Source: Actinomadura sp. HBU206391 (GTDB lineage Bacteria; Actinomycetota; Actinomycetes; Streptosporangiales; Streptosporangiaceae). From it: DNA of 64,000 nt. Positions 1-64,000 of the stretch are shown here, piece after piece; the stretch's first letter is position 1, and each line of letters begins with the position of its first letter. Under the pieces are notes generated by a model. That model was not told the DNA's origin. It saw only the letters and a list, made by a program, of their open reading frames with translations, and did no database searches. The translations under genes were made by a program, and so were the position numbers. The stretch spans positions 1 to 64,000 of the forward strand of contig NZ_JABVEB010000016.1 in NCBI RefSeq assembly GCF_014323665.1, written 5' to 3'.

Positions 1-57
1 GTTGCCGGTAGCAGCCCACCTCGCACAGTCATAGCTGTCCCGTTCCAAGAGAGAAAG

Positions 58-693
58 GTGAAGACAATCAATCGCACGCACATGGCGCTGCTGAGTGCTC
101 TGGGGGTGGCCGCGATCGCGGTTTCCGGGTGTGGCGGCGACGAACCGGACAGCTTTGCCGGGCTGGATACGTCGGCGCCTGCTCCCGCTGCTCCCGCTCC
201 CACCAACCAAGGCGTACCACCCGCGACGAGCGGCGGCCCGGTGACCGCACCTGGCACGAAGCTGAAGGTCGGCGAGCGCGCTGTCGTCCCGTTCAAGTAC
301 GGCAGCAGGACGGGCACGATCGCGATCACGGTGACCGCGATCGAGCAAGGCGACCAGGCGGCGTTCGCCGCCAGGTTCGGGGCCAGGGCCGGCGGGATGG
401 TGCCGTACTACATCCGCTACACGGTCGAGAACGTCGGTGGCTCCGATCTGTCCTCAAGTTCGGCGCCGCTCCTGAGGGCCGTCGGACCTGACGGCCGGGG
501 TACCGGCGTCGGTGTGATCGGCGACCTACCCGACTGCGAACGCGGACGCGCGACCGACGAGTTCACCACCGCCGGAGCCAAATACGAAGCTTGCCGACTC
601 CAGGCCGCACGCCAGGGCGGCCAGGTCGCCGGAGCCGAATACGACGAGACAGAAGGCGGCTATGGGAACAGCCCCATCGTGTGGACCACGTAA
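58..693 (+). CDS. Secreted lipoprotein with Ig-like beta domain
   Basis: The 211-aa product starts at GTG 58, preceded by a purine-rich GAGAGAAAG. Residues 1-24 form a lipoprotein signal (basic start, hydrophobic core) ending in the lipobox VSGC with the lipidated Cys at residue 25. A Pro/Ala/Thr linker runs to about residue 60. The rest alternates beta-type segments (TGTIAITVTAIEQGD, YYIRYTVENVGG) of the kind seen in DUF4352-like telokin/Ig-fold lipoproteins. It probably sits on the outer face of the membrane. Function is unknown. It is followed by a strong hairpin terminator and looks monocistronic. The lipoprotein call is secure; the fold is inferred from pattern only. Confidence 0.85.
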   Translation: MKTINRTHMALLSALGVAAIAVSGCGGDEPDSFAGLDTSAPAPAAPAPTNQGVPPATSGGPVTAPGTKLKVGERAVVPFKYGSRTGTIAITVTAIEQGDQAAFAARFGARAGGMVPYYIRYTVENVGGSDLSSSSAPLLRAVGPDGRGTGVGVIGDLPDCERGRATDEFTTAGAKYEACRLQAARQGGQVAGAEYDETEGGYGNSPIVWTT

Positions 694-734
694 CCCGACA
701 CCGCACTCGAGCAAGCGCACGTGCTCCCGGTAAA

Positions 735-773
735 GGAGGCCCGCATGATCCAGGACAGGTCATGCGGGCCTCC
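735..773 (+). terminator. Hairpin terminator after the lipoprotein gene
   Basis: A perfect 14-bp inverted repeat (735-748 with 760-773) flanks an 11-nt loop, 42 bases after the lipoprotein stop. There is no strong T-tract, which is common for GC-rich actinomycete terminators. Confidence 0.75.
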
Positions 774-837
774 CGTTCGCCACGGCCCCGACGAGTCGAC
801 CCTTTACTCTCGGGCGTGGGTTTGAGCGTCAGCGCTC

Positions 838-1116
838 TCAGCGCCTCCGGTGTTCGTCGTCGGCTCGACGGTTGAGCTGAGCCGTCCAACGATGCCCGAA
901 CCAATCATGACTGAAGTTTCCGATGGCGCCGTCCAGATCCCAGGCGTACAGCTCGCCATGTGAGCAGCAGGCCACCAGCAACCTTGCACGGTGCGCGTAC
1001 GCCAGCGCGGTGATCTGGTAGGCGCCTTTCGAGCCGAGGGTGACGAGGTCTCCGGCCAGCTCGGGGACGACCAGGCCGCATGCCAGGCGCGCGCCACTCC
1101 GCCAGGCGCGCGCCAC
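838..1116 (-). pseudogene. Remnant with one WD40-like repeat
   Basis: The minus-strand reading contains a stretch (ITALAYAHRARLLVACC then GELYAWDLDGAIG) resembling one blade of a WD40 propeller, with the expected WD-type end. Nothing recognisable lies before or after it, and no ribosome-binding site precedes a start. A 19-bp tandem duplication at its 5' side is not a multiple of three and would shift the frame. I read it as the tail of a decayed WD40 gene. The similarity rests on one blade only. Confidence 0.35.
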
Positions 1117-1119
1117 TCC
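1082..1119. repeat. 19-bp exact tandem duplication
   Basis: Two adjacent identical 19-base copies (1082-1100 and 1101-1119). The length is not a multiple of three, so it breaks the reading frame across it. Confidence 0.9.
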
Positions 1120-1229
1120 GCCGATCGGATGCGCCCCCGCCGCCGGACACCGCGACCCCGAGGACGCCGCCCACGCCGAGAACTCGGGTCGACGTCAGCG
1201 GCACGGACATCGCCGACCGGCTCGACGTC

Positions 1230-1334
1230 TCAGCGGCGGCCGGTGCGGGCGTCGCCGGTGATGAACGTCCAGACGGCGTAGCACATCAGCAGGCCGACGA
1301 GCACACCGGCGAGATCGATGCGGCCGGCGCCCAC
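1230..1334 (-). CDS. Possible 34-aa membrane peptide
   Basis: From GTG 1334 the minus strand reads a 34-aa peptide with one hydrophobic segment (LAGVLVGLLMCYAVWTFI) and a basic C-terminal tail. A weak GAGAG lies 4 bases upstream. The frame continues upstream without a good start, so this could equally be the 3' end of a decayed membrane-protein gene. The surrounding 694-1413 stretch otherwise holds only the terminator and the WD40-like remnant. Confidence 0.25.
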   Translation of the reverse strand: MGAGRIDLAGVLVGLLMCYAVWTFITGDARTGRR

Positions 1335-1413
1335 GAATCTCTCGCGTTTCGCGGCGTCGGTCTTCCGAGAGGAAGCCGGCTGATCCGCTGGCGGCTCTCG
1401 TCCGCATCCGAGC

Positions 1414-2574
1414 TCAAAGTGCCGGCTGGGTGGTTCCCGGTTGCAGCGGTCGCACCTCTGCCTGGCTGGGAGTGGCGGCCAGGCCGGGGAGGTCGGCGGT
1501 TGCGGCGCGCAGGATGGCGACGGCAACGTGCCCGAGGTCGTCCAGCGCGATGTCGTAGGCGATGTCACGCACGGCGTCGGCACCCAGGTGCGAGTGGATC
1601 AGCTCGGCGATGGCCTCGGTGAGTACCCGCTCGTAGGTCTCGAACCGTACCAAGCCGACCATCGCCGGGTTCCACTCAAGTCGGTCGCCCTCGCCGAGGT
1701 GCAGCCGCAGTCCGCCGGTCACCGGATCCACCTGGTCGAGACGGATCTCTCCGGCGACGTGGCCCCGGGCCGCTGGAGTCCCATCGCCGGTGAACAGCAG
1801 TACCGGCACCGTGAAGGCCACGCGACCGGCTTGCCTGCGCTGCCGGATCGCGGTGCCGCCCGGCCGGGCTGGGACCTCGACGTGGTCGAGCCCGGACAAC
1901 ATCCGGAACGTCGCCAGGCCGAGGAGGCTGTGCAGGGCCAGAGCGGTCGCCCGGGACACCGTCTCCACTTCACCGGGCTTGCGGGTGAGGTAACCGCCGA
2001 ATCCGTACGCGAGGACACGCTGCCGGACCGGGGAGCGTAGGAAGACGCGTAGGCGGAGACCCTGGATCGGTAGTTCGAACTCGCTGTCGGCATCGGTGAT
2101 CTCGGACTGGACGTATCCATTCTCGGCCTTGGCCAGCCTGCCGACCAGTCTCAACTTGCCTTTGTTGTCCGTGCGGGTCAGTGCCAGGACGTACAACCCG
2201 CCGTCCAGTTCGACGATCACGTCGTCGCCGATGACGGCCGACAACGCGCGTGCGGTTTCGTTGAGGTCCTGCAGGGTCTTGCGAGGCATCCTCGGCCGCA
2301 GCACGTTGCGGGTGGTGATCGTCTTGACGCCGATGCTGGACTCGACGTGTTCGACCTCCCGCTCGGCCTGCTTGGCGGTGTAATCGCGCAGACTGAACGC
2401 GACCACGTCATCGTCGGTCCACACGGCGCACGTGGCCTTCAGCGCCTTCTTGGCACTGAGCGGATAGGGGAGTCCCTGCCTGGCGTGTCTGGTCGCGTCC
2501 ACGAAAACCGGGGCGTCATCGTCGAATGCACGCCGGAGGTAGAACTCTTCCTTGACCTGCAGGGTGGAAGTCAC
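1414..2574 (-). CDS. Conserved-looking hypothetical protein, 386 aa
   Basis: I place the start at GTG 2574 because GGGAGAGG lies 6 bases upstream; the frame extends further upstream, but that part is compositionally unlike protein. The 386-aa product is soluble, has no signal peptide and no motif I recognise. It is rich in Arg/Leu/Val and alternates predicted beta and helical stretches; the end (residues about 360-386) is a Pro/Gln tail. It is transcribed divergently from a zinc-ribbon protein gene across 230 bp, which suggests shared control. A palindrome sits just upstream of its ribosome-binding site. Its place beside secretion genes suggests an accessory role, but I cannot name one. Confidence 0.7.
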   Translation of the reverse strand: MTSTLQVKEEFYLRRAFDDDAPVFVDATRHARQGLPYPLSAKKALKATCAVWTDDDVVAFSLRDYTAKQAEREVEHVESSIGVKTITTRNVLRPRMPRKTLQDLNETARALSAVIGDDVIVELDGGLYVLALTRTDNKGKLRLVGRLAKAENGYVQSEITDADSEFELPIQGLRLRVFLRSPVRQRVLAYGFGGYLTRKPGEVETVSRATALALHSLLGLATFRMLSGLDHVEVPARPGGTAIRQRRQAGRVAFTVPVLLFTGDGTPAARGHVAGEIRLDQVDPVTGGLRLHLGEGDRLEWNPAMVGLVRFETYERVLTEAIAELIHSHLGADAVRDIAYDIALDDLGHVAVAILRAATADLPGLAATPSQAEVRPLQPGTTQPAL

Positions 2575-2590
2575 GATGCACCTCTCCCAT

Positions 2591-2609
2591 ATCCGGCCGC
2601 CGGCCGGAT
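2591..2609. promoter_or_regulatory. Palindrome in the divergent 2575-2804 region
   Basis: ATCCGGCC-GCC-GGCCGGAT is a perfect 8-bp inverted repeat with a 3-nt centre. It lies 17 bases upstream of the GTG at 2574, in the only intergenic region between two divergent genes. It may be an operator or a 5'-UTR hairpin. Confidence 0.45.
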
Positions 2610-2804
2610 GACCGGTCGGCGGTAACGTCGTCGCCTGGCCAAGCCGGCAAGGCGTGGCACCAGTCGCCCAGACTGATGCTGTTTCCAGTCCGTTACCGTT
2701 TCGGGGGAGGCCGGATCCGCAACTACCTGAGGGACACGTGCGGGTCGCCGGCCAGTTCGGACGGTCATGGGTGACATGAGGGCGGCCCACCATAGGGGAG
2801 ACCG

Positions 2805-3812
2805 ATGCACAAGCTGACCGATTACCTGCTCGCCATCCGCACCCCCAACTCGCCATCGGCGCCTGCGGGAGTCAAGACGGTCGAGCTGGTGCCGGCCGAT
2901 GGCGATGACGTGATCTCCTCGACCATCGGCGGCCTGCGGGCCGGCGGGTTGACCGCAGCCGACTTCCGCTCTCGGGCGATCTTCCTCGTGCCCGACGGTC
3001 CCGGCGGCCTGGTGACGTACGCGGCGCTGTGCGGATTCTCCGGCCGCCGCGTCGACGCTTACGCCGACGGCGCCGTCCTGGAGTTCTCTCGGCTGGATCG
3101 CGACGGCGCGGCCTGTCCCGACGCCGGCCGGCCGTCGGAGTTCCTCATGTGGGCCCAGGTCGGCGGACCGGTTGCGGAGGGGATCCCCACCGTGCACCTC
3201 GGCTCCGGCGGGCAGGAGCTGGTCAGCCCGCAGGCCGCCACGGTGATCCGGTACGCGGCGCGGCTGCGCATGGTCCCCCCGGAATCGGTCAGGGACGCGC
3301 TCGCCATGTTCGTGCTCGTCGCGGCGCTGCGGCGGCGGGCCGACGACCGGTTCCCGTTCCTGTCCACCGGCACTGAGCCCGTCCCACTCACCAAGAACGC
3401 TCTTGACCAGGGGATCGACCTGGAAAAGCTCCGGCAGGAGGCGGCGCGCCACCGACAGGAGCTGCGCATCGCGTCCCGAGGCGCCGAGGTCGTTGCGCGG
3501 GTCCCTGTCTCGCCGCACAACAGGCGGATCGCCGAGGCCAACGGGGTCGACATCCGGACGGTGCTGCGACGGCTCGGTTCCACCACCGACGAGGAGGGCA
3601 TGTGGCACTGCCCGCGTCCGCGCAGTCACAGCAACGGTGACGAGCGCCCGTCCATGAAGGTGTACGGGGACAATCGGACCAGGTGTCAGCGCTGCGACGC
3701 CGAGAAGATCGGGCCGGTCCGGCTGGCCGTCGACGTGCTGAGGGTGACCCCGGACGAGGCCGCGAGTTTCATCCTGGACTCCGATCGCGTGGTCGACCTG
3801 CGTGCCGCCTGA
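2805..3812 (+). CDS. CHC2-type zinc-ribbon protein without primase core
   Basis: The start is ATG 2805 with GGGGAG 4-5 bases upstream; the product is 335 aa. Residues about 265-300 carry a DnaG-like CHC2 zinc motif: Cys-Pro followed by His five residues on, then PSMKVYG and a CQRC pair, matching the CPxH...PSF.V...C..C pattern of primase zinc ribbons. The last 40 residues continue in the usual helical tail. There is no TOPRIM or RNA-polymerase domain, so it is not a full primase. The N-terminal 260 residues are unrecognised and contain an internal ELVSPQAATVIRYAARL-like helical part. Known family role: single-strand DNA or template recognition in mobile-element primases. Here a DNA-binding role in transfer or regulation is inferred. 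Confidence 0.65.
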   Translation: MHKLTDYLLAIRTPNSPSAPAGVKTVELVPADGDDVISSTIGGLRAGGLTAADFRSRAIFLVPDGPGGLVTYAALCGFSGRRVDAYADGAVLEFSRLDRDGAACPDAGRPSEFLMWAQVGGPVAEGIPTVHLGSGGQELVSPQAATVIRYAARLRMVPPESVRDALAMFVLVAALRRRADDRFPFLSTGTEPVPLTKNALDQGIDLEKLRQEAARHRQELRIASRGAEVVARVPVSPHNRRIAEANGVDIRTVLRRLGSTTDEEGMWHCPRPRSHSNGDERPSMKVYGDNRTRCQRCDAEKIGPVRLAVDVLRVTPDEAASFILDSDRVVDLRAA

Positions 3813-3882
3813 GCGCAACGGCGCCGGCTGGTGGCCACCCGGTGAGGAGGGATCCGATGGCACGATCGCAGGCCGCGCGGAC

Positions 3883-4392
3883 ATGGTGCTGCTGACCGTG
3901 GACGGACAGGACGTGGGGCTGGTCCATCACAGTGTGCTGGACCGGGTCGCCGAGATCGCGGACCGGCTGGGCTGCCGCGCCGCCGTCGCGCTGAGCAGCC
4001 CGCCGGCCTCGTTCGACGGCTCCGGCGTGGCACGGCTGCGGCGTGACATGGACCAGGTCATCGCTTTCGCGGACGCCGCTCGGCGCACCGGGTGGGTTCT
4101 CGGAGACATCGCCGTCGCCCCCGGCGAGCACTCAGTGCCGGTGCTCGACACGCCACAGGGCAGGCTTTGGGTGCATCCGGTACGCGGGTTCGAACTGCGC
4201 GGGGCGGGCGGCGTGCGGCGGGTCACCGAGCTGGCCGAGTCGCCCGGAACCGCGCAGCGAACCCCCTTGACCTGCGTCATCGCGCCGCTGGCCGAGGCGG
4301 CGGCGCGCGCCCGGGTGCTGAAGGTGTACGAGCGGGACACCCAGCGCCTGAGTTCACGCGGTTCGAGGCCCCGCTCGCCGGAATCGCGGTGA
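3883..4392 (+). CDS. Hypothetical protein downstream of the zinc-ribbon gene
   Basis: The frame is open from GTG 3802, which overlaps the previous gene by 11 bases, but the protein-like part begins at ATG 3883 (MVLLTVDGQDVGLVHH). From there it is 169 aa, soluble, with no recognised domain; residues 1-150 look beta/alpha and the end is an Arg/Ser-rich tail. Neither start has a good ribosome-binding site. A strong one (GAGGAGGGA) precedes ATG 3857 in a different frame that stops after 12 codons at 3895, so initiation here may be coupled, or a small indel may have displaced the original start. It is probably co-transcribed with the zinc-ribbon gene. Confidence 0.5.
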   Translation: MVLLTVDGQDVGLVHHSVLDRVAEIADRLGCRAAVALSSPPASFDGSGVARLRRDMDQVIAFADAARRTGWVLGDIAVAPGEHSVPVLDTPQGRLWVHPVRGFELRGAGGVRRVTELAESPGTAQRTPLTCVIAPLAEAAARARVLKVYERDTQRLSSRGSRPRSPESR

Positions 4393-4503
4393 GCGGCGCC
4401 TCGCTTCGCTGCTGGAGAGGCCCCGGCTCGCCCACATCGTCGCCGGGGAGCCGCCGTATTCCGGGCAGTCGTTGATAGGGAGCCGTCGAAACTGGCCGGG
4501 CGC

Positions 4504-5823
4504 TCAGGTCAGCGGGGTGAGCTTGCCAGGGGACGCGGACTGCCCGGAGACGGCGAACCGCAGCGCCGCCGGAATCGGCGTCTCCGGGTTGGCGATGAGG
4601 GCACCCACCTGGCCCGCCGCCGCCATCTCCTCGGCCACTGCCCCCGGGCGTACGCCGACCACGTAGTCGGCCTCCATCGGGTGCGCGGCGGTGACGCACC
4701 CCGCGGGCAGCGTCGCGTACGCCGCCAGGAAGACCCTGCTGCCCGCCGGAATGAGCGAGGCGAGCGCGCGCACAACGATCCGCGCGGCGGGGCCCGTCAC
4801 GGTCACCGCCCGCGTGCGCCCGAGTGCGTGCCTGACCTGTGCGAGCTGATCCTCGGTGAGGATCCCGCCGGCGAGCAGCGCGGTCGCGTCCAGGTTCGTG
4901 CCGCGGCGGCGGCTCACCACCACGGAGCCCCCGATCCGCGAGACGACGGCGCCCGTCCTCTCCGGTGCCGCCTCGATCGTCTCGATGGCCCGGTGGGCCG
5001 CGGCGAGGCTGGGGAACCCCGGGACCTGGTGCACGCCGTGCGCGCCACAGACGGTCACCTCGGTGCCCTGGATGTGCACTTCGTCAACGTGCTTGTCGCG
5101 CCATAGTTCGCCGAGCAGGTGGGTGCCGCTGAGCACGTCATAGACCCGGCCGGCCATTGCCCGATCCCCGTGGGTGTAGCGGGTGAGCACCTCAATCCAG
5201 ATTCCGGAGATCTGCGGCCTGAGTGAATGGGCGATCCGTTCCGCGGCGAGCCACGCCGGGTCCGCCGCGGGCGGGGTTCGCGGCCTGGCCGGATCCGGGG
5301 GTTCTGGCGCCGCTTGTGGGATCGGCGGTTGCGGCCGCGGATCCGGCGACGTTTCCGATGCCCTCTGCGCCTTCGGCTTCCTCGCGTCCGCCGGTGCCTC
5401 GGACTGCCCCGAGACCCGCGCTGGAGCCTGCCCCGAGACCTGCGCTGGAGCCTGTGCCGGGGGCTGCGCTGGAGCCTGTGGCGCGGCATGCTGTGGAGCC
5501 ACATCCGCCGCCCGGGCCATCGGTGTCCTCGCGGCGGCCTGCGATGCCGCCGGTGCGGCTCCACCGGACTCGCCGATGCCGTTCTCGTCGGCCGACTCGA
5601 AGGCTGAGAACAGCGAAGCCCGTTCGTCCCGCTTCCCCGGCTGCCCGACCTTCGGCTCAGGCGCCGGGGGAGCGGTCGTCGGTCCCGCGGGCGCGGCCTG
5701 TTCGCCCGGGGGCACGGGCGTGCCCTGCGAAGCCCCCACGTCCGACCGGTCCTCGGCTTCCGGGGCGACACCGAGGGCCGCCCAGAAGTCCATCCCCGTC
5801 GCGGGGGGCTGATGAGCCGCCAT
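4504..5823 (-). CDS. CpaF/VirB11-like protein lacking the P-loop
   Basis: The product is 439 aa and starts at ATG 5823. Residues 1-190 are low-complexity Pro/Ala/Gln with repeated 'QAPAQ' and 'VSGQ' units. Residues 200-439 follow the order of CpaF/VirB11 secretion ATPases: a 'VDEVHIQGTEVTVCGAHG' strand pair, a helix, an arginine-bearing 'GTNLDATALLAGGILTEDQLAQV' section and then the position of Walker A. There the sequence is VTVTGPAARIVVRAL instead of a GxxGSGKT loop, followed by the normal 'LIPAGSRVF' strand. So the fold appears kept while nucleotide binding is lost. It lies 57 bp downstream of a CpaE/ParA-like gene on the same strand and is probably in the same operon. It may act as a structural partner of an active ATPase. 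Confidence 0.6.
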   Translation of the reverse strand: MAAHQPPATGMDFWAALGVAPEAEDRSDVGASQGTPVPPGEQAAPAGPTTAPPAPEPKVGQPGKRDERASLFSAFESADENGIGESGGAAPAASQAAARTPMARAADVAPQHAAPQAPAQPPAQAPAQVSGQAPARVSGQSEAPADARKPKAQRASETSPDPRPQPPIPQAAPEPPDPARPRTPPAADPAWLAAERIAHSLRPQISGIWIEVLTRYTHGDRAMAGRVYDVLSGTHLLGELWRDKHVDEVHIQGTEVTVCGAHGVHQVPGFPSLAAAHRAIETIEAAPERTGAVVSRIGGSVVVSRRRGTNLDATALLAGGILTEDQLAQVRHALGRTRAVTVTGPAARIVVRALASLIPAGSRVFLAAYATLPAGCVTAAHPMEADYVVGVRPGAVAEEMAAAGQVGALIANPETPIPAALRFAVSGQSASPGKLTPLT

Positions 5824-5880
5824 GCTGATCGTTTCCTTCCGCTGAGATTGATGAGGGACGTGCCGGTTCGAGGGCCTCGG

Positions 5881-7242
5881 TCACTTGGACCCCAGGCCGA
5901 GCAGTTGCCGCCACCGGGTGTGCCGGCCGTTCATCGACGGCGTGGCCGTTTCGAACACCGGGTCCGCGGTGACGACCCGCAGGATGTCGTAGAGGGTCGC
6001 CTCCAGATCGGGACTGGAGCGCAGGTCACCCAGCCGGCGGTTGTTCACCGCCTGCATCCATTCCCGGTCGTCTGGGATCACCCCGACGAATCGCCACCCG
6101 GGTAGCAGGTCCATGACGTCCTCCGGGCCGCAGTCCACGTCGGCGCGGGCCCGGTTGAGGATCAGCGACAGCTTCTCCGGGTCGATGCCGCCGCCCCGCG
6201 AGTGCTGCGGCAGGGTGATGGCCCGCAGCCAGGAACGGGCCGCCTCCAGAGTTACCCGGTTGGGTTCGACGGGCACCAGGATCGCGTCGGCCTCGGGCAG
6301 GATCAGGTCGGTGAACGTGGTGTGGTAGAGCTCGGCGACCGGCGTGTCGATGAACACCAGGTCGAACGCCGCCCGCAGCACCGCCAGGATCCTCCGGTAC
6401 AGCGCCGAGTTGATCAATGCGGGGTCGGCGTTGATGGGGTCGGGCGGCCCGAGCAACGCGTAAAGGCCGATCTCGGGGAGATGCGCGAGATGGTTGCGCA
6501 CCGACTGCGCCGACAGCGCGCCGCTCTCCTGGAGCACGTCCAGGATCGTCGGGGACTCCAGGTTGAGGTAGCGCGCGACGTCGGCCTGCTGGAAGTTGGT
6601 GTCCACCAGCGCCACCGTCCCGGCCCGCCCCACCGTCCGAAGGTGCTTGGCCGCATGGACCGACAGGCTCACGGTCGTACTGGTCTTGCCCACGCCGCCC
6701 TTCGCCGACGCGACGGCGACGACTCGGCCGCGCCTGGCGACGGGCGCCGTTGTCCCGGCCGCAGTCCTGCGGTCGGCGGGTGTCGTCGGCCGGCTCGGCC
6801 AGGCGTTGGAGGTGGGAACCGTCTCGGGCCTCGGCGGCGTCGGATGCCGCGGCTCCGGCGTGGCTTGCGGGGCGGGAGGTGGAGCCGATTCGGGGATGCC
6901 GAACGTCGCCAGCAGTTCCGACAGCCTCAGCTGCCGGCCGGTAACCCGTACTTTCGGATCGAAGACATCACCGCGCTCGGTGAAGAACCCGTGCACCAGC
7001 ACGGTGAATCCGCTGCCGGCCAGTCCGTTGGCCAGGACCGCGACTCCGGCGCCCGGCACGTCCTCGACGAACCCCGGGGCGAACATGAACGCTGCCGGGG
7101 AGCCGACCTGACCGCTCTTGGACAGGGCACGAAGTTCCGCCGCGGAGGCGGCGTCGAACACCGCGGGGAACCGGCCGGTCTTCCGCAACCTCCGCGCGAC
7201 GCCCGGCTCCCCCGCCACGACGAGGTTCGGCGCAGTTGCCAT
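5881..7242 (-). CDS. CpaE/TadZ-like ParA-family ATPase
   Basis: The start is ATG 7242 with GAGGA 8 bases upstream; the product is 453 aa. The first 115 residues form an unrecognised N-terminal domain, followed by a Pro-rich linker to about residue 165. A MinD/ParA-type ATPase follows, with a deviant Walker A (SAKGGVGKTST, near residue 180), then the ALVDTNFQQADVARYLNL switch and an FIDTPVAE Walker B-like segment. The domain order (receiver-like N-terminus plus ParA) is that of CpaE/TadZ, which position Tad and related secretion machines at the membrane or pole. The downstream CpaF-like gene supports this. It is divergent from the VirB4-type gene over a 147-bp shared promoter region (7243-7389). 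Confidence 0.75.
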   Translation of the reverse strand: MATAPNLVVAGEPGVARRLRKTGRFPAVFDAASAAELRALSKSGQVGSPAAFMFAPGFVEDVPGAGVAVLANGLAGSGFTVLVHGFFTERGDVFDPKVRVTGRQLRLSELLATFGIPESAPPPAPQATPEPRHPTPPRPETVPTSNAWPSRPTTPADRRTAAGTTAPVARRGRVVAVASAKGGVGKTSTTVSLSVHAAKHLRTVGRAGTVALVDTNFQQADVARYLNLESPTILDVLQESGALSAQSVRNHLAHLPEIGLYALLGPPDPINADPALINSALYRRILAVLRAAFDLVFIDTPVAELYHTTFTDLILPEADAILVPVEPNRVTLEAARSWLRAITLPQHSRGGGIDPEKLSLILNRARADVDCGPEDVMDLLPGWRFVGVIPDDREWMQAVNNRRLGDLRSSPDLEATLYDILRVVTADPVFETATPSMNGRHTRWRQLLGLGSK

Positions 7243-7389
7243 CTCAGTGTCCTCAGCGCTCTGGTCGTCGACCGGCCGACATGGGCGGCCGGCCCTCCAC
7301 GTCCGACTGTGCGGACCACGGCGGCTGCCGCCAGCGCCGGCCGCCGGACTGTCTGCTGGAGAGCCCACCGAACCTGGGAGATGACACGT

Positions 7390-9912
7390 ATGGTCAACCT
7401 GAGGGCCACGTTCGGGCGACTCACCGGGACCAGCCGCGCGGGTCGTTCCGAGGCCGACACCGCCACCATGTGGACGACCCCGTACGCGTGGCGGACCGCC
7501 GACGGCGTCTACATCGGCCACAACGGCGAGGTGTGGATGTACCGGACCGTGCGGCTGGCGCCGATGAAGTGGGAGGACCCCGAGCAACAGCTGTCGCTGG
7601 CCGCGCCGCTCGACCGGCTCCTGAGCGACCTGGGGGGGACCTCACGGCAGCCCATCGGGGGCCTGGCGGCCCTGTCCAACAACCGGCGGATCCACCTGGT
7701 CTCGATCACTTGGGACGACCTGGTGACGCCGCCGCGGGACAACAGCGAGGCGTTGCGCGACTACCAGGCGGGCGCCTTCGGGTTCCTGGCGCCCAGGCGG
7801 GTGCTGTTCGTCGGCGTGCAACTGCGGTCATCGATGCGGGACCAGGCGTCGAAGGCCCGGGCGCCCGGGGGCCCGTCGTTCTTCAAGACGCTGACCGAGA
7901 TGGTCAAGGAGTCCATCGGCGAGGACGTCCCGGACCTTGTCCCGTACCGGCGGGACCTCGAACTCGTCACCTCGATCTTCGACCGGAGCGACGCGCAAAC
8001 GCCGACCCGGCAGGAACTCGACCAGCTGGAATCCTGGTACAACCTCGGGCGGGGTCCGGACGCGGTGATCGAGGAACTGCCCACCCGGCTGGCCGTGACC
8101 GGTGTCGGAGAGCTGGAGATGGCCGCCGTCATGCGCTTCGATCAGCCGGTCATGCCCTCTCCGTACGCCCAGTGGGCGCTGGAGGCGATCAGCCACCCCG
8201 GCGACGCCCCGCAGGTCGTGTCCATCCGTGCCGAGCTGGAGCCGCCGAACCTGACGCGGGCGCGGGCCCGCCGGGCGCAGCGGCGGATCGCGGCGAACAT
8301 GGAGGAGGAGCGCAAGACCCAGGACCTGGAGAAGGTCGAGCTGTCGGAGACCTATCAGCAGGCCAAGGAGGTCGAGGACTACCTGGCGGGCTCCAAACAA
8401 CCCATGCTGGCCAACTGCAGCCTCGTCATGGCACGGGAGGTCACCGAGACCACCGAGACCTACCTGGACTTCCTCTCCCAGAACTACGGAATCCAGCTGA
8501 AGCCCCTGGAGCACCGGCAGATCCAGGCGCTGGAGGAGACCCTGCCCTGCTCCTCGGTACGGGTCAATCCGTTCCTGCAGGACGTGAACGTACCGATGAT
8601 CTCGCACGCGGGTCTTCAGTCGTTCTCCCGGCTCGGCGACGACACCGGGATCTTCGGCGGGCTCATCGATCCGGACGGCAGCCCCTTCTTCGTCGACCCG
8701 CTCGGCGCCCCGATGAAGAACCTGCCGCCGGTCTTCGGGATCTTCGGCGACCCCGGCAGCGGGAAGACGTTCTTCGCCCAGTCCGTCGCGGTCCAGTCCG
8801 CGCTGAACGACCTACCGGTGATCTTCGTGAACCCCAAGGGCGGTGACTCGCTGTACGGGATGGTCGACTACGCCCAGGACCTGGGCGTGTCCGGCGGGCG
8901 GGTGTCCATGTCGGCGCTGGAGGACACCCCGGGCGCCTTCGACCCGTTCCGGTACGCACCGCCGACCATCGCAGCCGAGATCGCCAATGTGCACATTCTC
9001 TCCGCGCTCGACGACTACCGGGACGGCTTGTCGCTGCCGGAGCGGCTGGCCCTCGGCTCGGGACTGAAACGCGGCGCCCTCAACGGCGCGCGCTGCGTGT
9101 GGGACGCCCTGCAGTACGTCCCCGGTGACGAGGCCGCCCGGCTGCGCGGCCTGGTCGAGCAGCAGATGGAGGCGTCCAGCATGTTCTCGCTCGGCATCGC
9201 GCTCAAGCCACTGCCTCGCCTCGACGTCACACAGCGGCTGACGCTGGTCGACTTCGACCGCGACCTGGGCCTGCCGGAGGGCAAGACCCCGAGCGAGTAC
9301 TCGGTGTCGGAACGGATCGCGCTGGCGGCCGTCCGCCTGGTCATCCGGGCGTCGCTGGAGATCCTCATCGCCAACCGGTCAGGTGTGCTGATCGTGGACG
9401 AGGCGTGGACCTTCCTGTCGCAGGCCGAGGGACTGGCCTCGCTGCAGCGCATCTCCCGGGAGGGCCGGTCGCTGAACATCCTGCCGGTGTTCCTCACCCA
9501 GCGGATCGCCGACGTGGTCACCAAGGATCTGGAGTCGTACCTCAGCCGGGTGCTGGTGCTCAAGCTGAATGAGACCAGGGAGGCGGAGACGGCGCTGAGG
9601 CTGTGCGGTCTGAGGCCGACCCCGCAGCGGCTCGCCGAGATCCGTGAGTTCGGCCCGCTGCCGCCGGAGGGCGACCGCCCGGCCCGCTGGGCGCGCGGCA
9701 TCTTCCGCGATCTGGCCGGCCGGCATGCCCAGGTCGTGCTGGGCCCCACGCCGCCCGACGCCGCGGCGGCCTACAGCACCAACCCCGAGGACCGCCGCAG
9801 GCGCGAGGAGCAGCGCCTGGCCCGGGTACACGCCGAGCGCGCCGAGCACGAAGCGGCGGTGCTCGCCGCGGCCGCGCCCCAGGAGGGAACGGACTCATGG
9901 CTCGTCGACTGA
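7390..9912 (+). CDS. VirB4-type secretion ATPase
   Basis: I place the start at ATG 7390, 9 bases after a GGGAG; ATG 7381 directly abuts that site. The product is 840 aa. A Walker A (GDPGSGKTFF) lies near residue 453 and a Walker B (GVLIVDEAWTF) near residue 665. After the Walker B come arginine-rich 'SREGRS' and 'LTQRIADV' sensor-like segments, as in VirB4/TraC/TrbE ATPases. Residues 1-400 are the usual VirB4 N-terminal domain, including a long charged helix (RAQRRIAANMEEERKTQDLE). The family powers assembly of type IV secretion channels at the inner membrane. The next gene overlaps it by 16 bp, so the two are translationally coupled. Confidence 0.85.
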   Translation: MVNLRATFGRLTGTSRAGRSEADTATMWTTPYAWRTADGVYIGHNGEVWMYRTVRLAPMKWEDPEQQLSLAAPLDRLLSDLGGTSRQPIGGLAALSNNRRIHLVSITWDDLVTPPRDNSEALRDYQAGAFGFLAPRRVLFVGVQLRSSMRDQASKARAPGGPSFFKTLTEMVKESIGEDVPDLVPYRRDLELVTSIFDRSDAQTPTRQELDQLESWYNLGRGPDAVIEELPTRLAVTGVGELEMAAVMRFDQPVMPSPYAQWALEAISHPGDAPQVVSIRAELEPPNLTRARARRAQRRIAANMEEERKTQDLEKVELSETYQQAKEVEDYLAGSKQPMLANCSLVMAREVTETTETYLDFLSQNYGIQLKPLEHRQIQALEETLPCSSVRVNPFLQDVNVPMISHAGLQSFSRLGDDTGIFGGLIDPDGSPFFVDPLGAPMKNLPPVFGIFGDPGSGKTFFAQSVAVQSALNDLPVIFVNPKGGDSLYGMVDYAQDLGVSGGRVSMSALEDTPGAFDPFRYAPPTIAAEIANVHILSALDDYRDGLSLPERLALGSGLKRGALNGARCVWDALQYVPGDEAARLRGLVEQQMEASSMFSLGIALKPLPRLDVTQRLTLVDFDRDLGLPEGKTPSEYSVSERIALAAVRLVIRASLEILIANRSGVLIVDEAWTFLSQAEGLASLQRISREGRSLNILPVFLTQRIADVVTKDLESYLSRVLVLKLNETREAETALRLCGLRPTPQRLAEIREFGPLPPEGDRPARWARGIFRDLAGRHAQVVLGPTPPDAAAAYSTNPEDRRRREEQRLARVHAERAEHEAAVLAAAAPQEGTDSWLVD

Positions 9913-12900
9913 GCCGGTCGAGGCCCCGCCGGCCGAGCGGGCGTTCCGCCCGGCCGCCGGGCTCCGGGCCGAGCCGCACGCGCGCCGGGTCCGGTTCCGC
10001 GCCGCCGCGGCGTGGGCTCCAGTTGCTGGTGTGGGCGCTCGCGCTGACGGTGTTCTGCGGGCTGGCCCTGCTCTCCGGACAGACTTTCGGATTCGGGTCC
10101 GGGGCCGGGTCCGGGGCCGGTGGGACCGTGTCGGCCGCACCTGTATCGACGACAGCCGTTCCGACGGCCGTACAGGACACCGAAGGCCAGGTGGTCGCAG
10201 GCCCCGACGACCGCCCCTTGATCCTCGATCACGACTCGGACGGCGGCGCCTCGCCCGAGGAGGAGTCGGAGTGCACGGATTACAACGAGCAGAGTGACTT
10301 CCTGCCGCTGAACCGGTGGTCCTCCTTCAGCCTGCACACCGTGGACAACGCCTGGCTGCTGAAGACCCGGCTGATCACCTCGATCTTCGCCAGTTTCTTC
10401 TTCATGGTGGCGGCGCTGGCCTGGCGGATCATCGGCATGCTCATGGGTTTCAGCTACACCTTCGACATGGTCTGCAGGTCGGCGGACTCGATCAACGAGA
10501 TCAGCGGGACGATGGCCCGGTACGCGTCCTGGTTCCTGATCCCCGCGTGGCTGGTCGTCCTCGCGGCGGCGATCAAGCGCTGGAGCACCGGCGGCAGGAA
10601 GGGTCCCGCGTCCGCGGTACGCCTGGTGATGGTGTTCCTGTCGGCGACCGGGCTGATCTTCTTCATCGCCGACCAGTCCGAGGAGAGGCGCAACGACCCG
10701 ACCAAGGCCTACACCGTGCCCTGGATGGCCGCGACGGTGCAGGGATGGTTCGCGGAGGTCTCCGACGCCCTGGCCGAGATGACGAACTCCCAGGGCGAGT
10801 CGAGCGGCGAGGTGTTCTATGACGACGACCCGGCCGCGTCGGGAAGGATCACCTGCGACGGGCTTCACGAGAAGCTCTACGAGTTGTACGGCGACGAGAA
10901 CGGCGGGTTCCCGGGGAACGCCGCGATGCAGCAGATCAGCAGGATGTGGGAGAGCTCGCTCGTCCGCTCCTGGATGGTCGCCCAGCTCAGCGATGGCACC
11001 GAAGAATATCCCGCCCCCGCCCACGCGGCCTGCCGCGTGCTCGAGGCGAACTCCGACGTCGACATCGGGAACAAACTGAAGGCGTTCGACCTGTCGGCCG
11101 GCTGGGCGGAGGGCACCACCACCACCGACATCTGGCGCGGCTTCTACCTCTCCCCGCGTGTGGGCGAGCAGACCATCATGGTCGCCTGGGGCGCGTGCAA
11201 GATGGACGCCGACGACGAGGGCAGGGTGCACACCACCCCGCAATGGGACGCAGCCGATGTGGACGGTAAGGAGAATGGCTGCAAGCAGCTCTACAGCGAC
11301 GGCGAGACAATGGAGGATACCGATTCGTTCGCATTCCTCCTCGCAGGGATGGGTCCGCTGAAGCCCTTCTATTTCAACGGTGGCGATGAGCTGAGCGCCA
11401 ATCTCGGCAAATGCGTCACCGACGAGTCGGACCCCTCGTGCCGGTACATCTGGGACTCCGCCGAGGCATGGCTCGGCGCCAATCAGACCGAGCGGCTCAC
11501 CCAGGGCCTGATGTCGATGATCGTGGCGGGCGCCTTCCTGTTCGCGCTCGGCCCGATGGCGATAGGTCTCACGATGATCAGCGTGGCCCTGGCCGGGCTC
11601 GCGATGATACTGCCGCTGTCGCTGCTCTTTTTCGCCATGGGCTGGGACTCGGGCAAGCGGTTGCTCAAGCTCACCGGTGCGGCGGCGGCCGGGAAGTTCG
11701 TCTTCACCTTGGCACTGACGGCCCTGGCGACGCTCATCGACGCCACCTACATCGCGATCACCGATGCCGTCGGCACCGCCGCCCCGAACTTCTTCGAGCA
11801 GGTCGCGCAGTGCGCCGCCCCCCTGGTCGCGCTGTGGCTCTTCAAGAAGATCACCAAGTTCATGGGGCTGGGGAACATCGGCAGCATGACCGGGGCGCTG
11901 GGCTTCGCGGGTGCCGCGGCGCTCAAGTCCACGGGCGACAACCACCTCCTCCGTCCGGGCGACGACGCCTATGCCCGGCAGCTGTCCGGAGCGCTCGGCC
12001 AGGTCGGGATGGGCAGGGCGAGGCTCAGCGCGCTGGACGAGCGGTCACTGCAGAACCGGATGTTCAACAACAGGGGGACCCGGGCGGCGGGGCGTGCGGG
12101 GAGGCGCCTGGCCGGACGGGCCGCGGTCGGCACGGGACGCGCGATCGGACGCGGCGCGGAAAGGGCCACCAGGCCGATCAGGAACTCCGCCGCGGCCGCC
12201 ATACGGAGAAGGCGGAACGATCTGGCGGACTTGGCGGGGTCGGGTACTCCCGCGGAGCGTGCGGCCAAGTACGCCGAACTGACCGCGGCCCTGGCCGCCG
12301 GGACCGCCATCGTCTCACCGGCGCTGCTTCCGCTGGTCGGCGCGGCGATGGGCGGCGTGGCTCTCTACCGGGGAGCCCATGCGGCTCGCGACGGGTTGAG
12401 AAACGCGATCCACCTCGCCGACCGGGTGAAGAACGGAGTGTCGCTTGACGGCGCGCTCAAGCCCGGCGAAGTGGCCGGAATGCCCATGGCAGGGAATCCG
12501 GAGGCGGCCAAGCGGCGCGCGGACGCCCGGCTCCGCAACATCGACAGGATCAACAACGTCGATGAGCAACGGCAGATGATGAAAGAGCACATCAGCCATG
12601 AACTCGACATGGTTCGGGCCAAGATGTACGGCGGCGGTCACATCGACGGGCTCAACCTGGACTTCAAGGGCTTCGTCAACGATCAGGAGAAGATGCGCGC
12701 GCTCCTCCAGCTGTCCAAGAAGACAGGGCTTGCACCGGACCAGATCATGCTCGCCGACAACGGCCTGTGGCTTCCCCAAGGGGACGCGGCCGAACGACAC
12801 TGGTCCTCCCACCTGGACGATCACACCAAACGGCGACGGATCGTCGACGGGGTCGAGGAGACCGACACGCAGTTGGTCACGCGGATCATGACGCAGGGCA

Positions 12901-13787
12901 TCGCGCGTGGTTACGTCATCGACGGCGAGCACATCGACGTGCCGGCCGAGCGTGGATTCGAGGAACTCTCAGGGATCAAGATCAGGGCCAGAGGGTCGGA
13001 GGAGGCCGCCCTCCGGGCAGGCCGGGACTGGGAACACGAACAGGGGCCGAGCCTTGGACAGCGTCGGCTGCGGGAGGCAGCGGACGTGGCCGACGCGCTT
13101 GAGGACGCGGGTGGATGGATCAGGGGCGGTCTGATGTCGAAGGAGGTCGAGCTGCCTGATGGCGTGACCGTGCGCGTGGGACAGGTCAAGGCCGACCTCG
13201 ACCTCAACCTCACCAGGATGGGAAAGCTCGCCGAGCAGATGGCAGTGCTGCACGAGCAACGGCATGCCATGGATCCGGACTACTACCGATTCACACATGA
13301 CCAGCAGATGAGGCAGCGTGACGACTACGCCGGAAAGATCGAAGAGTTGAGCACGACGCTGCGAGACGTCGTCGACGCCTCGATGTCGGCTCGATCCGCC
13401 ACCGGCCTGCGCACCGAGATGGTCGACCCGGACATCAGCATGGACACCTCGGGGGTGATGGCGCAGGCCCAGAAGATCAGCGAGGAACTGAACGCCATGC
13501 GGAAGACATGGCACCAGCAGGTCGACAAGCATGCCGGCAGCGTCTACCGGCTGCCGATGGACCAGGCCGACGCCACCGAGTTCGTCCAGGCACTGGAGAA
13601 GTTCGGGAAGGTGCTCGCGAGCCGGCTCCTCTCCGAGGAGGAGAGCAACCGGGAGGTGGCCGACCGGCTGAGGAAGCTGGAGCAGCGCCTCCAGCACTCT
13701 CAGAGCGTGTACGACGCCGACCCCCGTAACCAGGCCGCCCCCCCGGACAATGGCCGTGATCTGGTGGCCTGGGCCGTACGGCGGTGA
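9897..13787 (+). CDS. Large TrbL/VirB6-type membrane protein
   Basis: The product is 1296 aa; ATG 9897 lies 6 bases after AGGAGGGA and overlaps the VirB4-type gene. A basic N-terminus precedes a first membrane helix (residues about 41-62), then a Gly/Pro/Thr-rich external stretch. A cluster of further helices covers roughly residues 150-270 and 535-670 (for example LTSIFASFFFMVAALAWRII). This is the polytopic core expected of VirB6/TrbL channel proteins. After residue 700 the protein becomes a very long, charged, largely cytoplasmic helical tail (Arg-, Glu- and Met-rich). The tail is unusual in length and may hold a coiled coil. A terminator hairpin follows the stop. Confidence 0.75.
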   Translation: MARRLSRSRPRRPSGRSARPPGSGPSRTRAGSGSAPPRRGLQLLVWALALTVFCGLALLSGQTFGFGSGAGSGAGGTVSAAPVSTTAVPTAVQDTEGQVVAGPDDRPLILDHDSDGGASPEEESECTDYNEQSDFLPLNRWSSFSLHTVDNAWLLKTRLITSIFASFFFMVAALAWRIIGMLMGFSYTFDMVCRSADSINEISGTMARYASWFLIPAWLVVLAAAIKRWSTGGRKGPASAVRLVMVFLSATGLIFFIADQSEERRNDPTKAYTVPWMAATVQGWFAEVSDALAEMTNSQGESSGEVFYDDDPAASGRITCDGLHEKLYELYGDENGGFPGNAAMQQISRMWESSLVRSWMVAQLSDGTEEYPAPAHAACRVLEANSDVDIGNKLKAFDLSAGWAEGTTTTDIWRGFYLSPRVGEQTIMVAWGACKMDADDEGRVHTTPQWDAADVDGKENGCKQLYSDGETMEDTDSFAFLLAGMGPLKPFYFNGGDELSANLGKCVTDESDPSCRYIWDSAEAWLGANQTERLTQGLMSMIVAGAFLFALGPMAIGLTMISVALAGLAMILPLSLLFFAMGWDSGKRLLKLTGAAAAGKFVFTLALTALATLIDATYIAITDAVGTAAPNFFEQVAQCAAPLVALWLFKKITKFMGLGNIGSMTGALGFAGAAALKSTGDNHLLRPGDDAYARQLSGALGQVGMGRARLSALDERSLQNRMFNNRGTRAAGRAGRRLAGRAAVGTGRAIGRGAERATRPIRNSAAAAIRRRRNDLADLAGSGTPAERAAKYAELTAALAAGTAIVSPALLPLVGAAMGGVALYRGAHAARDGLRNAIHLADRVKNGVSLDGALKPGEVAGMPMAGNPEAAKRRADARLRNIDRINNVDEQRQMMKEHISHELDMVRAKMYGGGHIDGLNLDFKGFVNDQEKMRALLQLSKKTGLAPDQIMLADNGLWLPQGDAAERHWSSHLDDHTKRRRIVDGVEETDTQLVTRIMTQGIARGYVIDGEHIDVPAERGFEELSGIKIRARGSEEAALRAGRDWEHEQGPSLGQRRLREAADVADALEDAGGWIRGGLMSKEVELPDGVTVRVGQVKADLDLNLTRMGKLAEQMAVLHEQRHAMDPDYYRFTHDQQMRQRDDYAGKIEELSTTLRDVVDASMSARSATGLRTEMVDPDISMDTSGVMAQAQKISEELNAMRKTWHQQVDKHAGSVYRLPMDQADATEFVQALEKFGKVLASRLLSEEESNREVADRLRKLEQRLQHSQSVYDADPRNQAAPPDNGRDLVAWAVRR

Positions 13788-13834
13788 GCTGAGCGGGAGG
13801 CGGCCTCCTCCGTTCCGCACGCACGGGACATGAA

Positions 13835-13867
13835 ACCGGCCCGCACCCTCCAGGGGTGCGGGCCGGT
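13835..13867. terminator. Bidirectional hairpin terminator
   Basis: A perfect 14-bp stem (13835-13848 with 13854-13867) and 5-nt loop lie between two convergent genes ending at 13787 and 13874. Confidence 0.85.
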
Positions 13868-13873
13868 CCGGTG

Positions 13874-14409
13874 TCAGGATGCCGACGGTTCCGCCGGAAC
13901 CGTCTCGCACATGATCTCGTACTCCTCCCGGAAGTCGGCCGGATCGACCTCCTCCAGTCGGGTGCTCTGGACATAGAGGTCCGAGTTGAGGGTGAGGATG
14001 GACTCGCCGCCCGACTCGCTGATGATTCCTTCCAGCGGGCCGTCCATGTCGAATTCCCCTTCGAACTCGACCGTCTGGGGCGTCACCTGCCCGCCATGGA
14101 ACTCCACGCAGTCCGTCGGCTTGGGGTCGTCGCCGTCGAAACGGCCCTCCGTGTGCATGCCGTTGATGGCGTCGCCCTCGATGCGCTCCCACTCGAGCAG
14201 CTGGAAAACCGCCCCTCCGCTGCCGTGAAAGCGTAGCTTTCCGTGGTGGCCGACGCGGTGGCCGCCTTACCCTTGTCGATGCCGGAGGCCACGTCGGGAC
14301 CTCCGGAACGCGTCATCGACGTCACTCCGAGGACGACGATGACGACGATGATGAAGACCGCGGCGGCGACCGCCGCAGGCTTTTGCAGACCCCTGTGCTT
14401 TTCGAACAT
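13874..14409 (-). pseudogene. Single-pass membrane protein gene with a frameshift
   Basis: From ATG 14409, with GGAAGGA upstream, the first frame encodes a basic N-terminus, a membrane helix (AAAVFIIVVIVVLGVTS) and an external linker to about position 14215. It then degenerates into Ser/Arg-rich sequence. A protein-like continuation (FQLLEWERIEGDAINGMHTE, then about 85 acidic residues to the stop at 13874) lies in the frame shifted by -1. That frame has a TAA about 55 bases before this section, so it has no start of its own. The whole would be one type II-anchored protein of about 175 aa. A single-base change between about 14205 and 14265, a read error, or a programmed shift would each explain it. 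The gene follows the cell-wall hydrolase gene by 66 bp. Confidence 0.65.
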
Positions 14410-14475
14410 GGCGGGAATTCCTTCCGCGTCGAGGTGCGGCAGGGGTCATATTTCCGGCCGTGCTGTTCGTCGTTG

Positions 14476-17400
14476 TCACACTTTGCCGGGGTCGAGCCAG
14501 CCGGTCCAGAAGGCGGAATTGTAGGCGCGCTCGACCCTGGAAACGTCTCTGGACGTGTTGGTGTGCACCATGTAGCCGTCGGCCAGTTGCATGGCCACAT
14601 GCCCTGAGGTCGGCTCCACCAGGTCGCCGGGCCGGACCTGGCTGAAGGGGATCTGCCGCATCCAGCGGACCGCCCGCAAGGTGTCAGTGGTCGGGGCGTT
14701 GCCCCGGTAGAGGTTCGGGATCGCGTGCCGGTAGGCGCGGGAGACGAAGCTGGAACAGTCGGCGTAGTCGTCCCAGTTGCGTTGCGGTACGCACATGCAA
14801 TAGGGGAGGCCCAGGTGAGTCAGCGCCCACTTGATGGCCTTCGCGGCCTCCGGGGTACGGGCCTGGACCACCGAGTCGACGCACAACTCGTGGATGCCGA
14901 TCTCGGCGGAACCGTGCCGGAGCGTGTTCGCCGGGGTCTTCTTGGGGCAGCCGTCCGGCCCGACCTCCACCTGTCCGGCGCCGTAGCCGCCTGCCCCGTC
15001 GGCCCCCTCCTCCAGCGAGCCGATCCGCCGGCCCGCGCTGTCGAAGGGGGTGATGACGCCGCCGAAGAACCAGGCGTACTCGACGGCGCGCTGCTCCAGC
15101 GGGAGGGTAACCCCGTCGGTGCTGCGCAGCCGGGTCCACGCCTCGGTGGCGTCGGGGGCGATCGGGGCGCCGATCTCCCTCAGCGGGCGCGGAGCCAGCC
15201 TGGGAACGACCAGGGTGTCCTCACCGGCCACCGGAGCCGTCGGCCGGTAGGCGTTCTCCCTGGCCTGATAGTAGTTGGCCAGGCCGTTGAGGTTGGGTCT
15301 GTTCGCGGTGTCGTCGCCGGCCAGCCCGAGGGCGATCTGGGCGAGCGTGGCGTTGTATCCGGGTGCCCAGGAGCTGCTGAGGCAGGCGTGGCCGGAACTC
15401 GGGTCGGTGAGATCACTGGCCTCCCGCAGCGCCGTCATCTTCGGTTGCCACTCGCCGTACACGTCGGCCTCGTCCGGGGGTTCCTCCAGCGCCGCGAACT
15501 CCGTGGCGTGCGGGGCGATCGCCGTCAGGAAGTCGGTCATCGCCCTCGTGCACTCGGCCGAGGCCGTGAACTCCCCTCCGGGGCCGAAGCGCGCGAACGG
15601 CCTCAGGTCGCCGCCCATGGCGATGCCGAGCCGCTGCCAGCCGCCGATCATAGGCTGGTACACACCCAGCTCGGCCACGCGTTCCTTCGGCGGGATGCGC
15701 TCGACGGACAGCACGAGCCTGGCGGCGCCCGTGATGTTCTCATCGGTGTCGCACCGGTCGCTCACCCCGGCGGCGTCCGCCTCCCGCTCGGTCATGGGGA
15801 AGACGCCCTGGCGACCGTTCGCGTCGTCGTCGCACTCGTCGGTCGACCACTTTCCGGCCCCGTAGCTGACCGACAGTGCCTCGTTGACCAGGGTCTCGAT
15901 GGCGGCGATCCGGTCGTTCTCGACGGTGTGGACGAACTCGCCGTCGTCGTCGTACGCCCCGCCGGTGACCAGATGCAACTCCGGCAGGCGGAGGATCTCG
16001 CAACGCCAGATAGAGATGATCTTGAAGCTGGTCGACCAGGGCTCTTCCGGGTCGTCCGGCGGCGGCACGGCGCACGGCGCGTCGGGGTCGGCGCCCCGGT
16101 CGGCGAAGATCCCGGACGCCGCGATGGCCCTGCTCCAGTACTCGCGTGCGTCCTCCTGGTTCTCGGCCGTGCCGTTGGGCTTCCACCGGGGGCCTGTGCG
16201 GTCCGCGTGCACCCTCTTCGCCGCATCGACCAGCGTGCGGGCGACGTAGTACGAGGAGTCGCACGGGTTCTGGGGGTCCAGGGACATGCGCGCCATCTCG
16301 AACGCCGTCCCCCGTGTGAGAAGGTACGGGCCGACACCCTGGTCGCCCTCGCCCCCGATGGTCGGCTCCGGGTTCTCGACGAGGCAGCCGTCCGCGATCA
16401 CCCCGGCCGGAACGCCGCCCCCCGCGTCATCCGCCGACCTGCCATCGGCGGGCTCCGGGGGCTCGGCTCTCGGTTCGCCGGGCCACGTGCCGCCGGGCTG
16501 TATGCCGCCCTCCGTGCGGAACGTGGCCGGCTGCGGTGCGTTCGCGGAGCCGCCGGCCTGGTACTGCCGGGCGGCGTCCCGCATCTTCGCCATCACGCCA
16601 TCGACGTACTCCCAGATCGTCGGGTTGAAGGAGCAGGCGGCCGGGCACTGGTCCCACCTCCCCGGTGAGTTCGCCCACGCGGGGTAGAAGTGGGCCGCGG
16701 CGACCTGCTGCCATTTCTTGTACCGGTTCCATTTGTCCAGGACGTCCCTGGTGGCGCGGCGGTCCTGCACGCTCGGCGGCGCGTCGCACGCGGTCCGGTA
16801 CCCCCCGTAGTTGTTCCACGTGCTCGAGATGTACTGGTAGGCGCCGCAGGCGTCGCTCTCGCTCGTCCCGGCCCGGCGGGTGTAGCCGCCGTTCGACTCG
16901 TGCATCCGCAGGGCGTACAGGAACCAGCCGAGCTGGTGGGCGAGATCGCCCTCCGGCGGCCCGGCATGGCCGTATCCCACCGTGGCGGCCGAGCCGGGGC
17001 CCGTCACCCCCTGCACGGGCCCTGGCCCGGCGCCGCTGGTGACACCGGCCTCCACGGCGCCGCCGTCGGTGGCGCCTCCGCCCCCGGGGATCTCCGACGC
17101 CTCGCGCCCGGGGTCGCGGTCGACGTTGTCGTAAGGGCTGTAGCGGGCGAAGTCGGTCTGCGTCTTGACGATGCCGGCCAGGACCGTCCAGGGCACGGTG
17201 GCGTAGTCGGGCTGCCCGGACGACGCCCGGTTCGCGGCCTGCTGGAGCACCCGCTGCCACCCGTCCGGGAAGTACTCGCCGACTCTGCTGTTCGACCTGT
17301 CGTCCGGCTGGGTCTCGGTGTCGTCGAGGACCGCTCCGAGCACCCCGGCCACGAGGATGAGGGGCATCAGCGTCGACGCGCCGACCCCCAGGGACATGGC

Positions 17401-18126
17401 GGCCCCGCGGCGGCTCGAACCGGACCCCGAGGACGCGTTCGCCTCCCCATCGCCGTTGCCGCCCAGGAAGCCGTCCTTCACCGACTTCGGCGCGAACAGT
17501 CCGGCGGGCGTCAGGTTCAGCAGTCGCCGGCCGTACCTGGTGTTGGCGAGGCGCCTGGCGGCGTCGTACACGGCGGGCGGAATGCCCACCGAGGCGGCGA
17601 GGTTGCGAACGTACTGGTTCGCCGCCTGTCCCAACGCATTGCCGGCTTGTCGCGCCAGGTGTTTGGTCTTCTCCCCGAGGGTGTCGCCTTGCGGCTTGGA
17701 CAGGCCCGTCCCCGCCAGGCCGCCCGCCTTGCCCCCCATCGCTCTGCGCAGGCCCCCTGAGCCGCTCGCCGCGGCGGTCCCGCCGGTCGCTCCCGACGAC
17801 GCCGGTCCGGCGTCCGGCTTCCCACCGTCCGGGGCCGCTCCACCGTCCGCCGGCTTGGCCGCACTCGGTTCGGCGGTGGTCGCGGACGGGCCGCCCTCGG
17901 CTCCCGGTGCCCTGCCGGGCGGCGGTTCCGCCTTCGGCAGGCCGCCTCCGCCTCCGCCTCCGCCTCCGCCTCCGCCGCCGCCGGAGGTGTGGCGGGCGAC
18001 GACATCGCGGCCTTTTTCCGGGGTCTGCCGTGAGGCTGCCGCTCGCGGGTCGTGTTGGGCCGGTCCGCCGGGCCGTCCCGGCATCGGACCGGACGGCCGG
18101 CCCGGGATGCTGTTGGCCTCGTTCAC
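14476..18126 (-). CDS. Two-domain peptidoglycan hydrolase of the secretion locus
   Basis: The product is 1216 aa. The N-terminal 200 residues are low complexity, with 14 consecutive glycines near residue 50. A single membrane helix (STLMPLILVAGVLGAVL) near residue 255 would place the rest outside. A lytic-transglycosylase-like section lies at about residues 395-520, with a candidate catalytic Glu in 'LRMHESNGGY' and 'ACGAYQYISSTWNNYGGY' after it. The C-terminus is an NlpC/P60 endopeptidase: Cys near residue 1124 (DYADCSSF), His near 1176 (SGHVAMQ) and a final Trp-rich end. Such VirB1/TcpG-like enzymes open the cell wall for a conjugation or secretion channel. The middle 550 residues have no recognised domain. 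Confidence 0.85.
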   Translation of the reverse strand: MNEANSIPGRPSGPMPGRPGGPAQHDPRAAASRQTPEKGRDVVARHTSGGGGGGGGGGGGGGLPKAEPPPGRAPGAEGGPSATTAEPSAAKPADGGAAPDGGKPDAGPASSGATGGTAAASGSGGLRRAMGGKAGGLAGTGLSKPQGDTLGEKTKHLARQAGNALGQAANQYVRNLAASVGIPPAVYDAARRLANTRYGRRLLNLTPAGLFAPKSVKDGFLGGNGDGEANASSGSGSSRRGAAMSLGVGASTLMPLILVAGVLGAVLDDTETQPDDRSNSRVGEYFPDGWQRVLQQAANRASSGQPDYATVPWTVLAGIVKTQTDFARYSPYDNVDRDPGREASEIPGGGGATDGGAVEAGVTSGAGPGPVQGVTGPGSAATVGYGHAGPPEGDLAHQLGWFLYALRMHESNGGYTRRAGTSESDACGAYQYISSTWNNYGGYRTACDAPPSVQDRRATRDVLDKWNRYKKWQQVAAAHFYPAWANSPGRWDQCPAACSFNPTIWEYVDGVMAKMRDAARQYQAGGSANAPQPATFRTEGGIQPGGTWPGEPRAEPPEPADGRSADDAGGGVPAGVIADGCLVENPEPTIGGEGDQGVGPYLLTRGTAFEMARMSLDPQNPCDSSYYVARTLVDAAKRVHADRTGPRWKPNGTAENQEDAREYWSRAIAASGIFADRGADPDAPCAVPPPDDPEEPWSTSFKIISIWRCEILRLPELHLVTGGAYDDDGEFVHTVENDRIAAIETLVNEALSVSYGAGKWSTDECDDDANGRQGVFPMTEREADAAGVSDRCDTDENITGAARLVLSVERIPPKERVAELGVYQPMIGGWQRLGIAMGGDLRPFARFGPGGEFTASAECTRAMTDFLTAIAPHATEFAALEEPPDEADVYGEWQPKMTALREASDLTDPSSGHACLSSSWAPGYNATLAQIALGLAGDDTANRPNLNGLANYYQARENAYRPTAPVAGEDTLVVPRLAPRPLREIGAPIAPDATEAWTRLRSTDGVTLPLEQRAVEYAWFFGGVITPFDSAGRRIGSLEEGADGAGGYGAGQVEVGPDGCPKKTPANTLRHGSAEIGIHELCVDSVVQARTPEAAKAIKWALTHLGLPYCMCVPQRNWDDYADCSSFVSRAYRHAIPNLYRGNAPTTDTLRAVRWMRQIPFSQVRPGDLVEPTSGHVAMQLADGYMVHTNTSRDVSRVERAYNSAFWTGWLDPGKV
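17944..17973. repeat. Five perfect GCCTCC hexamer repeats
   Basis: Five tandem copies of GCCTCC (GGAGGC on the coding strand) encode most of the 14-glycine run of the cell-wall hydrolase. Copy-number change would keep frame and alter linker length by two residues per unit. Confidence 0.9.
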
Positions 18127-18222
18127 GCGATGCCCCTCGAGGTTCTGCGGTCGTCTCCCGACTGTTCGTGGGTGATCGGCAAAGACCGTCCGCCGACGCG
18201 CGCGGAGGGCAAGGCCCGCCCG

Positions 18223-18873
18223 TCAGCGCGCCCGGATCGCGTATCCGTCCGGGCCGCGTTCGACCGTGATCTCCACGCGACGGGACGCGGCGTTCCCGTC
18301 CCGCGTGATCGTCGCGCTGAACAGGTACTGGCCGGTCCCTGTGACGCGGGGATCCTTGACGGTGATCTCTCCGGCCACCGAGCCCCGCGGGTACGCGGGC
18401 GCCGCGGAGGGCCTGGCGGCGCCGACGAACAGGATCCCGGTCCAATCACCGGTCGCCTCTGCGGTGGCGGCGGCGAACGCCACGTTCCGGGCACCGGCCG
18501 GGACGACCGTCGTCCCGCCGCCGGTCACCGGGACCCGTACCGCGGCGGTGGCGGTGAAGTCCTCGGTGGGCGCCTCCCCCGGGGCAGGTGACGGCGCACC
18601 GGTGCCGGGTGTGGCGGATGCCGCCTCGTCCGCGGAGGGTGCGGGGGTGACGGTGTAGGGGTTCAGCGACCGCACCGCGAACCGCCGTTCGTCGCCGCCG
18701 GCGTCCTCCGACGATCCGCCACGACCGAACACCGCGCCGAGCAGCAGCATCGCGATGACCCCGGCGAGCGCCACCCACACCACGAGGTCCCACCATTCGG
18801 GCAGCTCGGTGCGGTCCCAGGGGCGGCTGCGCCGGTCGAAGCCCTCGCGGACGTAGTCGGTTATCTTCGGCAT
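18223..18873 (-). CDS. Membrane-anchored secretion-locus protein
   Basis: The product is 216 aa and starts at ATG 18873. A cytoplasmic N-terminus (MPKITDYVREGFDRRSRPWD) leads to one membrane helix (LVVWVALAGVIAMLLLGAVF, about residues 30-50). A Pro/Ala/Thr linker follows, then a C-terminal beta-rich domain of about 110 residues on the outside. The plan resembles VirB8/TcpC-type bitopic components, but I see no diagnostic motif. It lies 96 bp upstream of the cell-wall hydrolase gene in the same direction and is divergent from the PrgI/TcpE-like gene. Confidence 0.7.
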   Translation of the reverse strand: MPKITDYVREGFDRRSRPWDRTELPEWWDLVVWVALAGVIAMLLLGAVFGRGGSSEDAGGDERRFAVRSLNPYTVTPAPSADEAASATPGTGAPSPAPGEAPTEDFTATAAVRVPVTGGGTTVVPAGARNVAFAAATAEATGDWTGILFVGAARPSAAPAYPRGSVAGEITVKDPRVTGTGQYLFSATITRDGNAASRRVEITVERGPDGYAIRAR

Positions 18874-18953
18874 ACCGTTGACCGTCGGTGCCGGAAGGCG
18901 TCCGGCAACCGGCGGGCGTGGCGGCCGGGGCGGGGCCGCGCACTGTCCAACGC

Positions 18954-19601
18954 GTGAGTGACAACGACGCCGTGAGCGGCCCGGTGATGCTGGCCGCCAC
19001 CAACATGCTCAAGCCGCCGCCGGCCGTCATCGGCAGCCTGAACAGGGAGATCACGCTGCCGCGGACCGTCAGGCTGGCCACGCTCGCCGCCGTCGCCACG
19101 GGGGCGGTGCTGGGCTTCCTCGGCACGCTGTTCCTCTTCGGCGCGGGGCTGTACGCCTTGTTGTACGGTCCGGCGCTGGGCGGCGTGATCGGGTGGGCGC
19201 TGGTGAACTTCTCCCCGTTGCGGGAGGAGTCGATGGCCAGGTGGCTCGGCCTGCAGGCGAACCAGACCCGCAAGCGCAAGCTCGTCGTCGACGGACGGCA
19301 GGTCCGCCTCTACGTGGGCATCGCGCCGCTGCGCCGCACGGCTGTGGGGACGGTGCGGATGCTGCCCGGCGGCGTGCCCGTCGACAGCGTGCGATGGGAC
19401 GCGCGCGGCGTCCCGCAGCAGGAGATCCCGGGCGCCGCACGGCTCACCGCCGCGACCCGCCTCCGGAAGAAGCCGGCCCTGTCGGACCGGGCGGCCGGCG
19501 AGGGCCCGCGTGTCCCAGGCCGAACCCCCGGTCGAGCGCCGCGCAAGGCCCGCCGCGAGAACCGGCATGCGAACCGGCGCGAGGCCCGCACAGGCGAATG
19601 A
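18954..19601 (+). CDS. PrgI/TcpE/VirB3-like two-helix membrane protein
   Basis: I choose GTG 18954 (VSDNDAVSGPV), because the 22 codons upstream in the open frame look non-coding and overlap the promoter of the divergent gene. The product is 215 aa. Two adjacent membrane helices (LATLAAVATGAVLGFLGTLF and AGLYALLYGPALGGVIGWAL) occupy about residues 45-90. A soluble domain follows, and the last 60 residues are strongly basic (Arg/Lys/Pro). This two-helix hairpin plus cytoplasmic domain is the PrgI/TcpE/VirB3 pattern, the usual membrane partner of a VirB4-type ATPase. It starts the 19-24 kb operon. Confidence 0.65.
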   Translation: MSDNDAVSGPVMLAATNMLKPPPAVIGSLNREITLPRTVRLATLAAVATGAVLGFLGTLFLFGAGLYALLYGPALGGVIGWALVNFSPLREESMARWLGLQANQTRKRKLVVDGRQVRLYVGIAPLRRTAVGTVRMLPGGVPVDSVRWDARGVPQQEIPGAARLTAATRLRKKPALSDRAAGEGPRVPGRTPGRAPRKARRENRHANRREARTGE

Positions 19602-19700
19602 GACACCGAGCCGGCCCCGCGGTCGCTTGCGCTTCCACGCGGTGACGGAACGGTCTTCGCTGTCGGCCCCCCGGCGGGCGGAGAGTAACAGGAGAGGGAC

Positions 19701-20951
19701 ATGTCAGCAGAGTCGCCTACCCGTTTCGTGATGGTGCCGGCCCGCCGTTCGGACGAGCCGACGGCGCGCAGGCGGGCCAGACGCATTCTGGGCGCGCTGT
19801 TCCTTGCCGCCGGCCTCAGCGCCGTCTCGGTGTTCGTCGCGCTGTCCAGAGGCCAGAGCGAGGCCGACCTGTCGGCGGTCGATCCGCAGGGCCGCGAACT
19901 GGCGCACACGGCGGCGGTCACCTACCTCGCGGGCGGCCACCAGAACGTGCCGCACGCGACGTCCTTCGATCCCGAAGACACGGCCAGGGCCGCCGCCGAC
20001 CTGTCCGCGGGGCGGCAGGCGGTCCCGCTGCCCTACCGATCGCTGAACTGGGTCGGGTTCACCCCGCAGCATTTCGGCTCGGAGAACGCGGGCTTCACCG
20101 ATTTCGAGGTGCACCACTTCCTCGTCGCGCTCGGCGGCCCCGTCCCCACGGCGGAGCCGCGGCGGACGCCGCGGACGGGCCAGGATTCCCCGAACCAGTC
20201 GGCCACGGCGGCGCCGACGGCGTCCCCGCAGGCCACGGCCTCCCCGACACCGTCCGCGGCGCCGTCCAGCGCTTCGGCTCCGAATGGTCCGGCCGCGCCT
20301 ACCCCGGGCGGCGGCCCGGCTTCCGCGGCGCCTTCCGGCAGCCCCGGCCCGGCGTCCGACGGTGGCGCGGCAGCACCCCCCACGAACGTGCTGCTGCTGG
20401 ACGTCCCCGTCCTCGTCAGCGAGCAGGGTCCGCGGCTGGCGGCCGCACCCGCCTTCTCCACCGTGAGGAGCGGGGTCGGCGAGCCCGCGGGGAAGGGCGA
20501 TTACACCAACTACGGCAACCTTCTGGCCGACGTGAGCGAGTCGGTGAAGAATCAGGTCGCGGCGTGGGCCAGGGCCTACGTCACCGGCGACTCGACCGCC
20601 TTGCTGACTCTCACCGGGGACCAGAACAGCACACACCATTACCTCGGCCTCAGCGGGTTCACTCTGCCCGCCTCCGGCTCGGCCGTGCAGATCCAGTCGG
20701 CGATCAGATCCGCCGCGGGACGACTCATCGTCCGGGTGCGGGTCCTGCTTGCCAGACCCGTCCCCGGCAACACGGTCTCCTCCGGAAACACCGCCGAAGA
20801 CGATGCCACCGGCCCGCAGTTCACCACCTACGCGGACTTCGACCTGCTGGTAGGGGCGCCGACCGGGGCGCGGCCTCCGATTCTCGCCTGGGGCCCGGCC
20901 GGGTCGGCGGCGGAGCTCGAGCCCTACTCCAACGCCCTCACCCGGCCCTGA
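19701..20951 (+). CDS. TcpC/VirB8-like conjugation protein
   Basis: ATG 19701 follows AGGAGAGGG; the product is 416 aa. A basic N-terminus and one membrane helix (ILGALFLAAGLSAVSVFVAL, about residues 32-52) anchor a long external part. An Ala/Pro/Thr-rich linker at about residues 150-220 divides this part into two domains. The second (EQGPRLAAAPAFST to the end) includes 'VKNQVAAWARAYVTGDSTALLTLTGD', the helix-then-strand start of an NTF2-like fold. TcpC proteins of Gram-positive transfer systems have exactly this anchor plus two NTF2-like domains. It probably forms the periplasm-equivalent scaffold of the channel. Confidence 0.7.
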   Translation: MSAESPTRFVMVPARRSDEPTARRRARRILGALFLAAGLSAVSVFVALSRGQSEADLSAVDPQGRELAHTAAVTYLAGGHQNVPHATSFDPEDTARAAADLSAGRQAVPLPYRSLNWVGFTPQHFGSENAGFTDFEVHHFLVALGGPVPTAEPRRTPRTGQDSPNQSATAAPTASPQATASPTPSAAPSSASAPNGPAAPTPGGGPASAAPSGSPGPASDGGAAAPPTNVLLLDVPVLVSEQGPRLAAAPAFSTVRSGVGEPAGKGDYTNYGNLLADVSESVKNQVAAWARAYVTGDSTALLTLTGDQNSTHHYLGLSGFTLPASGSAVQIQSAIRSAAGRLIVRVRVLLARPVPGNTVSSGNTAEDDATGPQFTTYADFDLLVGAPTGARPPILAWGPAGSAAELEPYSNALTRP

Positions 20952-20990
20952 CCTTTTGCACCGGAACAGTACGAAAACAAAGGACGTGAC

Positions 20991-21320
20991 ATGAAATTCA
21001 CCGATTCGTACTTCCCGCTCGCCGAACCGCCCGGTGAAGACGGCGCGACCGACTTCCTCGAGTCCGATTTCGGCGGCGTCCTGGAAGCCTTCTGCGGCGC
21101 GGTCGGAGTCATCATCGCAGTGATCTGCATCTTCCGCATGATCAACCACATCACCCGCGGCAAGCCGGGCGACGGCTTCAAGACGCTCGTCTTCGGCCTG
21201 ATCATCGGCGGGATGCTGTTCAACCTGACCATGACCATCGACGCGGTGGGGGCCATGTCCGGAATCGTGGAGAGCGCCTTCGACAGCGTCGAGTCCGTCA
21301 CCGGCACCGGCAGCGACTGA
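20991..21320 (+). CDS. Small VirB2/TcpD-like membrane protein
   Basis: ATG 20991 follows AAAGGACGTG; the product is 109 aa. An acidic N-terminus (residues 1-28) is followed by two membrane helices (FCGAVGVIIAVICIFRMI and TLVFGLIIGGMLFNLTMTI) joined by a short basic loop (ITRGKPGDG). The size and hairpin topology fit VirB2-type pilins and TcpD-like channel subunits, which are usually small and follow the scaffold gene. It lies 39 bp after the TcpC-like gene and 37 bp before the coupling protein gene. Confidence 0.65.
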   Translation: MKFTDSYFPLAEPPGEDGATDFLESDFGGVLEAFCGAVGVIIAVICIFRMINHITRGKPGDGFKTLVFGLIIGGMLFNLTMTIDAVGAMSGIVESAFDSVESVTGTGSD

Positions 21321-21357
21321 GCGCGGCGGGCGGCCAGACCGAGGAGGGGAGGCGAGC

Positions 21358-23259
21358 ATGGCGAACATCTTCGGGTCGGACACCAGGCCAGGAGAGTCCG
21401 AGAGCGGCGGATACCTGCTCACGACCCTGATCATGGTGGCGCTCGCGATCGCCGTGGTGCTCCTCGTCCCGGCCATCTGCGGGGCGGCCATCTTCATCAC
21501 ACTGCGCCGGTTCCTGGTCCGCCGGGACTGGATCATCGTGACGCTGGCGGGCGTGGTCGGATTTGCCCTGCATCCCAGGGAGAACGCGTTCGCCTACGGC
21601 TACTGGCTGCTCGGCTTCTTCGACTACGGCCCGGGTGACCCGCGCCGCGTACCGGTCACCGTGGTGCTGTGCGTGGCGGCGGTGCTGGCGGGCTGCGCCG
21701 GCATGATCTTCGGCAGGGCCATCGGCTCGCCGGTCGCCGGCATCAGCAGGTTCCTGCGTATCAAGAACATGATCTCCGATCTGTTCGACGGCACGTGGAT
21801 ACGCCGCAAGGAATCGGTCGACGACCCGATCACGCCTGGGAGCATCCGGCGGGACATGCTGAAGCGGCGGGTGTCCGGCCGGGTCACCCTTCGGGACATC
21901 CCGGCGGTGCGCGGTCCGCACGCGACGAGGAAGACCGCACGGACGCCGCTCAAGGCCAAGGCCATCCCGGTCGGCCTGGGAGCCCGCGACCGGCCGGTGT
22001 GGCTGAGCGTCCAGGAGATGGGCATGCACGGCGCGGTGGTCGGGTCCACCGGCAGCGGAAAGACGGTCACCCTGATGTGGATCATCGGGGCGGCCCTCGA
22101 CATGGGGTACGACGTCACCGTCATCGACATGAAGGAGGACACCGAGCCGGGCGGCCTGCGCGACTTCCTGCGCGCCTACGCGCGGATGCATCGGGTGCCG
22201 CTGCAGGAGATAGCCCTGGCCGACGAGCGGCCGGCCTACTGGTTCAACGTCCTCGCCGGCATGTCCGCCGACGAGGCTTTCGACACCATCATGACGATGG
22301 TCGAGTTCGACGACGCCTATTGGCAGGCGCTGAACCGCAAGATCCTCCAGCAGGTGGTGCAGATCTGCTATCAGGCCTGCGAGGTGGCGCCGGGTCGCTT
22401 CGGCCCGCCGACGCTGCTGGAGATCGGCAAGATCATGGAGCAGGGCACGGCCATGCGGAGCGCCGTCCGGGAGCGGGTCCTGGCGATCGACGCGGCTGAG
22501 GGCACCGGCCACTGCAAGGACCGCTTCACCAACATCCTGCAACCGTCGGCGGACGAGGCCAAGTCGGCGGCGAGCTTCGGCACCAAGCTGACCGGACTGT
22601 ACGACTCCGGCGCGGGCCGGCGCATCCTCGTCCCCGGTGGTGACCGGCAGATGATCGACGTTCGGCGCGAGGGGCTGACCTATGTCGGGCTCAACTCGCT
22701 GGGACAGCCCGACATGGCCAGAGTCCTCTCCTCCTCGGCGCTGCAGCGCCTGTCGGTCTACGCCGCGCAGCGCATCCAGGGCCGTGCCCCCAAGGACCGG
22801 CCGCGCCTGATCGTCGTGGACGAGGCGAACTTCATCGATCGGGGCATCGCCATGAACATGCTGTCGCGGGTCCGGTCCGCGCTGTTCAGCATGATCCTTT
22901 GCACCCAGGGCCCGACGGACTGGATCGACAAGGACGGCGACGACTGGTCCCGGCTGGCGCAGAACATCAACTGGCTGATCGCCATGGCGCAGTCCTCGCC
23001 CGAGTCGGCCGAGAAGTGCGCGGAGTTCCTCGGCATGCGGGTCAACAACACCTTCGGTGAACGTGTCACCCAGGGCGGCCACCCCAAGCAGTTCAACGTC
23101 ATGGAGAAGGAGCAGTTCATCGTTCCGCCCCAGGAGCTGCGAGATCTGGGCACCGGCGAGGGGTACCTGCGGGTCAACAAACCGGACAGCAGGGTCGAGT
23201 ACGTGGTCGTGCCGATGCGGACCCAGGAACTGAGCCGGTACGAGAGGCGGACGGCATGA
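21358..23259 (+). CDS. VirD4/FtsK-type coupling ATPase
   Basis: The product is 633 aa from ATG 21358, with GAGGGGAGG upstream. Three probable N-terminal membrane segments lie at residues about 20-135 (ending with VTVVLCVAAVLAGCAGMIFG). The ATPase core starts near residue 195, with Walker A GSTGSGKTV (about residue 230) and Walker B LIVVDEANF (about residue 483). A 'LCTQGPTDWI' sensor segment follows. The order matches TcpA/VirD4 coupling proteins, which bring DNA or protein substrates to the channel. An ATGA overlap couples it to the next gene. No relaxase gene accompanies it in this window. Confidence 0.85.
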   Translation: MANIFGSDTRPGESESGGYLLTTLIMVALAIAVVLLVPAICGAAIFITLRRFLVRRDWIIVTLAGVVGFALHPRENAFAYGYWLLGFFDYGPGDPRRVPVTVVLCVAAVLAGCAGMIFGRAIGSPVAGISRFLRIKNMISDLFDGTWIRRKESVDDPITPGSIRRDMLKRRVSGRVTLRDIPAVRGPHATRKTARTPLKAKAIPVGLGARDRPVWLSVQEMGMHGAVVGSTGSGKTVTLMWIIGAALDMGYDVTVIDMKEDTEPGGLRDFLRAYARMHRVPLQEIALADERPAYWFNVLAGMSADEAFDTIMTMVEFDDAYWQALNRKILQQVVQICYQACEVAPGRFGPPTLLEIGKIMEQGTAMRSAVRERVLAIDAAEGTGHCKDRFTNILQPSADEAKSAASFGTKLTGLYDSGAGRRILVPGGDRQMIDVRREGLTYVGLNSLGQPDMARVLSSSALQRLSVYAAQRIQGRAPKDRPRLIVVDEANFIDRGIAMNMLSRVRSALFSMILCTQGPTDWIDKDGDDWSRLAQNINWLIAMAQSSPESAEKCAEFLGMRVNNTFGERVTQGGHPKQFNVMEKEQFIVPPQELRDLGTGEGYLRVNKPDSRVEYVVVPMRTQELSRYERRTA

Positions 23260-23942
23260 GGGCGATCAGGATCAGTCCGCGGGCGGTGGCGAGGGAGGCC
23301 GCGATCGTCGTGGCGCTGGGGGGAGCACTGGCGGGTGTTTCCCTGGGGCTGCTCGTTCTCCAGTACGGCGAGGCGCTCCGGCTCGGATTCGCGGATGTGC
23401 TCATCGCAGGCGCGGCGGGCATGGCGGCCGCCTCGGCCGTACGGGCGACCGCGCGGCTGCACCGCCACTGGAAGAGGACGGTCGGCCGGTTCACGGCGGC
23501 CGCCGCGCTGTGCGCCCTGGCCGCGCTCGCCGGAGCGCTCGTGGTGATGATCCCGGGCGAATGCCCTGGCGGTCTGTTCAGTACGGGCCGGTGCGGAGTG
23601 CGTGAGGCGGCCGCCTGGGGACAGGTGGCCGGACTGGCGGCGGTCGTCAACTTCGGGGTCGCCGGTCTCACGCTGTGGTTCGTACGGCTCGCACGGGCGC
23701 TCTCGCGGACCGTACGGGAAGTGATTCGCGACGGGACGGCGCAGGGCGTCATCTGGATCAAGGCGCTGGGCGGTGTGCGGCGGCGCGGTTCCGGCAGGCG
23801 GTCGTCGAACGGGCCGCGCCGTGCCGGCAGGCCGGCCTCAGATGGACGGCGCCGCGACCCGCGGGAACCGAAGGGCCGCCCGACGCCGCGCCGCACCGAC
23901 GCCGAACGCGCCCGACGCCGACGATTGCGTGCCCGCGCCTGA
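23256..23942 (+). CDS. Polytopic membrane protein, last gene of the operon
   Basis: The product is 228 aa; ATG 23256 overlaps the coupling-ATPase stop (ATGA). Four hydrophobic segments lie in residues about 12-145 (for example IVVALGGALAGVSLGLLVLQ, and AALCALAALAGALVVMIP). A very basic tail rich in Arg, Gly and Pro follows (residues 175-228). A CPGGLFSTGRCG loop between helices 3 and 4 contains two cysteines that could pair on the outer face. No family is recognised. Its position suggests a secretion-system membrane component. Confidence 0.65.
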   Translation: MRAIRISPRAVAREAAIVVALGGALAGVSLGLLVLQYGEALRLGFADVLIAGAAGMAAASAVRATARLHRHWKRTVGRFTAAAALCALAALAGALVVMIPGECPGGLFSTGRCGVREAAAWGQVAGLAAVVNFGVAGLTLWFVRLARALSRTVREVIRDGTAQGVIWIKALGGVRRRGSGRRSSNGPRRAGRPASDGRRRDPREPKGRPTPRRTDAERARRRRLRARA

Positions 23943-24075
23943 CCCGAGCCGCGAGGGCGAGCGCGAGGAGAGTTCTGTGCACATCGACGTTCGATGCGAG
24001 CGCCGGCCGGGGGTAGCCGCAGTGGCGGGCCCCACCGAGCCCGCTCTTCGCGACGCCTGTACCGGCGATGGGGGT

Positions 24076-24630
24076 TCAGGGCGCATGCGGACGCCAGATG
24101 ATCGACGAGACCACAAGCAGGACGCCTAGACAGGTGATGACGAAGGTGACGAAGACGGGCCAGAGGGAGACGGCACCGGACCGCGGCAACCGGTCCGCCA
24201 GTGCTCGGCGGACCCACCTCCCGGTGGCGTCGTCACCGCCGGCTGCCAGAGGCGCGTTGCCGTCGTCGATGCCGTCATCCGGGTACCGGGCGGTCGGCGC
24301 GACGTCGGTGGAACGGTTCTGGACGGCGTCGTCGGCAGGAGCCGCCCAGCCCGCTGACGCCCCCGCTCGGGGCGCGCCACCGCCTCCGGACCAGCCTCCC
24401 GACGCTGTCTCGTACAAGGCATCGGACACGGCATTCGACGTGCCCCCTGTCGTCGTCCTCGCCGCGGCGGCTCCTGGGGGTGTGACGGTCATGCCGTTCC
24501 AGGTCTCCGACGGTTCGAATGACGCCCAGCCGGCGCCCTGCGTGTCGTCGATGACGATCCATGGGTTCTGCTCCCAGGTCCCGTCCGGCTCCACGCCCTT
24601 TGGGCTCGCCGGTTCCCGCTCATCGTTCAT
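24076..24630 (-). CDS. Tail-anchored protein co-transcribed with the sigma factor
   Basis: The product is 184 aa; its ATG 24630 overlaps the sigma-factor stop by 4 bases. Residues 1-40 are acidic and Trp-rich (WEQNPWIVIDD, GAGWASFEPSETWNG), and the middle is a flexible Gly/Ala/Thr region. One membrane helix (FVTFVITCLGVLLVVSSII) sits eight residues from the C-terminus, so the bulk would be cytoplasmic. No anti-sigma zinc motif (HxxxCxxC) is present. Tight overlap with a sigma-factor gene is typical of anti-sigma or co-regulator genes, so a membrane-tethered sigma regulator is my inference. A secretion-apparatus protein is the alternative. Confidence 0.65.
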   Translation of the reverse strand: MNDEREPASPKGVEPDGTWEQNPWIVIDDTQGAGWASFEPSETWNGMTVTPPGAAAARTTTGGTSNAVSDALYETASGGWSGGGGAPRAGASAGWAAPADDAVQNRSTDVAPTARYPDDGIDDGNAPLAAGGDDATGRWVRRALADRLPRSGAVSLWPVFVTFVITCLGVLLVVSSIIWRPHAP

Positions 24631-25556
24631 CCTGCCCGTCCTTCGAGCCTTTCGGGACCGTCCACCCCGTCCACGATGCGTTCGGCGAGCTTGGCCAGCG
24701 CCTTCTGCTGAATCTGGCGTACCCCCTCACGGGACAGCCCGAGCCGCTCGCCGATGACGCGCAGCGACTGCTCCGGCTCGCCGTCCAGCCCGAACCGGCG
24801 CGTCAGCACATAACGTTCGCGAGGGGCGAGATTCGACAGGCCGCGGCCGCTGACGGCGCGCAGATCGAACCGCAGCAACACCTCCTCCTCGACGCCCGGG
24901 GAGGGGTCGGCCAGCCGTTCGTCCCACGGCACCTCGTACTCGCCCTCTCCCGGGGCGGGCGCGTGCAGGCTGTCGAGCCGGGGCGCGTCCAGGACACGGC
25001 GCACTTGTGCCTCGGTCACCCCGGCGCGCCGGGCGACGTCGGCATGGTCCACTGGGGCGTCAGGCCCGGCCTCCTCCAGGAACGCCCGCTCGGCGGCCAG
25101 GATGGCAGGGCGCTTCTCGAAGTCCCCGGGATTGAGATTGGGATGGTCGGCGTCCCGAACCGCCCGCAGCACCTCCCGCTGGATCGGCTTGAAGGCCCAG
25201 CCGGCGAAAGGGCCGCGCTCCGGGTCATAGGAGGAGATCGCCCACAACAGGCCGACCTTGCCGGCGCTCTCGAAATCCTCGATGTGCTCATTGGACCTGG
25301 AGGTGAACATGGCGACGTATTTGCGGACCAGGCCGAAGTTCACGTTCAGGATTTCGTAGGTGACATCCTCCAGTTCGCGCTCGGCCCGGCGCAACGCCAG
25401 TTCCGAGAGCATGTCCAGCTCACCGGCGTCGGCCCGGGCGCGCAGAACGGTGAGCTGCTCCTGGAGCTCTTTGCGGCGCGCGAAGTGTTCGTTGTTGCGG
25501 GTGCGGAAGTCCTCGGCGGCGGGACGCCCGCCACCGGCCAGCTGCACGATGTTCAT
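24627..25556 (-). CDS. Sigma-70-family factor
   Basis: I place the start at ATG 25556 (MNIVQLAGG), because GAGGAG lies 4 bases upstream; ATG 25571 has none. The product is 309 aa. Residues about 65-125 hold region 2 ('LVRKYVAMFTSRSNEHIEDFESAGKVGLLWAISSYDPERGPFAGWA'-type pattern, with the F-AGW-F promoter-melting part). Residues about 150-180 contain a region 3-type helix-turn-helix (DHADVARRAGVTEAQVRRVL). The C-terminus has a region 4 HTH (SLRVIGERLGLSREGVRQI). All three regions put it in group 3-like sigma-70 factors rather than ECF. It lies at the end of the secretion locus, next to a NusA-like gene, and may direct RNA polymerase to the locus's own promoters (inference). Confidence 0.85.
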   Translation of the reverse strand: MNIVQLAGGGRPAAEDFRTRNNEHFARRKELQEQLTVLRARADAGELDMLSELALRRAERELEDVTYEILNVNFGLVRKYVAMFTSRSNEHIEDFESAGKVGLLWAISSYDPERGPFAGWAFKPIQREVLRAVRDADHPNLNPGDFEKRPAILAAERAFLEEAGPDAPVDHADVARRAGVTEAQVRRVLDAPRLDSLHAPAPGEGEYEVPWDERLADPSPGVEEEVLLRFDLRAVSGRGLSNLAPRERYVLTRRFGLDGEPEQSLRVIGERLGLSREGVRQIQQKALAKLAERIVDGVDGPERLEGRAG

Positions 25557-25577
25557 CTGTCTCCTCGCCATTGGAGG

Positions 25578-25673
25578 TCATTTCATTTGGCGATGGCAGA
25601 TGAGCGCGACGGCAATACCGGCAAAGGCCATAAAGAGGCAAGGCCTTATCAACCACACCAAATAAAACAACAT
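25578..25673 (-). CDS. 31-aa membrane mini-protein upstream of the sigma gene
   Basis: From ATG 25673 the minus strand reads a 31-aa peptide that is almost entirely one membrane helix (MLFYLVWLIRPCLFMAFAGI then AVALICHRQMK). It ends 21 bases before the sigma-factor start, in the same direction. It is noticeably AT-richer than its neighbours (codons TTG, TTT, TAT, ATA, AGG), and AAAGAG directly precedes the ATG. It could be a leader peptide, a small regulator, or chance. No signal other than hydrophobicity and position supports it. Confidence 0.4.
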   Translation of the reverse strand: MLFYLVWLIRPCLFMAFAGIAVALICHRQMK

Positions 25674-25740
25674 CTCTTTTGTGTGCTGATTTCCCCCAGC
25701 ACCCTGATATGGAGAAGATGACACGCGGGCGTCGCCGACC

Positions 25741-25762
25741 GCCCCTGGAGAGTTCCAGGGGC
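25741..25762. other. Hairpin in the 25.68-26.06 kb region
   Basis: GCCCCTGGA-GAGT-TCCAGGGGC is a perfect 9-bp stem with a 4-nt loop. It lies in the 390-bp region between the sigma operon and the NusA-like gene. It may be a terminator, an mRNA leader or an operator. I see no other gene in this stretch. Confidence 0.4.
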
Positions 25763-26066
25763 CCATCACCCCAGCGGCCTCAAAGCGGGGGTTGCGGCTT
25801 ACGCGGGAACCGGTGGTCTTGCGGTGTTACCGTCCGGCCCATGGGCGCCTTGGCAAGGAATTGCTCGTCAGAGGTACTCATGCCTAATCGGTGTTGCCGG
25901 TGTACTTCCGAGCGGGTGGGAAGGTGCACCCCGCAGGTCGGCGAACGCCGGGTTGCGGAATCTGGAAACGCGCGGACTCTAGAGGTCAGGGGCAGGCGCG
26001 GCCCGAGATGCGGAGTGCGACCGGCCGAGCCAAGCCCCATCTGACAAACGAAAGGACCCATGACCG

Positions 26067-26843
26067 GTGCGAACGATCCTGAGCGACCTCGGTCTCGAAT
26101 CCCCGCTCGTCGGGACGACGGTGACGGCGCACATCACGTCGAGCGGTCCCGACGGATTCCGCTGCACCGTCTACGATGTCGCCACCCTCGAGCCCCGTGA
26201 GGCGGTCCTGCCGCGTGCCGATGCCTTCGATCTCCCGGAGGGTGCCGCCGCCCCGGAGCTGGCGGTGGGTGACACCGTCATCGCGCTGGTCGTCGGCGTG
26301 TCCGGTACGGCGCAGCAGGGCACCGAGCGGCTCATGCTGTCGGCCACGGCACCCGAGTTGGTCGAGCGCATCCTGTCGGGCTTCGTCGACGACATCGTCA
26401 CCGGCAAGGTCGTCATCAAGGCAGTCGCGCGCGTCGCCGGGACCAAGACGAAGGTCGCCGTGGTGCCCACCACGAAGGGCGTCGACGCTCGGGGAGCCTG
26501 CATCGGCCGGGGCGCCAGCCGGCTCAAGGGTGCCGAAAGCCTGCTGAACCGCGGTTTCGGCAGGGAGCGGCTGGAGATCATCGAGTATTCGGGCGACCCG
26601 GCCACCTTCCTGACCAACGCCATGAACCCGGTGCGGGTCACCGAGGTTCTCATTCGTGGCGACAACGCGATCGTGGCGGTCGAGGAACACCAGCTCTCGG
26701 GCGGGATCGGAGAGGGCGGGCTGAACGCCCAGCTCGCCGGGCGGCTCACTGGGCACTACGTCCGGGTCGTCAAGGCCGGCACCGACCTGCGCGAGGTGCT
26801 CCGCCAGCTCGCGACCGGCACCGGCGCCCCGGAAACCGGCTGA
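26067..26843 (+). CDS. NusA-like RNA-binding protein (S1-KH1-KH2, no N-terminal domain)
   Basis: The product is 258 aa from GTG 26067, with AAAGG 11 bases upstream. Residues about 12-100 resemble the NusA S1 domain, including the following 'ERLMLSATAPELVERI' helix. Residues about 105-175 match KH1 of NusA very clearly (KVVIKAVARVAGTKTKVAVV, then GVDARGACIG). Residues about 180-245 match KH2 (HQLSGGIGEGGLNAQLAGRL). The canonical RNA-polymerase-binding N-terminal domain (about 125 residues in bacterial NusA) is absent. In KH1 the GxxG loop reads GRGA, so the second glycine is changed; KH2 keeps GEGG. It is therefore a divergent paralogue, not the housekeeping gene. It is divergent from the sigma operon and 13 bp upstream of the Lon-type protease gene. 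A role in antitermination or RNA binding is inferred. Confidence 0.8.
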   Translation: MRTILSDLGLESPLVGTTVTAHITSSGPDGFRCTVYDVATLEPREAVLPRADAFDLPEGAAAPELAVGDTVIALVVGVSGTAQQGTERLMLSATAPELVERILSGFVDDIVTGKVVIKAVARVAGTKTKVAVVPTTKGVDARGACIGRGASRLKGAESLLNRGFGRERLEIIEYSGDPATFLTNAMNPVRVTEVLIRGDNAIVAVEEHQLSGGIGEGGLNAQLAGRLTGHYVRVVKAGTDLREVLRQLATGTGAPETG

Positions 26844-26856
26844 TGTCCCTTCCACT

Positions 26857-27825
26857 GTGAGCAACGGCGTCGTACGGAGTGACGACGAACGGGACCCGAT
26901 CCCGTTGAACCGGCGGCTGCTGTACGGCGTGGTCGCTTCTCTGGTCATGCTGGCGGGCTTCGGGGTGACCGGTTCTCCGTACCACCGCGTCGATCCAGGC
27001 CCGGTGATCCAGGTCGGCCCGCCTGCCGCCGGGTCCTGGTCAGTCATGACGGCCCACGTGCGGCACAGCAATTGGTTCCAGTGGGCGGCTGCCGAACTCA
27101 CCGGGGAACGCACCATCCGCGGCGGCGGCGACGGCTCCCCGTCGTTTGCCCGGGCGATGGACACGGCACAGACCAACGCCGTGGTGGTCGCCGCCCAGCT
27201 CGCCGCCCGCCGGACTCCGGTGGGCGGTACCGGGCTGCAGGTGATCGATGCGGGGGGCATGAGCGGACTGCGACCCCGCGACATTCTGCTGGCCGCCGGG
27301 CACGGCGAGGATCTGATCCCCTTGCGTACACACGCCGACCTCCAAGCGGTGGCCGCCCGGCGGAGCAACCTACGCGTGCTGGTCGTCCCCCTGAGTCCCG
27401 GCGACAAGTGGGGAAGCGCCGAGATCCGACGGATGCCCGCCACCCGGCTCGCGCAGATACGGGTCAGCCCGGATGTCGCGGCCACCGCCCACCCACTGGG
27501 CGCTGTGCGAGGACCGTCGGCCGGGCTCCTCCTGGCTCTGGCCCGCGTCGACGCGCTCACCCCGGGCGACCTGACCGGCGGCCGCCGCGTCGCCGGGACC
27601 GGCGCGATCACTTCCGACGGCACCGTGACCAGCGTCGGCGAGATCGCCGAGAAGGTCCGCGCCGCGGCAACGGCGCGCACGGACGTCTTCTTGGTGCCGG
27701 CCTGGCAACGGGCCACAGCGGCCGCGGCGGCCCAGGGCACCGGAGTGCGGATCGTGCCGGTCCGCTCGGCACCGGAGGCCGCCCGCTGGCTCTGCGCAAC
27801 CGGCGGCCACGCCCCGATCTGCTAA
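26857..27825 (+). CDS. Membrane-anchored Lon-type (S16) serine protease
   Basis: The product is 322 aa from GTG 26857. One N-terminal membrane helix (LLYGVVASLVMLAGFGVTG, about residues 20-38) is followed by a middle region with a degenerate PDZ-like part (GLQVIDAGGMSGLRPRDILL). The C-terminal S16 domain has the catalytic serine in 'GAVRGPSAGLLLAL' and the lysine in 'SVGEIAEKVRAA', with the intervening 'GTGAITSDGTV' typical of Lon and YlbL-type proteases. There is no AAA domain. YlbL-like enzymes act outside or at the membrane. Here it is probably co-transcribed with the NusA-like gene and may process a secretion component or the tail-anchored sigma partner (inference). Confidence 0.85.
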   Translation: MSNGVVRSDDERDPIPLNRRLLYGVVASLVMLAGFGVTGSPYHRVDPGPVIQVGPPAAGSWSVMTAHVRHSNWFQWAAAELTGERTIRGGGDGSPSFARAMDTAQTNAVVVAAQLAARRTPVGGTGLQVIDAGGMSGLRPRDILLAAGHGEDLIPLRTHADLQAVAARRSNLRVLVVPLSPGDKWGSAEIRRMPATRLAQIRVSPDVAATAHPLGAVRGPSAGLLLALARVDALTPGDLTGGRRVAGTGAITSDGTVTSVGEIAEKVRAAATARTDVFLVPAWQRATAAAAAQGTGVRIVPVRSAPEAARWLCATGGHAPIC

Positions 27826-27884
27826 AGCCTGTTTCCTGGGCAGCGTCTTCCCATGGCGAGTACTTCTCGGAGTTGCCTAACACC

Positions 27885-28049
27885 ATGAGGACGCAACAGC
27901 GACTCCGTCTCGATGAGGTCCCTGTGCCGATTCACACCCTCCGCTTCGCCGTAGGCGTTAAGCCCCCTCCGAGTGTCTACCCAACCGGGGCGAACACACC
28001 GCCCGGCGAAAGACAGTTGCCGCTTCCTAAGAAGTCTGGACAGTCATGA
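27885..28049 (+). CDS. Possible small 54-aa protein
   Basis: ATG 27885 opens a 54-codon frame (MRTQQRLRLDEVPVPIHTLR and onward, Pro/Lys-rich, no helix). It ends in an ATGA overlap with the frame that begins at 28046 and leads into the next small gene. The overlap hints at coupling, but the ribosome-binding site is weak (CGGAG, 13 bases away) and the composition is unconvincing. The rest of 27826-28126 shows nothing else. Confidence 0.25.
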   Translation: MRTQQRLRLDEVPVPIHTLRFAVGVKPPPSVYPTGANTPPGERQLPLPKKSGQS

Positions 28050-28126
28050 CTAAGAGCCGGGAAACACGGACGGCTCCTACTGACGGCAATGGCCCGTCAC
28101 ATCACCCCGAGAGAAAAGAGTCACAC

Positions 28127-28231
28127 ATGTCGGACAACAACCACCAGCACGTGTGGATACCGCAGGGGACCACGCCGAACGGGCAGATCGTGTACACCTG
28201 CAACGGTTGCGGAGGGTCCAAGGTCGAGTGA
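28127..28231 (+). CDS. 34-aa CxxC mini-protein
   Basis: ATG 28127 lies 6 bases after GAGAGAAAAGAG, a much better site than that of the in-frame ATG at 28046. The 34-aa peptide has an HQHVWIPQGT part, a beta-like 'QIVYTCNGCGG' and a basic/acidic end. The CxxC and the N-terminal histidines suggest a metal-binding knuckle. A strong terminator follows. No family name can be given. Confidence 0.55.
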   Translation: MSDNNHQHVWIPQGTTPNGQIVYTCNGCGGSKVE

Positions 28232-28317
28232 ACTGGTCCCGGCTTGGGCGCCCCTACCTGGGGGACGGCCAGTGACCTGACGAAGCGTCAACGGGGTTTC
28301 CCCGAGGGCGCATAACT

Positions 28318-28362
28318 AGCCTCGACGTACGCCGCATTGCGGCGTACGTCGAGGCTCCTCTT
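28318..28362. terminator. Strong intrinsic terminator
   Basis: A near-perfect 18-19-bp stem (28318-28336 with 28338-28356, tight loop) is followed by CCTCTTTT. It lies between the convergent mini-protein and FHA genes and would end transcription of the secretion locus. Confidence 0.9.
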
Positions 28363-28512
28363 TTCACGGCTCTGTAACCCGTCGATGTGTGCACCGTGGT
28401 CGCCGCGCCGCCCGGTCTGAATGTGCAGGCGGTCTGCTGCCCGGCAATGCCGGCTCGGGGGAATCGGGAGCCTCAAGCTGACGACTGGTACCTGAAAGAA
28501 TCGGCCTGATCG

Positions 28513-29271
28513 TTAGGTGTCGGTCGTCCGGGGTGGGCGGCGGGTGGGGAGTAGGGACAGGTGTTCCTCGCGGACCAGGCCGAAGCGCAGGGCGACGTCC
28601 ACCACGGCCGCTCGTTTGCCGTCCTGCCGCTCCTCTTCGAAGGGCTGCTTGACGCGCAATTTCTGTTCGGCGAGGTAATCGATGTGGAAGTTGACCGCTC
28701 GCAGGGTGGGGTTGCAGTCGGGCGACGCGCTGAGGCGTTCCACGACCTGACGCGAGGTGGGGACCGCGGTCGAGGACTCGTCCCGTAGCCGCGGTTCGCA
28801 GAGGGCCACCAAGACGAGGAAATAGATCGCGTCCTGGTCGAGGGAAAAGGCCGAGATGGTCGAGGAGCCGTCCGGTTCGGGCAGCTCGAGGTCGACCGAT
28901 TCCAGGTACATGTGCTGGGGCGCGTACACCTGGAAGGAGGCGGTCGGGCCCTGGGTGGTGAGCACGACGCGGGAGAACTCGAAGGGCACCGGGCAGGAGG
29001 CGCGTCGCGGGGGGATCCGCAGATACTCTCCCGCGCCCTCCGGATTCTCCACCACGAAGGTGCGGTCGTTGCTGAAGTTGCTGAGCCGCCAGTGGTCGTC
29101 GACGGCGAGGATCTCTCCGGCCAGGCGCGGAATCGTGGGATTGTCCAGGTGCAGGTCGACCAGGCGACCGGGTGCGCCGCGTCCGAATCTGAGGGTCTCG
29201 CCCGGCGCCAGTTCCTTGCGTACCGGGTCGCGACGCGAGTCCGATGGCAGATACACCAGAACGCCCGACAC
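28513..29271 (-). CDS. FHA-domain protein
   Basis: I take GTG 29271 as the start (VSGVLVYLPSDSRR), with GAGGTG upstream; the product is 252 aa. Residues about 22-90 form an FHA phosphothreonine-binding domain: LRFGRG, 'NPTIPRLAGEI' in place of the usual S-R-H strand, then 'WRLSNFSNDRTFV'. The remainder is helical and ends in a winged-helix-like part ('YLAEQKLRVKQPFEEER', 'DVALRFGLVREEHL'). FHA proteins read Thr phosphorylation by Hanks-type kinases, and such a kinase gene starts 120 bp away on the other strand. The usual His of the FHA core is not evident, so phosphopeptide binding should be treated as likely, not certain. Confidence 0.75.
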   Translation of the reverse strand: MSGVLVYLPSDSRRDPVRKELAPGETLRFGRGAPGRLVDLHLDNPTIPRLAGEILAVDDHWRLSNFSNDRTFVVENPEGAGEYLRIPPRRASCPVPFEFSRVVLTTQGPTASFQVYAPQHMYLESVDLELPEPDGSSTISAFSLDQDAIYFLVLVALCEPRLRDESSTAVPTSRQVVERLSASPDCNPTLRAVNFHIDYLAEQKLRVKQPFEEERQDGKRAAVVDVALRFGLVREEHLSLLPTRRPPRTTDT

Positions 29272-29390
29272 GCCGTCACCTCGTGGAACTCGTCCGATGG
29301 GGGAGCGTTTATCCCGTAGAGACGCTACCCGGGATCTTCCGCCGTCTATTCTGCCCACCGGGCACGCCTAGTCCTTCGAGGGGGAGCGGA

Positions 29391-31415
29391 ATGGAGCCGT
29401 TGCGCGCGGATGATCCGGCGCGGATCGGTGACTACCGGCTGGTCGCGCGGCTGGGGGCGGGGGCGATGGGCCGTGTGTTCTTGGGGCAGGGCCCATCTGG
29501 AGACCCCGTCGCGGTGAAGGTCGTCCACGCGCGCTTCGCTCATCGCCAGGACCGCCGCGAGCGGTTCGCCCGGGAGATCGCCGCCGTGCGCGGCATCGAC
29601 GCGGCGTACGTCGCGCCGGTGGTGGACCACGACGCGAGCGCGGCCGAGCCCTGGCTGGCCACCGCCTATCTGCCCGGCCTCACGCTGCGGCAGGTGGTGG
29701 AGCTGCACGGCCCGCTGCCCGCGCCGTCAGTGCGCGCCCTCGGGGCGGGGTTGGCGAGGGCGCTGACGGCGATCCATCGGGCCGGTGTCCTGCACCGGGA
29801 CCTCAAGCCGTCGAACCTGGTGCTCACGCCGGACGGTCCGCGGGTGGTGGACTTCGGCATCGCCCGCCCCGACGGAGCCGACACGATCACCGTGCCCGGG
29901 TCGCTGCTCGGCACCCCCGGCTACATCCCGCCCGAGCGGATTCGCGATCGGCGCTCGGGACGGGAAGGCGACGTCTTCGCCTTCGGTGCCGTGCTGGTGT
30001 ACGCCGCCACGGGAGAAGGGCCGTTCGGCGCCGGCTCGGCGCCGGCGCTGCTCTACCGCACGCAGTCCGAGGAGCCTCGGCTGGACGCGCTGCGTGCGGC
30101 CGTGGACGATCCGGGGCTCACCGAGATCATCATGAGTTGTCTCGCTCGTGACCCCAGGCGACGTCCCACGGCCGAGGAGCTGACCCAACGATTCACCGAG
30201 GCGCCCGACCCGGTGGGCACACGGTGGCTGCCCGACGAGGTGGCCGCGAGCGTCACCGGCGCAGGTGGTCCCCCAAGGCCGCCGCATGCGCCGGGCGGGA
30301 GGCGTACCCGGCGGACCGTTCTCGCACTCGGCGCCACCGGCGCCGTTCTGGCGACGCTCGGACCGTCGGCGTACGGCGCGTTCTCGGCAGGGGTCCGGCA
30401 GCCGACCAAGGACCGGACGCCGCTCTGGACCTACAGCAGTCCCGACAGTGGGAACGAGCACTGGTTCACCAGGCCCACCGTCGTCGGGGACATGGTCTAC
30501 CTCAGCTCGACCATGGGCGTGCATGCGCTGAACTGCGCGCGGGGCGAGTTGTCGTGGACGGCCAACCGAGGCATGCCCGTTCGTTCGAGCGCCACGGTGC
30601 TGAGGGCGGGAACGGTGCTGAGGGAGGGAACGGTGCTGTTCAGCGACGGATGGCTGTGGGCTCGACGCGCCACTGATGGATCCCCCGAACCTGACTGGCA
30701 GGAGCCATGGGTCGGTATCACCGGCGCCCCGGCCGCGGGCGGCGATCAGGTCTTCCTGTTCGACACTGTCGGCTACCTGTCGGCCTATGACGGCGGTACG
30801 GGTCGCCGCCGGTGGAGGCTGCGCCTCGTCAAGCCCGGCGCGGGCGGTGACATCGACCCGGTCCGCGCCCAGGGTGGCCTTGATCCGATGATCGCGGGCG
30901 GTCTCGTCTACGCCGCGCCGGGCGGCGTGTTCGCGGTCGATCCCAAAGTCCGGGCCGTGAGGTGGCGGTTCGGCGAAGGCACCGCCGCACCGGCGATTCA
31001 CGGCGGCCTGTTGTACACCGCGGGTGCCGATCGCGTACACGCTCTGAACGCGGCCAGTGGCGCCGTGCGCTGGAGCCGTGACGTCGGCGCTCGGATATCG
31101 AGCGGTGTGACGGTCGCCGACGGCCTGGTGTTCGCGGGCGACGACTCCGGACGCCTGCACGCCCTGGACGCCGCGACCGGACGACCGCGCTGGCGCTTCG
31201 ACACCAACGGGCCACTGCGCGCCGCCCCGGCGGCCGCTCCGGGCACGGTCTTCGCCGGGTCGGACAACGATCGTCTCTACGCGATCACGACGGCAGATGG
31301 GAGAGTGCGTTGGAGCCATCCAGTGGGACGCCAGACCGAGGTCCACGCCCAGGTATGGCGCGACCGGGTCTTGGTATGCGGTGACCTCACCCGGCTCTAC
31401 GCCTTCCAGGTATGA
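29391..31415 (+). CDS. Ser/Thr protein kinase with external PQQ-type propeller
   Basis: The product is 674 aa from ATG 29391, with GGGGGAG upstream. The N-terminal kinase (residues about 15-270) has a Gly loop (LGAGAMGRV), the VAIK-type lysine (VAVKVVH), HRDLKPSN, DFG (VVDFGIA) and GTPGYIPPE. A transmembrane helix (TVLALGATGAVLATLG, near residue 310) separates it from a beta-propeller of repeated 'G...W..........ALD..TG...W' blades (for example LHALDAATGRPRWRF). The propeller probably senses an external ligand or folds as a docking domain. An ATGA overlap joins it to the next gene. Confidence 0.9.
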   Translation: MEPLRADDPARIGDYRLVARLGAGAMGRVFLGQGPSGDPVAVKVVHARFAHRQDRRERFAREIAAVRGIDAAYVAPVVDHDASAAEPWLATAYLPGLTLRQVVELHGPLPAPSVRALGAGLARALTAIHRAGVLHRDLKPSNLVLTPDGPRVVDFGIARPDGADTITVPGSLLGTPGYIPPERIRDRRSGREGDVFAFGAVLVYAATGEGPFGAGSAPALLYRTQSEEPRLDALRAAVDDPGLTEIIMSCLARDPRRRPTAEELTQRFTEAPDPVGTRWLPDEVAASVTGAGGPPRPPHAPGGRRTRRTVLALGATGAVLATLGPSAYGAFSAGVRQPTKDRTPLWTYSSPDSGNEHWFTRPTVVGDMVYLSSTMGVHALNCARGELSWTANRGMPVRSSATVLRAGTVLREGTVLFSDGWLWARRATDGSPEPDWQEPWVGITGAPAAGGDQVFLFDTVGYLSAYDGGTGRRRWRLRLVKPGAGGDIDPVRAQGGLDPMIAGGLVYAAPGGVFAVDPKVRAVRWRFGEGTAAPAIHGGLLYTAGADRVHALNAASGAVRWSRDVGARISSGVTVADGLVFAGDDSGRLHALDAATGRPRWRFDTNGPLRAAPAAAPGTVFAGSDNDRLYAITTADGRVRWSHPVGRQTEVHAQVWRDRVLVCGDLTRLYAFQV

Positions 31416-32815
31416 GTACCGGTGAGTCCGGCCGGCTGAGCCGGCGCCGCGCGATCGCAGGGCTGGCCGGAGCCGCGATCGCCGGAAGCGCGACCGTCTG
31501 GCCCCTGCGCGAAGAACAGGACGCGTATCCGAGCATCCCCGCTCCGGACGGGCCGCTGCTGTGGACGGCCGAGGTGAAGCTCGCCGCGGATGAATTCTTC
31601 GGGCCGGTCACCGCGGGGCACCTGCTGCTGGTCGAGCGGCCGTTCGCCGCGCGAGGACGAGAGCGGTGGACCGTACTGTCGTGTCTGGACACCGGGACAG
31701 GACGCCGGCTTTGGTCGGTCTCCCTCGGGCCTTCTACGGCGAGGCTGCAGAAGGTGGTCGTCGCCGGCTCCGTCGTACTGGCGCGGACGTATGAGGCCCT
31801 GCACGCGTTCGACCTTCACACGGGACGCCTGCTTTGGCGCCGGGAGCGGAACACGGGGGGTTCGGCGTCCCTCACGGTGACGGTCGGCGGGGGCCTCGTC
31901 CACGACAGCGGTGATGAGGAGAACGCGGTCTCGACGACCACGTCAAGGCATGCTCTGCACGCCTATGAGGTGGGCAGCGGACGCTTGCGCTGGACGACGG
32001 TCGTCCAGCCGCGTGTGGTGACGGCGGACGCCCCGATCTACGCGGCGGGGTCGCTGCTCGGTACCGCCGTCATGTCGGGCGTGTCCCGGAACTCGGAGAC
32101 GTTCGCCTACGCCGTGGACGCGACCACCGGTGAACAACGCTGGTCGCGACGCCTCGGCGTATGGGACTCGGGGCCGGGCTCCGGCGTGGCCCATGCCGCG
32201 GGCACCTTCTATGTCTTCTCAAGGGGACGCGGCGTTCTGCATGCCGTGGACGTGTCCACCGGAAGGATTCGATGGCAGGTTCGGCCGAGACCGCGTTCCG
32301 GTGGAGGCGCCGGCCTTTCCGTCGGTGAGAGGACGCTCGACGCAGGCGTCCCCGTGGTCGCCGGTACGACCGTCTATGTGTGCGACGAGCACGGCGTTCT
32401 GCACGCCTTCGACGTGCGTGACGGTCGGCGGCGCTGGGCCTTCGGCACCGACGCCAGGCCGTCGAAGGTGCACATGGTTCCCGAGCCGCGGACCGGGGAT
32501 GGCCAGGTGTACTTCCGGGCCAGTCACACCGGTAGGAGCAACAGCACCCTGTACGCTTTGGGCGCCGACGAGAGACGGCCCCGCTGGCAGCGGCGCGCCG
32601 ACGGCTCCTACAGTGGCCCGCTCGTGTCCGGGAACATGCTGCATGTGTCGGACGGGGACGCCATCACCGGGTACGACCCGATCGACGGGTCGGTCCGTCG
32701 TCGCGTGGACCTCAGGGCCCTCGGCGCGGCCGGGACAACCGAACTGGTCACCGACGGTGCGAATGTCTATGCCCTTTCCGGCGTCCAGGTCCTCGCCCTC
32801 CGCCTGGAGAGCTGA
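31412..32815 (+). CDS. Exported PQQ-like beta-propeller protein
   Basis: The product is 467 aa. ATG 31412 overlaps the kinase stop. The N-terminus SRRRAIAGLAGAAIAGSA is a twin-arginine-type signal, so export is likely. The rest is a propeller of PQQ-like repeats with the 'LDxxTGxxLW' motif several times (for example CLDTGTGRRLWSV, AFDLHTGRLLWRR, AVDVSTGRIRWQV). It is essentially the sensor half of the flanking kinases without a kinase domain. It might form a complex with them or compete for the same ligand (inference). Confidence 0.8.
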   Translation: MSTGESGRLSRRRAIAGLAGAAIAGSATVWPLREEQDAYPSIPAPDGPLLWTAEVKLAADEFFGPVTAGHLLLVERPFAARGRERWTVLSCLDTGTGRRLWSVSLGPSTARLQKVVVAGSVVLARTYEALHAFDLHTGRLLWRRERNTGGSASLTVTVGGGLVHDSGDEENAVSTTTSRHALHAYEVGSGRLRWTTVVQPRVVTADAPIYAAGSLLGTAVMSGVSRNSETFAYAVDATTGEQRWSRRLGVWDSGPGSGVAHAAGTFYVFSRGRGVLHAVDVSTGRIRWQVRPRPRSGGGAGLSVGERTLDAGVPVVAGTTVYVCDEHGVLHAFDVRDGRRRWAFGTDARPSKVHMVPEPRTGDGQVYFRASHTGRSNSTLYALGADERRPRWQRRADGSYSGPLVSGNMLHVSDGDAITGYDPIDGSVRRRVDLRALGAAGTTELVTDGANVYALSGVQVLALRLES

Positions 32816-32817
32816 CG

Positions 32818-35043
32818 ATGGAGGCACTGCGTCCCGGCGATCCGGAGAAGATCGGTGGATACGAATGCGTCGGCCGGCTCGGGGCCGGTGGGATGGGGGA
32901 GGTGTTCCTCGCCCGGGCGGAGGACGGCGGGCTGGTGGCGCTGAAACTCATCCATGCCGACCTCGCCGAGGACGCGGCCTTCCGCGCCCGCTTCGCCCGT
33001 GAGGCCGCGGCGGTGCGTCGGGTGAGCGGCCCGTACACCGCGCCATTGCTGGACACCGGTGACGTTCCCCGGCCCTGGCTGGCCACCGCCTATCTCCCGG
33101 GGCTGTCGCTCGACCAGGCCGTCACGCGGCACGGCCCACTGAGCGTCGAGGCCACGCGCCGACTCGGGGCCGTGCTCGCCGAGGCCTTGGGCGCGATCCA
33201 CCGGGCGGGCGTCGTGCATCGAGATCTGAAGCCCGCGAACATCCTGCTGACCGCCGACGGACCGCGCGTCGTCGACTTCGGCATCGCGGGCGGCCCGGAC
33301 ATCGGCACCGGCGACGGGACCGCCGGACGGCCCGTCGGCACGCCCGCGTACATGGCTCCCGAGCAGATCACCGGCGGACCCGTCACCCCCGCCGCCGACG
33401 TCTTCGCGCTCGGTGGGGTCCTGATGTTCTGCCGTACCGGGTCGCCGCCGTTCGGGACGGTGCGGTTGCCAGAGCCACTCGACCGAGTCGTGCGGGCCCG
33501 TCCCTACGACACCGACGACGCGGGCCTACGGGAGGTGGTCGCCGCCTGCCTGGCCGAGAACCCCGTACGACGGCCCAGCACGGATCAACTGACCACCGTG
33601 CTTCCCCCGGGCGCCACGGGCACGGGCTGGCTGCCCGCGCCGATGGCCCACGACATCGCCGACCAGGCCGATTCGATACCACCTTCCACCCAGGCCGGCC
33701 CACGCCTCCGTCGTCGCGTGCTCCTGCGGATCTCCGGTGTGGGCGCGGCGGCTCTCGCGGGTATGGGGGTGGTTCGTGCACTCGGCGGCGCGGAGCCCCC
33801 GGCGGCGTCCGTCCTGTGGGCCGCCCGTGCCACGGCGGTGACCGGCTACGAACTCGGGCCCGCGCTTCACGGCAGGCTGTTCCTCCTCGACCGAACCGTC
33901 GTCACACGCTCGGGCGGCGCGCGCCTGGACCTGTGCTGCCTGGACACCGCGACGGGACGCTACCGATGGCGTCGTCCTCTCACCCCCTTCGACCGAGAGC
34001 GGGGCGAGGTGGTCGCCGGTCCTGGAGGCGTCTGGGTGCGCAGCACCCGTGAACTGCACGCGATCGACCCTGATTCCGGCACTGTGCGCTGGTCGCAGCA
34101 GCGCGCGTTCCCAGGGTTGGTGCCTGCGGCGGCCTACGGTGTCGGCGTTGTGTACGACGTCGGTCCCGCCCTGGATTCCGATGACGCCGGCACCGTGTAC
34201 GCGCACGAGCCCCGCACAGGCCGAGTGGTCTGGGAGCGGCGGGTCGACGGCAGACCCGTGGGCCCTCTCGTCATTGCAAGGGGCGTCCTGTACGTCATCA
34301 GTGCCTCGGCACGGGGACGGTGGGAACGTGTGCACGCACTGGACGCCGCCACCGGCGGCGTGCGCTGGATGTCCGGCTTCGCTGACGAAGATGTGGTCAT
34401 GGCACCGCCGTTCGCGCCCAACTACACCGACGCGACGCTGTCCGTCGCCGACGACACCGTCTACGTCTCGGTCGAAGGCCGCCATGTTCACGCCCTGGAC
34501 GCCCGCACCGGCTCGGCTCGCTGGCGGGTCCGTCCACAGTTGAACATCGAGCCCGTTTTGGGACGGCCCTATCCGAGCGCGGCCTTTCCCGTGACCGCCG
34601 GGAACACGCTGTTCTTGGGGACCGGAGACGGGGTGCTGCGCGCCTTCGACATTCGTCATGGCCGCCAGCGGTGGGCGGTCGAGACAGGAGCGCCGCCCGC
34701 ACCTGTCGGGGTCTTCCGCCGCCGTTTCACTCCGGTCGTCGGTCACGGGCTGGTCTTCGTCCGCGGTGCCGACAGCGTCCGCGCCCTGCGGGTCGGCGAC
34801 GGTGGCGTGCGCTGGGAGCGCAGGACCGATCCCTCCGCGGGCGAGCCCGTCCTGGCCGGGGGAACGCTACATGTCCCCGGCAAGTGGGAGGTCACGTCGC
34901 ACGATCCGGTCAGCGGCCGGGTTGTGCAGCGGCTCGACCTGCGGGACTACCACCGTTCCCCCACCGCCGTGCTCGCCGGCGAGGGCGCTCTGTACGTTCT
35001 CGCCGGGGTGGACGCCGTCGTCGCCGTTGGGCTGCCGGGATAG
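32818..35043 (+). CDS. Second Ser/Thr kinase with PQQ-type propeller
   Basis: The product is 741 aa. ATG 32818 follows the preceding stop by 2 bp. The kinase motifs are complete: LGAGGMGEV, VALKLIH, VVHRDLKPAN, VVDFGIAGG and GTPAYMAPE. A hydrophobic Ala/Gly-rich segment (ISGVGAAALAGMGVVRAL) near residue 315 is preceded by basic residues. The propeller follows from about residue 340 to the end. It is a paralogue of the kinase at 29391 by domain order and sequence, so the group arose by duplication. It may phosphorylate the FHA partner or secretion-locus proteins. Confidence 0.9.
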   Translation: MEALRPGDPEKIGGYECVGRLGAGGMGEVFLARAEDGGLVALKLIHADLAEDAAFRARFAREAAAVRRVSGPYTAPLLDTGDVPRPWLATAYLPGLSLDQAVTRHGPLSVEATRRLGAVLAEALGAIHRAGVVHRDLKPANILLTADGPRVVDFGIAGGPDIGTGDGTAGRPVGTPAYMAPEQITGGPVTPAADVFALGGVLMFCRTGSPPFGTVRLPEPLDRVVRARPYDTDDAGLREVVAACLAENPVRRPSTDQLTTVLPPGATGTGWLPAPMAHDIADQADSIPPSTQAGPRLRRRVLLRISGVGAAALAGMGVVRALGGAEPPAASVLWAARATAVTGYELGPALHGRLFLLDRTVVTRSGGARLDLCCLDTATGRYRWRRPLTPFDRERGEVVAGPGGVWVRSTRELHAIDPDSGTVRWSQQRAFPGLVPAAAYGVGVVYDVGPALDSDDAGTVYAHEPRTGRVVWERRVDGRPVGPLVIARGVLYVISASARGRWERVHALDAATGGVRWMSGFADEDVVMAPPFAPNYTDATLSVADDTVYVSVEGRHVHALDARTGSARWRVRPQLNIEPVLGRPYPSAAFPVTAGNTLFLGTGDGVLRAFDIRHGRQRWAVETGAPPAPVGVFRRRFTPVVGHGLVFVRGADSVRALRVGDGGVRWERRTDPSAGEPVLAGGTLHVPGKWEVTSHDPVSGRVVQRLDLRDYHRSPTAVLAGEGALYVLAGVDAVVAVGLPG

Positions 35044-35350
35044 GGAGGGATGGGGAATACAGCCCCTGCCTCACGATCCCCGTTCCTGCGACGGCCACCA
35101 CCTTGGAGCCGCGGCACCACCCGTTGGAACACAACTGTGGCGGCCCCTTGGCGGCGGACTGGGGCGGATCAGGGAGCTGGTCGACGGGCTCGGCAGGCCG
35201 AGCCCGATATTGGTCCGCGGCCACGTTTTGGAACATTTGTTGTCACCTGGGTCGGCGGCCGGACGGTCCACGTCAACATCACCGTGTCCCCGGGCCAGTG
35301 AATAGCGCGAGCACGGGTCCATCTGAGCCGACAGGAAGGTAAGGCGCGAC

Positions 35351-36313
35351 GTGGAGCACCCTCTTACCGGCACTCCTCTCGGTGCGGTCCAGACGCTTTC
35401 CCTCGATCTGGCCACCAAGATCGAGGCCAAGCTTCTGAGTGTCGACGAAGCGCTGCACGAGCTACAGAGCAACGAGGTCGTCGATGCGGAGGGCTACACC
35501 TGGCGGATCGATCCGATGACCCAGTCGTTCGTCCGGCGCGGGCCAGGCGCCGACGCGGTTTGGAAGCCTGCTGACCCTTCGGAGTATGCCGAGCGGGCGC
35601 CACAGGAGCCAGACGAGTATTGGCCGCAATCTTTGACGGTGCCCGCGCCAACATACCTTCTTCCGCAGCCTGTCCCTCACTGGGCACAGCCTGCTCCGGA
35701 CATGGCGGAGGCTGCTCCGAATTCGACGTCGGCCGCCGGTCGGCCGATGAGGTTCGGGGAATCGGCCGCTGAGCGCAACGGTGAGCGGAGGAACAGACGC
35801 TGGCCGCTCTACGCTGTCGGGGGCGTGACGGTCGTGGCCCTGGTCGCCATTGTGGCGATTCAGGTCTCCAGCCAGGGAAAGTCCCGAGCCGAGGGCGCCC
35901 CAACGACCGCACCAACGCAAAGAGCGATGCCTGCACCCAATCCGGCTCGGTCGGTCCCGACCGGTCTACTGCCCAAGGTTTATCGGGTGCCGTCATCGGA
36001 CCGGTACGACTCGGTGGTAGCTGAGCTCACGTCGGGAAGTGTGAGCCGCGTCGTCAGCGTTACGGAGAAGAGCCAGTACAACTTCAATAACCAGCGGCTG
36101 TACGCGGCGATATACGCAGGCTGGGTCGGTGCCGGCCTCACCATCGAGCCAAGCCAACCGGTCGGCGACCCATCCGGCCTGACCGCGACCCAGGTATGGG
36201 AGCTGCGAGACGGTAGTACCGTGATCGCCGCCGCCAACGTCACCTGGCACCGCGCCAGCAGGCTGTCTTCATGGCGGTTGGTCAAATGGCCAGAATTCCA
36301 TCCAACTAGCTGA
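35351..36313 (+). CDS. Single-pass membrane protein, 320 aa
   Basis: GTG 35351 lies 8 bases after AGGAAGGTAAGG. Residues 1-150 are cytoplasmic and include an N-terminal helical part (AKLLSVDEALHELQSNEVVD) and a Pro-rich linker. One membrane helix (LYAVGGVTVVALVAIVAIQV, about residues 150-172) is followed by a Thr/Pro linker and an external domain of about 110 residues with beta-type strands. No family is recognised. The 308-bp gap before it (35044-35350) shows no convincing gene. Confidence 0.7.
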   Translation: MEHPLTGTPLGAVQTLSLDLATKIEAKLLSVDEALHELQSNEVVDAEGYTWRIDPMTQSFVRRGPGADAVWKPADPSEYAERAPQEPDEYWPQSLTVPAPTYLLPQPVPHWAQPAPDMAEAAPNSTSAAGRPMRFGESAAERNGERRNRRWPLYAVGGVTVVALVAIVAIQVSSQGKSRAEGAPTTAPTQRAMPAPNPARSVPTGLLPKVYRVPSSDRYDSVVAELTSGSVSRVVSVTEKSQYNFNNQRLYAAIYAGWVGAGLTIEPSQPVGDPSGLTATQVWELRDGSTVIAAANVTWHRASRLSSWRLVKWPEFHPTS

Positions 36314-36359
36314 GGTTTCCGAGCCGAGAGGGAGACCCTCATACGGGGTTCGGACCGAC

Positions 36360-36623
36360 ATGACAGACCACCTCATACGAGATACAGACGTGATGCGCGC
36401 AGGCGGCCTCGAAGGCGAGCATCGCAGTGACATATCGCGCAGTCGTCCACCGTCCGGACTGCAGCGCCAGGCCTGGCAATGGGCCGTCGCCAACCTCACA
36501 CCCGCTGGGGATCTGCCGTTCGGTAAGGAGATCGCCGAGCGGTTCGGGCGACGGGAACGGTGGGGGCGCCTGGTGAAACAGGCCGGAGCCACCGGTCGCC
36601 TGGACCCGCCGGCCACGCGGTAG
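36360..36623 (+). CDS. Small protein with an integrative-plasmid-type C-terminal motif
   Basis: The product is 87 aa from ATG 36360; the ribosome-binding site is poor. The C-terminal half (QRQAWQWAVANLTPAGDLPF, then GKEIAERFGRRERWGRL) follows a helix-turn-helix-like pattern that I associate with the ends of DUF2637/spread-type proteins of actinomycete integrative plasmids. That link is from memory and was not searched. The first 35 residues look unstructured. It may be the stranded end of a larger gene. Confidence 0.4.
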   Translation: MTDHLIRDTDVMRAGGLEGEHRSDISRSRPPSGLQRQAWQWAVANLTPAGDLPFGKEIAERFGRRERWGRLVKQAGATGRLDPPATR

Positions 36624-36680
36624 CTCGCTGAATCGGGTTGGCTGGCGCCATGCTGACCGGCGGATGGCCCGGGGCGCCTT

Positions 36681-37475
36681 TCAGGTGGCGAGGTCGCGGC
36701 GGTTGAACCTCCAGACGCCGACGGTCACCAGGACGGCCGAGAGCGCGAAGAGGACGGCGGCATCTGCGGGTCGGAAGCCGTTCTTGAGGGGTTCGCTGCC
36801 GATGTAGTAGTGGAAGGGCGTCAGTTTCTGTAGCCAGTCGGCGTGGATCTGGGGTGCGAAGCCGTTGACGGCGTAGGCGAGCACGCCTGTTGCGGCGGTG
36901 GCGCCGAAGACGACTGCTCGTCCCTTGCCGAAGGCGCCGCCGATGCTGGTGGCGAGTGCGCCGAAGGTGATGGCCAGTAGTGCGAGGTTGAGGCATTGGG
37001 CGGTGAATTCGCCGATACTGATGCTGTCGAGTTCTGCGCTGCCGCGGATGGTGAGCATGGCGAGCAGCACCACGGCGGCGATGGCCACGGCTCCGGTGGC
37101 GAGCGCGGCGAACCGTTGCAGGGCCATGCGGGTCCGGCTGAGAGGGTGGGAGAGGAGCAGGTCGAGGTGGCCGGACTCTTCATCGGCGGAGATCATCCGG
37201 GCGCCCGTTGCGGCGCCGTAGAAGGTGACGAGCAGTGGTACGAGCAGCCCGAAGACGCTTCCCTGCAGATAGCCGGCGGCCGACGTCACGTCGTTGAGGT
37301 TGAAGCCCTCCAATGCCTGGGGAATGTTGGGTGTGGAGTTCTCGGTGAGTTGTGGGTAGAAGCCGGCGTACATCATCGCCAGCAGGCCGGTGGCGACGGC
37401 CCAGACGAAGAACACCCGCCGGTTGTCCCGCAGGGTCTTGCCGTACAGGGTTTTGGCGGCGGTGTCACGCGGCAC
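36681..37475 (-). CDS. ABC-2-type exporter permease
   Basis: The product is 264 aa from GTG 37475, overlapping the ATPase gene by 11 bases. Six hydrophobic segments are evident (for example VFFVWAVATGLLAMMYAG, LLVPLLVTFYGAATGARMI, VAIAAVVLLAMLTI, and a last VLFALSAVLVTVGVWRF). The conserved 'EESGHLDLLLSHPLSRTRM' lies between helices 2 and 3, as in ABC-2 permeases of the drug and antibiotic exporter type. It works with the next gene's ATPase in an exporter. Substrate unknown. Confidence 0.85.
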   Translation of the reverse strand: MPRDTAAKTLYGKTLRDNRRVFFVWAVATGLLAMMYAGFYPQLTENSTPNIPQALEGFNLNDVTSAAGYLQGSVFGLLVPLLVTFYGAATGARMISADEESGHLDLLLSHPLSRTRMALQRFAALATGAVAIAAVVLLAMLTIRGSAELDSISIGEFTAQCLNLALLAITFGALATSIGGAFGKGRAVVFGATAATGVLAYAVNGFAPQIHADWLQKLTPFHYYIGSEPLKNGFRPADAAVLFALSAVLVTVGVWRFNRRDLAT

Positions 37476-38382
37476 GACCGGTCTCCTTGCCGTTGTAGTA
37501 GCTGAAGAACAGCTCTTCGAGGTCGGGTTCCTCGGCGTGCAGGCCGGTCACGGTGTGCCGGGCGGCGGCCTTGACCAGTGGGTCGGGGCTCCCGGGGACG
37601 CGGCAGGTCAGGATTACTCCCTCGGCGGCGGGTTCGATGGTCACGTCGGTGACTCCGGGCAGGCGGGTGAATTCGGTGGGATCGACTGAGTCGGCGAAGG
37701 TGATGGATACCTGCAGGAGCGCGCGGGCGCGCAGGTCGGTGATGGTGTCGAGGGTGGCGAGTTCGCCGTCGCGGATGATGGCGACGCGGTCGGCGACGGC
37801 TTCGACCTCGCTCATGATGTGCGAGGACATGAAGACGGTCTGCCCGTCGGCTCTGGCTTCGCGGACCAGGTCCAGGAAGGTCTGCTGCACCAGCGGGTCG
37901 AGCCCTGAGGTGGGCTCGTCGAGGATCAGCAGTTCTGGGCGGTGCATGAAGGCCTGGACCAGGCCGACCTTCTGGCGGTTGCCCTTGGAGAGCTTTTTGA
38001 TCTTGGCGTTTTGTTCGAGGTCGAGACGCTCGGCGAGGTCGTCGATACGGGATCGCGGTACGCCGCCGCGCAGGTTGCCCAGGAAGATCAGGCATTCACG
38101 GACGGTCTGCCGGCCGTCGACGACGAAGTCACCGGCCAGGTAACCGACCCTGCGGTGCAATCGCACCGCGTCTGCCCGCGGGTCCAGGCCGAGTACCTGC
38201 GCGCTGCCGCTGGTGGGGCGGATCAGGTCCAGCAACAGGCGGATGGTGGTGGACTTCCCGGCGCCGTTCGGGCCGAGGTACCCGAACACCTCACCCTCAC
38301 GCACTTGCAGGGAGAGCCCGGTCAAGCCGCGGCGGGATCCGTAAGTCTTGGTGAGCTGTTCGAGTTCGATCGCTGCCCTCAT
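37465..38382 (-). CDS. ABC exporter ATP-binding subunit
   Basis: I place the start at ATG 38382 (MRAAIELEQLTKTYG); the product is 305 aa. Motifs: Walker A GPNGAGKST, Q-loop region, signature LSKGNRQKV, Walker B LLILDEPTSGLDP and a switch His in 'MSSHIMSEVE'. The last 75 residues form the extra C-terminal domain seen in drug-exporter ATPases (DrrA/CcmA type). The divergent MarR-like gene lies 59 bp away and probably controls it. Confidence 0.9.
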   Translation of the reverse strand: MRAAIELEQLTKTYGSRRGLTGLSLQVREGEVFGYLGPNGAGKSTTIRLLLDLIRPTSGSAQVLGLDPRADAVRLHRRVGYLAGDFVVDGRQTVRECLIFLGNLRGGVPRSRIDDLAERLDLEQNAKIKKLSKGNRQKVGLVQAFMHRPELLILDEPTSGLDPLVQQTFLDLVREARADGQTVFMSSHIMSEVEAVADRVAIIRDGELATLDTITDLRARALLQVSITFADSVDPTEFTRLPGVTDVTIEPAAEGVILTCRVPGSPDPLVKAAARHTVTGLHAEEPDLEELFFSYYNGKETGRAA

Positions 38383-38403
38383 ACGCACCAAGCTATCAGA
38401 ACT

Positions 38404-38419
38404 TTCAGATATTTCTGAA
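38404..38419. promoter_or_regulatory. Operator candidate between the exporter and MarR genes
   Basis: TTCAGA-TATT-TCTGAA is a perfect inverted repeat in the 59-bp AT-richer divergent region. A third half-site (TCAGAA) overlaps upstream at about 38396-38402. It is well placed for the MarR-like regulator to repress both genes. Confidence 0.6.
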
Positions 38420-38441
38420 GAATCGGAGTTCGTTAGACTCA

Positions 38442-38933
38442 ATGGCAGTGAGGTCAGAAAGGGGCCACGACTTGGCGGAAACCACGGCGGTGGCGGAGCA
38501 ACTGGCGCTGACCCTGACGCAGGGGGGTATGCAGAAGGCGACCGCCCGGGTGATGGCGGCGCTGCTGTTCGCCGAGCAGGAGAGTGTGACGGCGGGCGAG
38601 TTGAGCGAGCGGCTGGGGATGAGCTCGGGCGGGGTGTCCGGGGCGATCAAGATGTTGAGCACAGTGGGACTGATCGAGCGGGTACCTGTTCCGGGAAGTC
38701 GTCGCGAGCACTATCGGTTCCGCGATGGCGCGTGGGCCACCTTGATGTCGGCGCAGAACGGCATGGTGCAGTACATGTTCGAGGTCGCACGGCAGGGCAT
38801 CCAGGCCGTGGGTGAGGACAGTCTCGCTGGTCGCCGGCTGGCTGAGATGCGCGACTTCTATGAGTACATGTTCCGGGAGTTGCCCGCGCTCATCGAACGC
38901 TGGCAGGCCGAACGCGCCCAGTCCACGCGCTGA
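38442..38933 (+). CDS. MarR-family (GbsR-like) transcriptional regulator
   Basis: The product is 163 aa from ATG 38442, with CGGAG upstream. A winged helix spans residues about 30-95: 'MAALLFAEQESVTAGELSERLGMSSGGVSGAIKML' gives the HTH, and 'VPGSRREHYRF' the wing. The C-terminal helices (MFEVARQGIQAVG and on) would form the dimer interface. Divergent pairing with an ABC exporter suggests local repression, released by an exported drug or metabolite (inference). Confidence 0.85.
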   Translation: MAVRSERGHDLAETTAVAEQLALTLTQGGMQKATARVMAALLFAEQESVTAGELSERLGMSSGGVSGAIKMLSTVGLIERVPVPGSRREHYRFRDGAWATLMSAQNGMVQYMFEVARQGIQAVGEDSLAGRRLAEMRDFYEYMFRELPALIERWQAERAQSTR

Positions 38934-39178
38934 CGCGTACGCCGAGGCCGGAGGTCTCGGTGGGCGGACGGGCTCGTCTGTTGGTCGGCGGTGCGCAGGC
39001 TCCGGGCTGAGGTCGGTGTCTGGGATACCGGTTCCGTTCGGAATTCTCCCCGTACGGTGTGTGCTGGTATGCCGGGACGTGTGCTCGGCTGTTCGGCCGG
39101 CGAACGCCTGGGGGGGCGCCTTATCGGCTCAGTACACGGTCCTGGACTCGGTGATCGCACGCTTGACCGGCGGTCACC

Positions 39179-40510
39179 GTGCTGATTCGTTTCCAGCATC
39201 CGGCGCAGGTCGTCGTCGCCGGGTTCGGTCTGGCGGTGGGAGTCGGCACGGTGTTGTTGTCGCTGCCGGTGGCCACGACCGGCGGCGAGCCGACCCGCCT
39301 GATCGATGCGCTGTTCACCGCGACCTCGGCGGTATGCGTCACCGGGCTGGTGACCGTCGACACCGGCGCGCATTGGTCGATGTTCGGGGAGATCGTCATC
39401 CTTGGTCTGATCCAGGCGGGTGGGCTGGGCATCATGACCCTGGCCACGATGTTCGCGGTACTGGTATCGGGTCGGCTGGCGCTGCGTGCCAGGCTGGTGG
39501 CGCAGGCGGAGACCCGGACGCTGCGCATGGTCGATGTACGACACGTCGTGCGCAAGGTGGTGGTTTTCAGCCTGATCTGCGAGGCGGTCGTGGCGGCGGT
39601 GCTGACCGGCCGGTTTGTGATCGGGTATGGCGAGCCGTTCGGGCGGGCGGTCTATCTCGGGGTCTTCCATGCGATCTCGGCGTTCAACAACGCCGGGTTC
39701 GCGCTGTGGCCCGACAGCCTCATGCGGTTCGTGGCCGATCCCTGGATCAATCTGACGATCGGGGCGGCGGTCATCGTGGGCGGACTGGGTTTCCCGGTGG
39801 TGTTCGAATTGCTGCGGTCCTGGCGGCGGCCGAGGAGCTGGTCGCTGCTGACCCGGTTGACCGTCGGTGTGACGGTCATGCTGCTCGCTTTGGGAACGGT
39901 CATGCTTACCGTGGCCGAGTGGGACAACCCCAAGACGCTGGGGGGGTTGCCCGCACCGGCCAAGGTGCTGGCGGGCTTCTTCGCGGCGGTCATGCCGCGC
40001 ACGGCCGGTTTCAACAGCATCGACGTCGGCCAGATGCGGCACGAGAGCTGGCTGGTCACCGATGTGCTGATGTTCATCGGGGGTGGCAGCGCCGGGACCG
40101 CCGGCGGTATCAAGGTCACCACCTTCGGGGTGCTGGTCTTCGTCGTGTGGGCGGAGATGCGCGGCGAGACACGGGTGAACGCGGGGCACCGCCGGCTGCC
40201 CGACAGTACCCAGCGGCAGGCCGTGGCGATCGCGTCGCTGGGCGCCGGTCTGGTCGCGGGCGTGACGTTCGTGCTGCTGGCGCTCAGCCCGCACAGCCTG
40301 GACCGGGTGCTGTTCGAAGTGGTGTCGGCATTCGGCACCGTAGGGCTGTCCACCGGCATCACCGCCGATCTGCCGCCTGCCGGGCATCTGCTGCTCACCG
40401 CGCTGATGTTCTTGGGCCGGGCCGGCCCGCTCACCCTGGCCACCGCACTCGCACTACGACAACGCGTTCGCCGCTACGAACTGCCGCACGAGCGACCCAT
40501 CGTCGGCTGA
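39179..40510 (+). CDS. TrkH/KtrB-type potassium transporter subunit
   Basis: The product is 443 aa from GTG 39179; there is no upstream in-frame start. The four selectivity-filter glycine segments of the Trk/Ktr family are visible: TSAVCVTGLV, 'ISAFNNAGFAL', 'PRTAGFNSIDVG' and 'FGTVGLSTGI'. It has about eight to ten membrane helices. It moves K+ across the membrane and normally needs a TrkA/KtrA RCK subunit, which is not present here. The 245-bp region before it (38934-39178) shows no gene and no riboswitch that I recognise. Confidence 0.85.
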   Translation: MLIRFQHPAQVVVAGFGLAVGVGTVLLSLPVATTGGEPTRLIDALFTATSAVCVTGLVTVDTGAHWSMFGEIVILGLIQAGGLGIMTLATMFAVLVSGRLALRARLVAQAETRTLRMVDVRHVVRKVVVFSLICEAVVAAVLTGRFVIGYGEPFGRAVYLGVFHAISAFNNAGFALWPDSLMRFVADPWINLTIGAAVIVGGLGFPVVFELLRSWRRPRSWSLLTRLTVGVTVMLLALGTVMLTVAEWDNPKTLGGLPAPAKVLAGFFAAVMPRTAGFNSIDVGQMRHESWLVTDVLMFIGGGSAGTAGGIKVTTFGVLVFVVWAEMRGETRVNAGHRRLPDSTQRQAVAIASLGAGLVAGVTFVLLALSPHSLDRVLFEVVSAFGTVGLSTGITADLPPAGHLLLTALMFLGRAGPLTLATALALRQRVRRYELPHERPIVG

Positions 40511-40867
40511 CCTCTGCCAAGGGCGCCGACCCGCTCTTCAGCCGCTCACCGAGGGTGGAAGGAGGATGACCCACGACACGCCATCGGGGCGCATGCTCAG
40601 CGGATGCAACCGCACCACAGTGGACTCGGTCACCAATGGCGGGCCGGCGTCGGGCCGTACGCTGGTCATGCGGCCCCCCTGCAGCACGGATGATCTCGCC
40701 GACGGACGTGATCGATGACCAGAGACCCGGCCCGCTTGATGGGCCGATATGGCTCATGTCCCACGAGCCAAGCTTCGAGGACACCGGCTGTGCCATGGCT
40801 GCGCCGTGCGGCTCACCAACCGTGGCCAGCTCCACGTGAGTCCCGGCGACGACGATCGGAGGTATCG

Positions 40868-41248
40868 CTATGTGCCGGGTGTCTCCAGCAGTCTCTTCAC
40901 GCTCGCGGCCTCGGCCACGTTGTTGATCCGTTCGAAGAGATGGAGAGCTTCCTGCCAGGCCCGGTGAGCGGCATAGTGAGCGCCGTAGGCCTGCTGTGCC
41001 TCGGCTAGGGCCTTGAGGGTGAGGGCCTGTTCGTAGGTGTTGCGCAACCTGTGGATTATCCGTACGGCCTTTGTGAGGTTGGGGAGCGCATCGTCAAGGC
41101 GACCGGCCGCATGGTCGAGTTGGCCGAGCAACCGGAGTCCCACCGCCTGACCGAAGAGAACCGCGTGTCCCGGGTGGCGGCCGGGCCGTCCACCGGCCGC
41201 CGCTGCGCTGTGGGCGCTGGTAGTGGAGATGGCGCGGGACAACCCGAC
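40868..41248 (-). pseudogene. C-terminal TPR fragment of a regulator, cut by an IS end
   Basis: The minus strand encodes about 100 residues with two to three TPR-like helix pairs (LGQLDHAAGRLDDALPNLTK, then TLKALAEAQQAYGAHYAAH and QEALHLFERINNVAEAAS). It ends normally, as AfsR-type/NB-ARC regulators do. The 5' part is missing: the frame is protein-like only up to the IS3 end at 41249, so insertion of the element removed the start. The adjoining 40511-40867 stretch has no recognisable gene. Confidence 0.65.
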
Positions 41249-41585
41249 TGAACCGCCCCGGGTTCTATGGAGACCTCAGTGGTTGGCTCCAACCGCCTCA
41301 CGGGGTTGGTGTTGAGCGTAATAGAAGGCTTCGTGTTCGGTTCGCGGGATGTCCCCGATGGCGGTGTGGAGCCGGCGGTTGTTGTACCAGTCGATGTACT
41401 CGGCGGTGGCCAGCTCGACCTGCGACAGGGTCTTCCACGGGCCATGGCGCTTGATCAGTTCGGTTTTGTACAGGCCGATCGTTGATTCCATCAGCGCGTG
41501 GTCCAGAGCGTCCCCGACGGTACCGACCGAGGCGGCGATTCCGGGCCTCCAGCAGGTGGGCGGTGAACGCGAACGAGGTGTACTT
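41249..41585 (-). mobile_element. 3' remnant of an IS3-family element with a frameshift
   Basis: An IS3-type transposase (rve) C-terminus is readable from 41585 down to 41276: 'YTSFAFTAHLLEA' in one frame, then 'GIAASVGTVGDALDHALMES', 'WKTLSQVELATAEYIDWYNN' and 'HEAFYYAQ' in the next. One extra C in a CCC run near 41545 breaks the frame. The last DDE glutamate region is intact, but the catalytic Asp residues lie in the missing part. The right end carries TGAACCGCCCCGGGTT at 41249-41264, typical of IS3-type ends. The left part is lost, so the element is immobile. Confidence 0.8.
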
Positions 41586-41745
41586 GTCGATCAAACTGGC
41601 CGAGCTCCCAGAAGATCTGCAACGACGCCTCTACGACGCCTTCCAGCTACAAATCCGCTACAACCGGGCACAACACGAAGCCGTGCTCCGTGTCACCGTC
41701 AGGGAAGACACCATCCGCACGCTCACCCAGGCAACGCCAACAGAC
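41586..41745 (+). pseudogene. C-terminal fragment of a serine-recombinase-like gene
   Basis: After the IS remnant the plus strand reads about 50 residues (IKLAELPEDLQRRLYDAFQL, then IRYNRAQHEAVLRVTVREDT) that look like the C-terminal end of a large serine recombinase or similar site-specific recombinase. The frame has no proper stop and runs on into the tRNA-Glu gene on the other strand, so it is not functional. The family assignment rests on the 'DLQRRLYDAFQLxIxY' end pattern and is tentative. Confidence 0.45.
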
Positions 41746-41805
41746 AGTCGCATCTCAACGTCTGGTGATCCACAACCTGAAGCCGCGACGAGTTTCCCTT
41801 CTTCT

Positions 41806-41881
41806 TGGTGCCCCCAACGGGATTCGAACCCGTGCTACCGCCTTGAAAGGGCGGCGTCCTAGGCCGCTAGACGATGGGGGC
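41806..41881 (-). tRNA. tRNA-Glu (anticodon TTC)
   Basis: The minus strand folds into a full cloverleaf starting GCCCCC and ending GGGGGC-A-CCA, with CCA encoded. The anticodon arm is CCGCC-CTTTCAA-GGCGG, giving TTC (Glu). The T-arm has GGTTCGAATCC. Its 3' end faces the recombinase and IS remnants. Confidence 0.95.
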
Positions 41882-41972
41882 GGCTGCAGTGGCGACCGCA
41901 GGCCGTCACCGGACTTGCCAAGCATAGGGGACAAGCGGGCCTGACACTAAAACGATTCCCCTCCGCCGGCGC

Positions 41973-43637
41973 TCACCGCGGCCGCCGCGTCGGCACCCAG
42001 GGAACCGCCAGCAGGAGGGCCGGGCCCGGAGCCGAGGGCAACGCCCCTGGTGAGGAGGGCTCGGAGCCCGGGCTATCGGCCGGTGACTCCGGGGTCTCGG
42101 ACGGGAACGCGGGGGTGCGGGAAGGAGATCCGGGCGTCAGTGACGGGGTCTGCGGGGCCGGCGGTCTGATCTGGCGGTCCGGCTCGGGCTCGAGCTTGCG
42201 CTCGATCTGCGCCGAGCTCTGGCCTAGCCCGCCGAGCCGGAAGTCGTCCCAGCCCTGCAGCCGGTGGGTCGTCCGGTTGAAATAGAGAATGGACAGCTCG
42301 ATCGGCGTGGGCTGCTCGCCTTCGAGCCCGCGCAGGCCCGCGCCGCCCGTCGAGCCCTGGACGAACAGGCGGGTACCGGACGGCAGCAGCTTGGTCGACC
42401 GCTGGTGCGCGTGGCCCGACAGCACCAGGGGCGTCGCCCCGTCGAAGGCCTGGCCCGCGTTGGGGTCGTGCAGGAGCGCGATGTCGGGCCTGAGCCCCGT
42501 GCCGCGCAGGCCCTCGGCCAGCCGCCGGCCCTCGGCCGTCATCGCCGCGGCGCCCACGTTGTCGTCCCGGGTGCTCTTGTCGGGGGTGAAGCGGGGGTCT
42601 CCGGCGCCGTAGATGCGCAGCCCGCCGATGTCCTTCATCTGCCCGTCCAGGACCACCGCGTTCTTCTGCTGGGCCACCGCCCGCTGGATCGCGCGCGAGT
42701 CGTGGTTGCCGCGGACGAAGACGTACGGCAGCTTGAGCTTCTCGATCTCGTCGAGGAACTTCTCCTCGGGCTTGCTACCGTGATCGGTCAGGTCGCCGGT
42801 ATCGATGATCATCTGCACCTGGAACTGCTTGCTGATCGAGCCGATCACGCTCCATGCCACCGGGTTGAGGTGGATGTCGGAGACGTGCAGCACCCGGATC
42901 GTCGTCGGGTCGGGCTCGTACGTCGGGAGCGTCGAGGTCGCGGCGTACAGCCGGGAGACGTTGCCGACCAGGCGGGCGAGCTGTCCCCGGTACTCCGAGA
43001 ACCGTCGCGCGATCGATCTCGCGTCGCCGACGACCTGTGGCGCGCTGGCCAGCAGGCCGGTGTAGCGCGGTTCGACCACCGACTGCGGGTTGAAGGTCAC
43101 CACGGCCAGCCCGCCGACCGCCGCGAAGCCCACCAGCGCGGTCGTCGCCGTGAACAGGGCCGCCCGCCAGGACCGGAAGACCAGGAGCCCGGCCAGCGCA
43201 CCGAAGACCAGCGCGGAGGCGAGCGCCCGGACGGCGAGGACGATCACGCCGTGGCGCACCTCGCCGCCGATCGTCTCGGTGAGGCTCTCGATCGCGTCGG
43301 GGTTCTCGATGAGCTCGCGCGCGTCATCGGAGCGGATCTCGGCGACCTGCGCGCGCAACCGCAGAGGTCCCCAGTGGCTGTCCATCCGCAGCGTGCCCAG
43401 TGGCGGCACGTCGACGGTCGTGCCGCCGTTCCACGAAGGGTGCACGGACATTGCGACGTTCACCGGGCCGATCGGCGTCTCGACCCGGCCGCCCAGCAGG
43501 ATCCCGATCAGGCCGCCCCCGAGCCCCACCATGATCACGGCCAGGATCCGCAGCGACCGTCCCGACCTCGTCGCCGGGCCGGGGCTGCGGATGCGGCGCA
43601 CGTCGGACAGACGTTCCCTGGCAGTTGCGATGACCAC
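41973..43637 (-). CDS. Membrane-anchored metallophosphoesterase
   Basis: I take GTG 43637 (VVIATARERLSDV), because GGGAGG lies 4 bases upstream; GTG 43658 is also open. The product is about 554 aa. Membrane helices lie near residues 30-50 and at two places at about 135-190. The calcineurin-like phosphoesterase domain starts near residue 255 with the metal motifs DIHLNP, DTGDLTDHG, RGNHDS and SGHAHQ. The C-terminal 110 residues are a Pro/Ser-rich tail. It would hydrolyse phosphoesters at the membrane; substrate unknown. It is divergent from a zincin gene with only 30 bp between starts. Confidence 0.9.
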   Translation of the reverse strand: MVIATARERLSDVRRIRSPGPATRSGRSLRILAVIMVGLGGGLIGILLGGRVETPIGPVNVAMSVHPSWNGGTTVDVPPLGTLRMDSHWGPLRLRAQVAEIRSDDARELIENPDAIESLTETIGGEVRHGVIVLAVRALASALVFGALAGLLVFRSWRAALFTATTALVGFAAVGGLAVVTFNPQSVVEPRYTGLLASAPQVVGDARSIARRFSEYRGQLARLVGNVSRLYAATSTLPTYEPDPTTIRVLHVSDIHLNPVAWSVIGSISKQFQVQMIIDTGDLTDHGSKPEEKFLDEIEKLKLPYVFVRGNHDSRAIQRAVAQQKNAVVLDGQMKDIGGLRIYGAGDPRFTPDKSTRDDNVGAAAMTAEGRRLAEGLRGTGLRPDIALLHDPNAGQAFDGATPLVLSGHAHQRSTKLLPSGTRLFVQGSTGGAGLRGLEGEQPTPIELSILYFNRTTHRLQGWDDFRLGGLGQSSAQIERKLEPEPDRQIRPPAPQTPSLTPGSPSRTPAFPSETPESPADSPGSEPSSPGALPSAPGPALLLAVPWVPTRRPR

Positions 43638-43667
43638 ATCGCCTCCCGTCTCACGCACAATGTCAGT

Positions 43668-44009
43668 GTGATCGAGCTATCGCGTGACGCGTTCGAGGAC
43701 CTCGTGTCCGAAGCCCTCGACACGATCCCGCCCGAACTCGCCGAGGTCATGAGCAACGTGGTCATCGTCGTTGAGGACGACGCCCCCGAGCCCGGCCTGC
43801 TCGGCCTGTACCACGGTGTACCCCTGACTGATCGCGGCGACTGGTACGGAGCCGTCCTGCCCGATCACATCTCGATATACCGTCGCGAGATTCTACGTAT
43901 CTGCGACACGTTCGAGGACGTCGTGGACGAGGTCCGGATCACGGTCGTCCACGAGATCGCCCATCATTTCGGCATCGACGATCAGCGACTTCACGAACTC
44001 GGTTGGTAA
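43668..44009 (+). CDS. Zincin-like metallopeptidase family protein
   Basis: The product is 113 aa from GTG 43668. It has no ribosome-binding site, so the message may be leaderless. The motif HEIAHHFG with a following Asp (HEIAHHFGIDD) near residue 100 is the zinc site of the small PF06262 metallopeptidase-like family, which is usually 110-130 aa long. The substrate is unknown in general. Confidence 0.85.
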   Translation: MIELSRDAFEDLVSEALDTIPPELAEVMSNVVIVVEDDAPEPGLLGLYHGVPLTDRGDWYGAVLPDHISIYRREILRICDTFEDVVDEVRITVVHEIAHHFGIDDQRLHELGW

Positions 44010-44123
44010 CCGAACCATCAATCCCGCCCGCAATTGGGTACGGTAGGTCACATAACTGCCACGCAGCGTGAGTTATTGTGTGGTAGCCGCTCGGCACGGG
44101 GCGGATGTGGAGTGGGAGCAGAT

Positions 44124-45404
44124 GTGGCCGGAAGGCATCGGCGACCGCCGGAGGAACGGGCGACCTACCGTGAGGTGTTCGCCGTAGGTGAGTTCCGCGC
44201 GCTGTGGGCCGCTTCGGCGCTGTCGGGCATCGGCGACCAACTCGCCCAGGTCGCCCTCGCCGTCCTGGTCTACTACCGCACGGGCTCGCCGCTGCTCACG
44301 GCGGTCACCTATGCGCTGACCTACCTGCCGCCCATCGTGGGCGGGCCGATCCTGTCGGGGCTGGCCGACCTGTTCCCGCGCCGTACGGTCATGGTGGTCT
44401 GTGACCTGCTGCGCGCCGGGCTGCTCGGGCTGATGGCGCTCAAGAGCATGCCGTTCCCCGCACTGTGCGCGCTCGTCTTCGTCAGTGTGCTGCTGGGCGC
44501 CCCGTTCACCGCCGCGCGTGCCGCCCTGCTACCCGACATATTGAAGGGGGACAGGTACGTCGCCGGTACGGCGATCAACAACATCACGCACCAGACCACG
44601 CAGGTCATCGGCTTCCTCGTGGGTGGGGCGATCGTCGCCACGCTCGGCACCCAGCAGGCCCTCGCGATCGACGCCATCACGTTCGCCGTGTCGGCGGTGA
44701 TCCTGCTGGCCGGGGTCGAGCGCAGGCCCGCGCCGGCCGGCGACGCCCAGGACGAGTCGATCTCGCTGTGGCGCAACACGCGCGACGGGGCCCGGCTGGT
44801 GTTCGGCGACCCGACCCTGCGCGCGCTGGTGTCGTTCGCCTGGCTGTGCGGGTTCTACATCATTCCCGAGGGCCTGGCAGCGCCGTACGCCAATACGTTC
44901 GGCGGGAGCCCGGTGGTGGTCGGGCTGCTCATGTCGGCGATGCCCGTCGGCATGATCATCGGGGTCTTCCTGTTCAGCCGGTTCGTCCGGCCGTCGGATC
45001 GCATCCGCTCCATGGGATGGCTGTCGATGCTCGCCTGTGCGCCGTTGATCGGTTCGGGCCTGCATCCGCCGCTGTGGGGGGTGCTGATCCTCTGGGCGCT
45101 GTCCGGCGCCGGCAGCGCGTATCAGCTCGCCGCCAATGCCGCGTTCGTGGCCGCCGTGCCCCCGTCCGGGCGCGGGCAGGCGTTCGGGCTGGCGCAGTCG
45201 GGCATTCTGGCCGGCCAGGGCATCGGCATCCTGCTCGCCGGCGCGGCCGCACAGGTGCTCGGCCCCGAGGCCGTGGTCGCGCTGGCCGGGGTCGCGGGCC
45301 TTTCGGCGGCGAGTATCCTCACCCTCACCTGGACCCAGGTGCGGGTCGACGTCATCGCCTCGACCCAGTCGGACCATCCGGAACCCGAGGTCGCGGTCGG
45401 CTGA
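44124..45404 (+). CDS. MFS transporter
   Basis: I take GTG 44124, 5-6 bases after GTGGGAG; the product is 426 aa. About twelve hydrophobic segments are present, beginning 'FRALWAASALSGIGDQLAQVALAVLVYYRTG', then 'LADLFPRRTVMVV', the motif-A-like loop between helices 2 and 3. The N-terminal GDQ and the 'TAINNITHQTTQVIG' helix resemble macrolide-efflux/enterobactin-exporter-type MFS proteins (MefA/EntS-like). It is probably an efflux pump. No dedicated regulator is next to it. Confidence 0.85.
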   Translation: MAGRHRRPPEERATYREVFAVGEFRALWAASALSGIGDQLAQVALAVLVYYRTGSPLLTAVTYALTYLPPIVGGPILSGLADLFPRRTVMVVCDLLRAGLLGLMALKSMPFPALCALVFVSVLLGAPFTAARAALLPDILKGDRYVAGTAINNITHQTTQVIGFLVGGAIVATLGTQQALAIDAITFAVSAVILLAGVERRPAPAGDAQDESISLWRNTRDGARLVFGDPTLRALVSFAWLCGFYIIPEGLAAPYANTFGGSPVVVGLLMSAMPVGMIIGVFLFSRFVRPSDRIRSMGWLSMLACAPLIGSGLHPPLWGVLILWALSGAGSAYQLAANAAFVAAVPPSGRGQAFGLAQSGILAGQGIGILLAGAAAQVLGPEAVVALAGVAGLSAASILTLTWTQVRVDVIASTQSDHPEPEVAVG

Positions 45405-45442
45405 CCGACCCGTGTCCTCTGCCGTGACGTCGCTCCGGTACG

Positions 45443-45500
45443 CAGATGACGATCAATGATCGGGCGACGCCTGCATACCTCGACCCTTGATCGTCATCTG
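45443..45500. promoter_or_regulatory. Long inverted repeat upstream of the acyl-CoA dehydrogenase gene
   Basis: CAGATGACGATCAA (45443-45456) and TTGATCGTCATCTG (45487-45500) are perfect 14-bp arms around 30 bases. A smaller palindrome GATCA-A-TGATC lies within the left end. It ends 69 bases before the start codon and may be an operator pair or a terminator for the upstream gene. Confidence 0.55.
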
Positions 45501-45569
45501 TGTCTACTGGGCCGCCGGGTGACGAACGTACGCTGGGCTCCCGGCTCGAACGAGAGGACCTGGAGCGTC

Positions 45570-46721
45570 ATGGACCTGCTGCGCATCGACGATCAGTTCA
45601 CCGACGAAGAGCGGATGATCAGAGACACCGCGCGGGAGTTCGCCGCCTCACGAGTGGAGCCGCATGTCGCGGACTGGTTCGAGCGGGGCACCTTTCCCGT
45701 GCGCGAGCTCGCCCCTGAGCTGGGCAAGCTGGGCTTGCTCGGCATGCACCTGACCGGATACGGGTGTGCCGGTGCGGGCGCGGTCGCGTACGGCATCGCG
45801 TGCCGGGAGCTGGAGGCCGCCGACTCGGGCCTGCGCAGTTTCGTGTCGGTGCAGGGGTCGCTCGCGATGACCGCGATCCACAAGTACGGGTCGGAGGAGC
45901 AGAAGCGGGAATGGCTGCCCCGCATGGCGGCCGGTGAGGCACTCGGCTGCTTCGCGCTGACCGAGCCGGATCGCGGCTCCGACCCCGGCTCGATGCTGAC
46001 GCGCGCGCGGCGGGACGGCTCCGACTGGGTCCTGAACGGCACGAAGATGTGGATCACGAACGGGTCCGTCGCGGACGTGGCCGTCGTCTGGGCCAGGACC
46101 GAAGAAGGCGTCCGTGGATTCCTCGTCCCCGCCGGGACACCCGGGTTCACGGCCTCGGAGATCCACCGGAAGCTGTCGCTGCGGGCCTCGATCACCTCGG
46201 AACTCGTGCTCGACGACGTACGCCTGCCCGCCGACGCGATGCTGCCCGAGGCGGCGGGCCTGCGCGGGCCGCTCGGCTGCCTGTCCGAGGCGCGGTACGG
46301 CATCATCTGGGGCGCCGTCGGGGCCGGCCGGTCCTGCTATGAGGCGGCGGTGTCGTACGCCAAGAGCCGTGAGCAGTTCGGCAGGCCCATCGGGGCCTTC
46401 CAGCTCACCCAGGAGAAGCTGGCGTGGATGGAGGTCGAACTCGGCCGCGCCGGGCTGGTGGCGCTGCACGTGGGCCGGCTCAATGAGGCGGGCCAGGTCA
46501 CGCCGCAGCAGGTCTCGTTCGGCAAGCTCGCCAACGTCCGGGCGGCCCTGGACGTGGCCCGGCAGGCGCGTACGGTGCTCGGCGCCAACGGCATCACGCT
46601 GGAGTATCCGGTCATCCGTCACATGAACAACCTTGAGTCGGTCCTGACCTATGAGGGCACCCAGGAGATCCACACGCTGGTACTGGGCGAGGCCATCACG
46701 GGTCTGTCCGCTTATCGCTGA
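45570..46721 (+). CDS. Glutaryl-CoA-dehydrogenase-like acyl-CoA dehydrogenase
   Basis: The start is ATG 45570 with GGAG 5 bases upstream; the product is 383 aa, the normal family length. Residues about 110-170 include 'GCFALTEPDRGSDPGSM' (flavin/substrate loop) and 'WVLNGTKMWITNGSVAD'. The catalytic-base region 'VLTYEGTQEIHTLVLGEAITG' near the C-terminus has the Glu of YEG, as in glutaryl-CoA dehydrogenases. It oxidises an acyl-CoA with FAD, passing electrons to ETF. Which acyl-CoA is not proven. A perfect 15-bp hairpin follows. Confidence 0.85.
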   Translation: MDLLRIDDQFTDEERMIRDTAREFAASRVEPHVADWFERGTFPVRELAPELGKLGLLGMHLTGYGCAGAGAVAYGIACRELEAADSGLRSFVSVQGSLAMTAIHKYGSEEQKREWLPRMAAGEALGCFALTEPDRGSDPGSMLTRARRDGSDWVLNGTKMWITNGSVADVAVVWARTEEGVRGFLVPAGTPGFTASEIHRKLSLRASITSELVLDDVRLPADAMLPEAAGLRGPLGCLSEARYGIIWGAVGAGRSCYEAAVSYAKSREQFGRPIGAFQLTQEKLAWMEVELGRAGLVALHVGRLNEAGQVTPQQVSFGKLANVRAALDVARQARTVLGANGITLEYPVIRHMNNLESVLTYEGTQEIHTLVLGEAITGLSAYR

Positions 46722-46751
46722 GCGGGCCCGCCGCTTCTCGTCCGGTCGGGG

Positions 46752-46806
46752 CCTCCGGCCCGGGGCTGTGGGGGTCGCACGGATGCGAAACGCCCCGGGC
46801 CGGAGG
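46752..46806. terminator. Hairpin terminator after the dehydrogenase gene
   Basis: Perfect 15-bp arms (46752-46766 and 46792-46806) around a 25-base loop, 31 bases after the stop. Confidence 0.75.
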
Positions 46807-46998
46807 GTTCTGGATGTCAAGGTGCCGAAGGCCGCCCGGACGCCCTCGGCGGCGGCGTCGACAGGGTGGCCTCGGTCATGCCGCCCGCCGGCGTCATGCC
46901 GTTCCCGTGCGTGACGACTCTTCCTGAAGATTCCGTCCGGAGTCGTCTACCAGGCAGTACAGGCATGACTGCACGGAGGCATGGGTCAGCGGTGCATC

Positions 46999-47047
46999 GC
47001 CGATACGCCGGAATGCCGATATGCCGGGAATGCCGATGCGCCGGAAT
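46999..47047. repeat. Three tandem 16-17-bp units
   Basis: Three consecutive near-identical copies of GCCGATACGCCGGAAT (16, 17 and 16 bases). They lie in the 430-bp region between the dehydrogenase and a small membrane protein gene, which otherwise holds only the terminator. Confidence 0.8.
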
Positions 47048-47152
47048 CGGAGTGCGATGACGGGAGCATGTGGACGGGGCGCCCGGTGAAATCCGGCTAC
47101 GTCGAGCGGGCCCGCCGAACGCCGGCGACGTACCTGTTCGGCGGGCCGGTGA

Positions 47153-47314
47153 TCACCCGAAACTCGCCTTGGACGCCACCGCGGCGATCATGATCAATAC
47201 CATGAGGATCACGACCGCGTAGACCCATGGCGGGTCTTTCCGGCGGTGGCCACGGGCACCCCGGCGCTTGGCGGTCTTGTGGTGTTTGCGCTTGTGCGGC
47301 CGGACCCCCGGCAT
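47153..47314 (-). CDS. 53-aa basic membrane peptide
   Basis: I place the start at ATG 47314, with GAGGAGG a few bases upstream. Residues 1-28 are very basic (HKRKHHKTAKRRGARGHRRK), followed by one membrane helix (WVYAVVILMVLIMIAAVAS) and a short tail. It belongs to the class of small actinomycete membrane proteins of unknown function. Its promoter region lies opposite the alpha/beta hydrolase gene. Confidence 0.65.
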   Translation of the reverse strand: MPGVRPHKRKHHKTAKRRGARGHRRKDPPWVYAVVILMVLIMIAAVASKASFG

Positions 47315-47471
47315 GCGCTCCTCCTCGGACGCGAATCGGCTGAGTCCCTGACAGCCCTGACCGCCCAGACGGTACGGGGACGAGGCGCAGAACGGTCCAG
47401 CCGTTTGGCGTAGCCGTCCTAGTGCCGTCCTGCCGATCCTCGATGCGCACTTGTACGATCGTGGTGTATAG

Positions 47472-47511
47472 GCTAATGTCATTAGCTGTAGGGCTAGATG
47501 TTGTAGCTAGC
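47472..47511. promoter_or_regulatory. Two adjacent palindromes in a divergent promoter region
   Basis: GCTAAT-GTC-ATTAGC (47472-47486) is followed by GCTAG-9 nt-CTAGC (47493-47511), in an AT-richer stretch 23 bases upstream of the hydrolase ATG. They may be regulator sites; no regulator gene adjoins. Confidence 0.45.
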
Positions 47512-47533
47512 GACTGACGGCACGGAGCGCGCC

Positions 47534-48358
47534 ATGAGCGACACGAAGTTCCTCGACCTTCCGGGCGGTCGTATCGCCTACGACGACATGGGCGAGGGCC
47601 CACTCATCGTCTGCACCTCTGCCATGCTCGATCTGCGCTCCGAGCTGCGCTTCCTCACCCCGCTGCTGGTCGAGGCCGGCTTTCGGGTGGTGACGCTGGA
47701 CCAGCGCGGCATGGGCGAGAGCAGCGGTCAGTGGCCGGAGTACGGCAGTACGCCACTTGCCCACGATCTCATCGCGCTGATCCGGCACCTCGACGCCGGA
47801 CCCGCGATCGTCTACGGCACGTCCAACGGCGCGGCCGCCGGCGTCTACGCCAATGCCGAGGCGCCAGAACTGATCCGCGGGCTCGTGCTCGCCGCTCCGT
47901 TCGTCCGCGACGGTGAGCAGCCGTTCGTCCAACGCATGCTCATGAACGTCGCGCGGATCAACGCGATCGCGCTTCCGATGTACCTGTCGTACTACCCGAA
48001 GTGGGAGCCCAAGCGGCCCGCGGACTTCGATGAGCACGTGGCGAAACTGAAGGCCAACCTCAAACAGCGCGACCGCCGTGGCGTCATCAAGAGCTACATG
48101 CTGGAGCAGTCGCACGCAGAGGCCGAGGCGCGACTCGACAGGGTCACCGCGCCTGCGCTGGTCATCATGGGCACCGGGGACATCGACTGGCCGGACCCGG
48201 TCGCCGAGGCGAAATGGGTCGTCGAGCGGCTGTCCGCGGAGCTGGTACTGCTGGACGGCGCGGGGCATCACCCGCACGTCGAGTACCCGGCCGAGATCGC
48301 CGAGGCGGTCGTCGCGTTCGCCGGCCGGCTCGACGCGCGGCTCGAGCCCGACGCCTGA
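47534..48358 (+). CDS. Alpha/beta-fold hydrolase
   Basis: The product is 274 aa from ATG 47534. Motifs: the LDQRGMGESSG oxyanion-side loop, the nucleophile elbow GTSNGAA (Ser near residue 100), the 'PALVIMGTGDIDWPDP' acid strand and the 'GAGHHPHVEYP' histidine. The length is normal. It has no signal peptide. It is probably a cytosolic esterase or C-C hydrolase; the substrate is unknown. It lies alone, 237 bp before the nitronate monooxygenase gene. Confidence 0.85.
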   Translation: MSDTKFLDLPGGRIAYDDMGEGPLIVCTSAMLDLRSELRFLTPLLVEAGFRVVTLDQRGMGESSGQWPEYGSTPLAHDLIALIRHLDAGPAIVYGTSNGAAAGVYANAEAPELIRGLVLAAPFVRDGEQPFVQRMLMNVARINAIALPMYLSYYPKWEPKRPADFDEHVAKLKANLKQRDRRGVIKSYMLEQSHAEAEARLDRVTAPALVIMGTGDIDWPDPVAEAKWVVERLSAELVLLDGAGHHPHVEYPAEIAEAVVAFAGRLDARLEPDA

Positions 48359-48595
48359 GGCCCGCCCGAGGCCTGAGCCTGAGGCCCGAGGCGGCACTGA
48401 ATGTCGCCGACGTCGTCGCGAGATCGCGTCGGCCGTGGCCCGACCTCCCCGCCCGCGGCGACCCGGGGCGATGCGAGCAAGGACACAGGGGTGCACGGGC
48501 ACCGAGCCGCCGGCGCTTCCTAGGCTGGGGATCGGGTGAGTCTTCGCCGGCGTACCGCTCAGAGGTGCGTTCCGGCGTGCCGCGAGGAGGCCAAG

Positions 48596-49705
48596 ATGTC
48601 CGTTCGGTTCGGTGAACTCTGCGAGCATCCGATCGTGCAGGCGCCGATGGCCGGGGGAGCGTCCGGCCCGGCGCTGGCCGCCGCCGTCTCGAACGCCGGC
48701 GGCCTGGGGTTCCTCGCGGCCGGCTACAAGACCGCCGCGCACATGCGGCGAGAGATCGACGAGACACGGGCCCTCACGTCGCGGCCGTTCGGCGTGAACC
48801 TCTTCGTGCCCTCGCTCGACCCCGTCGACGCCGGGGCCGTGGCCGCCTACCGGGACCGGCTGGCCCCCGAGGCGGCCCGGCTGGGCGTCGCACTCGGAGA
48901 GCCGGCCGGGGGAGATGACGACTGGGACGCCAAGGTCGCCGACCTGCTGACCGACCCGCCCGCGGTCGTCAGTTTCACTTTCGGCTGCCCCGGCGCCGAC
49001 GTCATCACCGCTCTGCGTGATCGCGGTGCGCTGGTAGTCGTCACCGTGACCTCCGTCGCGGAGGCCAGTGCGGCCTCGGACGCGGACGCTCTGTGCGTAC
49101 AGGGGCCGGAGGCCGGTGCGCATCAGGGATCGTTCGACAACACCGCGCGGCTGAGCGATCCGAGCCGGGCCGAGGCCGCGGGAGCCGACCGGATCGCCGC
49201 AGACGCCGTGCGGGGAGGCACGGGTGAGAAGGGCGGCGGCGAGGGTCCGGAGGGCCTGCGCGCTCTGCTGCCGGCCGTACGGGAGGTCACCGACCAGCCG
49301 CTCATCGCGGCCGGCGGCCTGGGGCACGGTGGCCATGTCGCCGAGGTTCTCGCGCTCGGTGCCCAGGCCGCTCAGCTGGGCACCGCGTTCCTGCGCTCAC
49401 TTGAGAGCGGTGCCAACCAGGTGCACAAGGACGCGCTCGCGGATCCGCGGTTCTCCGCGACGGCACTGACCAGGGCGTTCAGCGGCCGGCCGGCCCGTGG
49501 ACTGGTCAACCGCTTCCTGGCACTGCACAGCGCGTACGCGCCCGCCGCCTACCCCCACGTGAACGACCTGACCTCGCCGCTGCGCAGAGCCGCCGCGGCG
49601 AAAGGCGACGCCGACACGGTGGCGCTGTGGGCGGGCACGTCCTTCCGACTCGCCTCGGAGGCCCCCGCCGCCGAGATCGTCGCCCGGTTCGTCGCGGCCG
49701 GGTAG
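48596..49705 (+). CDS. Nitronate monooxygenase (2-nitropropane dioxygenase family)
   Basis: The start is ATG 48596 with GAGGAGG 5 bases upstream; the product is 369 aa. It is a TIM-barrel FMN enzyme: 'PIVQAPMAGGASGPALAAAVSNAGGLGFL' at the N-terminus, 'VVSFTFGCPG' in the middle, 'CVQGPEAGAHQGS' with the catalytic His, and 'LIAAGGLGHGGHVAEVLALGAQAAQLGTAF' binding the FMN phosphate. These enzymes oxidise alkyl nitronates such as propionate-3-nitronate. A stretch of about 15-20 residues before 'GLRALLPAVREV' is Gly/Glu-rich and unusual. Confidence 0.9.
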   Translation: MSVRFGELCEHPIVQAPMAGGASGPALAAAVSNAGGLGFLAAGYKTAAHMRREIDETRALTSRPFGVNLFVPSLDPVDAGAVAAYRDRLAPEAARLGVALGEPAGGDDDWDAKVADLLTDPPAVVSFTFGCPGADVITALRDRGALVVVTVTSVAEASAASDADALCVQGPEAGAHQGSFDNTARLSDPSRAEAAGADRIAADAVRGGTGEKGGGEGPEGLRALLPAVREVTDQPLIAAGGLGHGGHVAEVLALGAQAAQLGTAFLRSLESGANQVHKDALADPRFSATALTRAFSGRPARGLVNRFLALHSAYAPAAYPHVNDLTSPLRRAAAAKGDADTVALWAGTSFRLASEAPAAEIVARFVAAG

Positions 49706-49750
49706 CCGACCGCGGCATGGACCGGAGGAGCCGTACGTTGCGGTGGGGGC

Positions 49751-49779
49751 GCGCCCGGCTGGTCCGGTGAGCCGGGCGC
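49751..49779. terminator. Hairpin between convergent genes
   Basis: GCGCCCGGCT and AGCCGGGCGC form a perfect 10-bp stem with a 9-nt loop, between genes ending at 49705 (plus) and 49798 (minus). Confidence 0.75.
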
Positions 49780-49797
49780 CGTCGGGTGAGCCTCGCC

Positions 49798-50355
49798 TCA
49801 GGCGGCGTGGGCTCGGAGCAGTGTGGTCGTCGTGGTCCGCAGCGCGTCGAGATCGACCTCGGAGTCCCGCAGCACCTGTAGTGCCAGGTTGTCGTCGCCG
49901 GTGGCACGGAGCAGGCCGAGAAGCATGTGCCCGCTGCGGATGTGCTTCTGCTTGAGCGCGATGGCCGAGCGCATCGACAGCTCCAGGCACTTCTTCGCCT
50001 GGGGCGTGAACGGGACATGGCCCTTGGTCCTGTGGCCGATGTCGAGGGCACCCTCCCCGAAGGTGGCCTCGACGGTGCGGCGCACCTCATCGAGGTCGAT
50101 GCCGATGCTCGCGAGGGCCTGGCCGTCGATGGGGCCCGAGGACTGGTCGGCCCACGCGAGGCGACGGACCCGCGCCCGCAGGTCGTTCAGGCGCAGCCCG
50201 TGTTCACGCAGGGCGTCGCCTCCGGCGCCGTCCTCGTCCTTGGCGAGCGCCAGCAGCAGATGCACGCTGCCCACGCGGTCGTGCCCGAGGGCCCGAGCCT
50301 CTTCCTGGGCCACGATGACCACCTGGCGGGCGTCCTGGCCGAACCTTTCGAACAT
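49798..50355 (-). CDS. Clp N-domain protein without ATPase
   Basis: The product is 185 aa from ATG 50355, with GGGAGCGC upstream. Two Clp-N repeats are readable: 'MFERFGQDARQVVIVAQEEARALGHDRVGSVHLLLALAKDE' (residues 1-45) and 'FTPQAKKCLELSMRSAIALKQKHIRSGHMLLGLLRATGDD' (about 110-150). No AAA module follows. Such proteins may act as ClpC/ClpB-type adaptors or stress sensors. The gene starts 2 bp after the HTH gene stop, so the two form one operon. Confidence 0.9.
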   Translation of the reverse strand: MFERFGQDARQVVIVAQEEARALGHDRVGSVHLLLALAKDEDGAGGDALREHGLRLNDLRARVRRLAWADQSSGPIDGQALASIGIDLDEVRRTVEATFGEGALDIGHRTKGHVPFTPQAKKCLELSMRSAIALKQKHIRSGHMLLGLLRATGDDNLALQVLRDSEVDLDALRTTTTTLLRAHAA

Positions 50356-50357
50356 CC

Positions 50358-50588
50358 TCAGCGCTCCCTTCCGAGTGCGCACGTGCGCGCGTGCTTCTTG
50401 TGGACTGCCTGCCGGCTCACTCCGAGTACCGCGGCGATCTCCTGCCATGACCATCCGAGCTCACGGGCGTTGCTCACCTGCAGCGACTCCAGTCGCTCCG
50501 TGAGGTCGCTCAGTGCTCGTACGGCCCTCAGCCCGATCGCCGGGTCCCGGCTGCTCGCGTCCTGCGCGAGCTGCACCCCTTCGTTCAT
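50358..50588 (-). CDS. Small HTH regulator, 76 aa
   Basis: I take ATG 50588 as the start (MNEGVQLAQD). Residues about 40-70 form a helix-turn-helix (GWSWQEIAAVLGVSRQAVHKK) of the sigma-region-4-like/Xre type common in actinomycete Clp-N operons. A helix with a leucine pattern precedes it (AVRALSDLTERLESLQ). The tail is basic. Twin operator-like palindromes sit directly over and upstream of its start, so autoregulation is likely. Confidence 0.75.
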   Translation of the reverse strand: MNEGVQLAQDASSRDPAIGLRAVRALSDLTERLESLQVSNARELGWSWQEIAAVLGVSRQAVHKKHARTCALGRER

Positions 50589-50589
50589 G

Positions 50590-50638
50590 GTGTCAACATA
50601 GGTTGACGAGAGGGCTCGTGTCAACCCACGTTGACACG
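50590..50638. promoter_or_regulatory. Twin GTCAAC-N4-GTTGAC operator candidates
   Basis: Two copies of the same palindrome, 28 bp apart, lie just upstream of the HTH start: 50592-50607 (6-bp arms, spacer ATAG) and 50617-50638 (9-bp arms, spacer CCAC). The shared core and spacing point to one dimeric regulator. Confidence 0.75.
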
Positions 50639-50815
50639 ATGGCCACGGGTCGACCAGGGCGAGCACGCGGAACCGCGTGCCGTGCAACAGGTGCGCGCGC
50701 AACGCGACGGCGCCGCCGAAGTCATGTCCGACGACCAGGGGTTCGGTCAGCCGCCAGTGCGCGAGGAGCTCGCTGAGGACTCTTCCCTGAGCCGCCTACA
50801 GTCGTGCGGAGCCGT
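50635..50815 (-). pseudogene. Alpha/beta hydrolase fragment
   Basis: The minus strand reads about 50 residues of a dehalogenase-like alpha/beta hydrolase (LSELLAHWRLTEPLVVGHDF then GGAVALRAHLLHG and FRVLALVDPW), including a GHDFGG elbow with Asp as nucleophile. Neither the N-terminus nor the rest is present, and the next gene's promoter begins immediately after. It is a relic. Confidence 0.6.
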
Positions 50816-50828
50816 AGAAAGGTGGCGA

Positions 50829-51530
50829 CTATACGGGCAGGTGCCGGGCGAGGAATGTCTCGGTCAGCGCCCACGCGCGGGCGGCCGGCTCGGGCTGATG
50901 GAACATCGCCGACTTGCGGTTGTGGAACGCGTGGCCCCCGTCCTCCTGAACATGGATCTCCACGTTCGGCAGGCCGGCCACCGCCTGCTCCACCATCGCG
51001 ACCTGCTCGCGGGGGATGTACGGGTCGGAGCCGCCGAAGTGGAACTGCACCGGGCATCCGATGTCGGGGAGCAGGTTCAGGCTGTCGGGCACTCCGGAAC
51101 CGTAGAACGACACCAGCGCGCCGAGTGTGGTCTTCGCGGCGAGCAGGTAGGCCATCGTCCCGCCCAGGCAGAAACCGAGGGCGCCGACTCCGGCGGACAG
51201 CTCGGGCAGCCCGGCCAGGTGGTCCAACGCCGCCGCCAGGTCGGCGACGCCCGTCTCCACCTCGAAGCGGGAGGACATCTCCACCGCCTGCGTCAGCCCC
51301 TCTTCACCGGCGGGTGCCACATAGCCCGGCTCGAGCCGCCAGAACAGGTCGGGTGCCGCGACCACATAGCCGAGCGCCGCGAGGTCCTCGGCGACTTCGC
51401 GGATGTACGGCCCGAGCCCGAAGATCTCCTGGACCAGCAGCAGACCCGGTCCGCGTCCGCTCTCGGGGAGCCAGATCGGCAGATCGAACGTTCCGTCCTC
51501 GACCGTCACCGATTCCGTACGAGTTGACAT
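50829..51530 (-). CDS. Dienelactone hydrolase family protein
   Basis: The start is ATG 51530, with AAGGAGG 7 bases upstream; the product is 233 aa, the normal length. The catalytic Cys lies in GFCLGGT (near residue 120), the Asp region is 'FHFGGSDPYIP' and the His 'DGGHAFHNR'. The N-terminal strand 'GPGLLLVQEIFGL' fits the family. It hydrolyses dienelactones or related carboxyl esters. Substrate unproven. Confidence 0.9.
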   Translation of the reverse strand: MSTRTESVTVEDGTFDLPIWLPESGRGPGLLLVQEIFGLGPYIREVAEDLAALGYVVAAPDLFWRLEPGYVAPAGEEGLTQAVEMSSRFEVETGVADLAAALDHLAGLPELSAGVGALGFCLGGTMAYLLAAKTTLGALVSFYGSGVPDSLNLLPDIGCPVQFHFGGSDPYIPREQVAMVEQAVAGLPNVEIHVQEDGGHAFHNRKSAMFHQPEPAARAWALTETFLARHLPV

Positions 51531-51667
51531 TCCGTACCTCCTTGCCCCAAAGGGTGTCTGGCTGCCCGTGATCGCCAAGGTTCTCATGAACCGCGTCACG
51601 GCCATCGGCCAACGCCGTACGCGACCGAATGATCAGGCTCGCGGTCGCGTGCCGCGGCGGACGCGCC

Positions 51668-51735
51668 CGTCGTTCAAGGCCCGACGTTCAGCGCCGTCGT
51701 TCAGGGCCCGTCGCTCAGGGCCCGTCGTTCAGCGC
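51668..51735. repeat. Five tandem 13-14-nt repeats
   Basis: Five imperfect copies of CGTCGTTCAGGGCC lie in tandem and overlap the last codons and stop of the HD-domain gene, between it and the dienelactone hydrolase gene. Confidence 0.75.
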
Positions 51736-52343
51736 GGCCGATCGGAAGGGGGCGCGGGCAGAGCATGGCGGGCTTGGAAGGCCAGGCGGGCGTCGGCGCC
51801 GGCCGCGATGCGGCCGGCGATGTCGTCGAGCACGAGGAACGCCTCCCAGGGCTCCTGCCCGGACGCGGCCGTGAGGTGCCCGATGACCAGCTCCTCCAGA
51901 TCGATCACCCGCTTGCCCTTCCAGACCTTGTCCGCCATCGAGACCAGCAGGTCATCGACGGTGACGCCTGGAGCCGTCCACGCCGCGTGCGTACGGGCGA
52001 AGCGGGCCAGGTGCTCCTCGACGCCTTGCGAGCGGAGCAGCTCGTACCCGGTCTGCTCGTGCGCCGACCCGGGACCGGACAGCTCCGCGTCGTGCACCGA
52101 CTTGCCGATGTCGTGAGTGGCCGCGCCGAACAGCACGGCCTCCCGGTCGCAGTGCAGTGAGGGGTAATGCGGTTCGAGCGCGCGGACCAGTTCCCACGCC
52201 GTGTCGTGTACGGCGCGCAGGTGGGCCGCGAGCCGGGGTGAGGCGGCGAGCGTCTCCAGCAGCGCGCACACTCGCGCCGGCAGTGGGCGCAGGGGTGGAT
52301 CGCTCGGATCGCTCATCGCGTGGGCGAGCGCGGCGGATGCCAT
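51729..52343 (-). CDS. HD-domain phosphohydrolase
   Basis: The product is 204 aa from ATG 52343; a second in-frame ATG lies 27 bp inside, and neither has a clear ribosome-binding site. The HD motif is 'LFGAATHDIGKSVHDAEL' (near residue 75), preceded by 'ALEPHYPSLHCDREAV' and followed by 'HEQTGYELL' and 'DLLVSMADKVWKGKR'. These residues coordinate metal in HD phosphohydrolases. The substrate could be a nucleotide or signalling phosphate. The tandem repeats touch the stop codon. Confidence 0.8.
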   Translation of the reverse strand: MASAALAHAMSDPSDPPLRPLPARVCALLETLAASPRLAAHLRAVHDTAWELVRALEPHYPSLHCDREAVLFGAATHDIGKSVHDAELSGPGSAHEQTGYELLRSQGVEEHLARFARTHAAWTAPGVTVDDLLVSMADKVWKGKRVIDLEELVIGHLTAASGQEPWEAFLVLDDIAGRIAAGADARLAFQARHALPAPPSDRPR

Positions 52344-52528
52344 GCGGGGAACGGTAGCCGCCGATCGGGCGCCGTGTAGCGGCCTTGGCGGCCGGACCGG
52401 CGGCGGCCTTTGCGGACAGCGGCGAGCCGGCCCTCCGTCCGGTCGAGGTCGCCATCGCCGTCGGGCCGCTGAACGGCCGGATGCCGGCGCGGCCTTCGGC
52501 CGCACCGGCACCATGTCGCCGGTCGTGG

Positions 52529-54799
52529 TCATTCGTTCCTGGCGGTCTCGGGTCCGGTGATCCGCTTGAGCAGAGGGAGGGTGCAGGCGATGACCCCCAG
52601 CGAAGCGGCGAGCCCGGCGCCGACGGTGATGTAGTACTCGGCTCCCGGCGGCCGGAGCGAATAGTGCATCTGCGACTCGAGGAACAGCGCCGCCGCCAGG
52701 AACCCCGCACCCGCCGCCACCACGGCGTTGACGAGGAGCGGGGCCGCGCTCTCCAAGGCGACGACCCGGCGGAGCATGCCGAGCGGGACCCCGGCCAGCC
52801 GCAGCAGACTGAAGGGGCGTTTGCGGTCGTTCAGCCCGGCGACCACGCTCACCGCCAGGCCGCAGCCGGCGATGCACAGACTGACGAGCATGACGACGTT
52901 GGCCAGTTGCTGGTACCCGGCCATCTCCTTGGCCATCCCCGACTGCGCGAGGTGCTCGGACCAGGTGGCGGCCGGCCTCTGCCCGGGAAAGTCGACCGCG
53001 AGAGCGGTTCGCACCCGTTCGAGCACCGACTTCGACCCATTCGTTCCGATGACGATCGTCTGTACCGGGAGGCCCTGGAGCCGTTCGGACGAGATGGGGG
53101 CGGTAGGCCAGCCCGAGGCCTCCGGTGTGTCGCCCGGCGAAATGTCCAGGGCGAAGTGCGCCGGGATCGATACCACGTCCGCTCCGGCGGGGCAGCGGCC
53201 GAGAAGCGGAACGCCGGCCGTCTCCCGGCATGACATCAGCCCGGCAACGATCGGCCGGGGGCCGCCGACGGAGACGGTGGTACCCAGCGGGTTCGTGTGG
53301 ATCATCGTCACGCCGTGGACGCCCGGGATCGAGCGCAGCCCGGCGAGGACCGATTCCGGGACGGGGCCGACGGACGATCTCGGCACCCCCGGAACCTCCG
53401 TCCAGCCCCGCGAGTAGTCGGCCACCAGCGTGCTCCGCTGCACGGCGTTTCCACGTGGGGTGCTGCGTTCGGCGACCATGGTGGTCATCACGCCGACGGC
53501 CGTGCTGGTGACGAACAGGGCGAGGACCAGCCCGCTGATCGCGCGGAAGCCGGTACGCGGATCGTCCGACAGCCGTCGCGCGGCGATGAGCGTCGCGGGC
53601 CGGTTGCTGCGACGGGCCATGATGCGAGCACCGACCATGGTCAGCCACGGCCCGGCGACGACCAGTCCGACCATCATCAGCAGGATGCCGGTGAGGTACG
53701 CCTGGGTCTGGCCGCTGGTGCTCTCGGGGCGCCTGCCGACGAAATAGGCGAGTTCGGCGATGCCGGCGACCAGCGGGATGAGCCGGTACGCCCGGGGAGC
53801 GCGCGGGGTGACGCGTCGGCTGACTCCGAGCGGAGAGATCCGCACTCGTCGGAGCGCGATCCGTGCCGCGATCGCGGCCGCCACCGGAACGCCGGCCGCG
53901 ACGAACAGGACGTCCACCGGTCGGAGCGACAGGTCGCTCGGGTAGAACGGCTCGCCCGTGAAAGGGACCCCCGCCAGCGGCACCCGAAGCAGGAAGAACA
54001 CGCCGAAGCCGGCGACCGTGCCCACGACGGCGGCCAGGGTCGACTCGACGGCCGATACGACCGACACCTGCCGGGGCGTCGCACCGACCAGGCGCATCGC
54101 GGCGAACCGCTGCTCCCGACGGGCAGCGGCGAGCCGGGTCGCCGTGGCGATGAAGACCAGCACAGGGAAGAGCAGCGCCGCCGACGTGACGGAGAGGATG
54201 AGGGTCATGGCGTCGGCGTTAAGGCCGACGATGCAGTCGGCGCAGTTGCCGGGGGTCAGTGTCGCGATGGTGCTGATCCGCACCGCACCGGGCACGCGCG
54301 ACAGCTCGTCGGCGGAGTGACCGACGATGACGATCAGGGAGTCCGGGCTCGGCAGTCCCGAGATGCCGATCTCGCCGATCTGGGTCCCGGGAAAGCGGCC
54401 GCCGAACTCGGCGGCAGGCTCCGACCGGAGCAGCGCGCTGAGCGCGGGTGAGGCGTAGAACTGCTCGGGACCGGGCAGCCGTGAGATCCCCGGCGGGACA
54501 GGAGACTGCGGGCCGGTGGCGGCGACGTCGACCCGCGTGATGCTCTCGCCGTCGTAGAGGTCGGTTCCGAGCGTGCCCCACAACGGATCAGGCGATGCCT
54601 TGGCATCGGGGGACGTGGCGGCGGGCGCCCCTGAGTTGAGCCATGCGTACCGCGCGTTCTGCGCATTGACGCCGTTGATGCTCGCCAGCGTGACCAGGAG
54701 CAGGCCGACGCCCAGTGCCACGGCGGCCGCGGTGACGACGAGGCGGACGGCCGCCTCCCTGCCGCCGCGCAGGGTGAGCCGAAGACCAAAGCTGATCAT
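52529..54799 (-). CDS. FtsX/MacB-like permease with two FtsX domains
   Basis: The product is 756 aa; ATG 54799 overlaps the ATPase stop by 4 bases. Membrane segments lie at the start (VVTAAAVALGVGLLLVTLAS), in a group at about residues 195-330, around 365-440 and 620-755. They frame a large external domain between helices, as in double-FtsX permeases of the MacB/LolCE class in Gram-positives. It probably exports lipids, peptides or antibiotics with the adjacent ATPase. Confidence 0.9.
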   Translation of the reverse strand: MISFGLRLTLRGGREAAVRLVVTAAAVALGVGLLLVTLASINGVNAQNARYAWLNSGAPAATSPDAKASPDPLWGTLGTDLYDGESITRVDVAATGPQSPVPPGISRLPGPEQFYASPALSALLRSEPAAEFGGRFPGTQIGEIGISGLPSPDSLIVIVGHSADELSRVPGAVRISTIATLTPGNCADCIVGLNADAMTLILSVTSAALLFPVLVFIATATRLAAARREQRFAAMRLVGATPRQVSVVSAVESTLAAVVGTVAGFGVFFLLRVPLAGVPFTGEPFYPSDLSLRPVDVLFVAAGVPVAAAIAARIALRRVRISPLGVSRRVTPRAPRAYRLIPLVAGIAELAYFVGRRPESTSGQTQAYLTGILLMMVGLVVAGPWLTMVGARIMARRSNRPATLIAARRLSDDPRTGFRAISGLVLALFVTSTAVGVMTTMVAERSTPRGNAVQRSTLVADYSRGWTEVPGVPRSSVGPVPESVLAGLRSIPGVHGVTMIHTNPLGTTVSVGGPRPIVAGLMSCRETAGVPLLGRCPAGADVVSIPAHFALDISPGDTPEASGWPTAPISSERLQGLPVQTIVIGTNGSKSVLERVRTALAVDFPGQRPAATWSEHLAQSGMAKEMAGYQQLANVVMLVSLCIAGCGLAVSVVAGLNDRKRPFSLLRLAGVPLGMLRRVVALESAAPLLVNAVVAAGAGFLAAALFLESQMHYSLRPPGAEYYITVGAGLAASLGVIACTLPLLKRITGPETARNE

Positions 54800-55521
54800 G
54801 AACTCACCTGGGCGGCCGCCGAGAACGAGCTCACCTTTCCGTCGCGGACGATGACCTCACGGTCGGCGTAGGCCGCCACGCGGGGCTCATGGGTGACCAC
54901 GATGACGGTGGTGCCCTGCTCGCGGGCGGCCGCGACCAGCAGGTCCATGACCTGCTCGCCGGTGAGCGAGTCGAGCGATCCGGTCGGCTCGTCCGCGAAC
55001 AGGATCTCCGGCCGCGCGACCAGGCCGCGGGCGAGCGCGACCCGCTGGGCCTGGCCCCCGGACAGCTCCCCGGACCGGCGCTTCTCCAGCCCGTCCAGGC
55101 CGAGTCGTTCCAACCACGTGCCGGCTTCCTTCAGTGCCGCCGCCCGGCGGGTGCCGCCGAGCAGCAGGGGCAGCGCGACGTTCTCCTCGGCGGTCAGCTC
55201 GGGGACGAGCTGACCGAACTGGAAGACGAACCCGAACCGGTCCCGGCGCAGGGTGCTGCGTTCCGTCTCGCCCATGGTGTCGATCCGGCGCCCGGCGAAC
55301 CGGATCTCGCCGGCGTCGGGCGTCAGGATCCCGGCGAGGCAGTGCAGCAGAGTCGTCTTACCCGAGCCGCTCGGGCCCATGATGGCCACGATCTCTCCGG
55401 CGGCCACCGACAGGCTGGCGCCCCGGAGTGCGGGTGTCCGGCCGAACGACAAGGCGACGTCGCGCGCCTCGGTGAGGAAGCTCGGGGAGCCGGCTTCGGC
55501 GGGAACCTCGGCGCCGCTCAT
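54796..55521 (-). CDS. MacB-type ABC ATP-binding protein
   Basis: The product is 241 aa; ATG 55521 overlaps the PadR stop by 4 bases. Motifs: Walker A GPSGSGKTT, Q-loop QFGQL, signature LSGGQAQR, Walker B ILFADEPTGSLDS and switch His VTHEPRVA. It has the length and 'RRDRFGFVFQFGQLVPELTAEENVALPLLL' segment of LolD/MacB ATPases. It drives the permease encoded next in this three-gene operon. Confidence 0.95.
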   Translation of the reverse strand: MSGAEVPAEAGSPSFLTEARDVALSFGRTPALRGASLSVAAGEIVAIMGPSGSGKTTLLHCLAGILTPDAGEIRFAGRRIDTMGETERSTLRRDRFGFVFQFGQLVPELTAEENVALPLLLGGTRRAAALKEAGTWLERLGLDGLEKRRSGELSGGQAQRVALARGLVARPEILFADEPTGSLDSLTGEQVMDLLVAAAREQGTTVIVVTHEPRVAAYADREVIVRDGKVSSFSAAAQVSS

Positions 55522-56042
55522 GACCGCACCGCCTCGGCCAGAGCGTCGAGCCGGGCCACGGTGAGGTCGATCCACCGCAGATCGGATTCCAGATGGAACA
55601 GGCCGTGGTCGGCCAAGAGCGCATCGACCAGGCCGCCCTCCCGCCTGAGCTCGGTCAGTTCGCGCATCCGCTGCAGATGCGCGGCGCGCTGGGCGTCGAG
55701 GTAGTGCTCCGCGTCACGTCCCAGCATCAGCGCCAGCACCACCTTCGAGAACAGCACCGTCTGCAGGTGCGGCTCGGCTTCGACCGGCTCGGTCAGCCAG
55801 GCCTCGAACTCGGTGGCCCCGGTGTCGGTGATGACGTAGCGCTTACGGTCGGGCCCCGCGCCGGCCGCCGTCTCGGCCACCACCACCTTGCCATCGCGAG
55901 CCAGGCGGCTGAGGGTCGAGTAGACCTGGCCGAACGGGAGCGGCTTGCCGCGGCCGAAGAAGGCGTCGTAGTCGCGTTTGAGGTCATAGCCATGGCTCGG
56001 CTCTCGTTCGAGCAGGCCGAGCAAGGTGAGGGGAACGCTCAT
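55518..56042 (-). CDS. PadR-family regulator
   Basis: The product is 174 aa from ATG 56042; no ribosome-binding site is visible, so it may be leaderless. The winged helix is clear: 'LTLLGLLEREPSHGYDLKRDYD' and 'PLPFGQVYSTLSRLARDGKVV' then 'DRKRYVITDTG'. The C-terminal helices form a Vir-type dimer domain. It heads the operon of the MacB-like exporter and a matching operator lies in its promoter, so it is probably an autorepressor. Confidence 0.9.
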   Translation of the reverse strand: MSVPLTLLGLLEREPSHGYDLKRDYDAFFGRGKPLPFGQVYSTLSRLARDGKVVVAETAAGAGPDRKRYVITDTGATEFEAWLTEPVEAEPHLQTVLFSKVVLALMLGRDAEHYLDAQRAAHLQRMRELTELRREGGLVDALLADHGLFHLESDLRWIDLTVARLDALAEAVRS

Positions 56043-56060
56043 GAGGCAGACAATACACTC

Positions 56061-56085
56061 GGTGTATACCCTGAGTCTATACACC
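56061..56085. promoter_or_regulatory. PadR operator candidate
   Basis: GGTGTATA-9 nt-TATACACC is a perfect inverted repeat 19 bases upstream of the padR-like start. Its GTGTAT...ATACAC form matches known PadR-type sites. If transcription starts at or near the ATG, it covers the promoter core. Confidence 0.8.
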
Positions 56086-56150
56086 CGGTTTCCGCGCATT
56101 CCAGGTGTCCGGCCGCAGGTGCGATGACGGCCGATCGGCGTTTTCGCAGG

Positions 56151-56708
56151 TCAGTCCGCTCGCCACTCCGTTTCGAGCATCGCGTAGACCACCTCGTCGG
56201 CCCATTCGCCCTTCACGAACTCGTTCTGAACGAAATGGGCTTCGCGTCGCATGCCGAGGCGCTCAAGGACCCGTCCGGACGCGGTGTTGCGCGCGTCGAT
56301 GCGGCCGATGATGCGGTGCAGGCCGAGATCTTCGAAGCCCAGCCGCAGCATCACGCGCGTGGCCTCCGTGGCGTACCCGCGGCCGCCGTGGTCGGGGTGG
56401 AAGAGATAGCCGACCTCGCCCTGCCGGTGCGCACGGCTTCGCCAGAAGAGAATGACCTCACCGATGACCTGGCCGGTCTCCGCCAGTTCCACCGCGAGGG
56501 ACAGGTTGCCGCCCTCGTCGGTCAGGGTCACGGCCTGCGTCTTCTGGTCGAGCGCCTCCCTCACCTCGTCACGGTCACGCGGCCCGAAATAGAGGTAGCG
56601 CGTGACCTCGGGCCGGGACTGCAGGTCGTACAGGGCGTCGAGGTCGGCGGGGGTGTACGGCCGCAGGATGAGCCGTGCCGTCTTGAGCGGATAGGCGGGT
56701 CTGAGCAC
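56151..56708 (-). CDS. GNAT acetyltransferase (RimJ/RimL type)
   Basis: The product is 185 aa from GTG 56708. The acetyl-CoA-binding region is 'EVGYLFHPDHGGRGYATEATRVML' (R/Q-x-x-G-x-G/A at HGGRGYAT, near residue 105), and 'ARNTASGRVLERLGMRREAH' is the conserved end. The N-terminal 'LKTARLILRPYTPADLDALY' is typical of RimJ/RimL-like enzymes. It acetylates an amino group of a protein or small molecule; the substrate is unknown. Confidence 0.9.
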   Translation of the reverse strand: MLRPAYPLKTARLILRPYTPADLDALYDLQSRPEVTRYLYFGPRDRDEVREALDQKTQAVTLTDEGGNLSLAVELAETGQVIGEVILFWRSRAHRQGEVGYLFHPDHGGRGYATEATRVMLRLGFEDLGLHRIIGRIDARNTASGRVLERLGMRREAHFVQNEFVKGEWADEVVYAMLETEWRAD

Positions 56709-56777
56709 CGGTCGATCGTATGCAGGTCAGGCCGTTCAAGCGGGATCGGGTGGGTGTGCGGCGCCTTGAAGAGATTG

Positions 56778-56799
56778 ACGGAGTGAGTACTCACTCCGT
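56778..56799. promoter_or_regulatory. 22-bp perfect palindrome, TetR operator candidate
   Basis: ACGGAGTGAGT-ACTCACTCCGT has no spacer and no mismatch and lies 12 bases upstream of the TetR ATG. Likely autoregulatory site. Confidence 0.85.
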
Positions 56800-56811
56800 A
56801 CTCTCGGCCGT

Positions 56812-57441
56812 ATGGAAACCACACCCACCCGGCGGCGCGCGCCGGGAATGAGCGCAGAGCAACGGCGAACGATGATCGTGGCGGCGGCGCTCCCGCTCGT
56901 CGCCGAGCACGGCACGACGGTCACCACCAGCCAGATCGCCAAGGCGGCCGGCATCGGCGAGGCGACGATCTTCCGCGTGTTCACCGACAAGGAGGAGCTC
57001 CTCGACGCCTGCGTGGTCGAGGCACTACGCCCCGACCACGTGCTGGACGGCATCGCCGCGATCCCGCTGGACCAGCCGCTGGCCGATCGGCTGGCCGAGG
57101 CGGCCGAGACGATGCAGGCGTTCCTGACCCGGATGGGCACCGTCCTCGGTGCCCTGCACGCGACTGGACGCCACACACGAGGCCGCCCCGAGGGAGCGCC
57201 CGCCCCCGGACTGAACCGCGACGCCGGGATCGAACAGACCCGGGAAGCGCTGGCCGACCTGTTCGAACCCGAACGCGACTCGCTGCGGTTGCCGCCCGAG
57301 CGGCTGGCCGCGCTGTTCCAGCACCTGATGTTCGCCGGCATGCGCCGCGTGCCGGGCACGGCCGAATCGGGCGTGGACACCGAGGCCCTCATCGACGTGT
57401 TCCTGCACGGAGCCCTGACCGGCCCCGGGGAGGCTCGTTGA
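56812..57441 (+). CDS. TetR-family regulator
   Basis: The product is 209 aa from ATG 56812. The N-terminal HTH is typical: 'RRTMIVAAALPLVAEHGTTVTTSQIAKAAGIGEATIFRVFTDKEELLDACV' (residues about 17-68). The rest is helical with a ligand pocket of unknown specificity and an Arg/Pro-rich insert near residue 125. It overlaps the next gene by 4 bases. With the palindrome upstream it is probably an autorepressor of a two-gene operon. Confidence 0.9.
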   Translation: METTPTRRRAPGMSAEQRRTMIVAAALPLVAEHGTTVTTSQIAKAAGIGEATIFRVFTDKEELLDACVVEALRPDHVLDGIAAIPLDQPLADRLAEAAETMQAFLTRMGTVLGALHATGRHTRGRPEGAPAPGLNRDAGIEQTREALADLFEPERDSLRLPPERLAALFQHLMFAGMRRVPGTAESGVDTEALIDVFLHGALTGPGEAR

Positions 57442-57752
57442 GCGCCCTGTCGACCGGCCCTTCGAGCGGATCGTCGGCCGGCCGTTCGACAGCGGCCGTG
57501 CGCGAACGCGGAGCCGCGTACCGGCGAAAGGCCCGTGCCCTCGCGGTGCTCGCCTCGGTGGCCGCGCCCGTCGCCATCTGGCTCCTCGCCGTCCCCCTCT
57601 TGGGCAACCGCCTGCACGTACCGGATCAACCGGGGGAGGAGCCCCTGGACGTCGGCCTGCCACCAGTGATCGTCATCGCGCTGGCCGCCGCGCTGTCGGG
57701 ATGGGCACTGCTCGCGTCATCGAACCGGCCGTGCGCAGGCGAGCCGGTTTGA
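57438..57752 (+). CDS. Short membrane protein, possibly truncated DUF6069 type
   Basis: The product is 104 aa, starting at the TTGA overlap with TetR. Two hydrophobic segments are present (ALAVLASVAAPVAIWLLAVP and PPVIVIALAAALSGWALLAS), then the reading ends abruptly with SNRPCAGEPV. TetR-linked DUF6069-type proteins, as I recall them, have about four helices and 130 residues, so the second pair of helices seems lost. The quinone-oxidoreductase promoter lies immediately at its end, which could mark a deletion. Confidence 0.6.
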   Translation: MSALSTGPSSGSSAGRSTAAVRERGAAYRRKARALAVLASVAAPVAIWLLAVPLLGNRLHVPDQPGEEPLDVGLPPVIVIALAAALSGWALLASSNRPCAGEPV

Positions 57753-57779
57753 CCTCAACTCTGCTCGAGGTTGCAGGCT
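57749..57779 (+). promoter_or_regulatory. MerR/SoxR-type promoter
   Basis: TTGACC at 57749 is followed at a long (about 19-bp) spacing by CAGGCT. Between them lies ACCTC-N10-GAGGT (57752-57771), the dyad characteristic of MerR-family activators on stretched promoters. It stands 33 bases before the oxidoreductase start. No merR gene is adjacent. Confidence 0.6.
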
Positions 57780-57811
57780 TGATCACTGAACCGACCGAGA
57801 AGAGGGGCGTC

Positions 57812-58765
57812 ATGAGAGCGGTGTGGTTGAAGGAGTTCGGTGGGCCGGAGGTTCTCGTCGCCGCTGACACGGCGGAACCGGTGGCCGGTCCCGGGCAGGC
57901 GTTGATCGAGGTGGAGTTCGCCAATATCACCTTCATCGAGACCCAGATCAGGAGTGGTCACGGCCCCTTCAAGGTGGAACTGCCCATGATCCTCGGCAAC
58001 GGCGTCGGCGGCGTCGTGTCCTCGGTCGGCGCGGAGGCCGACGCGGGCCTGGTCGGTCGGCGGGTGGTGGCCGGCCTCGGCGGCTCGGGCGGTTATGCCG
58101 AACGCGCCGCGGTGGATGTCGGCGCGCTCATCGAGGTGCCGGAGGCCGTGGAGCTCGCCGACGCGGTGGCATTGCTGGCCGACGGGCGTACTGCGACGTT
58201 GCTGGCACGGGCGGCCGGGCTGCGGGCCGGAGACCGGGTTCTTGTGGAGGCGGCGGCGGGCGGCGTGGGCACGTTGCTGGTCCAGCTCGCGGGGGCCTCC
58301 GGCGCCAGGGTGATCGGGGCGGCCGGCGGCACGCGCAAGGTCGAGCTGGTACGCGATCTGGGCGCTGAGATGGCGGTCGACTACCGCGACCCGGGCTGGC
58401 CGGACCGGGTGCGTGAGACGGTCGGCGGGGTCGACGTCGTCTTCGACGGCGTCGGCGGCGCCATCAGCCGGGAAGCCTTCGAACTGCTCGACCGAGGCGG
58501 ACGGATGCTGAGCTACGGACTCGCGAGCGGAGCGTGGGCGGCCATCTCCGACGAGGCGGCAGTCGAGCGCGGAGTGACGATCCTGCGGGGAGCGGGCGGG
58601 ACGCCCGAAGAGCTGCGCGCGCTCACGGCCGGCGCACTCGCCGAGGCGGCGGCCGGCCGGTTGCGCCCGGTGATCGGGCAGCGGTTCCCCTTGGACCGGG
58701 CGGCCGACGCGCACGAGGCCATCCAGTCACGGGCGACCGTGGGCAAGACGCTGCTGGAGGTGTGA
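57812..58765 (+). CDS. Zinc-free quinone oxidoreductase-type (MDR) enzyme
   Basis: The product is 317 aa from ATG 57812, with AGAAGAGGGG 7 bases upstream. The N-terminal 'MRAVWLKEFGGPEVL' and 'GVGGVVSSVGAEAD' are the GroES-like part. The NADPH fold has 'VLVEAAAGGVGTLLVQLA' (AxxGxxG type, near residue 150). It has no Cys/His zinc ligands, as in NADPH:quinone reductase-like MDRs. It reduces a quinone or an electrophile. A MerR-type promoter suggests induction by redox or electrophilic stress. Confidence 0.85.
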   Translation: MRAVWLKEFGGPEVLVAADTAEPVAGPGQALIEVEFANITFIETQIRSGHGPFKVELPMILGNGVGGVVSSVGAEADAGLVGRRVVAGLGGSGGYAERAAVDVGALIEVPEAVELADAVALLADGRTATLLARAAGLRAGDRVLVEAAAGGVGTLLVQLAGASGARVIGAAGGTRKVELVRDLGAEMAVDYRDPGWPDRVRETVGGVDVVFDGVGGAISREAFELLDRGGRMLSYGLASGAWAAISDEAAVERGVTILRGAGGTPEELRALTAGALAEAAAGRLRPVIGQRFPLDRAADAHEAIQSRATVGKTLLEV

Positions 58766-58854
58766 TGACCCGATGAACGCGGCTCCGGCCACTCGATCAC
58801 ATGCCGGATACCGCGGTGCGAACATGCCGGTGATCTCGGTACTCTTCTGTCTGC

Positions 58855-58930
58855 GGGCCGTTAGCTCAATTGGCAGAGCTCCGGACTTTTAATCCGTCGG
58901 TTCTGGGTTCGAGTCCCAGGCGGCCCACCA
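58855..58930 (+). tRNA. tRNA-Lys (anticodon TTT)
   Basis: A cloverleaf begins GGGCCGT and ends CGGCCC-A-CCA, with CCA encoded. The anticodon arm is CCGGA-CTTTTAA-TCCGT, giving TTT (Lys). The D-arm has AGCTCAATTGGCAGAGC and the T-arm GGTTCGAGTCC. Confidence 0.95.
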
Positions 58931-58949
58931 CGTCTGACCTGCTCAGACG
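58931..58949 (+). terminator. Short hairpin directly after tRNA-Lys
   Basis: CGTCTGA and TCAGACG form a perfect 7-bp stem with a 5-nt loop, starting at the base after CCA. It may end tRNA transcription. The stretch to 59445 otherwise shows no gene. Confidence 0.4.
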
Positions 58950-59445
58950 CGCTCAGCGAGACGCGTTGACGATCATGCCTGGGGCCGAGATGGGGCCATC
59001 CTGGGGCCGGAGCTTCGGGCGTCGGACGGCGCGGCACTCCTCGTAGTCCTCATACGGCCATGGTGCACCGCCTCAGCAACCTGGACCTGCACAGCCAGGG
59101 ACATGACGGCATCGGCCGTTGAGCTGGCTCGTGTCGCCGTCCGTCCTGGGCATGGGCGCCCGGTTCGGCCCTTGCTGATGATCGGTTGATCATTCCATGG
59201 CTGGGCCTTGACGGAGTGTGCCCGGTCGATGAATTCGGCTACGCCCGTCGATCGCCGTTGGGGCCGAGTAAGCGCCCCTTGGCGTACGGGTCAGCGGTCG
59301 CGGAGTACCCGCAGGATCGTCGCCCGGCGGGATGCGTCGTCGGCCCAGGTGATGCCCACAGTGAGCGGGCTCAGCGCCTCGTAGGCGGCCGTGCGGGAGT
59401 CAGACCACAGTGCGCCAAGCAGCACTTTAACTGCAGCGGTCTCCG

Positions 59446-59550
59446 GACACCGATCCCGCAATCCCTGCTCCGATCATCGACCTCACTGGCAAGCGGATCA
59501 AACGAAGACCCGTCCTCGGTGGCCTCATCAACGAATACGAGGCCGCCTAG
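59446..59550 (+). pseudogene. C-terminal tail of a transposase-like gene
   Basis: A 35-codon frame reads DTDPAIPAPIIDLTGKRIKR then RPVLGGLINEYEAA and stops. This tail looks like the end of an actinomycete transposase or similar, as I recall them; it was not searched. Nothing upstream continues it, so it is a fragment in the 728-bp region between tRNA-Lys and the response-regulator gene. The rest of that region shows no feature. Confidence 0.3.
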
Positions 59551-59658
59551 ATCGATCAGCAGACCCGCAGGTCAAGGCCGCGATCCTATTTTCGTGCGGC
59601 ACAGGTGCGGGTGCCCGGCGTCGTGGACCTGGAACGCGAACGCGTGCTGCAGCAGCGG

Positions 59659-60300
59659 TCATTGCTGGTTGAGGTATGTCAGCGCGGCGACGACCCGACG
59701 GTGCCGGGTGTCGTCCGCGAGGAGGCCCAGCTTGAGGAAGATGTTCCGCACGTGCTTGAGCACTGCCGCCTCGGTCACGTGCAGGGCGGCGGCGATCTCA
59801 CGGTTGCCGTCTCCGCGGGCGATCAGCTCGAGCACTTCCCGTTCGCGCTCCGTCAGCGCCTCCAGAGGGCTCTTGCGTCGCCGGATCAGCGCCGTCACGA
59901 CCTCCTGGTCGAGCACGGTCCCCCCCGCCGCCACCCGCCGCAGGCTCTCGACGAAGTCCGCCACTGCGCCGACTCGCTCCTTGAGCAGATAGCCGATGCC
60001 ACCGGCGTCGTCGGCGAGCAGATCGCCGACGAAGCGGGTCTCCACGTGCGCCGAGAGCACGACCACCGGGAACCCAGGCTGGCGTCGCCGGAGGTCGACC
60101 GCGGCCTGGATTCCTTCGTTCGTCCAGGTCGGCGGCATGCGCACGTCCACGATCGCCAGGTCCGCCCGCTGATCGAGCACCGTGGCGGCGAAGCCCACGA
60201 CGTCGGCGCTCGCCGCGACGACCTCGATACCCTCAGGGCCGAGCAGGGACACCAGCCCCTCGCGCAGGAGCGTGTCGTCCTCGGCGATCACAGCTCGCAC
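59659..60300 (-). CDS. LuxR-type response regulator
   Basis: The start is GTG 60300, within the end of the kinase gene; the product is 213 aa. The receiver domain has 'AVIAEDDTLLREGLVSLL' with acidic pocket, phospho-Asp in 'LAIVDVRMPP' (near residue 53) and Lys in 'YLLKERVG'. The LuxR HTH is 'ALTEREREVLELIARGDGNREIAAALHVTEAAVLKHVRNIFLKL' at the C-terminus. It pairs with the kinase that overlaps it by 13 bp. The divergent MacB-like exporter genes are a likely target. Confidence 0.9.
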   Translation of the reverse strand: MRAVIAEDDTLLREGLVSLLGPEGIEVVAASADVVGFAATVLDQRADLAIVDVRMPPTWTNEGIQAAVDLRRRQPGFPVVVLSAHVETRFVGDLLADDAGGIGYLLKERVGAVADFVESLRRVAAGGTVLDQEVVTALIRRRKSPLEALTEREREVLELIARGDGNREIAAALHVTEAAVLKHVRNIFLKLGLLADDTRHRRVVAALTYLNQQ

Positions 60301-61568
60301 GGCAGTCCCATCCGTATCGTCGTCGGTCCGCCACTCGGGCTCGACAGGTCCAGCCAACCACCCAGCGCTTGGAGCCGGGCCGCCATGCCCGACAACCCGG
60401 TCCCGCCGGACGGTGCTGCCCCGCCACGACCGTTGTCGGTCACGACGACCAGCACCTCAGGACCACGATCGCCGTCCTCCCAGCGGAGCTGCACGTCGGC
60501 CTCCGTCGCCCCGCTGTGCTTGACGACGTTGGTCAGGGCCTCGGCGATCGAGAAGTAGAGCGCGGCATCGACGGCGGCGGCCGTCGGGGCCGGGCGGTCG
60601 ACGTGCAGGCGGGTGGGGACGGGGGACAGGTCCGCCAGCGCACCGATGGCCGGGACGAGCCCCTCCTCGGCGAGCACCGGCGGGTAGATGCCGCGGATGA
60701 CCCTGCGCATCTCGGTGAGGGCGTCCGATGCGGCCGACTGGGCCTTCGCCAAGGACGGGCCGGGGTCATCGCGGCCGGTCTCGAGCTGGCGCTGGGCCAT
60801 GCCGACGTACATCGTCACGGCCACGAGGCGGTTCTGGGCCGCATCGTGCAGATCGCGCTCGATGCGTCGCAGCTCTGCGGTGTGGGCCGAGACGGCTGAC
60901 CGACGACGGACCTGCTCCAGCTGCGCGCGCAGCACCAGCTCCTGCTGCCGGGTCGGGGACAGGAGGCGAGCCGTCGAGGCGGCGTCGATGCGGGCCACGA
61001 CGGGCGCCATCAGCCACACCCCCAGGCCGACCAGGGCGATGGCGAGCGAGGCCAGCGCGTCCCACCACGACGTCAGGGCGAAGAAGGATTCGGCCGGCTT
61101 GCTGGCGGGGAACGCCCACCAGAAGAGGGCGATCAGTGCCGAGTTGATCGAGATCAGGGGCAGGACCACGGCGAACAGGGCGAGCGGGACCCCTGAGACC
61201 ACCCGCAGCGCCGCCGTGAGCAGGTCGCGCAGCAGCGCGCCCCCGTCGGCATGGGCCCGGACGGCCGAGCGTCCGGGGGTGCCGGCCGGTGGGTACGGGG
61301 AGGCGACCGGCCTGCGGAGCAGGTGTCCGGCGCGCGAGCGTTCGTGATCGGCCCAGCGGCGTACGGCCGAGGACGCGGGCCGGGCGAGGACCAGTCCGAT
61401 CCCGACGACCGACAGCAGGGCGGTCGCCACGACGACCACCAGCGTCACGAGGGCGGTGAGGCTGCTGACGGCGTCCCCGGCCAGGCGCCGGACGGCGCGC
61501 GCCTGCCGGATCATCGCGTTGACGGGCCGGTTGTCGCGGCTGTCATGGCCCCTGCTCACGCCGACCAT
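60288..61568 (-). CDS. Sensor histidine kinase (HisKA_3 type)
   Basis: I place the start at ATG 61568 (MVGVSRGHD), with GTG 61559 as an alternative; the ribosome-binding site is poor for both. The product is about 426 aa. Membrane helices are present near residues 30-55 and four more at about 105-200. The DHp motif is 'RIERDLHDAAQNRLVAVTM' with the phospho-His near residue 237. The ATPase has 'EALTNVVKHSGAT' and 'VVTDNGRGGA' and the G2 'GTGLSGMAARL'. It is the partner of the LuxR-type regulator. It lies divergent from a MacB-like exporter, so it probably senses envelope or antibiotic stress. Confidence 0.9.
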   Translation of the reverse strand: MVGVSRGHDSRDNRPVNAMIRQARAVRRLAGDAVSSLTALVTLVVVVATALLSVVGIGLVLARPASSAVRRWADHERSRAGHLLRRPVASPYPPAGTPGRSAVRAHADGGALLRDLLTAALRVVSGVPLALFAVVLPLISINSALIALFWWAFPASKPAESFFALTSWWDALASLAIALVGLGVWLMAPVVARIDAASTARLLSPTRQQELVLRAQLEQVRRRSAVSAHTAELRRIERDLHDAAQNRLVAVTMYVGMAQRQLETGRDDPGPSLAKAQSAASDALTEMRRVIRGIYPPVLAEEGLVPAIGALADLSPVPTRLHVDRPAPTAAAVDAALYFSIAEALTNVVKHSGATEADVQLRWEDGDRGPEVLVVVTDNGRGGAAPSGGTGLSGMAARLQALGGWLDLSSPSGGPTTIRMGLPCEL

Positions 61569-61692
61569 CGTACGGTCTCGGGCACCCGTCGCCGTGGGCC
61601 CGGGACGCCTCGCCGGGGTAGTGGCAGCGCTACCTCCCAACGGAGTGTCCAAGGGATGGTGGGGGTCGCGCGGCGAGCCCAGAGTTGTCGTC

Positions 61693-62466
61693 ATGAAGCA
61701 GGGAACACCACAGTCCACGGCGCCCGCGGACGCGCCGCCTCGCCCCGTCGTCGTCCGAGGCGTGAGCAAGACGTACGGCAGTGGCCGGGCGAAGGTATCG
61801 GCGCTCAGCGCGATCGACCTGACCGTGGAGCCGGGGAAGTTCACGGCGATCATGGGTCCGTCCGGCTCGGGCAAGACGACGCTGCTGAACTGCCTGCTCG
61901 GGCTGGAGCGGCCCGACTCCGGCACGATCCACCTCGGCGGGCAGGAGATCAGCCGCCTGAGCGAGACCGAACTGGCCGTGCTGCGTCGCTCGCGCATCGG
62001 CGTCGTGTTCCAGGCCTTCAACCTGATCCCGGCGTTGTCGGCCGCCGACAACATCTCGCTGCCGCTGCGGCTCGCGGGAGAGCCGATCGATCCCCGGGTC
62101 GTGCAGGAGCTCGCCACGGCGGTCGGCGTCGGCGACACCCTGGCGCGCCGCCCGGCTGCGCTCTCGGGCGGTCAGCAACAGCGCGTGGCCATCGCCCGAG
62201 CCCTCATTACCCGCCCCGAGCTGGTCGTGGCCGACGAGCCGACCGGCTCGCTGGACACCGCGTCGGCCGAGGCGGTCCTGACGTTGTTGCGGTCGATCGT
62301 GGACGAGCTCGGCCAGCAGGTGCTGCTGGTCACCCACGACCCGTCCGCTGCCGCGGTGGCGGATCGGGTCATCTTCCTGGCCGACGGCCGCTGGCACGAC
62401 GAGGTGTCCGGGGGGTCCGCGGCTGACATCGCGGCTCATCTGGCGCGGCTGGGGCGCCGGGCATGA
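61693..62466 (+). CDS. MacB/LolD-type ABC ATPase
   Basis: The product is 257 aa from ATG 61693, the first protein-like Met. Motifs: Walker A GPSGSGKTT, Q-loop 'VVFQAFNLIPALSAADN', signature LSGGQQQR, Walker B LVVADEPTGSLDT and switch His VTHDPSAA. The stop overlaps the permease start (ATGA). Together with the divergent two-component pair this is the common 'sensor plus MacB-like exporter' arrangement of resistance modules. Confidence 0.95.
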   Translation: MKQGTPQSTAPADAPPRPVVVRGVSKTYGSGRAKVSALSAIDLTVEPGKFTAIMGPSGSGKTTLLNCLLGLERPDSGTIHLGGQEISRLSETELAVLRRSRIGVVFQAFNLIPALSAADNISLPLRLAGEPIDPRVVQELATAVGVGDTLARRPAALSGGQQQRVAIARALITRPELVVADEPTGSLDTASAEAVLTLLRSIVDELGQQVLLVTHDPSAAAVADRVIFLADGRWHDEVSGGSAADIAAHLARLGRRA

Positions 62467-64000
62467 AAGACATCGCACGGCTGACCCGGCGGGGCCGGCG
62501 AGGGCAGATCGCCGCCGTCTTCACGACCGTCCTGTTCTCGGCGATCCTGCTGGGCGCGCTCGGCCTGCTGTTCGAGACCGGACTGCGGGGGCAGGTCAGC
62601 ACGGGAGAGTACGCCAAGGCGCCGGTCCTGATCGGGGCTCCGCAGTCGGTGCCTGTGAAGGAGGATGTCGACATCGCCGTGCCCGGCCGCGCGCTGCTCC
62701 CGGAGGCGCTGGTCGACGAGGTCACCCGGACGGTGCCGGATGCGCGAGTCGTCGTCGACCAGGTCCTGCCGGCGATGCTGGCCGGTCGGGACCCCGTCCC
62801 GGCCACGGCTCATCCTGGCGAAGCCCTGGCCCTCGGCGACAGGACCGTCGTGGCGGGGACGACGCCCCGGTCGGCCGGTGAGGTCGTGCTCCCCCGTGGC
62901 CTGGCCGCCGACCGGTCCGTCGACCTCGGCGACGCGGTCGACATCGCCTTCGGGGGTGAGGCCCGCCGGTTCACGATCGTGGGCCTGACCTCCGCCGACG
63001 ACACCGGCGTCGACGCCGCCGACGTCTACCTCACCGGCGACGACATCGGCCGCAACAGCGCGCGCGACGACCAGGTCGCGGCGATCGGGGTGTGGCCCGG
63101 CGGTGAGGGCGCTCGCGGATTGGGGGAGCTGGTCGATCGTCACGGCGCCGTGGTCTGGGACGAGGGGCAGCGAGGAGAACTCGAGGTCGTGCGCCAGGGC
63201 CAGGCCAAGGCGACGCTCACCTCTGCCGCCGGCGCGTTCGGCGGGCTCACAGTCATCGTGACGCTCTTCACCGTGATGGCCCTGACGTCGCTCCATGTGC
63301 GGGAGCGTTCCCGCGAGCTCGCGATGCTGCGCGTGGTCGGTGCCACGTCCAGGCAGGTCCGCAAGCTGCTGCTCGGCGAGATCCGGCGCGTCGCGCTCGT
63401 GGCGGGGATCATCGGCGGTGTGGGTGGCCCCCTCCTGGGGGCGGGCATGGTCGGCGTCGGTCGCTGGAGCGGGACGCTGCCCGCAGGCCTCGATCCGGTC
63501 GTGGGCTTGCTGCCCGTCGTCATCCCGGTCGTGGTGGCCGTGCTGGCCGCCGAGGCGTCGGTGCGGATCGCGGCCCGCCGGGTGGTCGGGCGCGGCAGCC
63601 CGCTGCCCGGCCTGCGGGGTGGCGACGAGGCATCGGGTCCGTCCAGCGGCCGGACCCGGCTCGCCGCCGGGCTGGCGGTCCTGGCGCTCGGGATCGCGAT
63701 GGCAGCCGCACCCTGGGCGTTCTCGGGTGACGGGGCCACGGGGCTCAGTGGTCTGTCGAGCCTGGTGATCGCCTTGTCGATCGGGCCGCTGAGCCCGTGG
63801 GTCGTACGTTCGGCGGCGCGGATCGTGCAGGGACCGGCGACGCGCGGCGCGACGCAGTACCTCGCGTTGAGCAACGTCCGGCTGCGAGCGGCGCGGGTGG
63901 GCGGTGTGCTGGCTCCGGCAGTCCTCGGCGTCACGCTCAGCTGCACCCAGCTCTTCGTCGGCGCTTCGGCGGGAGCCGTCGCGAGCGACCAGGTCGATGC
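62463..64000 (+). CDS. FtsX-family permease (partial, runs off the window)
   Basis: The frame opens at ATG 62463 and is still open at the last base, giving at least 512 codons. The first helix is at residues about 15-35 (AAVFTTVLFSAILLGALGLL). An external domain runs to about residue 250. FtsX helices follow (GGLTVIVTLFTVMALTSLHV, 'VALVAGIIGGVGGPLLGAGM', 'VVGLLPVVIPVVVAVLAA'), and a second group starts near residue 400. 'RERSRELAMLRVVGATSRQV' is the typical FtsX loop. It is the permease for the adjacent ATPase, with its C-terminal part missing. Confidence 0.9.
   Translation, partial: MKDIARLTRRGRRGQIAAVFTTVLFSAILLGALGLLFETGLRGQVSTGEYAKAPVLIGAPQSVPVKEDVDIAVPGRALLPEALVDEVTRTVPDARVVVDQVLPAMLAGRDPVPATAHPGEALALGDRTVVAGTTPRSAGEVVLPRGLAADRSVDLGDAVDIAFGGEARRFTIVGLTSADDTGVDAADVYLTGDDIGRNSARDDQVAAIGVWPGGEGARGLGELVDRHGAVVWDEGQRGELEVVRQGQAKATLTSAAGAFGGLTVIVTLFTVMALTSLHVRERSRELAMLRVVGATSRQVRKLLLGEIRRVALVAGIIGGVGGPLLGAGMVGVGRWSGTLPAGLDPVVGLLPVVIPVVVAVLAAEASVRIAARRVVGRGSPLPGLRGGDEASGPSSGRTRLAAGLAVLALGIAMAAAPWAFSGDGATGLSGLSSLVIALSIGPLSPWVVRSAARIVQGPATRGATQYLALSNVRLRAARVGGVLAPAVLGVTLSCTQLFVGASAGAVASDQVD

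Follow-up and report, generated by a model that had tools for sequence, protein, structure and literature searches.

The left part of the window, that is, the whole stretch of 64,000 nucleotides from Actinomadura sp. HBU206391 that was analysed, carries a type IV secretion-like locus, as confirmed by Pfam and profile searches. The locus is chromosomal and its host is a soil actinomycete. It contains the components by which a type IV secretion system is recognised, namely a VirB4-like ATPase (7390-9912, + strand; AAA_10, 2e-16, and a TcpF/VirB4 match), a VirD4/TraD-like coupling ATPase (21358-23259, +; Pfam and NCBIfam) and membrane channel proteins. The VirB4 gene is followed by a VirB6-like polytopic protein with eight predicted transmembrane segments (9897-13787, +), whose Bailinhaonella homologue is 30% identical. 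A two-segment PrgI/VirB3-like protein (18954-19601, +), a single-segment protein that is VirB8/TcpC-like by position (19701-20951, +) and a small two-segment protein that is VirB2-like by position (20991-21320, +) complete the putative channel, the VirB6, VirB8, VirB3 and VirB2 equivalents being assigned by topology and gene order only. The locus further comprises an NlpC/P60 cell-wall hydrolase (14476-18126, -; Pfam 3e-6), a protein with one predicted transmembrane segment conserved in loci with the secretion genes (18223-18873, -), a protein with three such segments recognised by comparison of loci (23256-23942, +), a ParA/CpaE-like ATPase supported by profile and homology matches (5881-7242, -), a conserved protein that may be, from reading its sequence, a degenerate CpaF/VirB11-like ATPase (4504-5823, -) and two proteins of no assigned function identified by comparison of loci (1414-2856, -, with the start probably at 2574; and 3802-4392, +). 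An earlier note on this DNA had described four genes at the end of this region, encoding a sigma factor, a tail-anchored protein, a NusA-like protein and an S16 protease. All four are real in the list of open reading frames, and the VirB4-like AAA_10, VirD4/TraD-like, NlpC/P60 and ParA-like matches bear out the secretion genes that it placed beside them.

The proposed dedicated sigma factor of the locus is a sigma-70 family protein of 314 aa (24627-25571, -; Pfam and NCBIfam). It had been called complete-looking, with regions 2, 3 and 4; this stands for region 4 (Sigma70_r4, 5e-15) and region 2 (Sigma70_r2, 2.9e-7), and region 3 is weak (0.075). Such a composition, regions 2 and 4 together with 3, is that of a non-ECF alternative sigma-70 factor. 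Established sigma-70 work assigns contact with the -35 element to the R-E-x-x-R-Q residues of region 4.2 and -10 melting to the tryptophan pair of region 2.3/2.4, and in housekeeping sigma factors the W-W and Q..T residues of this latter region go with TATAAT. In the alignment with HrdB, R-E-x-x-R-Q is retained, and W-W and Q..T are replaced by KP and R..L, so the protein is not of the housekeeping RpoD/HrdB type. Conservation of the -35-contact residues with loss of the -10 melting tryptophans fits the promoter signature found at the locus and described below. Sigma hits flagged with an 'in-frame TGA' resembled pseudogenes, but this reading was rejected: the majority of the called genes come close to full length (about 297 aa), which puts the stop probably close to the C-terminus; a truly broken copy occurs in genome G286. 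No homologue above 33% identity was found on plasmids.

The tail-anchored protein (24076-24630, -; 184 aa) is translationally coupled to the sigma factor through a 4-nt overlap of the two genes, which agrees with the earlier description and is seen in most loci; Bailinhaonella and genome G319 have no such gene after sigma. It has one C-terminal transmembrane segment (residues 160-178) followed by 6 residues, and gave no family match in a Pfam scan. Its members share an N-terminal W(I/V)IxDD motif and a C-terminal VLLVxxS motif, several also have TWNGM, and the long Pro-rich middle is little conserved.

The distribution of these genes was surveyed in 343 genomes of the family, 13 of which carry the locus-type VirB4 and 330 of which do not; other VirB4-like genes of the family are only about 27-30% identical to that of the locus. 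The sigma gene is present in 13/13 VirB4-positive genomes, the NusA-like gene in 11 (against 2 of the 330 others), the S16 gene in 11 (against none of the 330) and the tail-anchored gene in 11/13 genomes with the secretion system compared with 0/10 genomes that have the sigma factor only. This co-occurrence, whose absence had been named beforehand as an outcome that would refute the association, greatly exceeds what chance would give (Fisher P 1e-17 to 5e-19, the genomes being phylogenetically non-independent). Synteny of the locus is also found in further genomes, finished chromosomes among them. The sigma factor itself is not strictly tied to the secretion genes and persists after their loss: 10 of the 23 genomes that have it lack VirB4, and in those pairs that were tested it evolves under purifying selection. 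Its survival in these ten genomes implies that it has other targets or that it has been retained by history.

VirB4, the VirD4 operon, the NlpC/P60 gene and a number of further genes of the locus are preceded by a bipartite promoter signature, TTGC[C/G][G/C]-N17-AC[N]GTC, with 9 sites in the window compared with 1.8 expected. Those assigned to genes are TTGCCG-N17-ACAGTC at 2-30 (+), upstream of a lipoprotein (58-693); GTGCGG-N17-ACGGTC at 2738-2766 (+), upstream of 2805; CTGCCG-N17-ACTGTC at 7325-7353 (+), upstream of VirB4; TTGCCC-N17-ACGGTC at 18184-18212 (-), upstream of the NlpC gene; TTGCCG-N17-ACGGTC at 18880-18908 (-), upstream of 18223-18873, whose ATG is a few bases beyond the -10; TTGCGC-N17-ACGGTC at 19627-19655 (+), upstream of the 19701-23942 operon; TTGCCG-N17-ACAGTC at 28017-28045 (+), upstream of 28046-28231, which encodes a small CxxC protein; and a weaker site, TTGCGG-N17-ACGGTA, at 2694-2722 (-), upstream of 1414-2574. 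Of six starts at which a shared motif had been anticipated, 7390 and 18873 have it, whereas the ParA, sigma, 18954 and NusA starts do not rise above the level of random segments; it occurs in addition at 2805, 18126, 19701, 28046 and, more weakly, 1414. No signature precedes the sigma, S16 and ParA genes of the window. The other outcome that would have spoken against the earlier note, operon promoters of the housekeeping type only, was not found either, the common form being TTGC[CG][GC]-N17-ACNGTC.

The spacing of the two halves is rigid. In 1.02 Mb of related loci there are 79 sites outside gene interiors and 7 inside, sites in orthologous promoters not being independent events, and no other spacing between 8 and 26 exceeds 3 sites outside. 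Conservation extends to positions that the search left free (T at -1, 0.85; CG before ACGGTC), and for most locus genes the signature stands 34-150 bp from the start codon. The divergent Bailinhaonella contigs, which served as an out-of-sample set, have 10 sites outside and 3 inside gene interiors at spacing 17, among them sites upstream of the homologues of 18223 and NlpC, and 0-2 sites in total at any one of the remaining spacings between 13 and 21. Genome-wide counts are 17.2 in genomes with the sigma factor and the secretion system, 7.7 in those with the sigma factor only (P=0.006) and 5.2 in those without it (17.2 vs 5.2, P=3e-7); a reversed-pattern control is flat across the groups. In relatives, the signature also takes in neighbours of the locus: a TerD+CAP protein, EamA-type exporters and a repeated family weakly resembling cyclodipeptide synthases. 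Membership of that enzyme family is not claimed, the best match of the AlphaFold model being weak (E 0.02).

The signature thus tracks the sigma gene statistically across genomes, and it is very probably read by this sigma factor. That the locus has its own sigma factor is, on these sequence comparisons, strongly supported, though not proven; co-occurrence and signature indicate dedication largely to the locus, but not exclusively, given the genomes that keep it without VirB4. The explanation that we consider distinctly probable is that this type IV secretion-like locus depends for most of its transcription on an alternative sigma factor that it encodes itself, with the anchored partner acting as a sigma tether or anti-sigma factor. 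The sigma factor would direct RNA polymerase to TTGCCG-N17-ACGGTC(A) promoters, which would start the VirB4-VirB6, VirD4 (19701-23942), NlpC/P60, 18223, 2805 and 1414 units together with a small number of additional genes. The co-translated anchored protein would most likely keep the sigma factor at the membrane until it is set free by a signal, which may be that the machine has been assembled.

An anti-sigma role of the tail-anchored protein is plausible from gene overlap, conservation and topology. It might instead be conceived as a structural part of the machine, simply co-translated with sigma and devoid of anti-sigma activity, a reading that falls somewhat short of an even chance: the strict link to the secretion genes, the absence from sigma-only genomes and the poorly conserved Pro-rich middle agree with it, whereas the 4-nt overlap, typical of sigma/anti-sigma pairs, and the conserved, cytoplasmic W(I/V)IxDD motif point to the regulatory role.

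A mobile conjugative element that carries the sigma factor as mere cargo is an unlikely reading of the locus. The patchy distribution (13/343), remnants in A. alba and genomes G065, G353 and G317, the scattering of the Bailinhaonella parts over two contigs and a distant VirB4 (37%) on a Euzebya plasmid would suit such an element, but no relaxase, integrase or replication genes are present among the window proteins scanned with Pfam, the locus occupies interior sites of single-contig chromosomes and its two-component neighbours are common to several genomes. The distant VirB4 genes on Euzebya and Arthrobacter plasmids have no obvious sigma, NusA or S16 neighbours in the annotated stretches shown.

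There is, in our judgement, little chance that the bipartite motif is an operator bound by some other regulator, or belongs to a different host sigma factor, the neighbouring one being incidental. The link between sigma factor and motif comes from sequence, a two-component system adjoins the locus in several genomes, and the -35 half (TTGCCGAT) recurs, combined with another -10, at the NusA promoter, in a conserved box, TTGCGGAATC...CGGACTCTAGAGG (25953-25985, +), whose -35 is similar to the signature and whose -10 is different. However, the two-component genes of those genomes do not adjoin the window's copy of the locus, this sigma gene accompanies every locus-type VirB4, and the rigid 17-bp spacing, the start-codon distances and the excess restricted to sigma-positive genomes all point to a sigma factor.

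The NusA-like protein (26067-26843, +; 258 aa) matches Pfam KH_5 (3e-15) and TIGR01953 NusA (8e-39, below the cut-off of 253 bits). The latter match covers only profile positions 167-335 of 340, which indicates that the N-terminal RNA polymerase-binding domain preceding S1-KH1-KH2 in NusA is missing; a true NusA is encoded elsewhere in the genome (contig C38). Like housekeeping NusA, it has the end of S1 and KH1-KH2 (M. tuberculosis NusA, PDB 2asb, 2e-25); unlike it, it is encoded with, and in three genomes of other genera fused to, a homologue of the protein at 2805-3812 (+). This partner is a CHCC zinc-finger protein by its pattern C-x5-H-x18-C-x2-C, to which its likeness to DnaG is confined; it has no Pfam match, and its AlphaFold model is of low confidence (pLDDT 54) without significant fold match. 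The proposal of the earlier note that sigma and NusA-like proteins form an initiation and elongation pair was rejected: despite the well-conserved KH1-KH2 and the strong co-occurrence with VirB4, a true elongation or antitermination partner for locus transcripts is improbable, as the RNA polymerase-binding domain and a matching promoter are missing, the KH1 GxxG loop is changed to GRGA, and the protein is fused to the 2805 homologue or kept with it where VirB4 is absent. The two would rather act together in an RNA- or DNA-binding role.

The remaining gene encodes a membrane-anchored PDZ-S16 protease (26857-27825, +; 322 aa; Lon_C 4e-6, SepM-family S16 3e-18). Like SepM/YlbL proteases, it has one N-terminal transmembrane segment, a PDZ domain (by reading) and a Ser-Lys dyad, with a GPSAG serine motif and a downstream lysine stretch (EKVRAA); unlike them, it scores below the SepM cut-off (66 vs 200 bits), which makes it kin and not SepM itself. 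Cleavage of the tail-anchored partner, as had been suggested, is unlikely and was rejected, because hydropathy places the protease domain outside the cell, where the anchored protein exposes only about 6 residues. The protease would probably act extracellularly on a secretion component or signal.

FliA of the flagellum, with its partner FlgM, and HrpL of type III secretion each serve a single secretion machine as its sigma factor. The locus resembles them in having one alternative sigma factor for the genes of one apparatus, with a small partner coupled to it, and differs in the sigma subfamily and the promoter, in the type IV-like machine and in the partner, which is tail-anchored, whereas FlgM is a soluble exported anti-sigma factor. 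As a tentative extension, a dedicated sigma factor might be gated, in a FliA/FlgM-like manner, by an anchored partner that senses assembly, with NusA-derived RNA-binding and zinc-finger proteins acting post-transcriptionally. The VirB4-type ATPase, polytopic membrane proteins and cell-wall hydrolase are shared with Gram-positive and actinobacterial type IV secretion and conjugation genes (TcpF/VirB4, SLP2). The cmdABCDEF genes of Streptomyces coelicolor are likewise chromosomal, and no sigma, NusA-like or S16 gene figures in the consulted parts of the paper on them (PMC2782261). In Brucella, an ECF sigma/anti-sigma system is reported to affect type IV secretion expression, a comparable input that is described there as a stress-response system (PMC8315932). 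Sigma factors are nowhere mentioned in a 2025 review of type IV secretion (PMC12857230), and in the literature no description of an own-sigma arrangement was found for this class of machine.

A sigma factor encoded in the locus together with its promoter signature would allow the whole regulon, candidate cargo included, to be listed from sequence, and the sigma factor that outlives the machine in several genomes offers a natural experiment in regulon evolution. The regulon genes of relatives are direct leads to the purpose of an unstudied actinobacterial type IV secretion system.

The four genes that the earlier note had placed at the end of the secretion locus, a sigma factor (24627-25571, minus strand; Sigma70_r2 and Sigma70_r4 matches), a tail-anchored protein (24076-24630, minus strand), a NusA-like protein (26067-26843, plus strand) and an S16 protease (26857-27825, plus strand), were all confirmed in this 8.2-Mb assembly, which has Actinomadura alba and Actinomadura sp. 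CNU-125 among its nearest named relatives. The left-hand secretion locus comprises VirB4-like (7390-9912), VirD4-like (21358-23259), NlpC/P60 (14476-18126) and ParA-like (5881-7242) genes. The proposed co-occurrence with VirB4 was borne out when 343 family genomes were searched. Thirteen of them encode a close VirB4 (at least 69% identical); sigma was present in 13/13 of these versus 10/330 others, the NusA-like gene (63% identity or more) in 11/13 versus 2/330 and the S16 gene in 11/13 versus 0/330 (Fisher P 1e-17 to 5e-19, kinship among genomes ignored). The tail-anchored gene followed sigma in 11 of the 13 VirB4 carriers and in none of the 10 genomes with sigma alone. Gene order was kept in several genomes, finished chromosomes among them. 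For genes beyond the window, the calls come from a simple codon-usage script and the starts may be off. The region 4504-5823 resembles a degenerate CpaF/VirB11-type ATPase, a likeness with no confirming family match, and adjoins a CpaE/ParA-like ATPase. Tandem Ser/Thr kinase and PQQ-repeat-like proteins (29244-35043) flank the locus here, in A. alba and in CNU-125; other genomes have two-component genes at this flank instead.

A bipartite promoter signature was first spotted by eye in alignments of the divergent intergenic regions of these loci. Orthologous promoters are non-independent sites; the controls were a spacing scan, genome counts and Bailinhaonella. Over 1.02 Mb of loci, TTGC[CG][GC]-N17-AC[N]GT[CT] occurred 79 times outside versus seven times inside gene interiors; outside them, every other spacing from 8 to 26 gave 0-3 matches and scrambled blocks at spacing 17 gave none. 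Positions that the search left free were also conserved (T at -1, CG before ACGGTC). In the window, a slightly looser pattern gave nine matches versus 1.8 expected, a number reached by 0/100 shuffles. Seven of them precede genes (the 58-693 lipoprotein, 2805, VirB4, NlpC, 18223, the 19701-23942 operon and the small protein 28046), and two lie inside 29244-31415 and 31412-32815. A weaker site is located upstream of 1414-2574. Of the six starts that the earlier note named, those of VirB4 (7390) and 18873 carry the motif. On the NusA side (26067), the box of Actinomadura-type loci has the -35 half in common and a different -10. At 18880-18908, the -10 element stops a few bases short of the ATG of 18223-18873, which suggests that this transcript may be leaderless. 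Across 80 genomes, the strict pattern averaged 17.2 matches with VirB4 and sigma, 7.7 with sigma only and 5.2 without sigma, and the reversed pattern 4.8, 4.1 and 4.9, respectively.

Bailinhaonella, in which sigma is 60% identical, VirB4 70% and most other locus proteins 30-56%, and whose locus is rearranged and spread over two contigs, provides out-of-sample support for the signature. Spacing 17 gave 10 matches outside and three inside gene interiors, other spacings almost none, and the sites upstream of the 18223 and NlpC homologues lie at nearly unchanged distances. In Bailinhaonella thermotolerans (G027), the whole system is scattered over contigs C9 and C19 (L011-L013, L106-L107, L169-L178), possibly a large plasmid, with extra sigma-like genes.

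Sigma was proposed as the reader of the signature because every genome that carries the locus also has its gene. Set against the genome's own housekeeping sigma, it retains R-E-x-x-R-Q in region 4.2, from which a TTG-type -35 is predicted, and has other residues in place of the tryptophans that melt the -10 and of the -12 readers. The signature consists of a TTG-type -35 and a non-TATAAT -10, and judging from established sigma-70 contacts it would fit this residue pattern.

The NusA-like protein had been suggested as an elongation partner of sigma. Its NusA match spans only the end of S1 through KH2, a true NusA is encoded elsewhere in the same genome, and a role in RNA or DNA binding alongside the 2805-3812 protein fits better than elongation of the NusA type. 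Homologues of the two form a single 586-aa protein, with an S1-KH1-KH2 module, in one genome (G323; L125:9151-10911) and share one uninterrupted frame in two more (G249 and G253; L126 and L127, same arrangement), none of the three being among the close-VirB4 carriers of the 343-genome search. The G323 fusion adjoins a trypsin-like/NTPase/repeat protein and a protein of about 100 aa resembling conflict-system genes; homologues of the trypsin/NTPase gene, itself of conflict type, lie near the fusion in G249 and G253.

The tail-anchored protein (184 aa) overlaps sigma by 4 nt and has a single terminal transmembrane segment. Its layout is a cytoplasmic N-terminus with W(I/V)IxDD, a Pro-rich middle and a C-terminal anchor with about six residues beyond. 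Because it is co-translated with sigma and confined to VirB4-carrying genomes, the best guess is an anti-sigma factor or tether. In the S16 protein, the anchor is N-terminal and the Ser and Lys motifs are present. Hydropathy and charge pattern predict its protease domain outside the cell, so that cleavage of the anchored protein within its cytoplasmic part is unlikely.

Sigma also outlasts the secretion genes. Most of the locus is deleted in A. alba, where sigma is intact (L009:7714-8640) between locus-gene remnants and the flank equivalent to 28478-35068 is retained. In genomes lacking the secretion system, dN/dS of sigma was 0.12-0.35 in the pairs computed, indicating purifying selection. 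G265, without VirB4, and G319, with VirB4 still there, carry N-terminal remnants of the NusA-like gene, which suggests that both loci are decayed forms of the complete one. In sigma-only loci (L108-L116), a PAS histidine kinase and OmpR-type and CheY-type regulators adjoin sigma, and a sigma-type promoter precedes the kinase gene in three genomes.

In the open-access literature, no type IV secretion system was found described with its own locus-encoded sigma. Further genes behind the signature in relatives encode EamA-type transporters, a second NlpC/SLT hydrolase, a TerD plus CAP (cysteine-rich secretory) protein (L152:764-2134), a possible export candidate, and a repeated 430-460-aa family beside the locus (L091:16293-17684, L091:14583-15965, L089:14342-17407 and other loci), whose AlphaFold model bears a weak likeness to cyclodipeptide synthases (E 0.02). 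As neither relaxase nor integrase was detected among the locus proteins scanned, the system would more likely serve export, of protein or otherwise, than conjugation.
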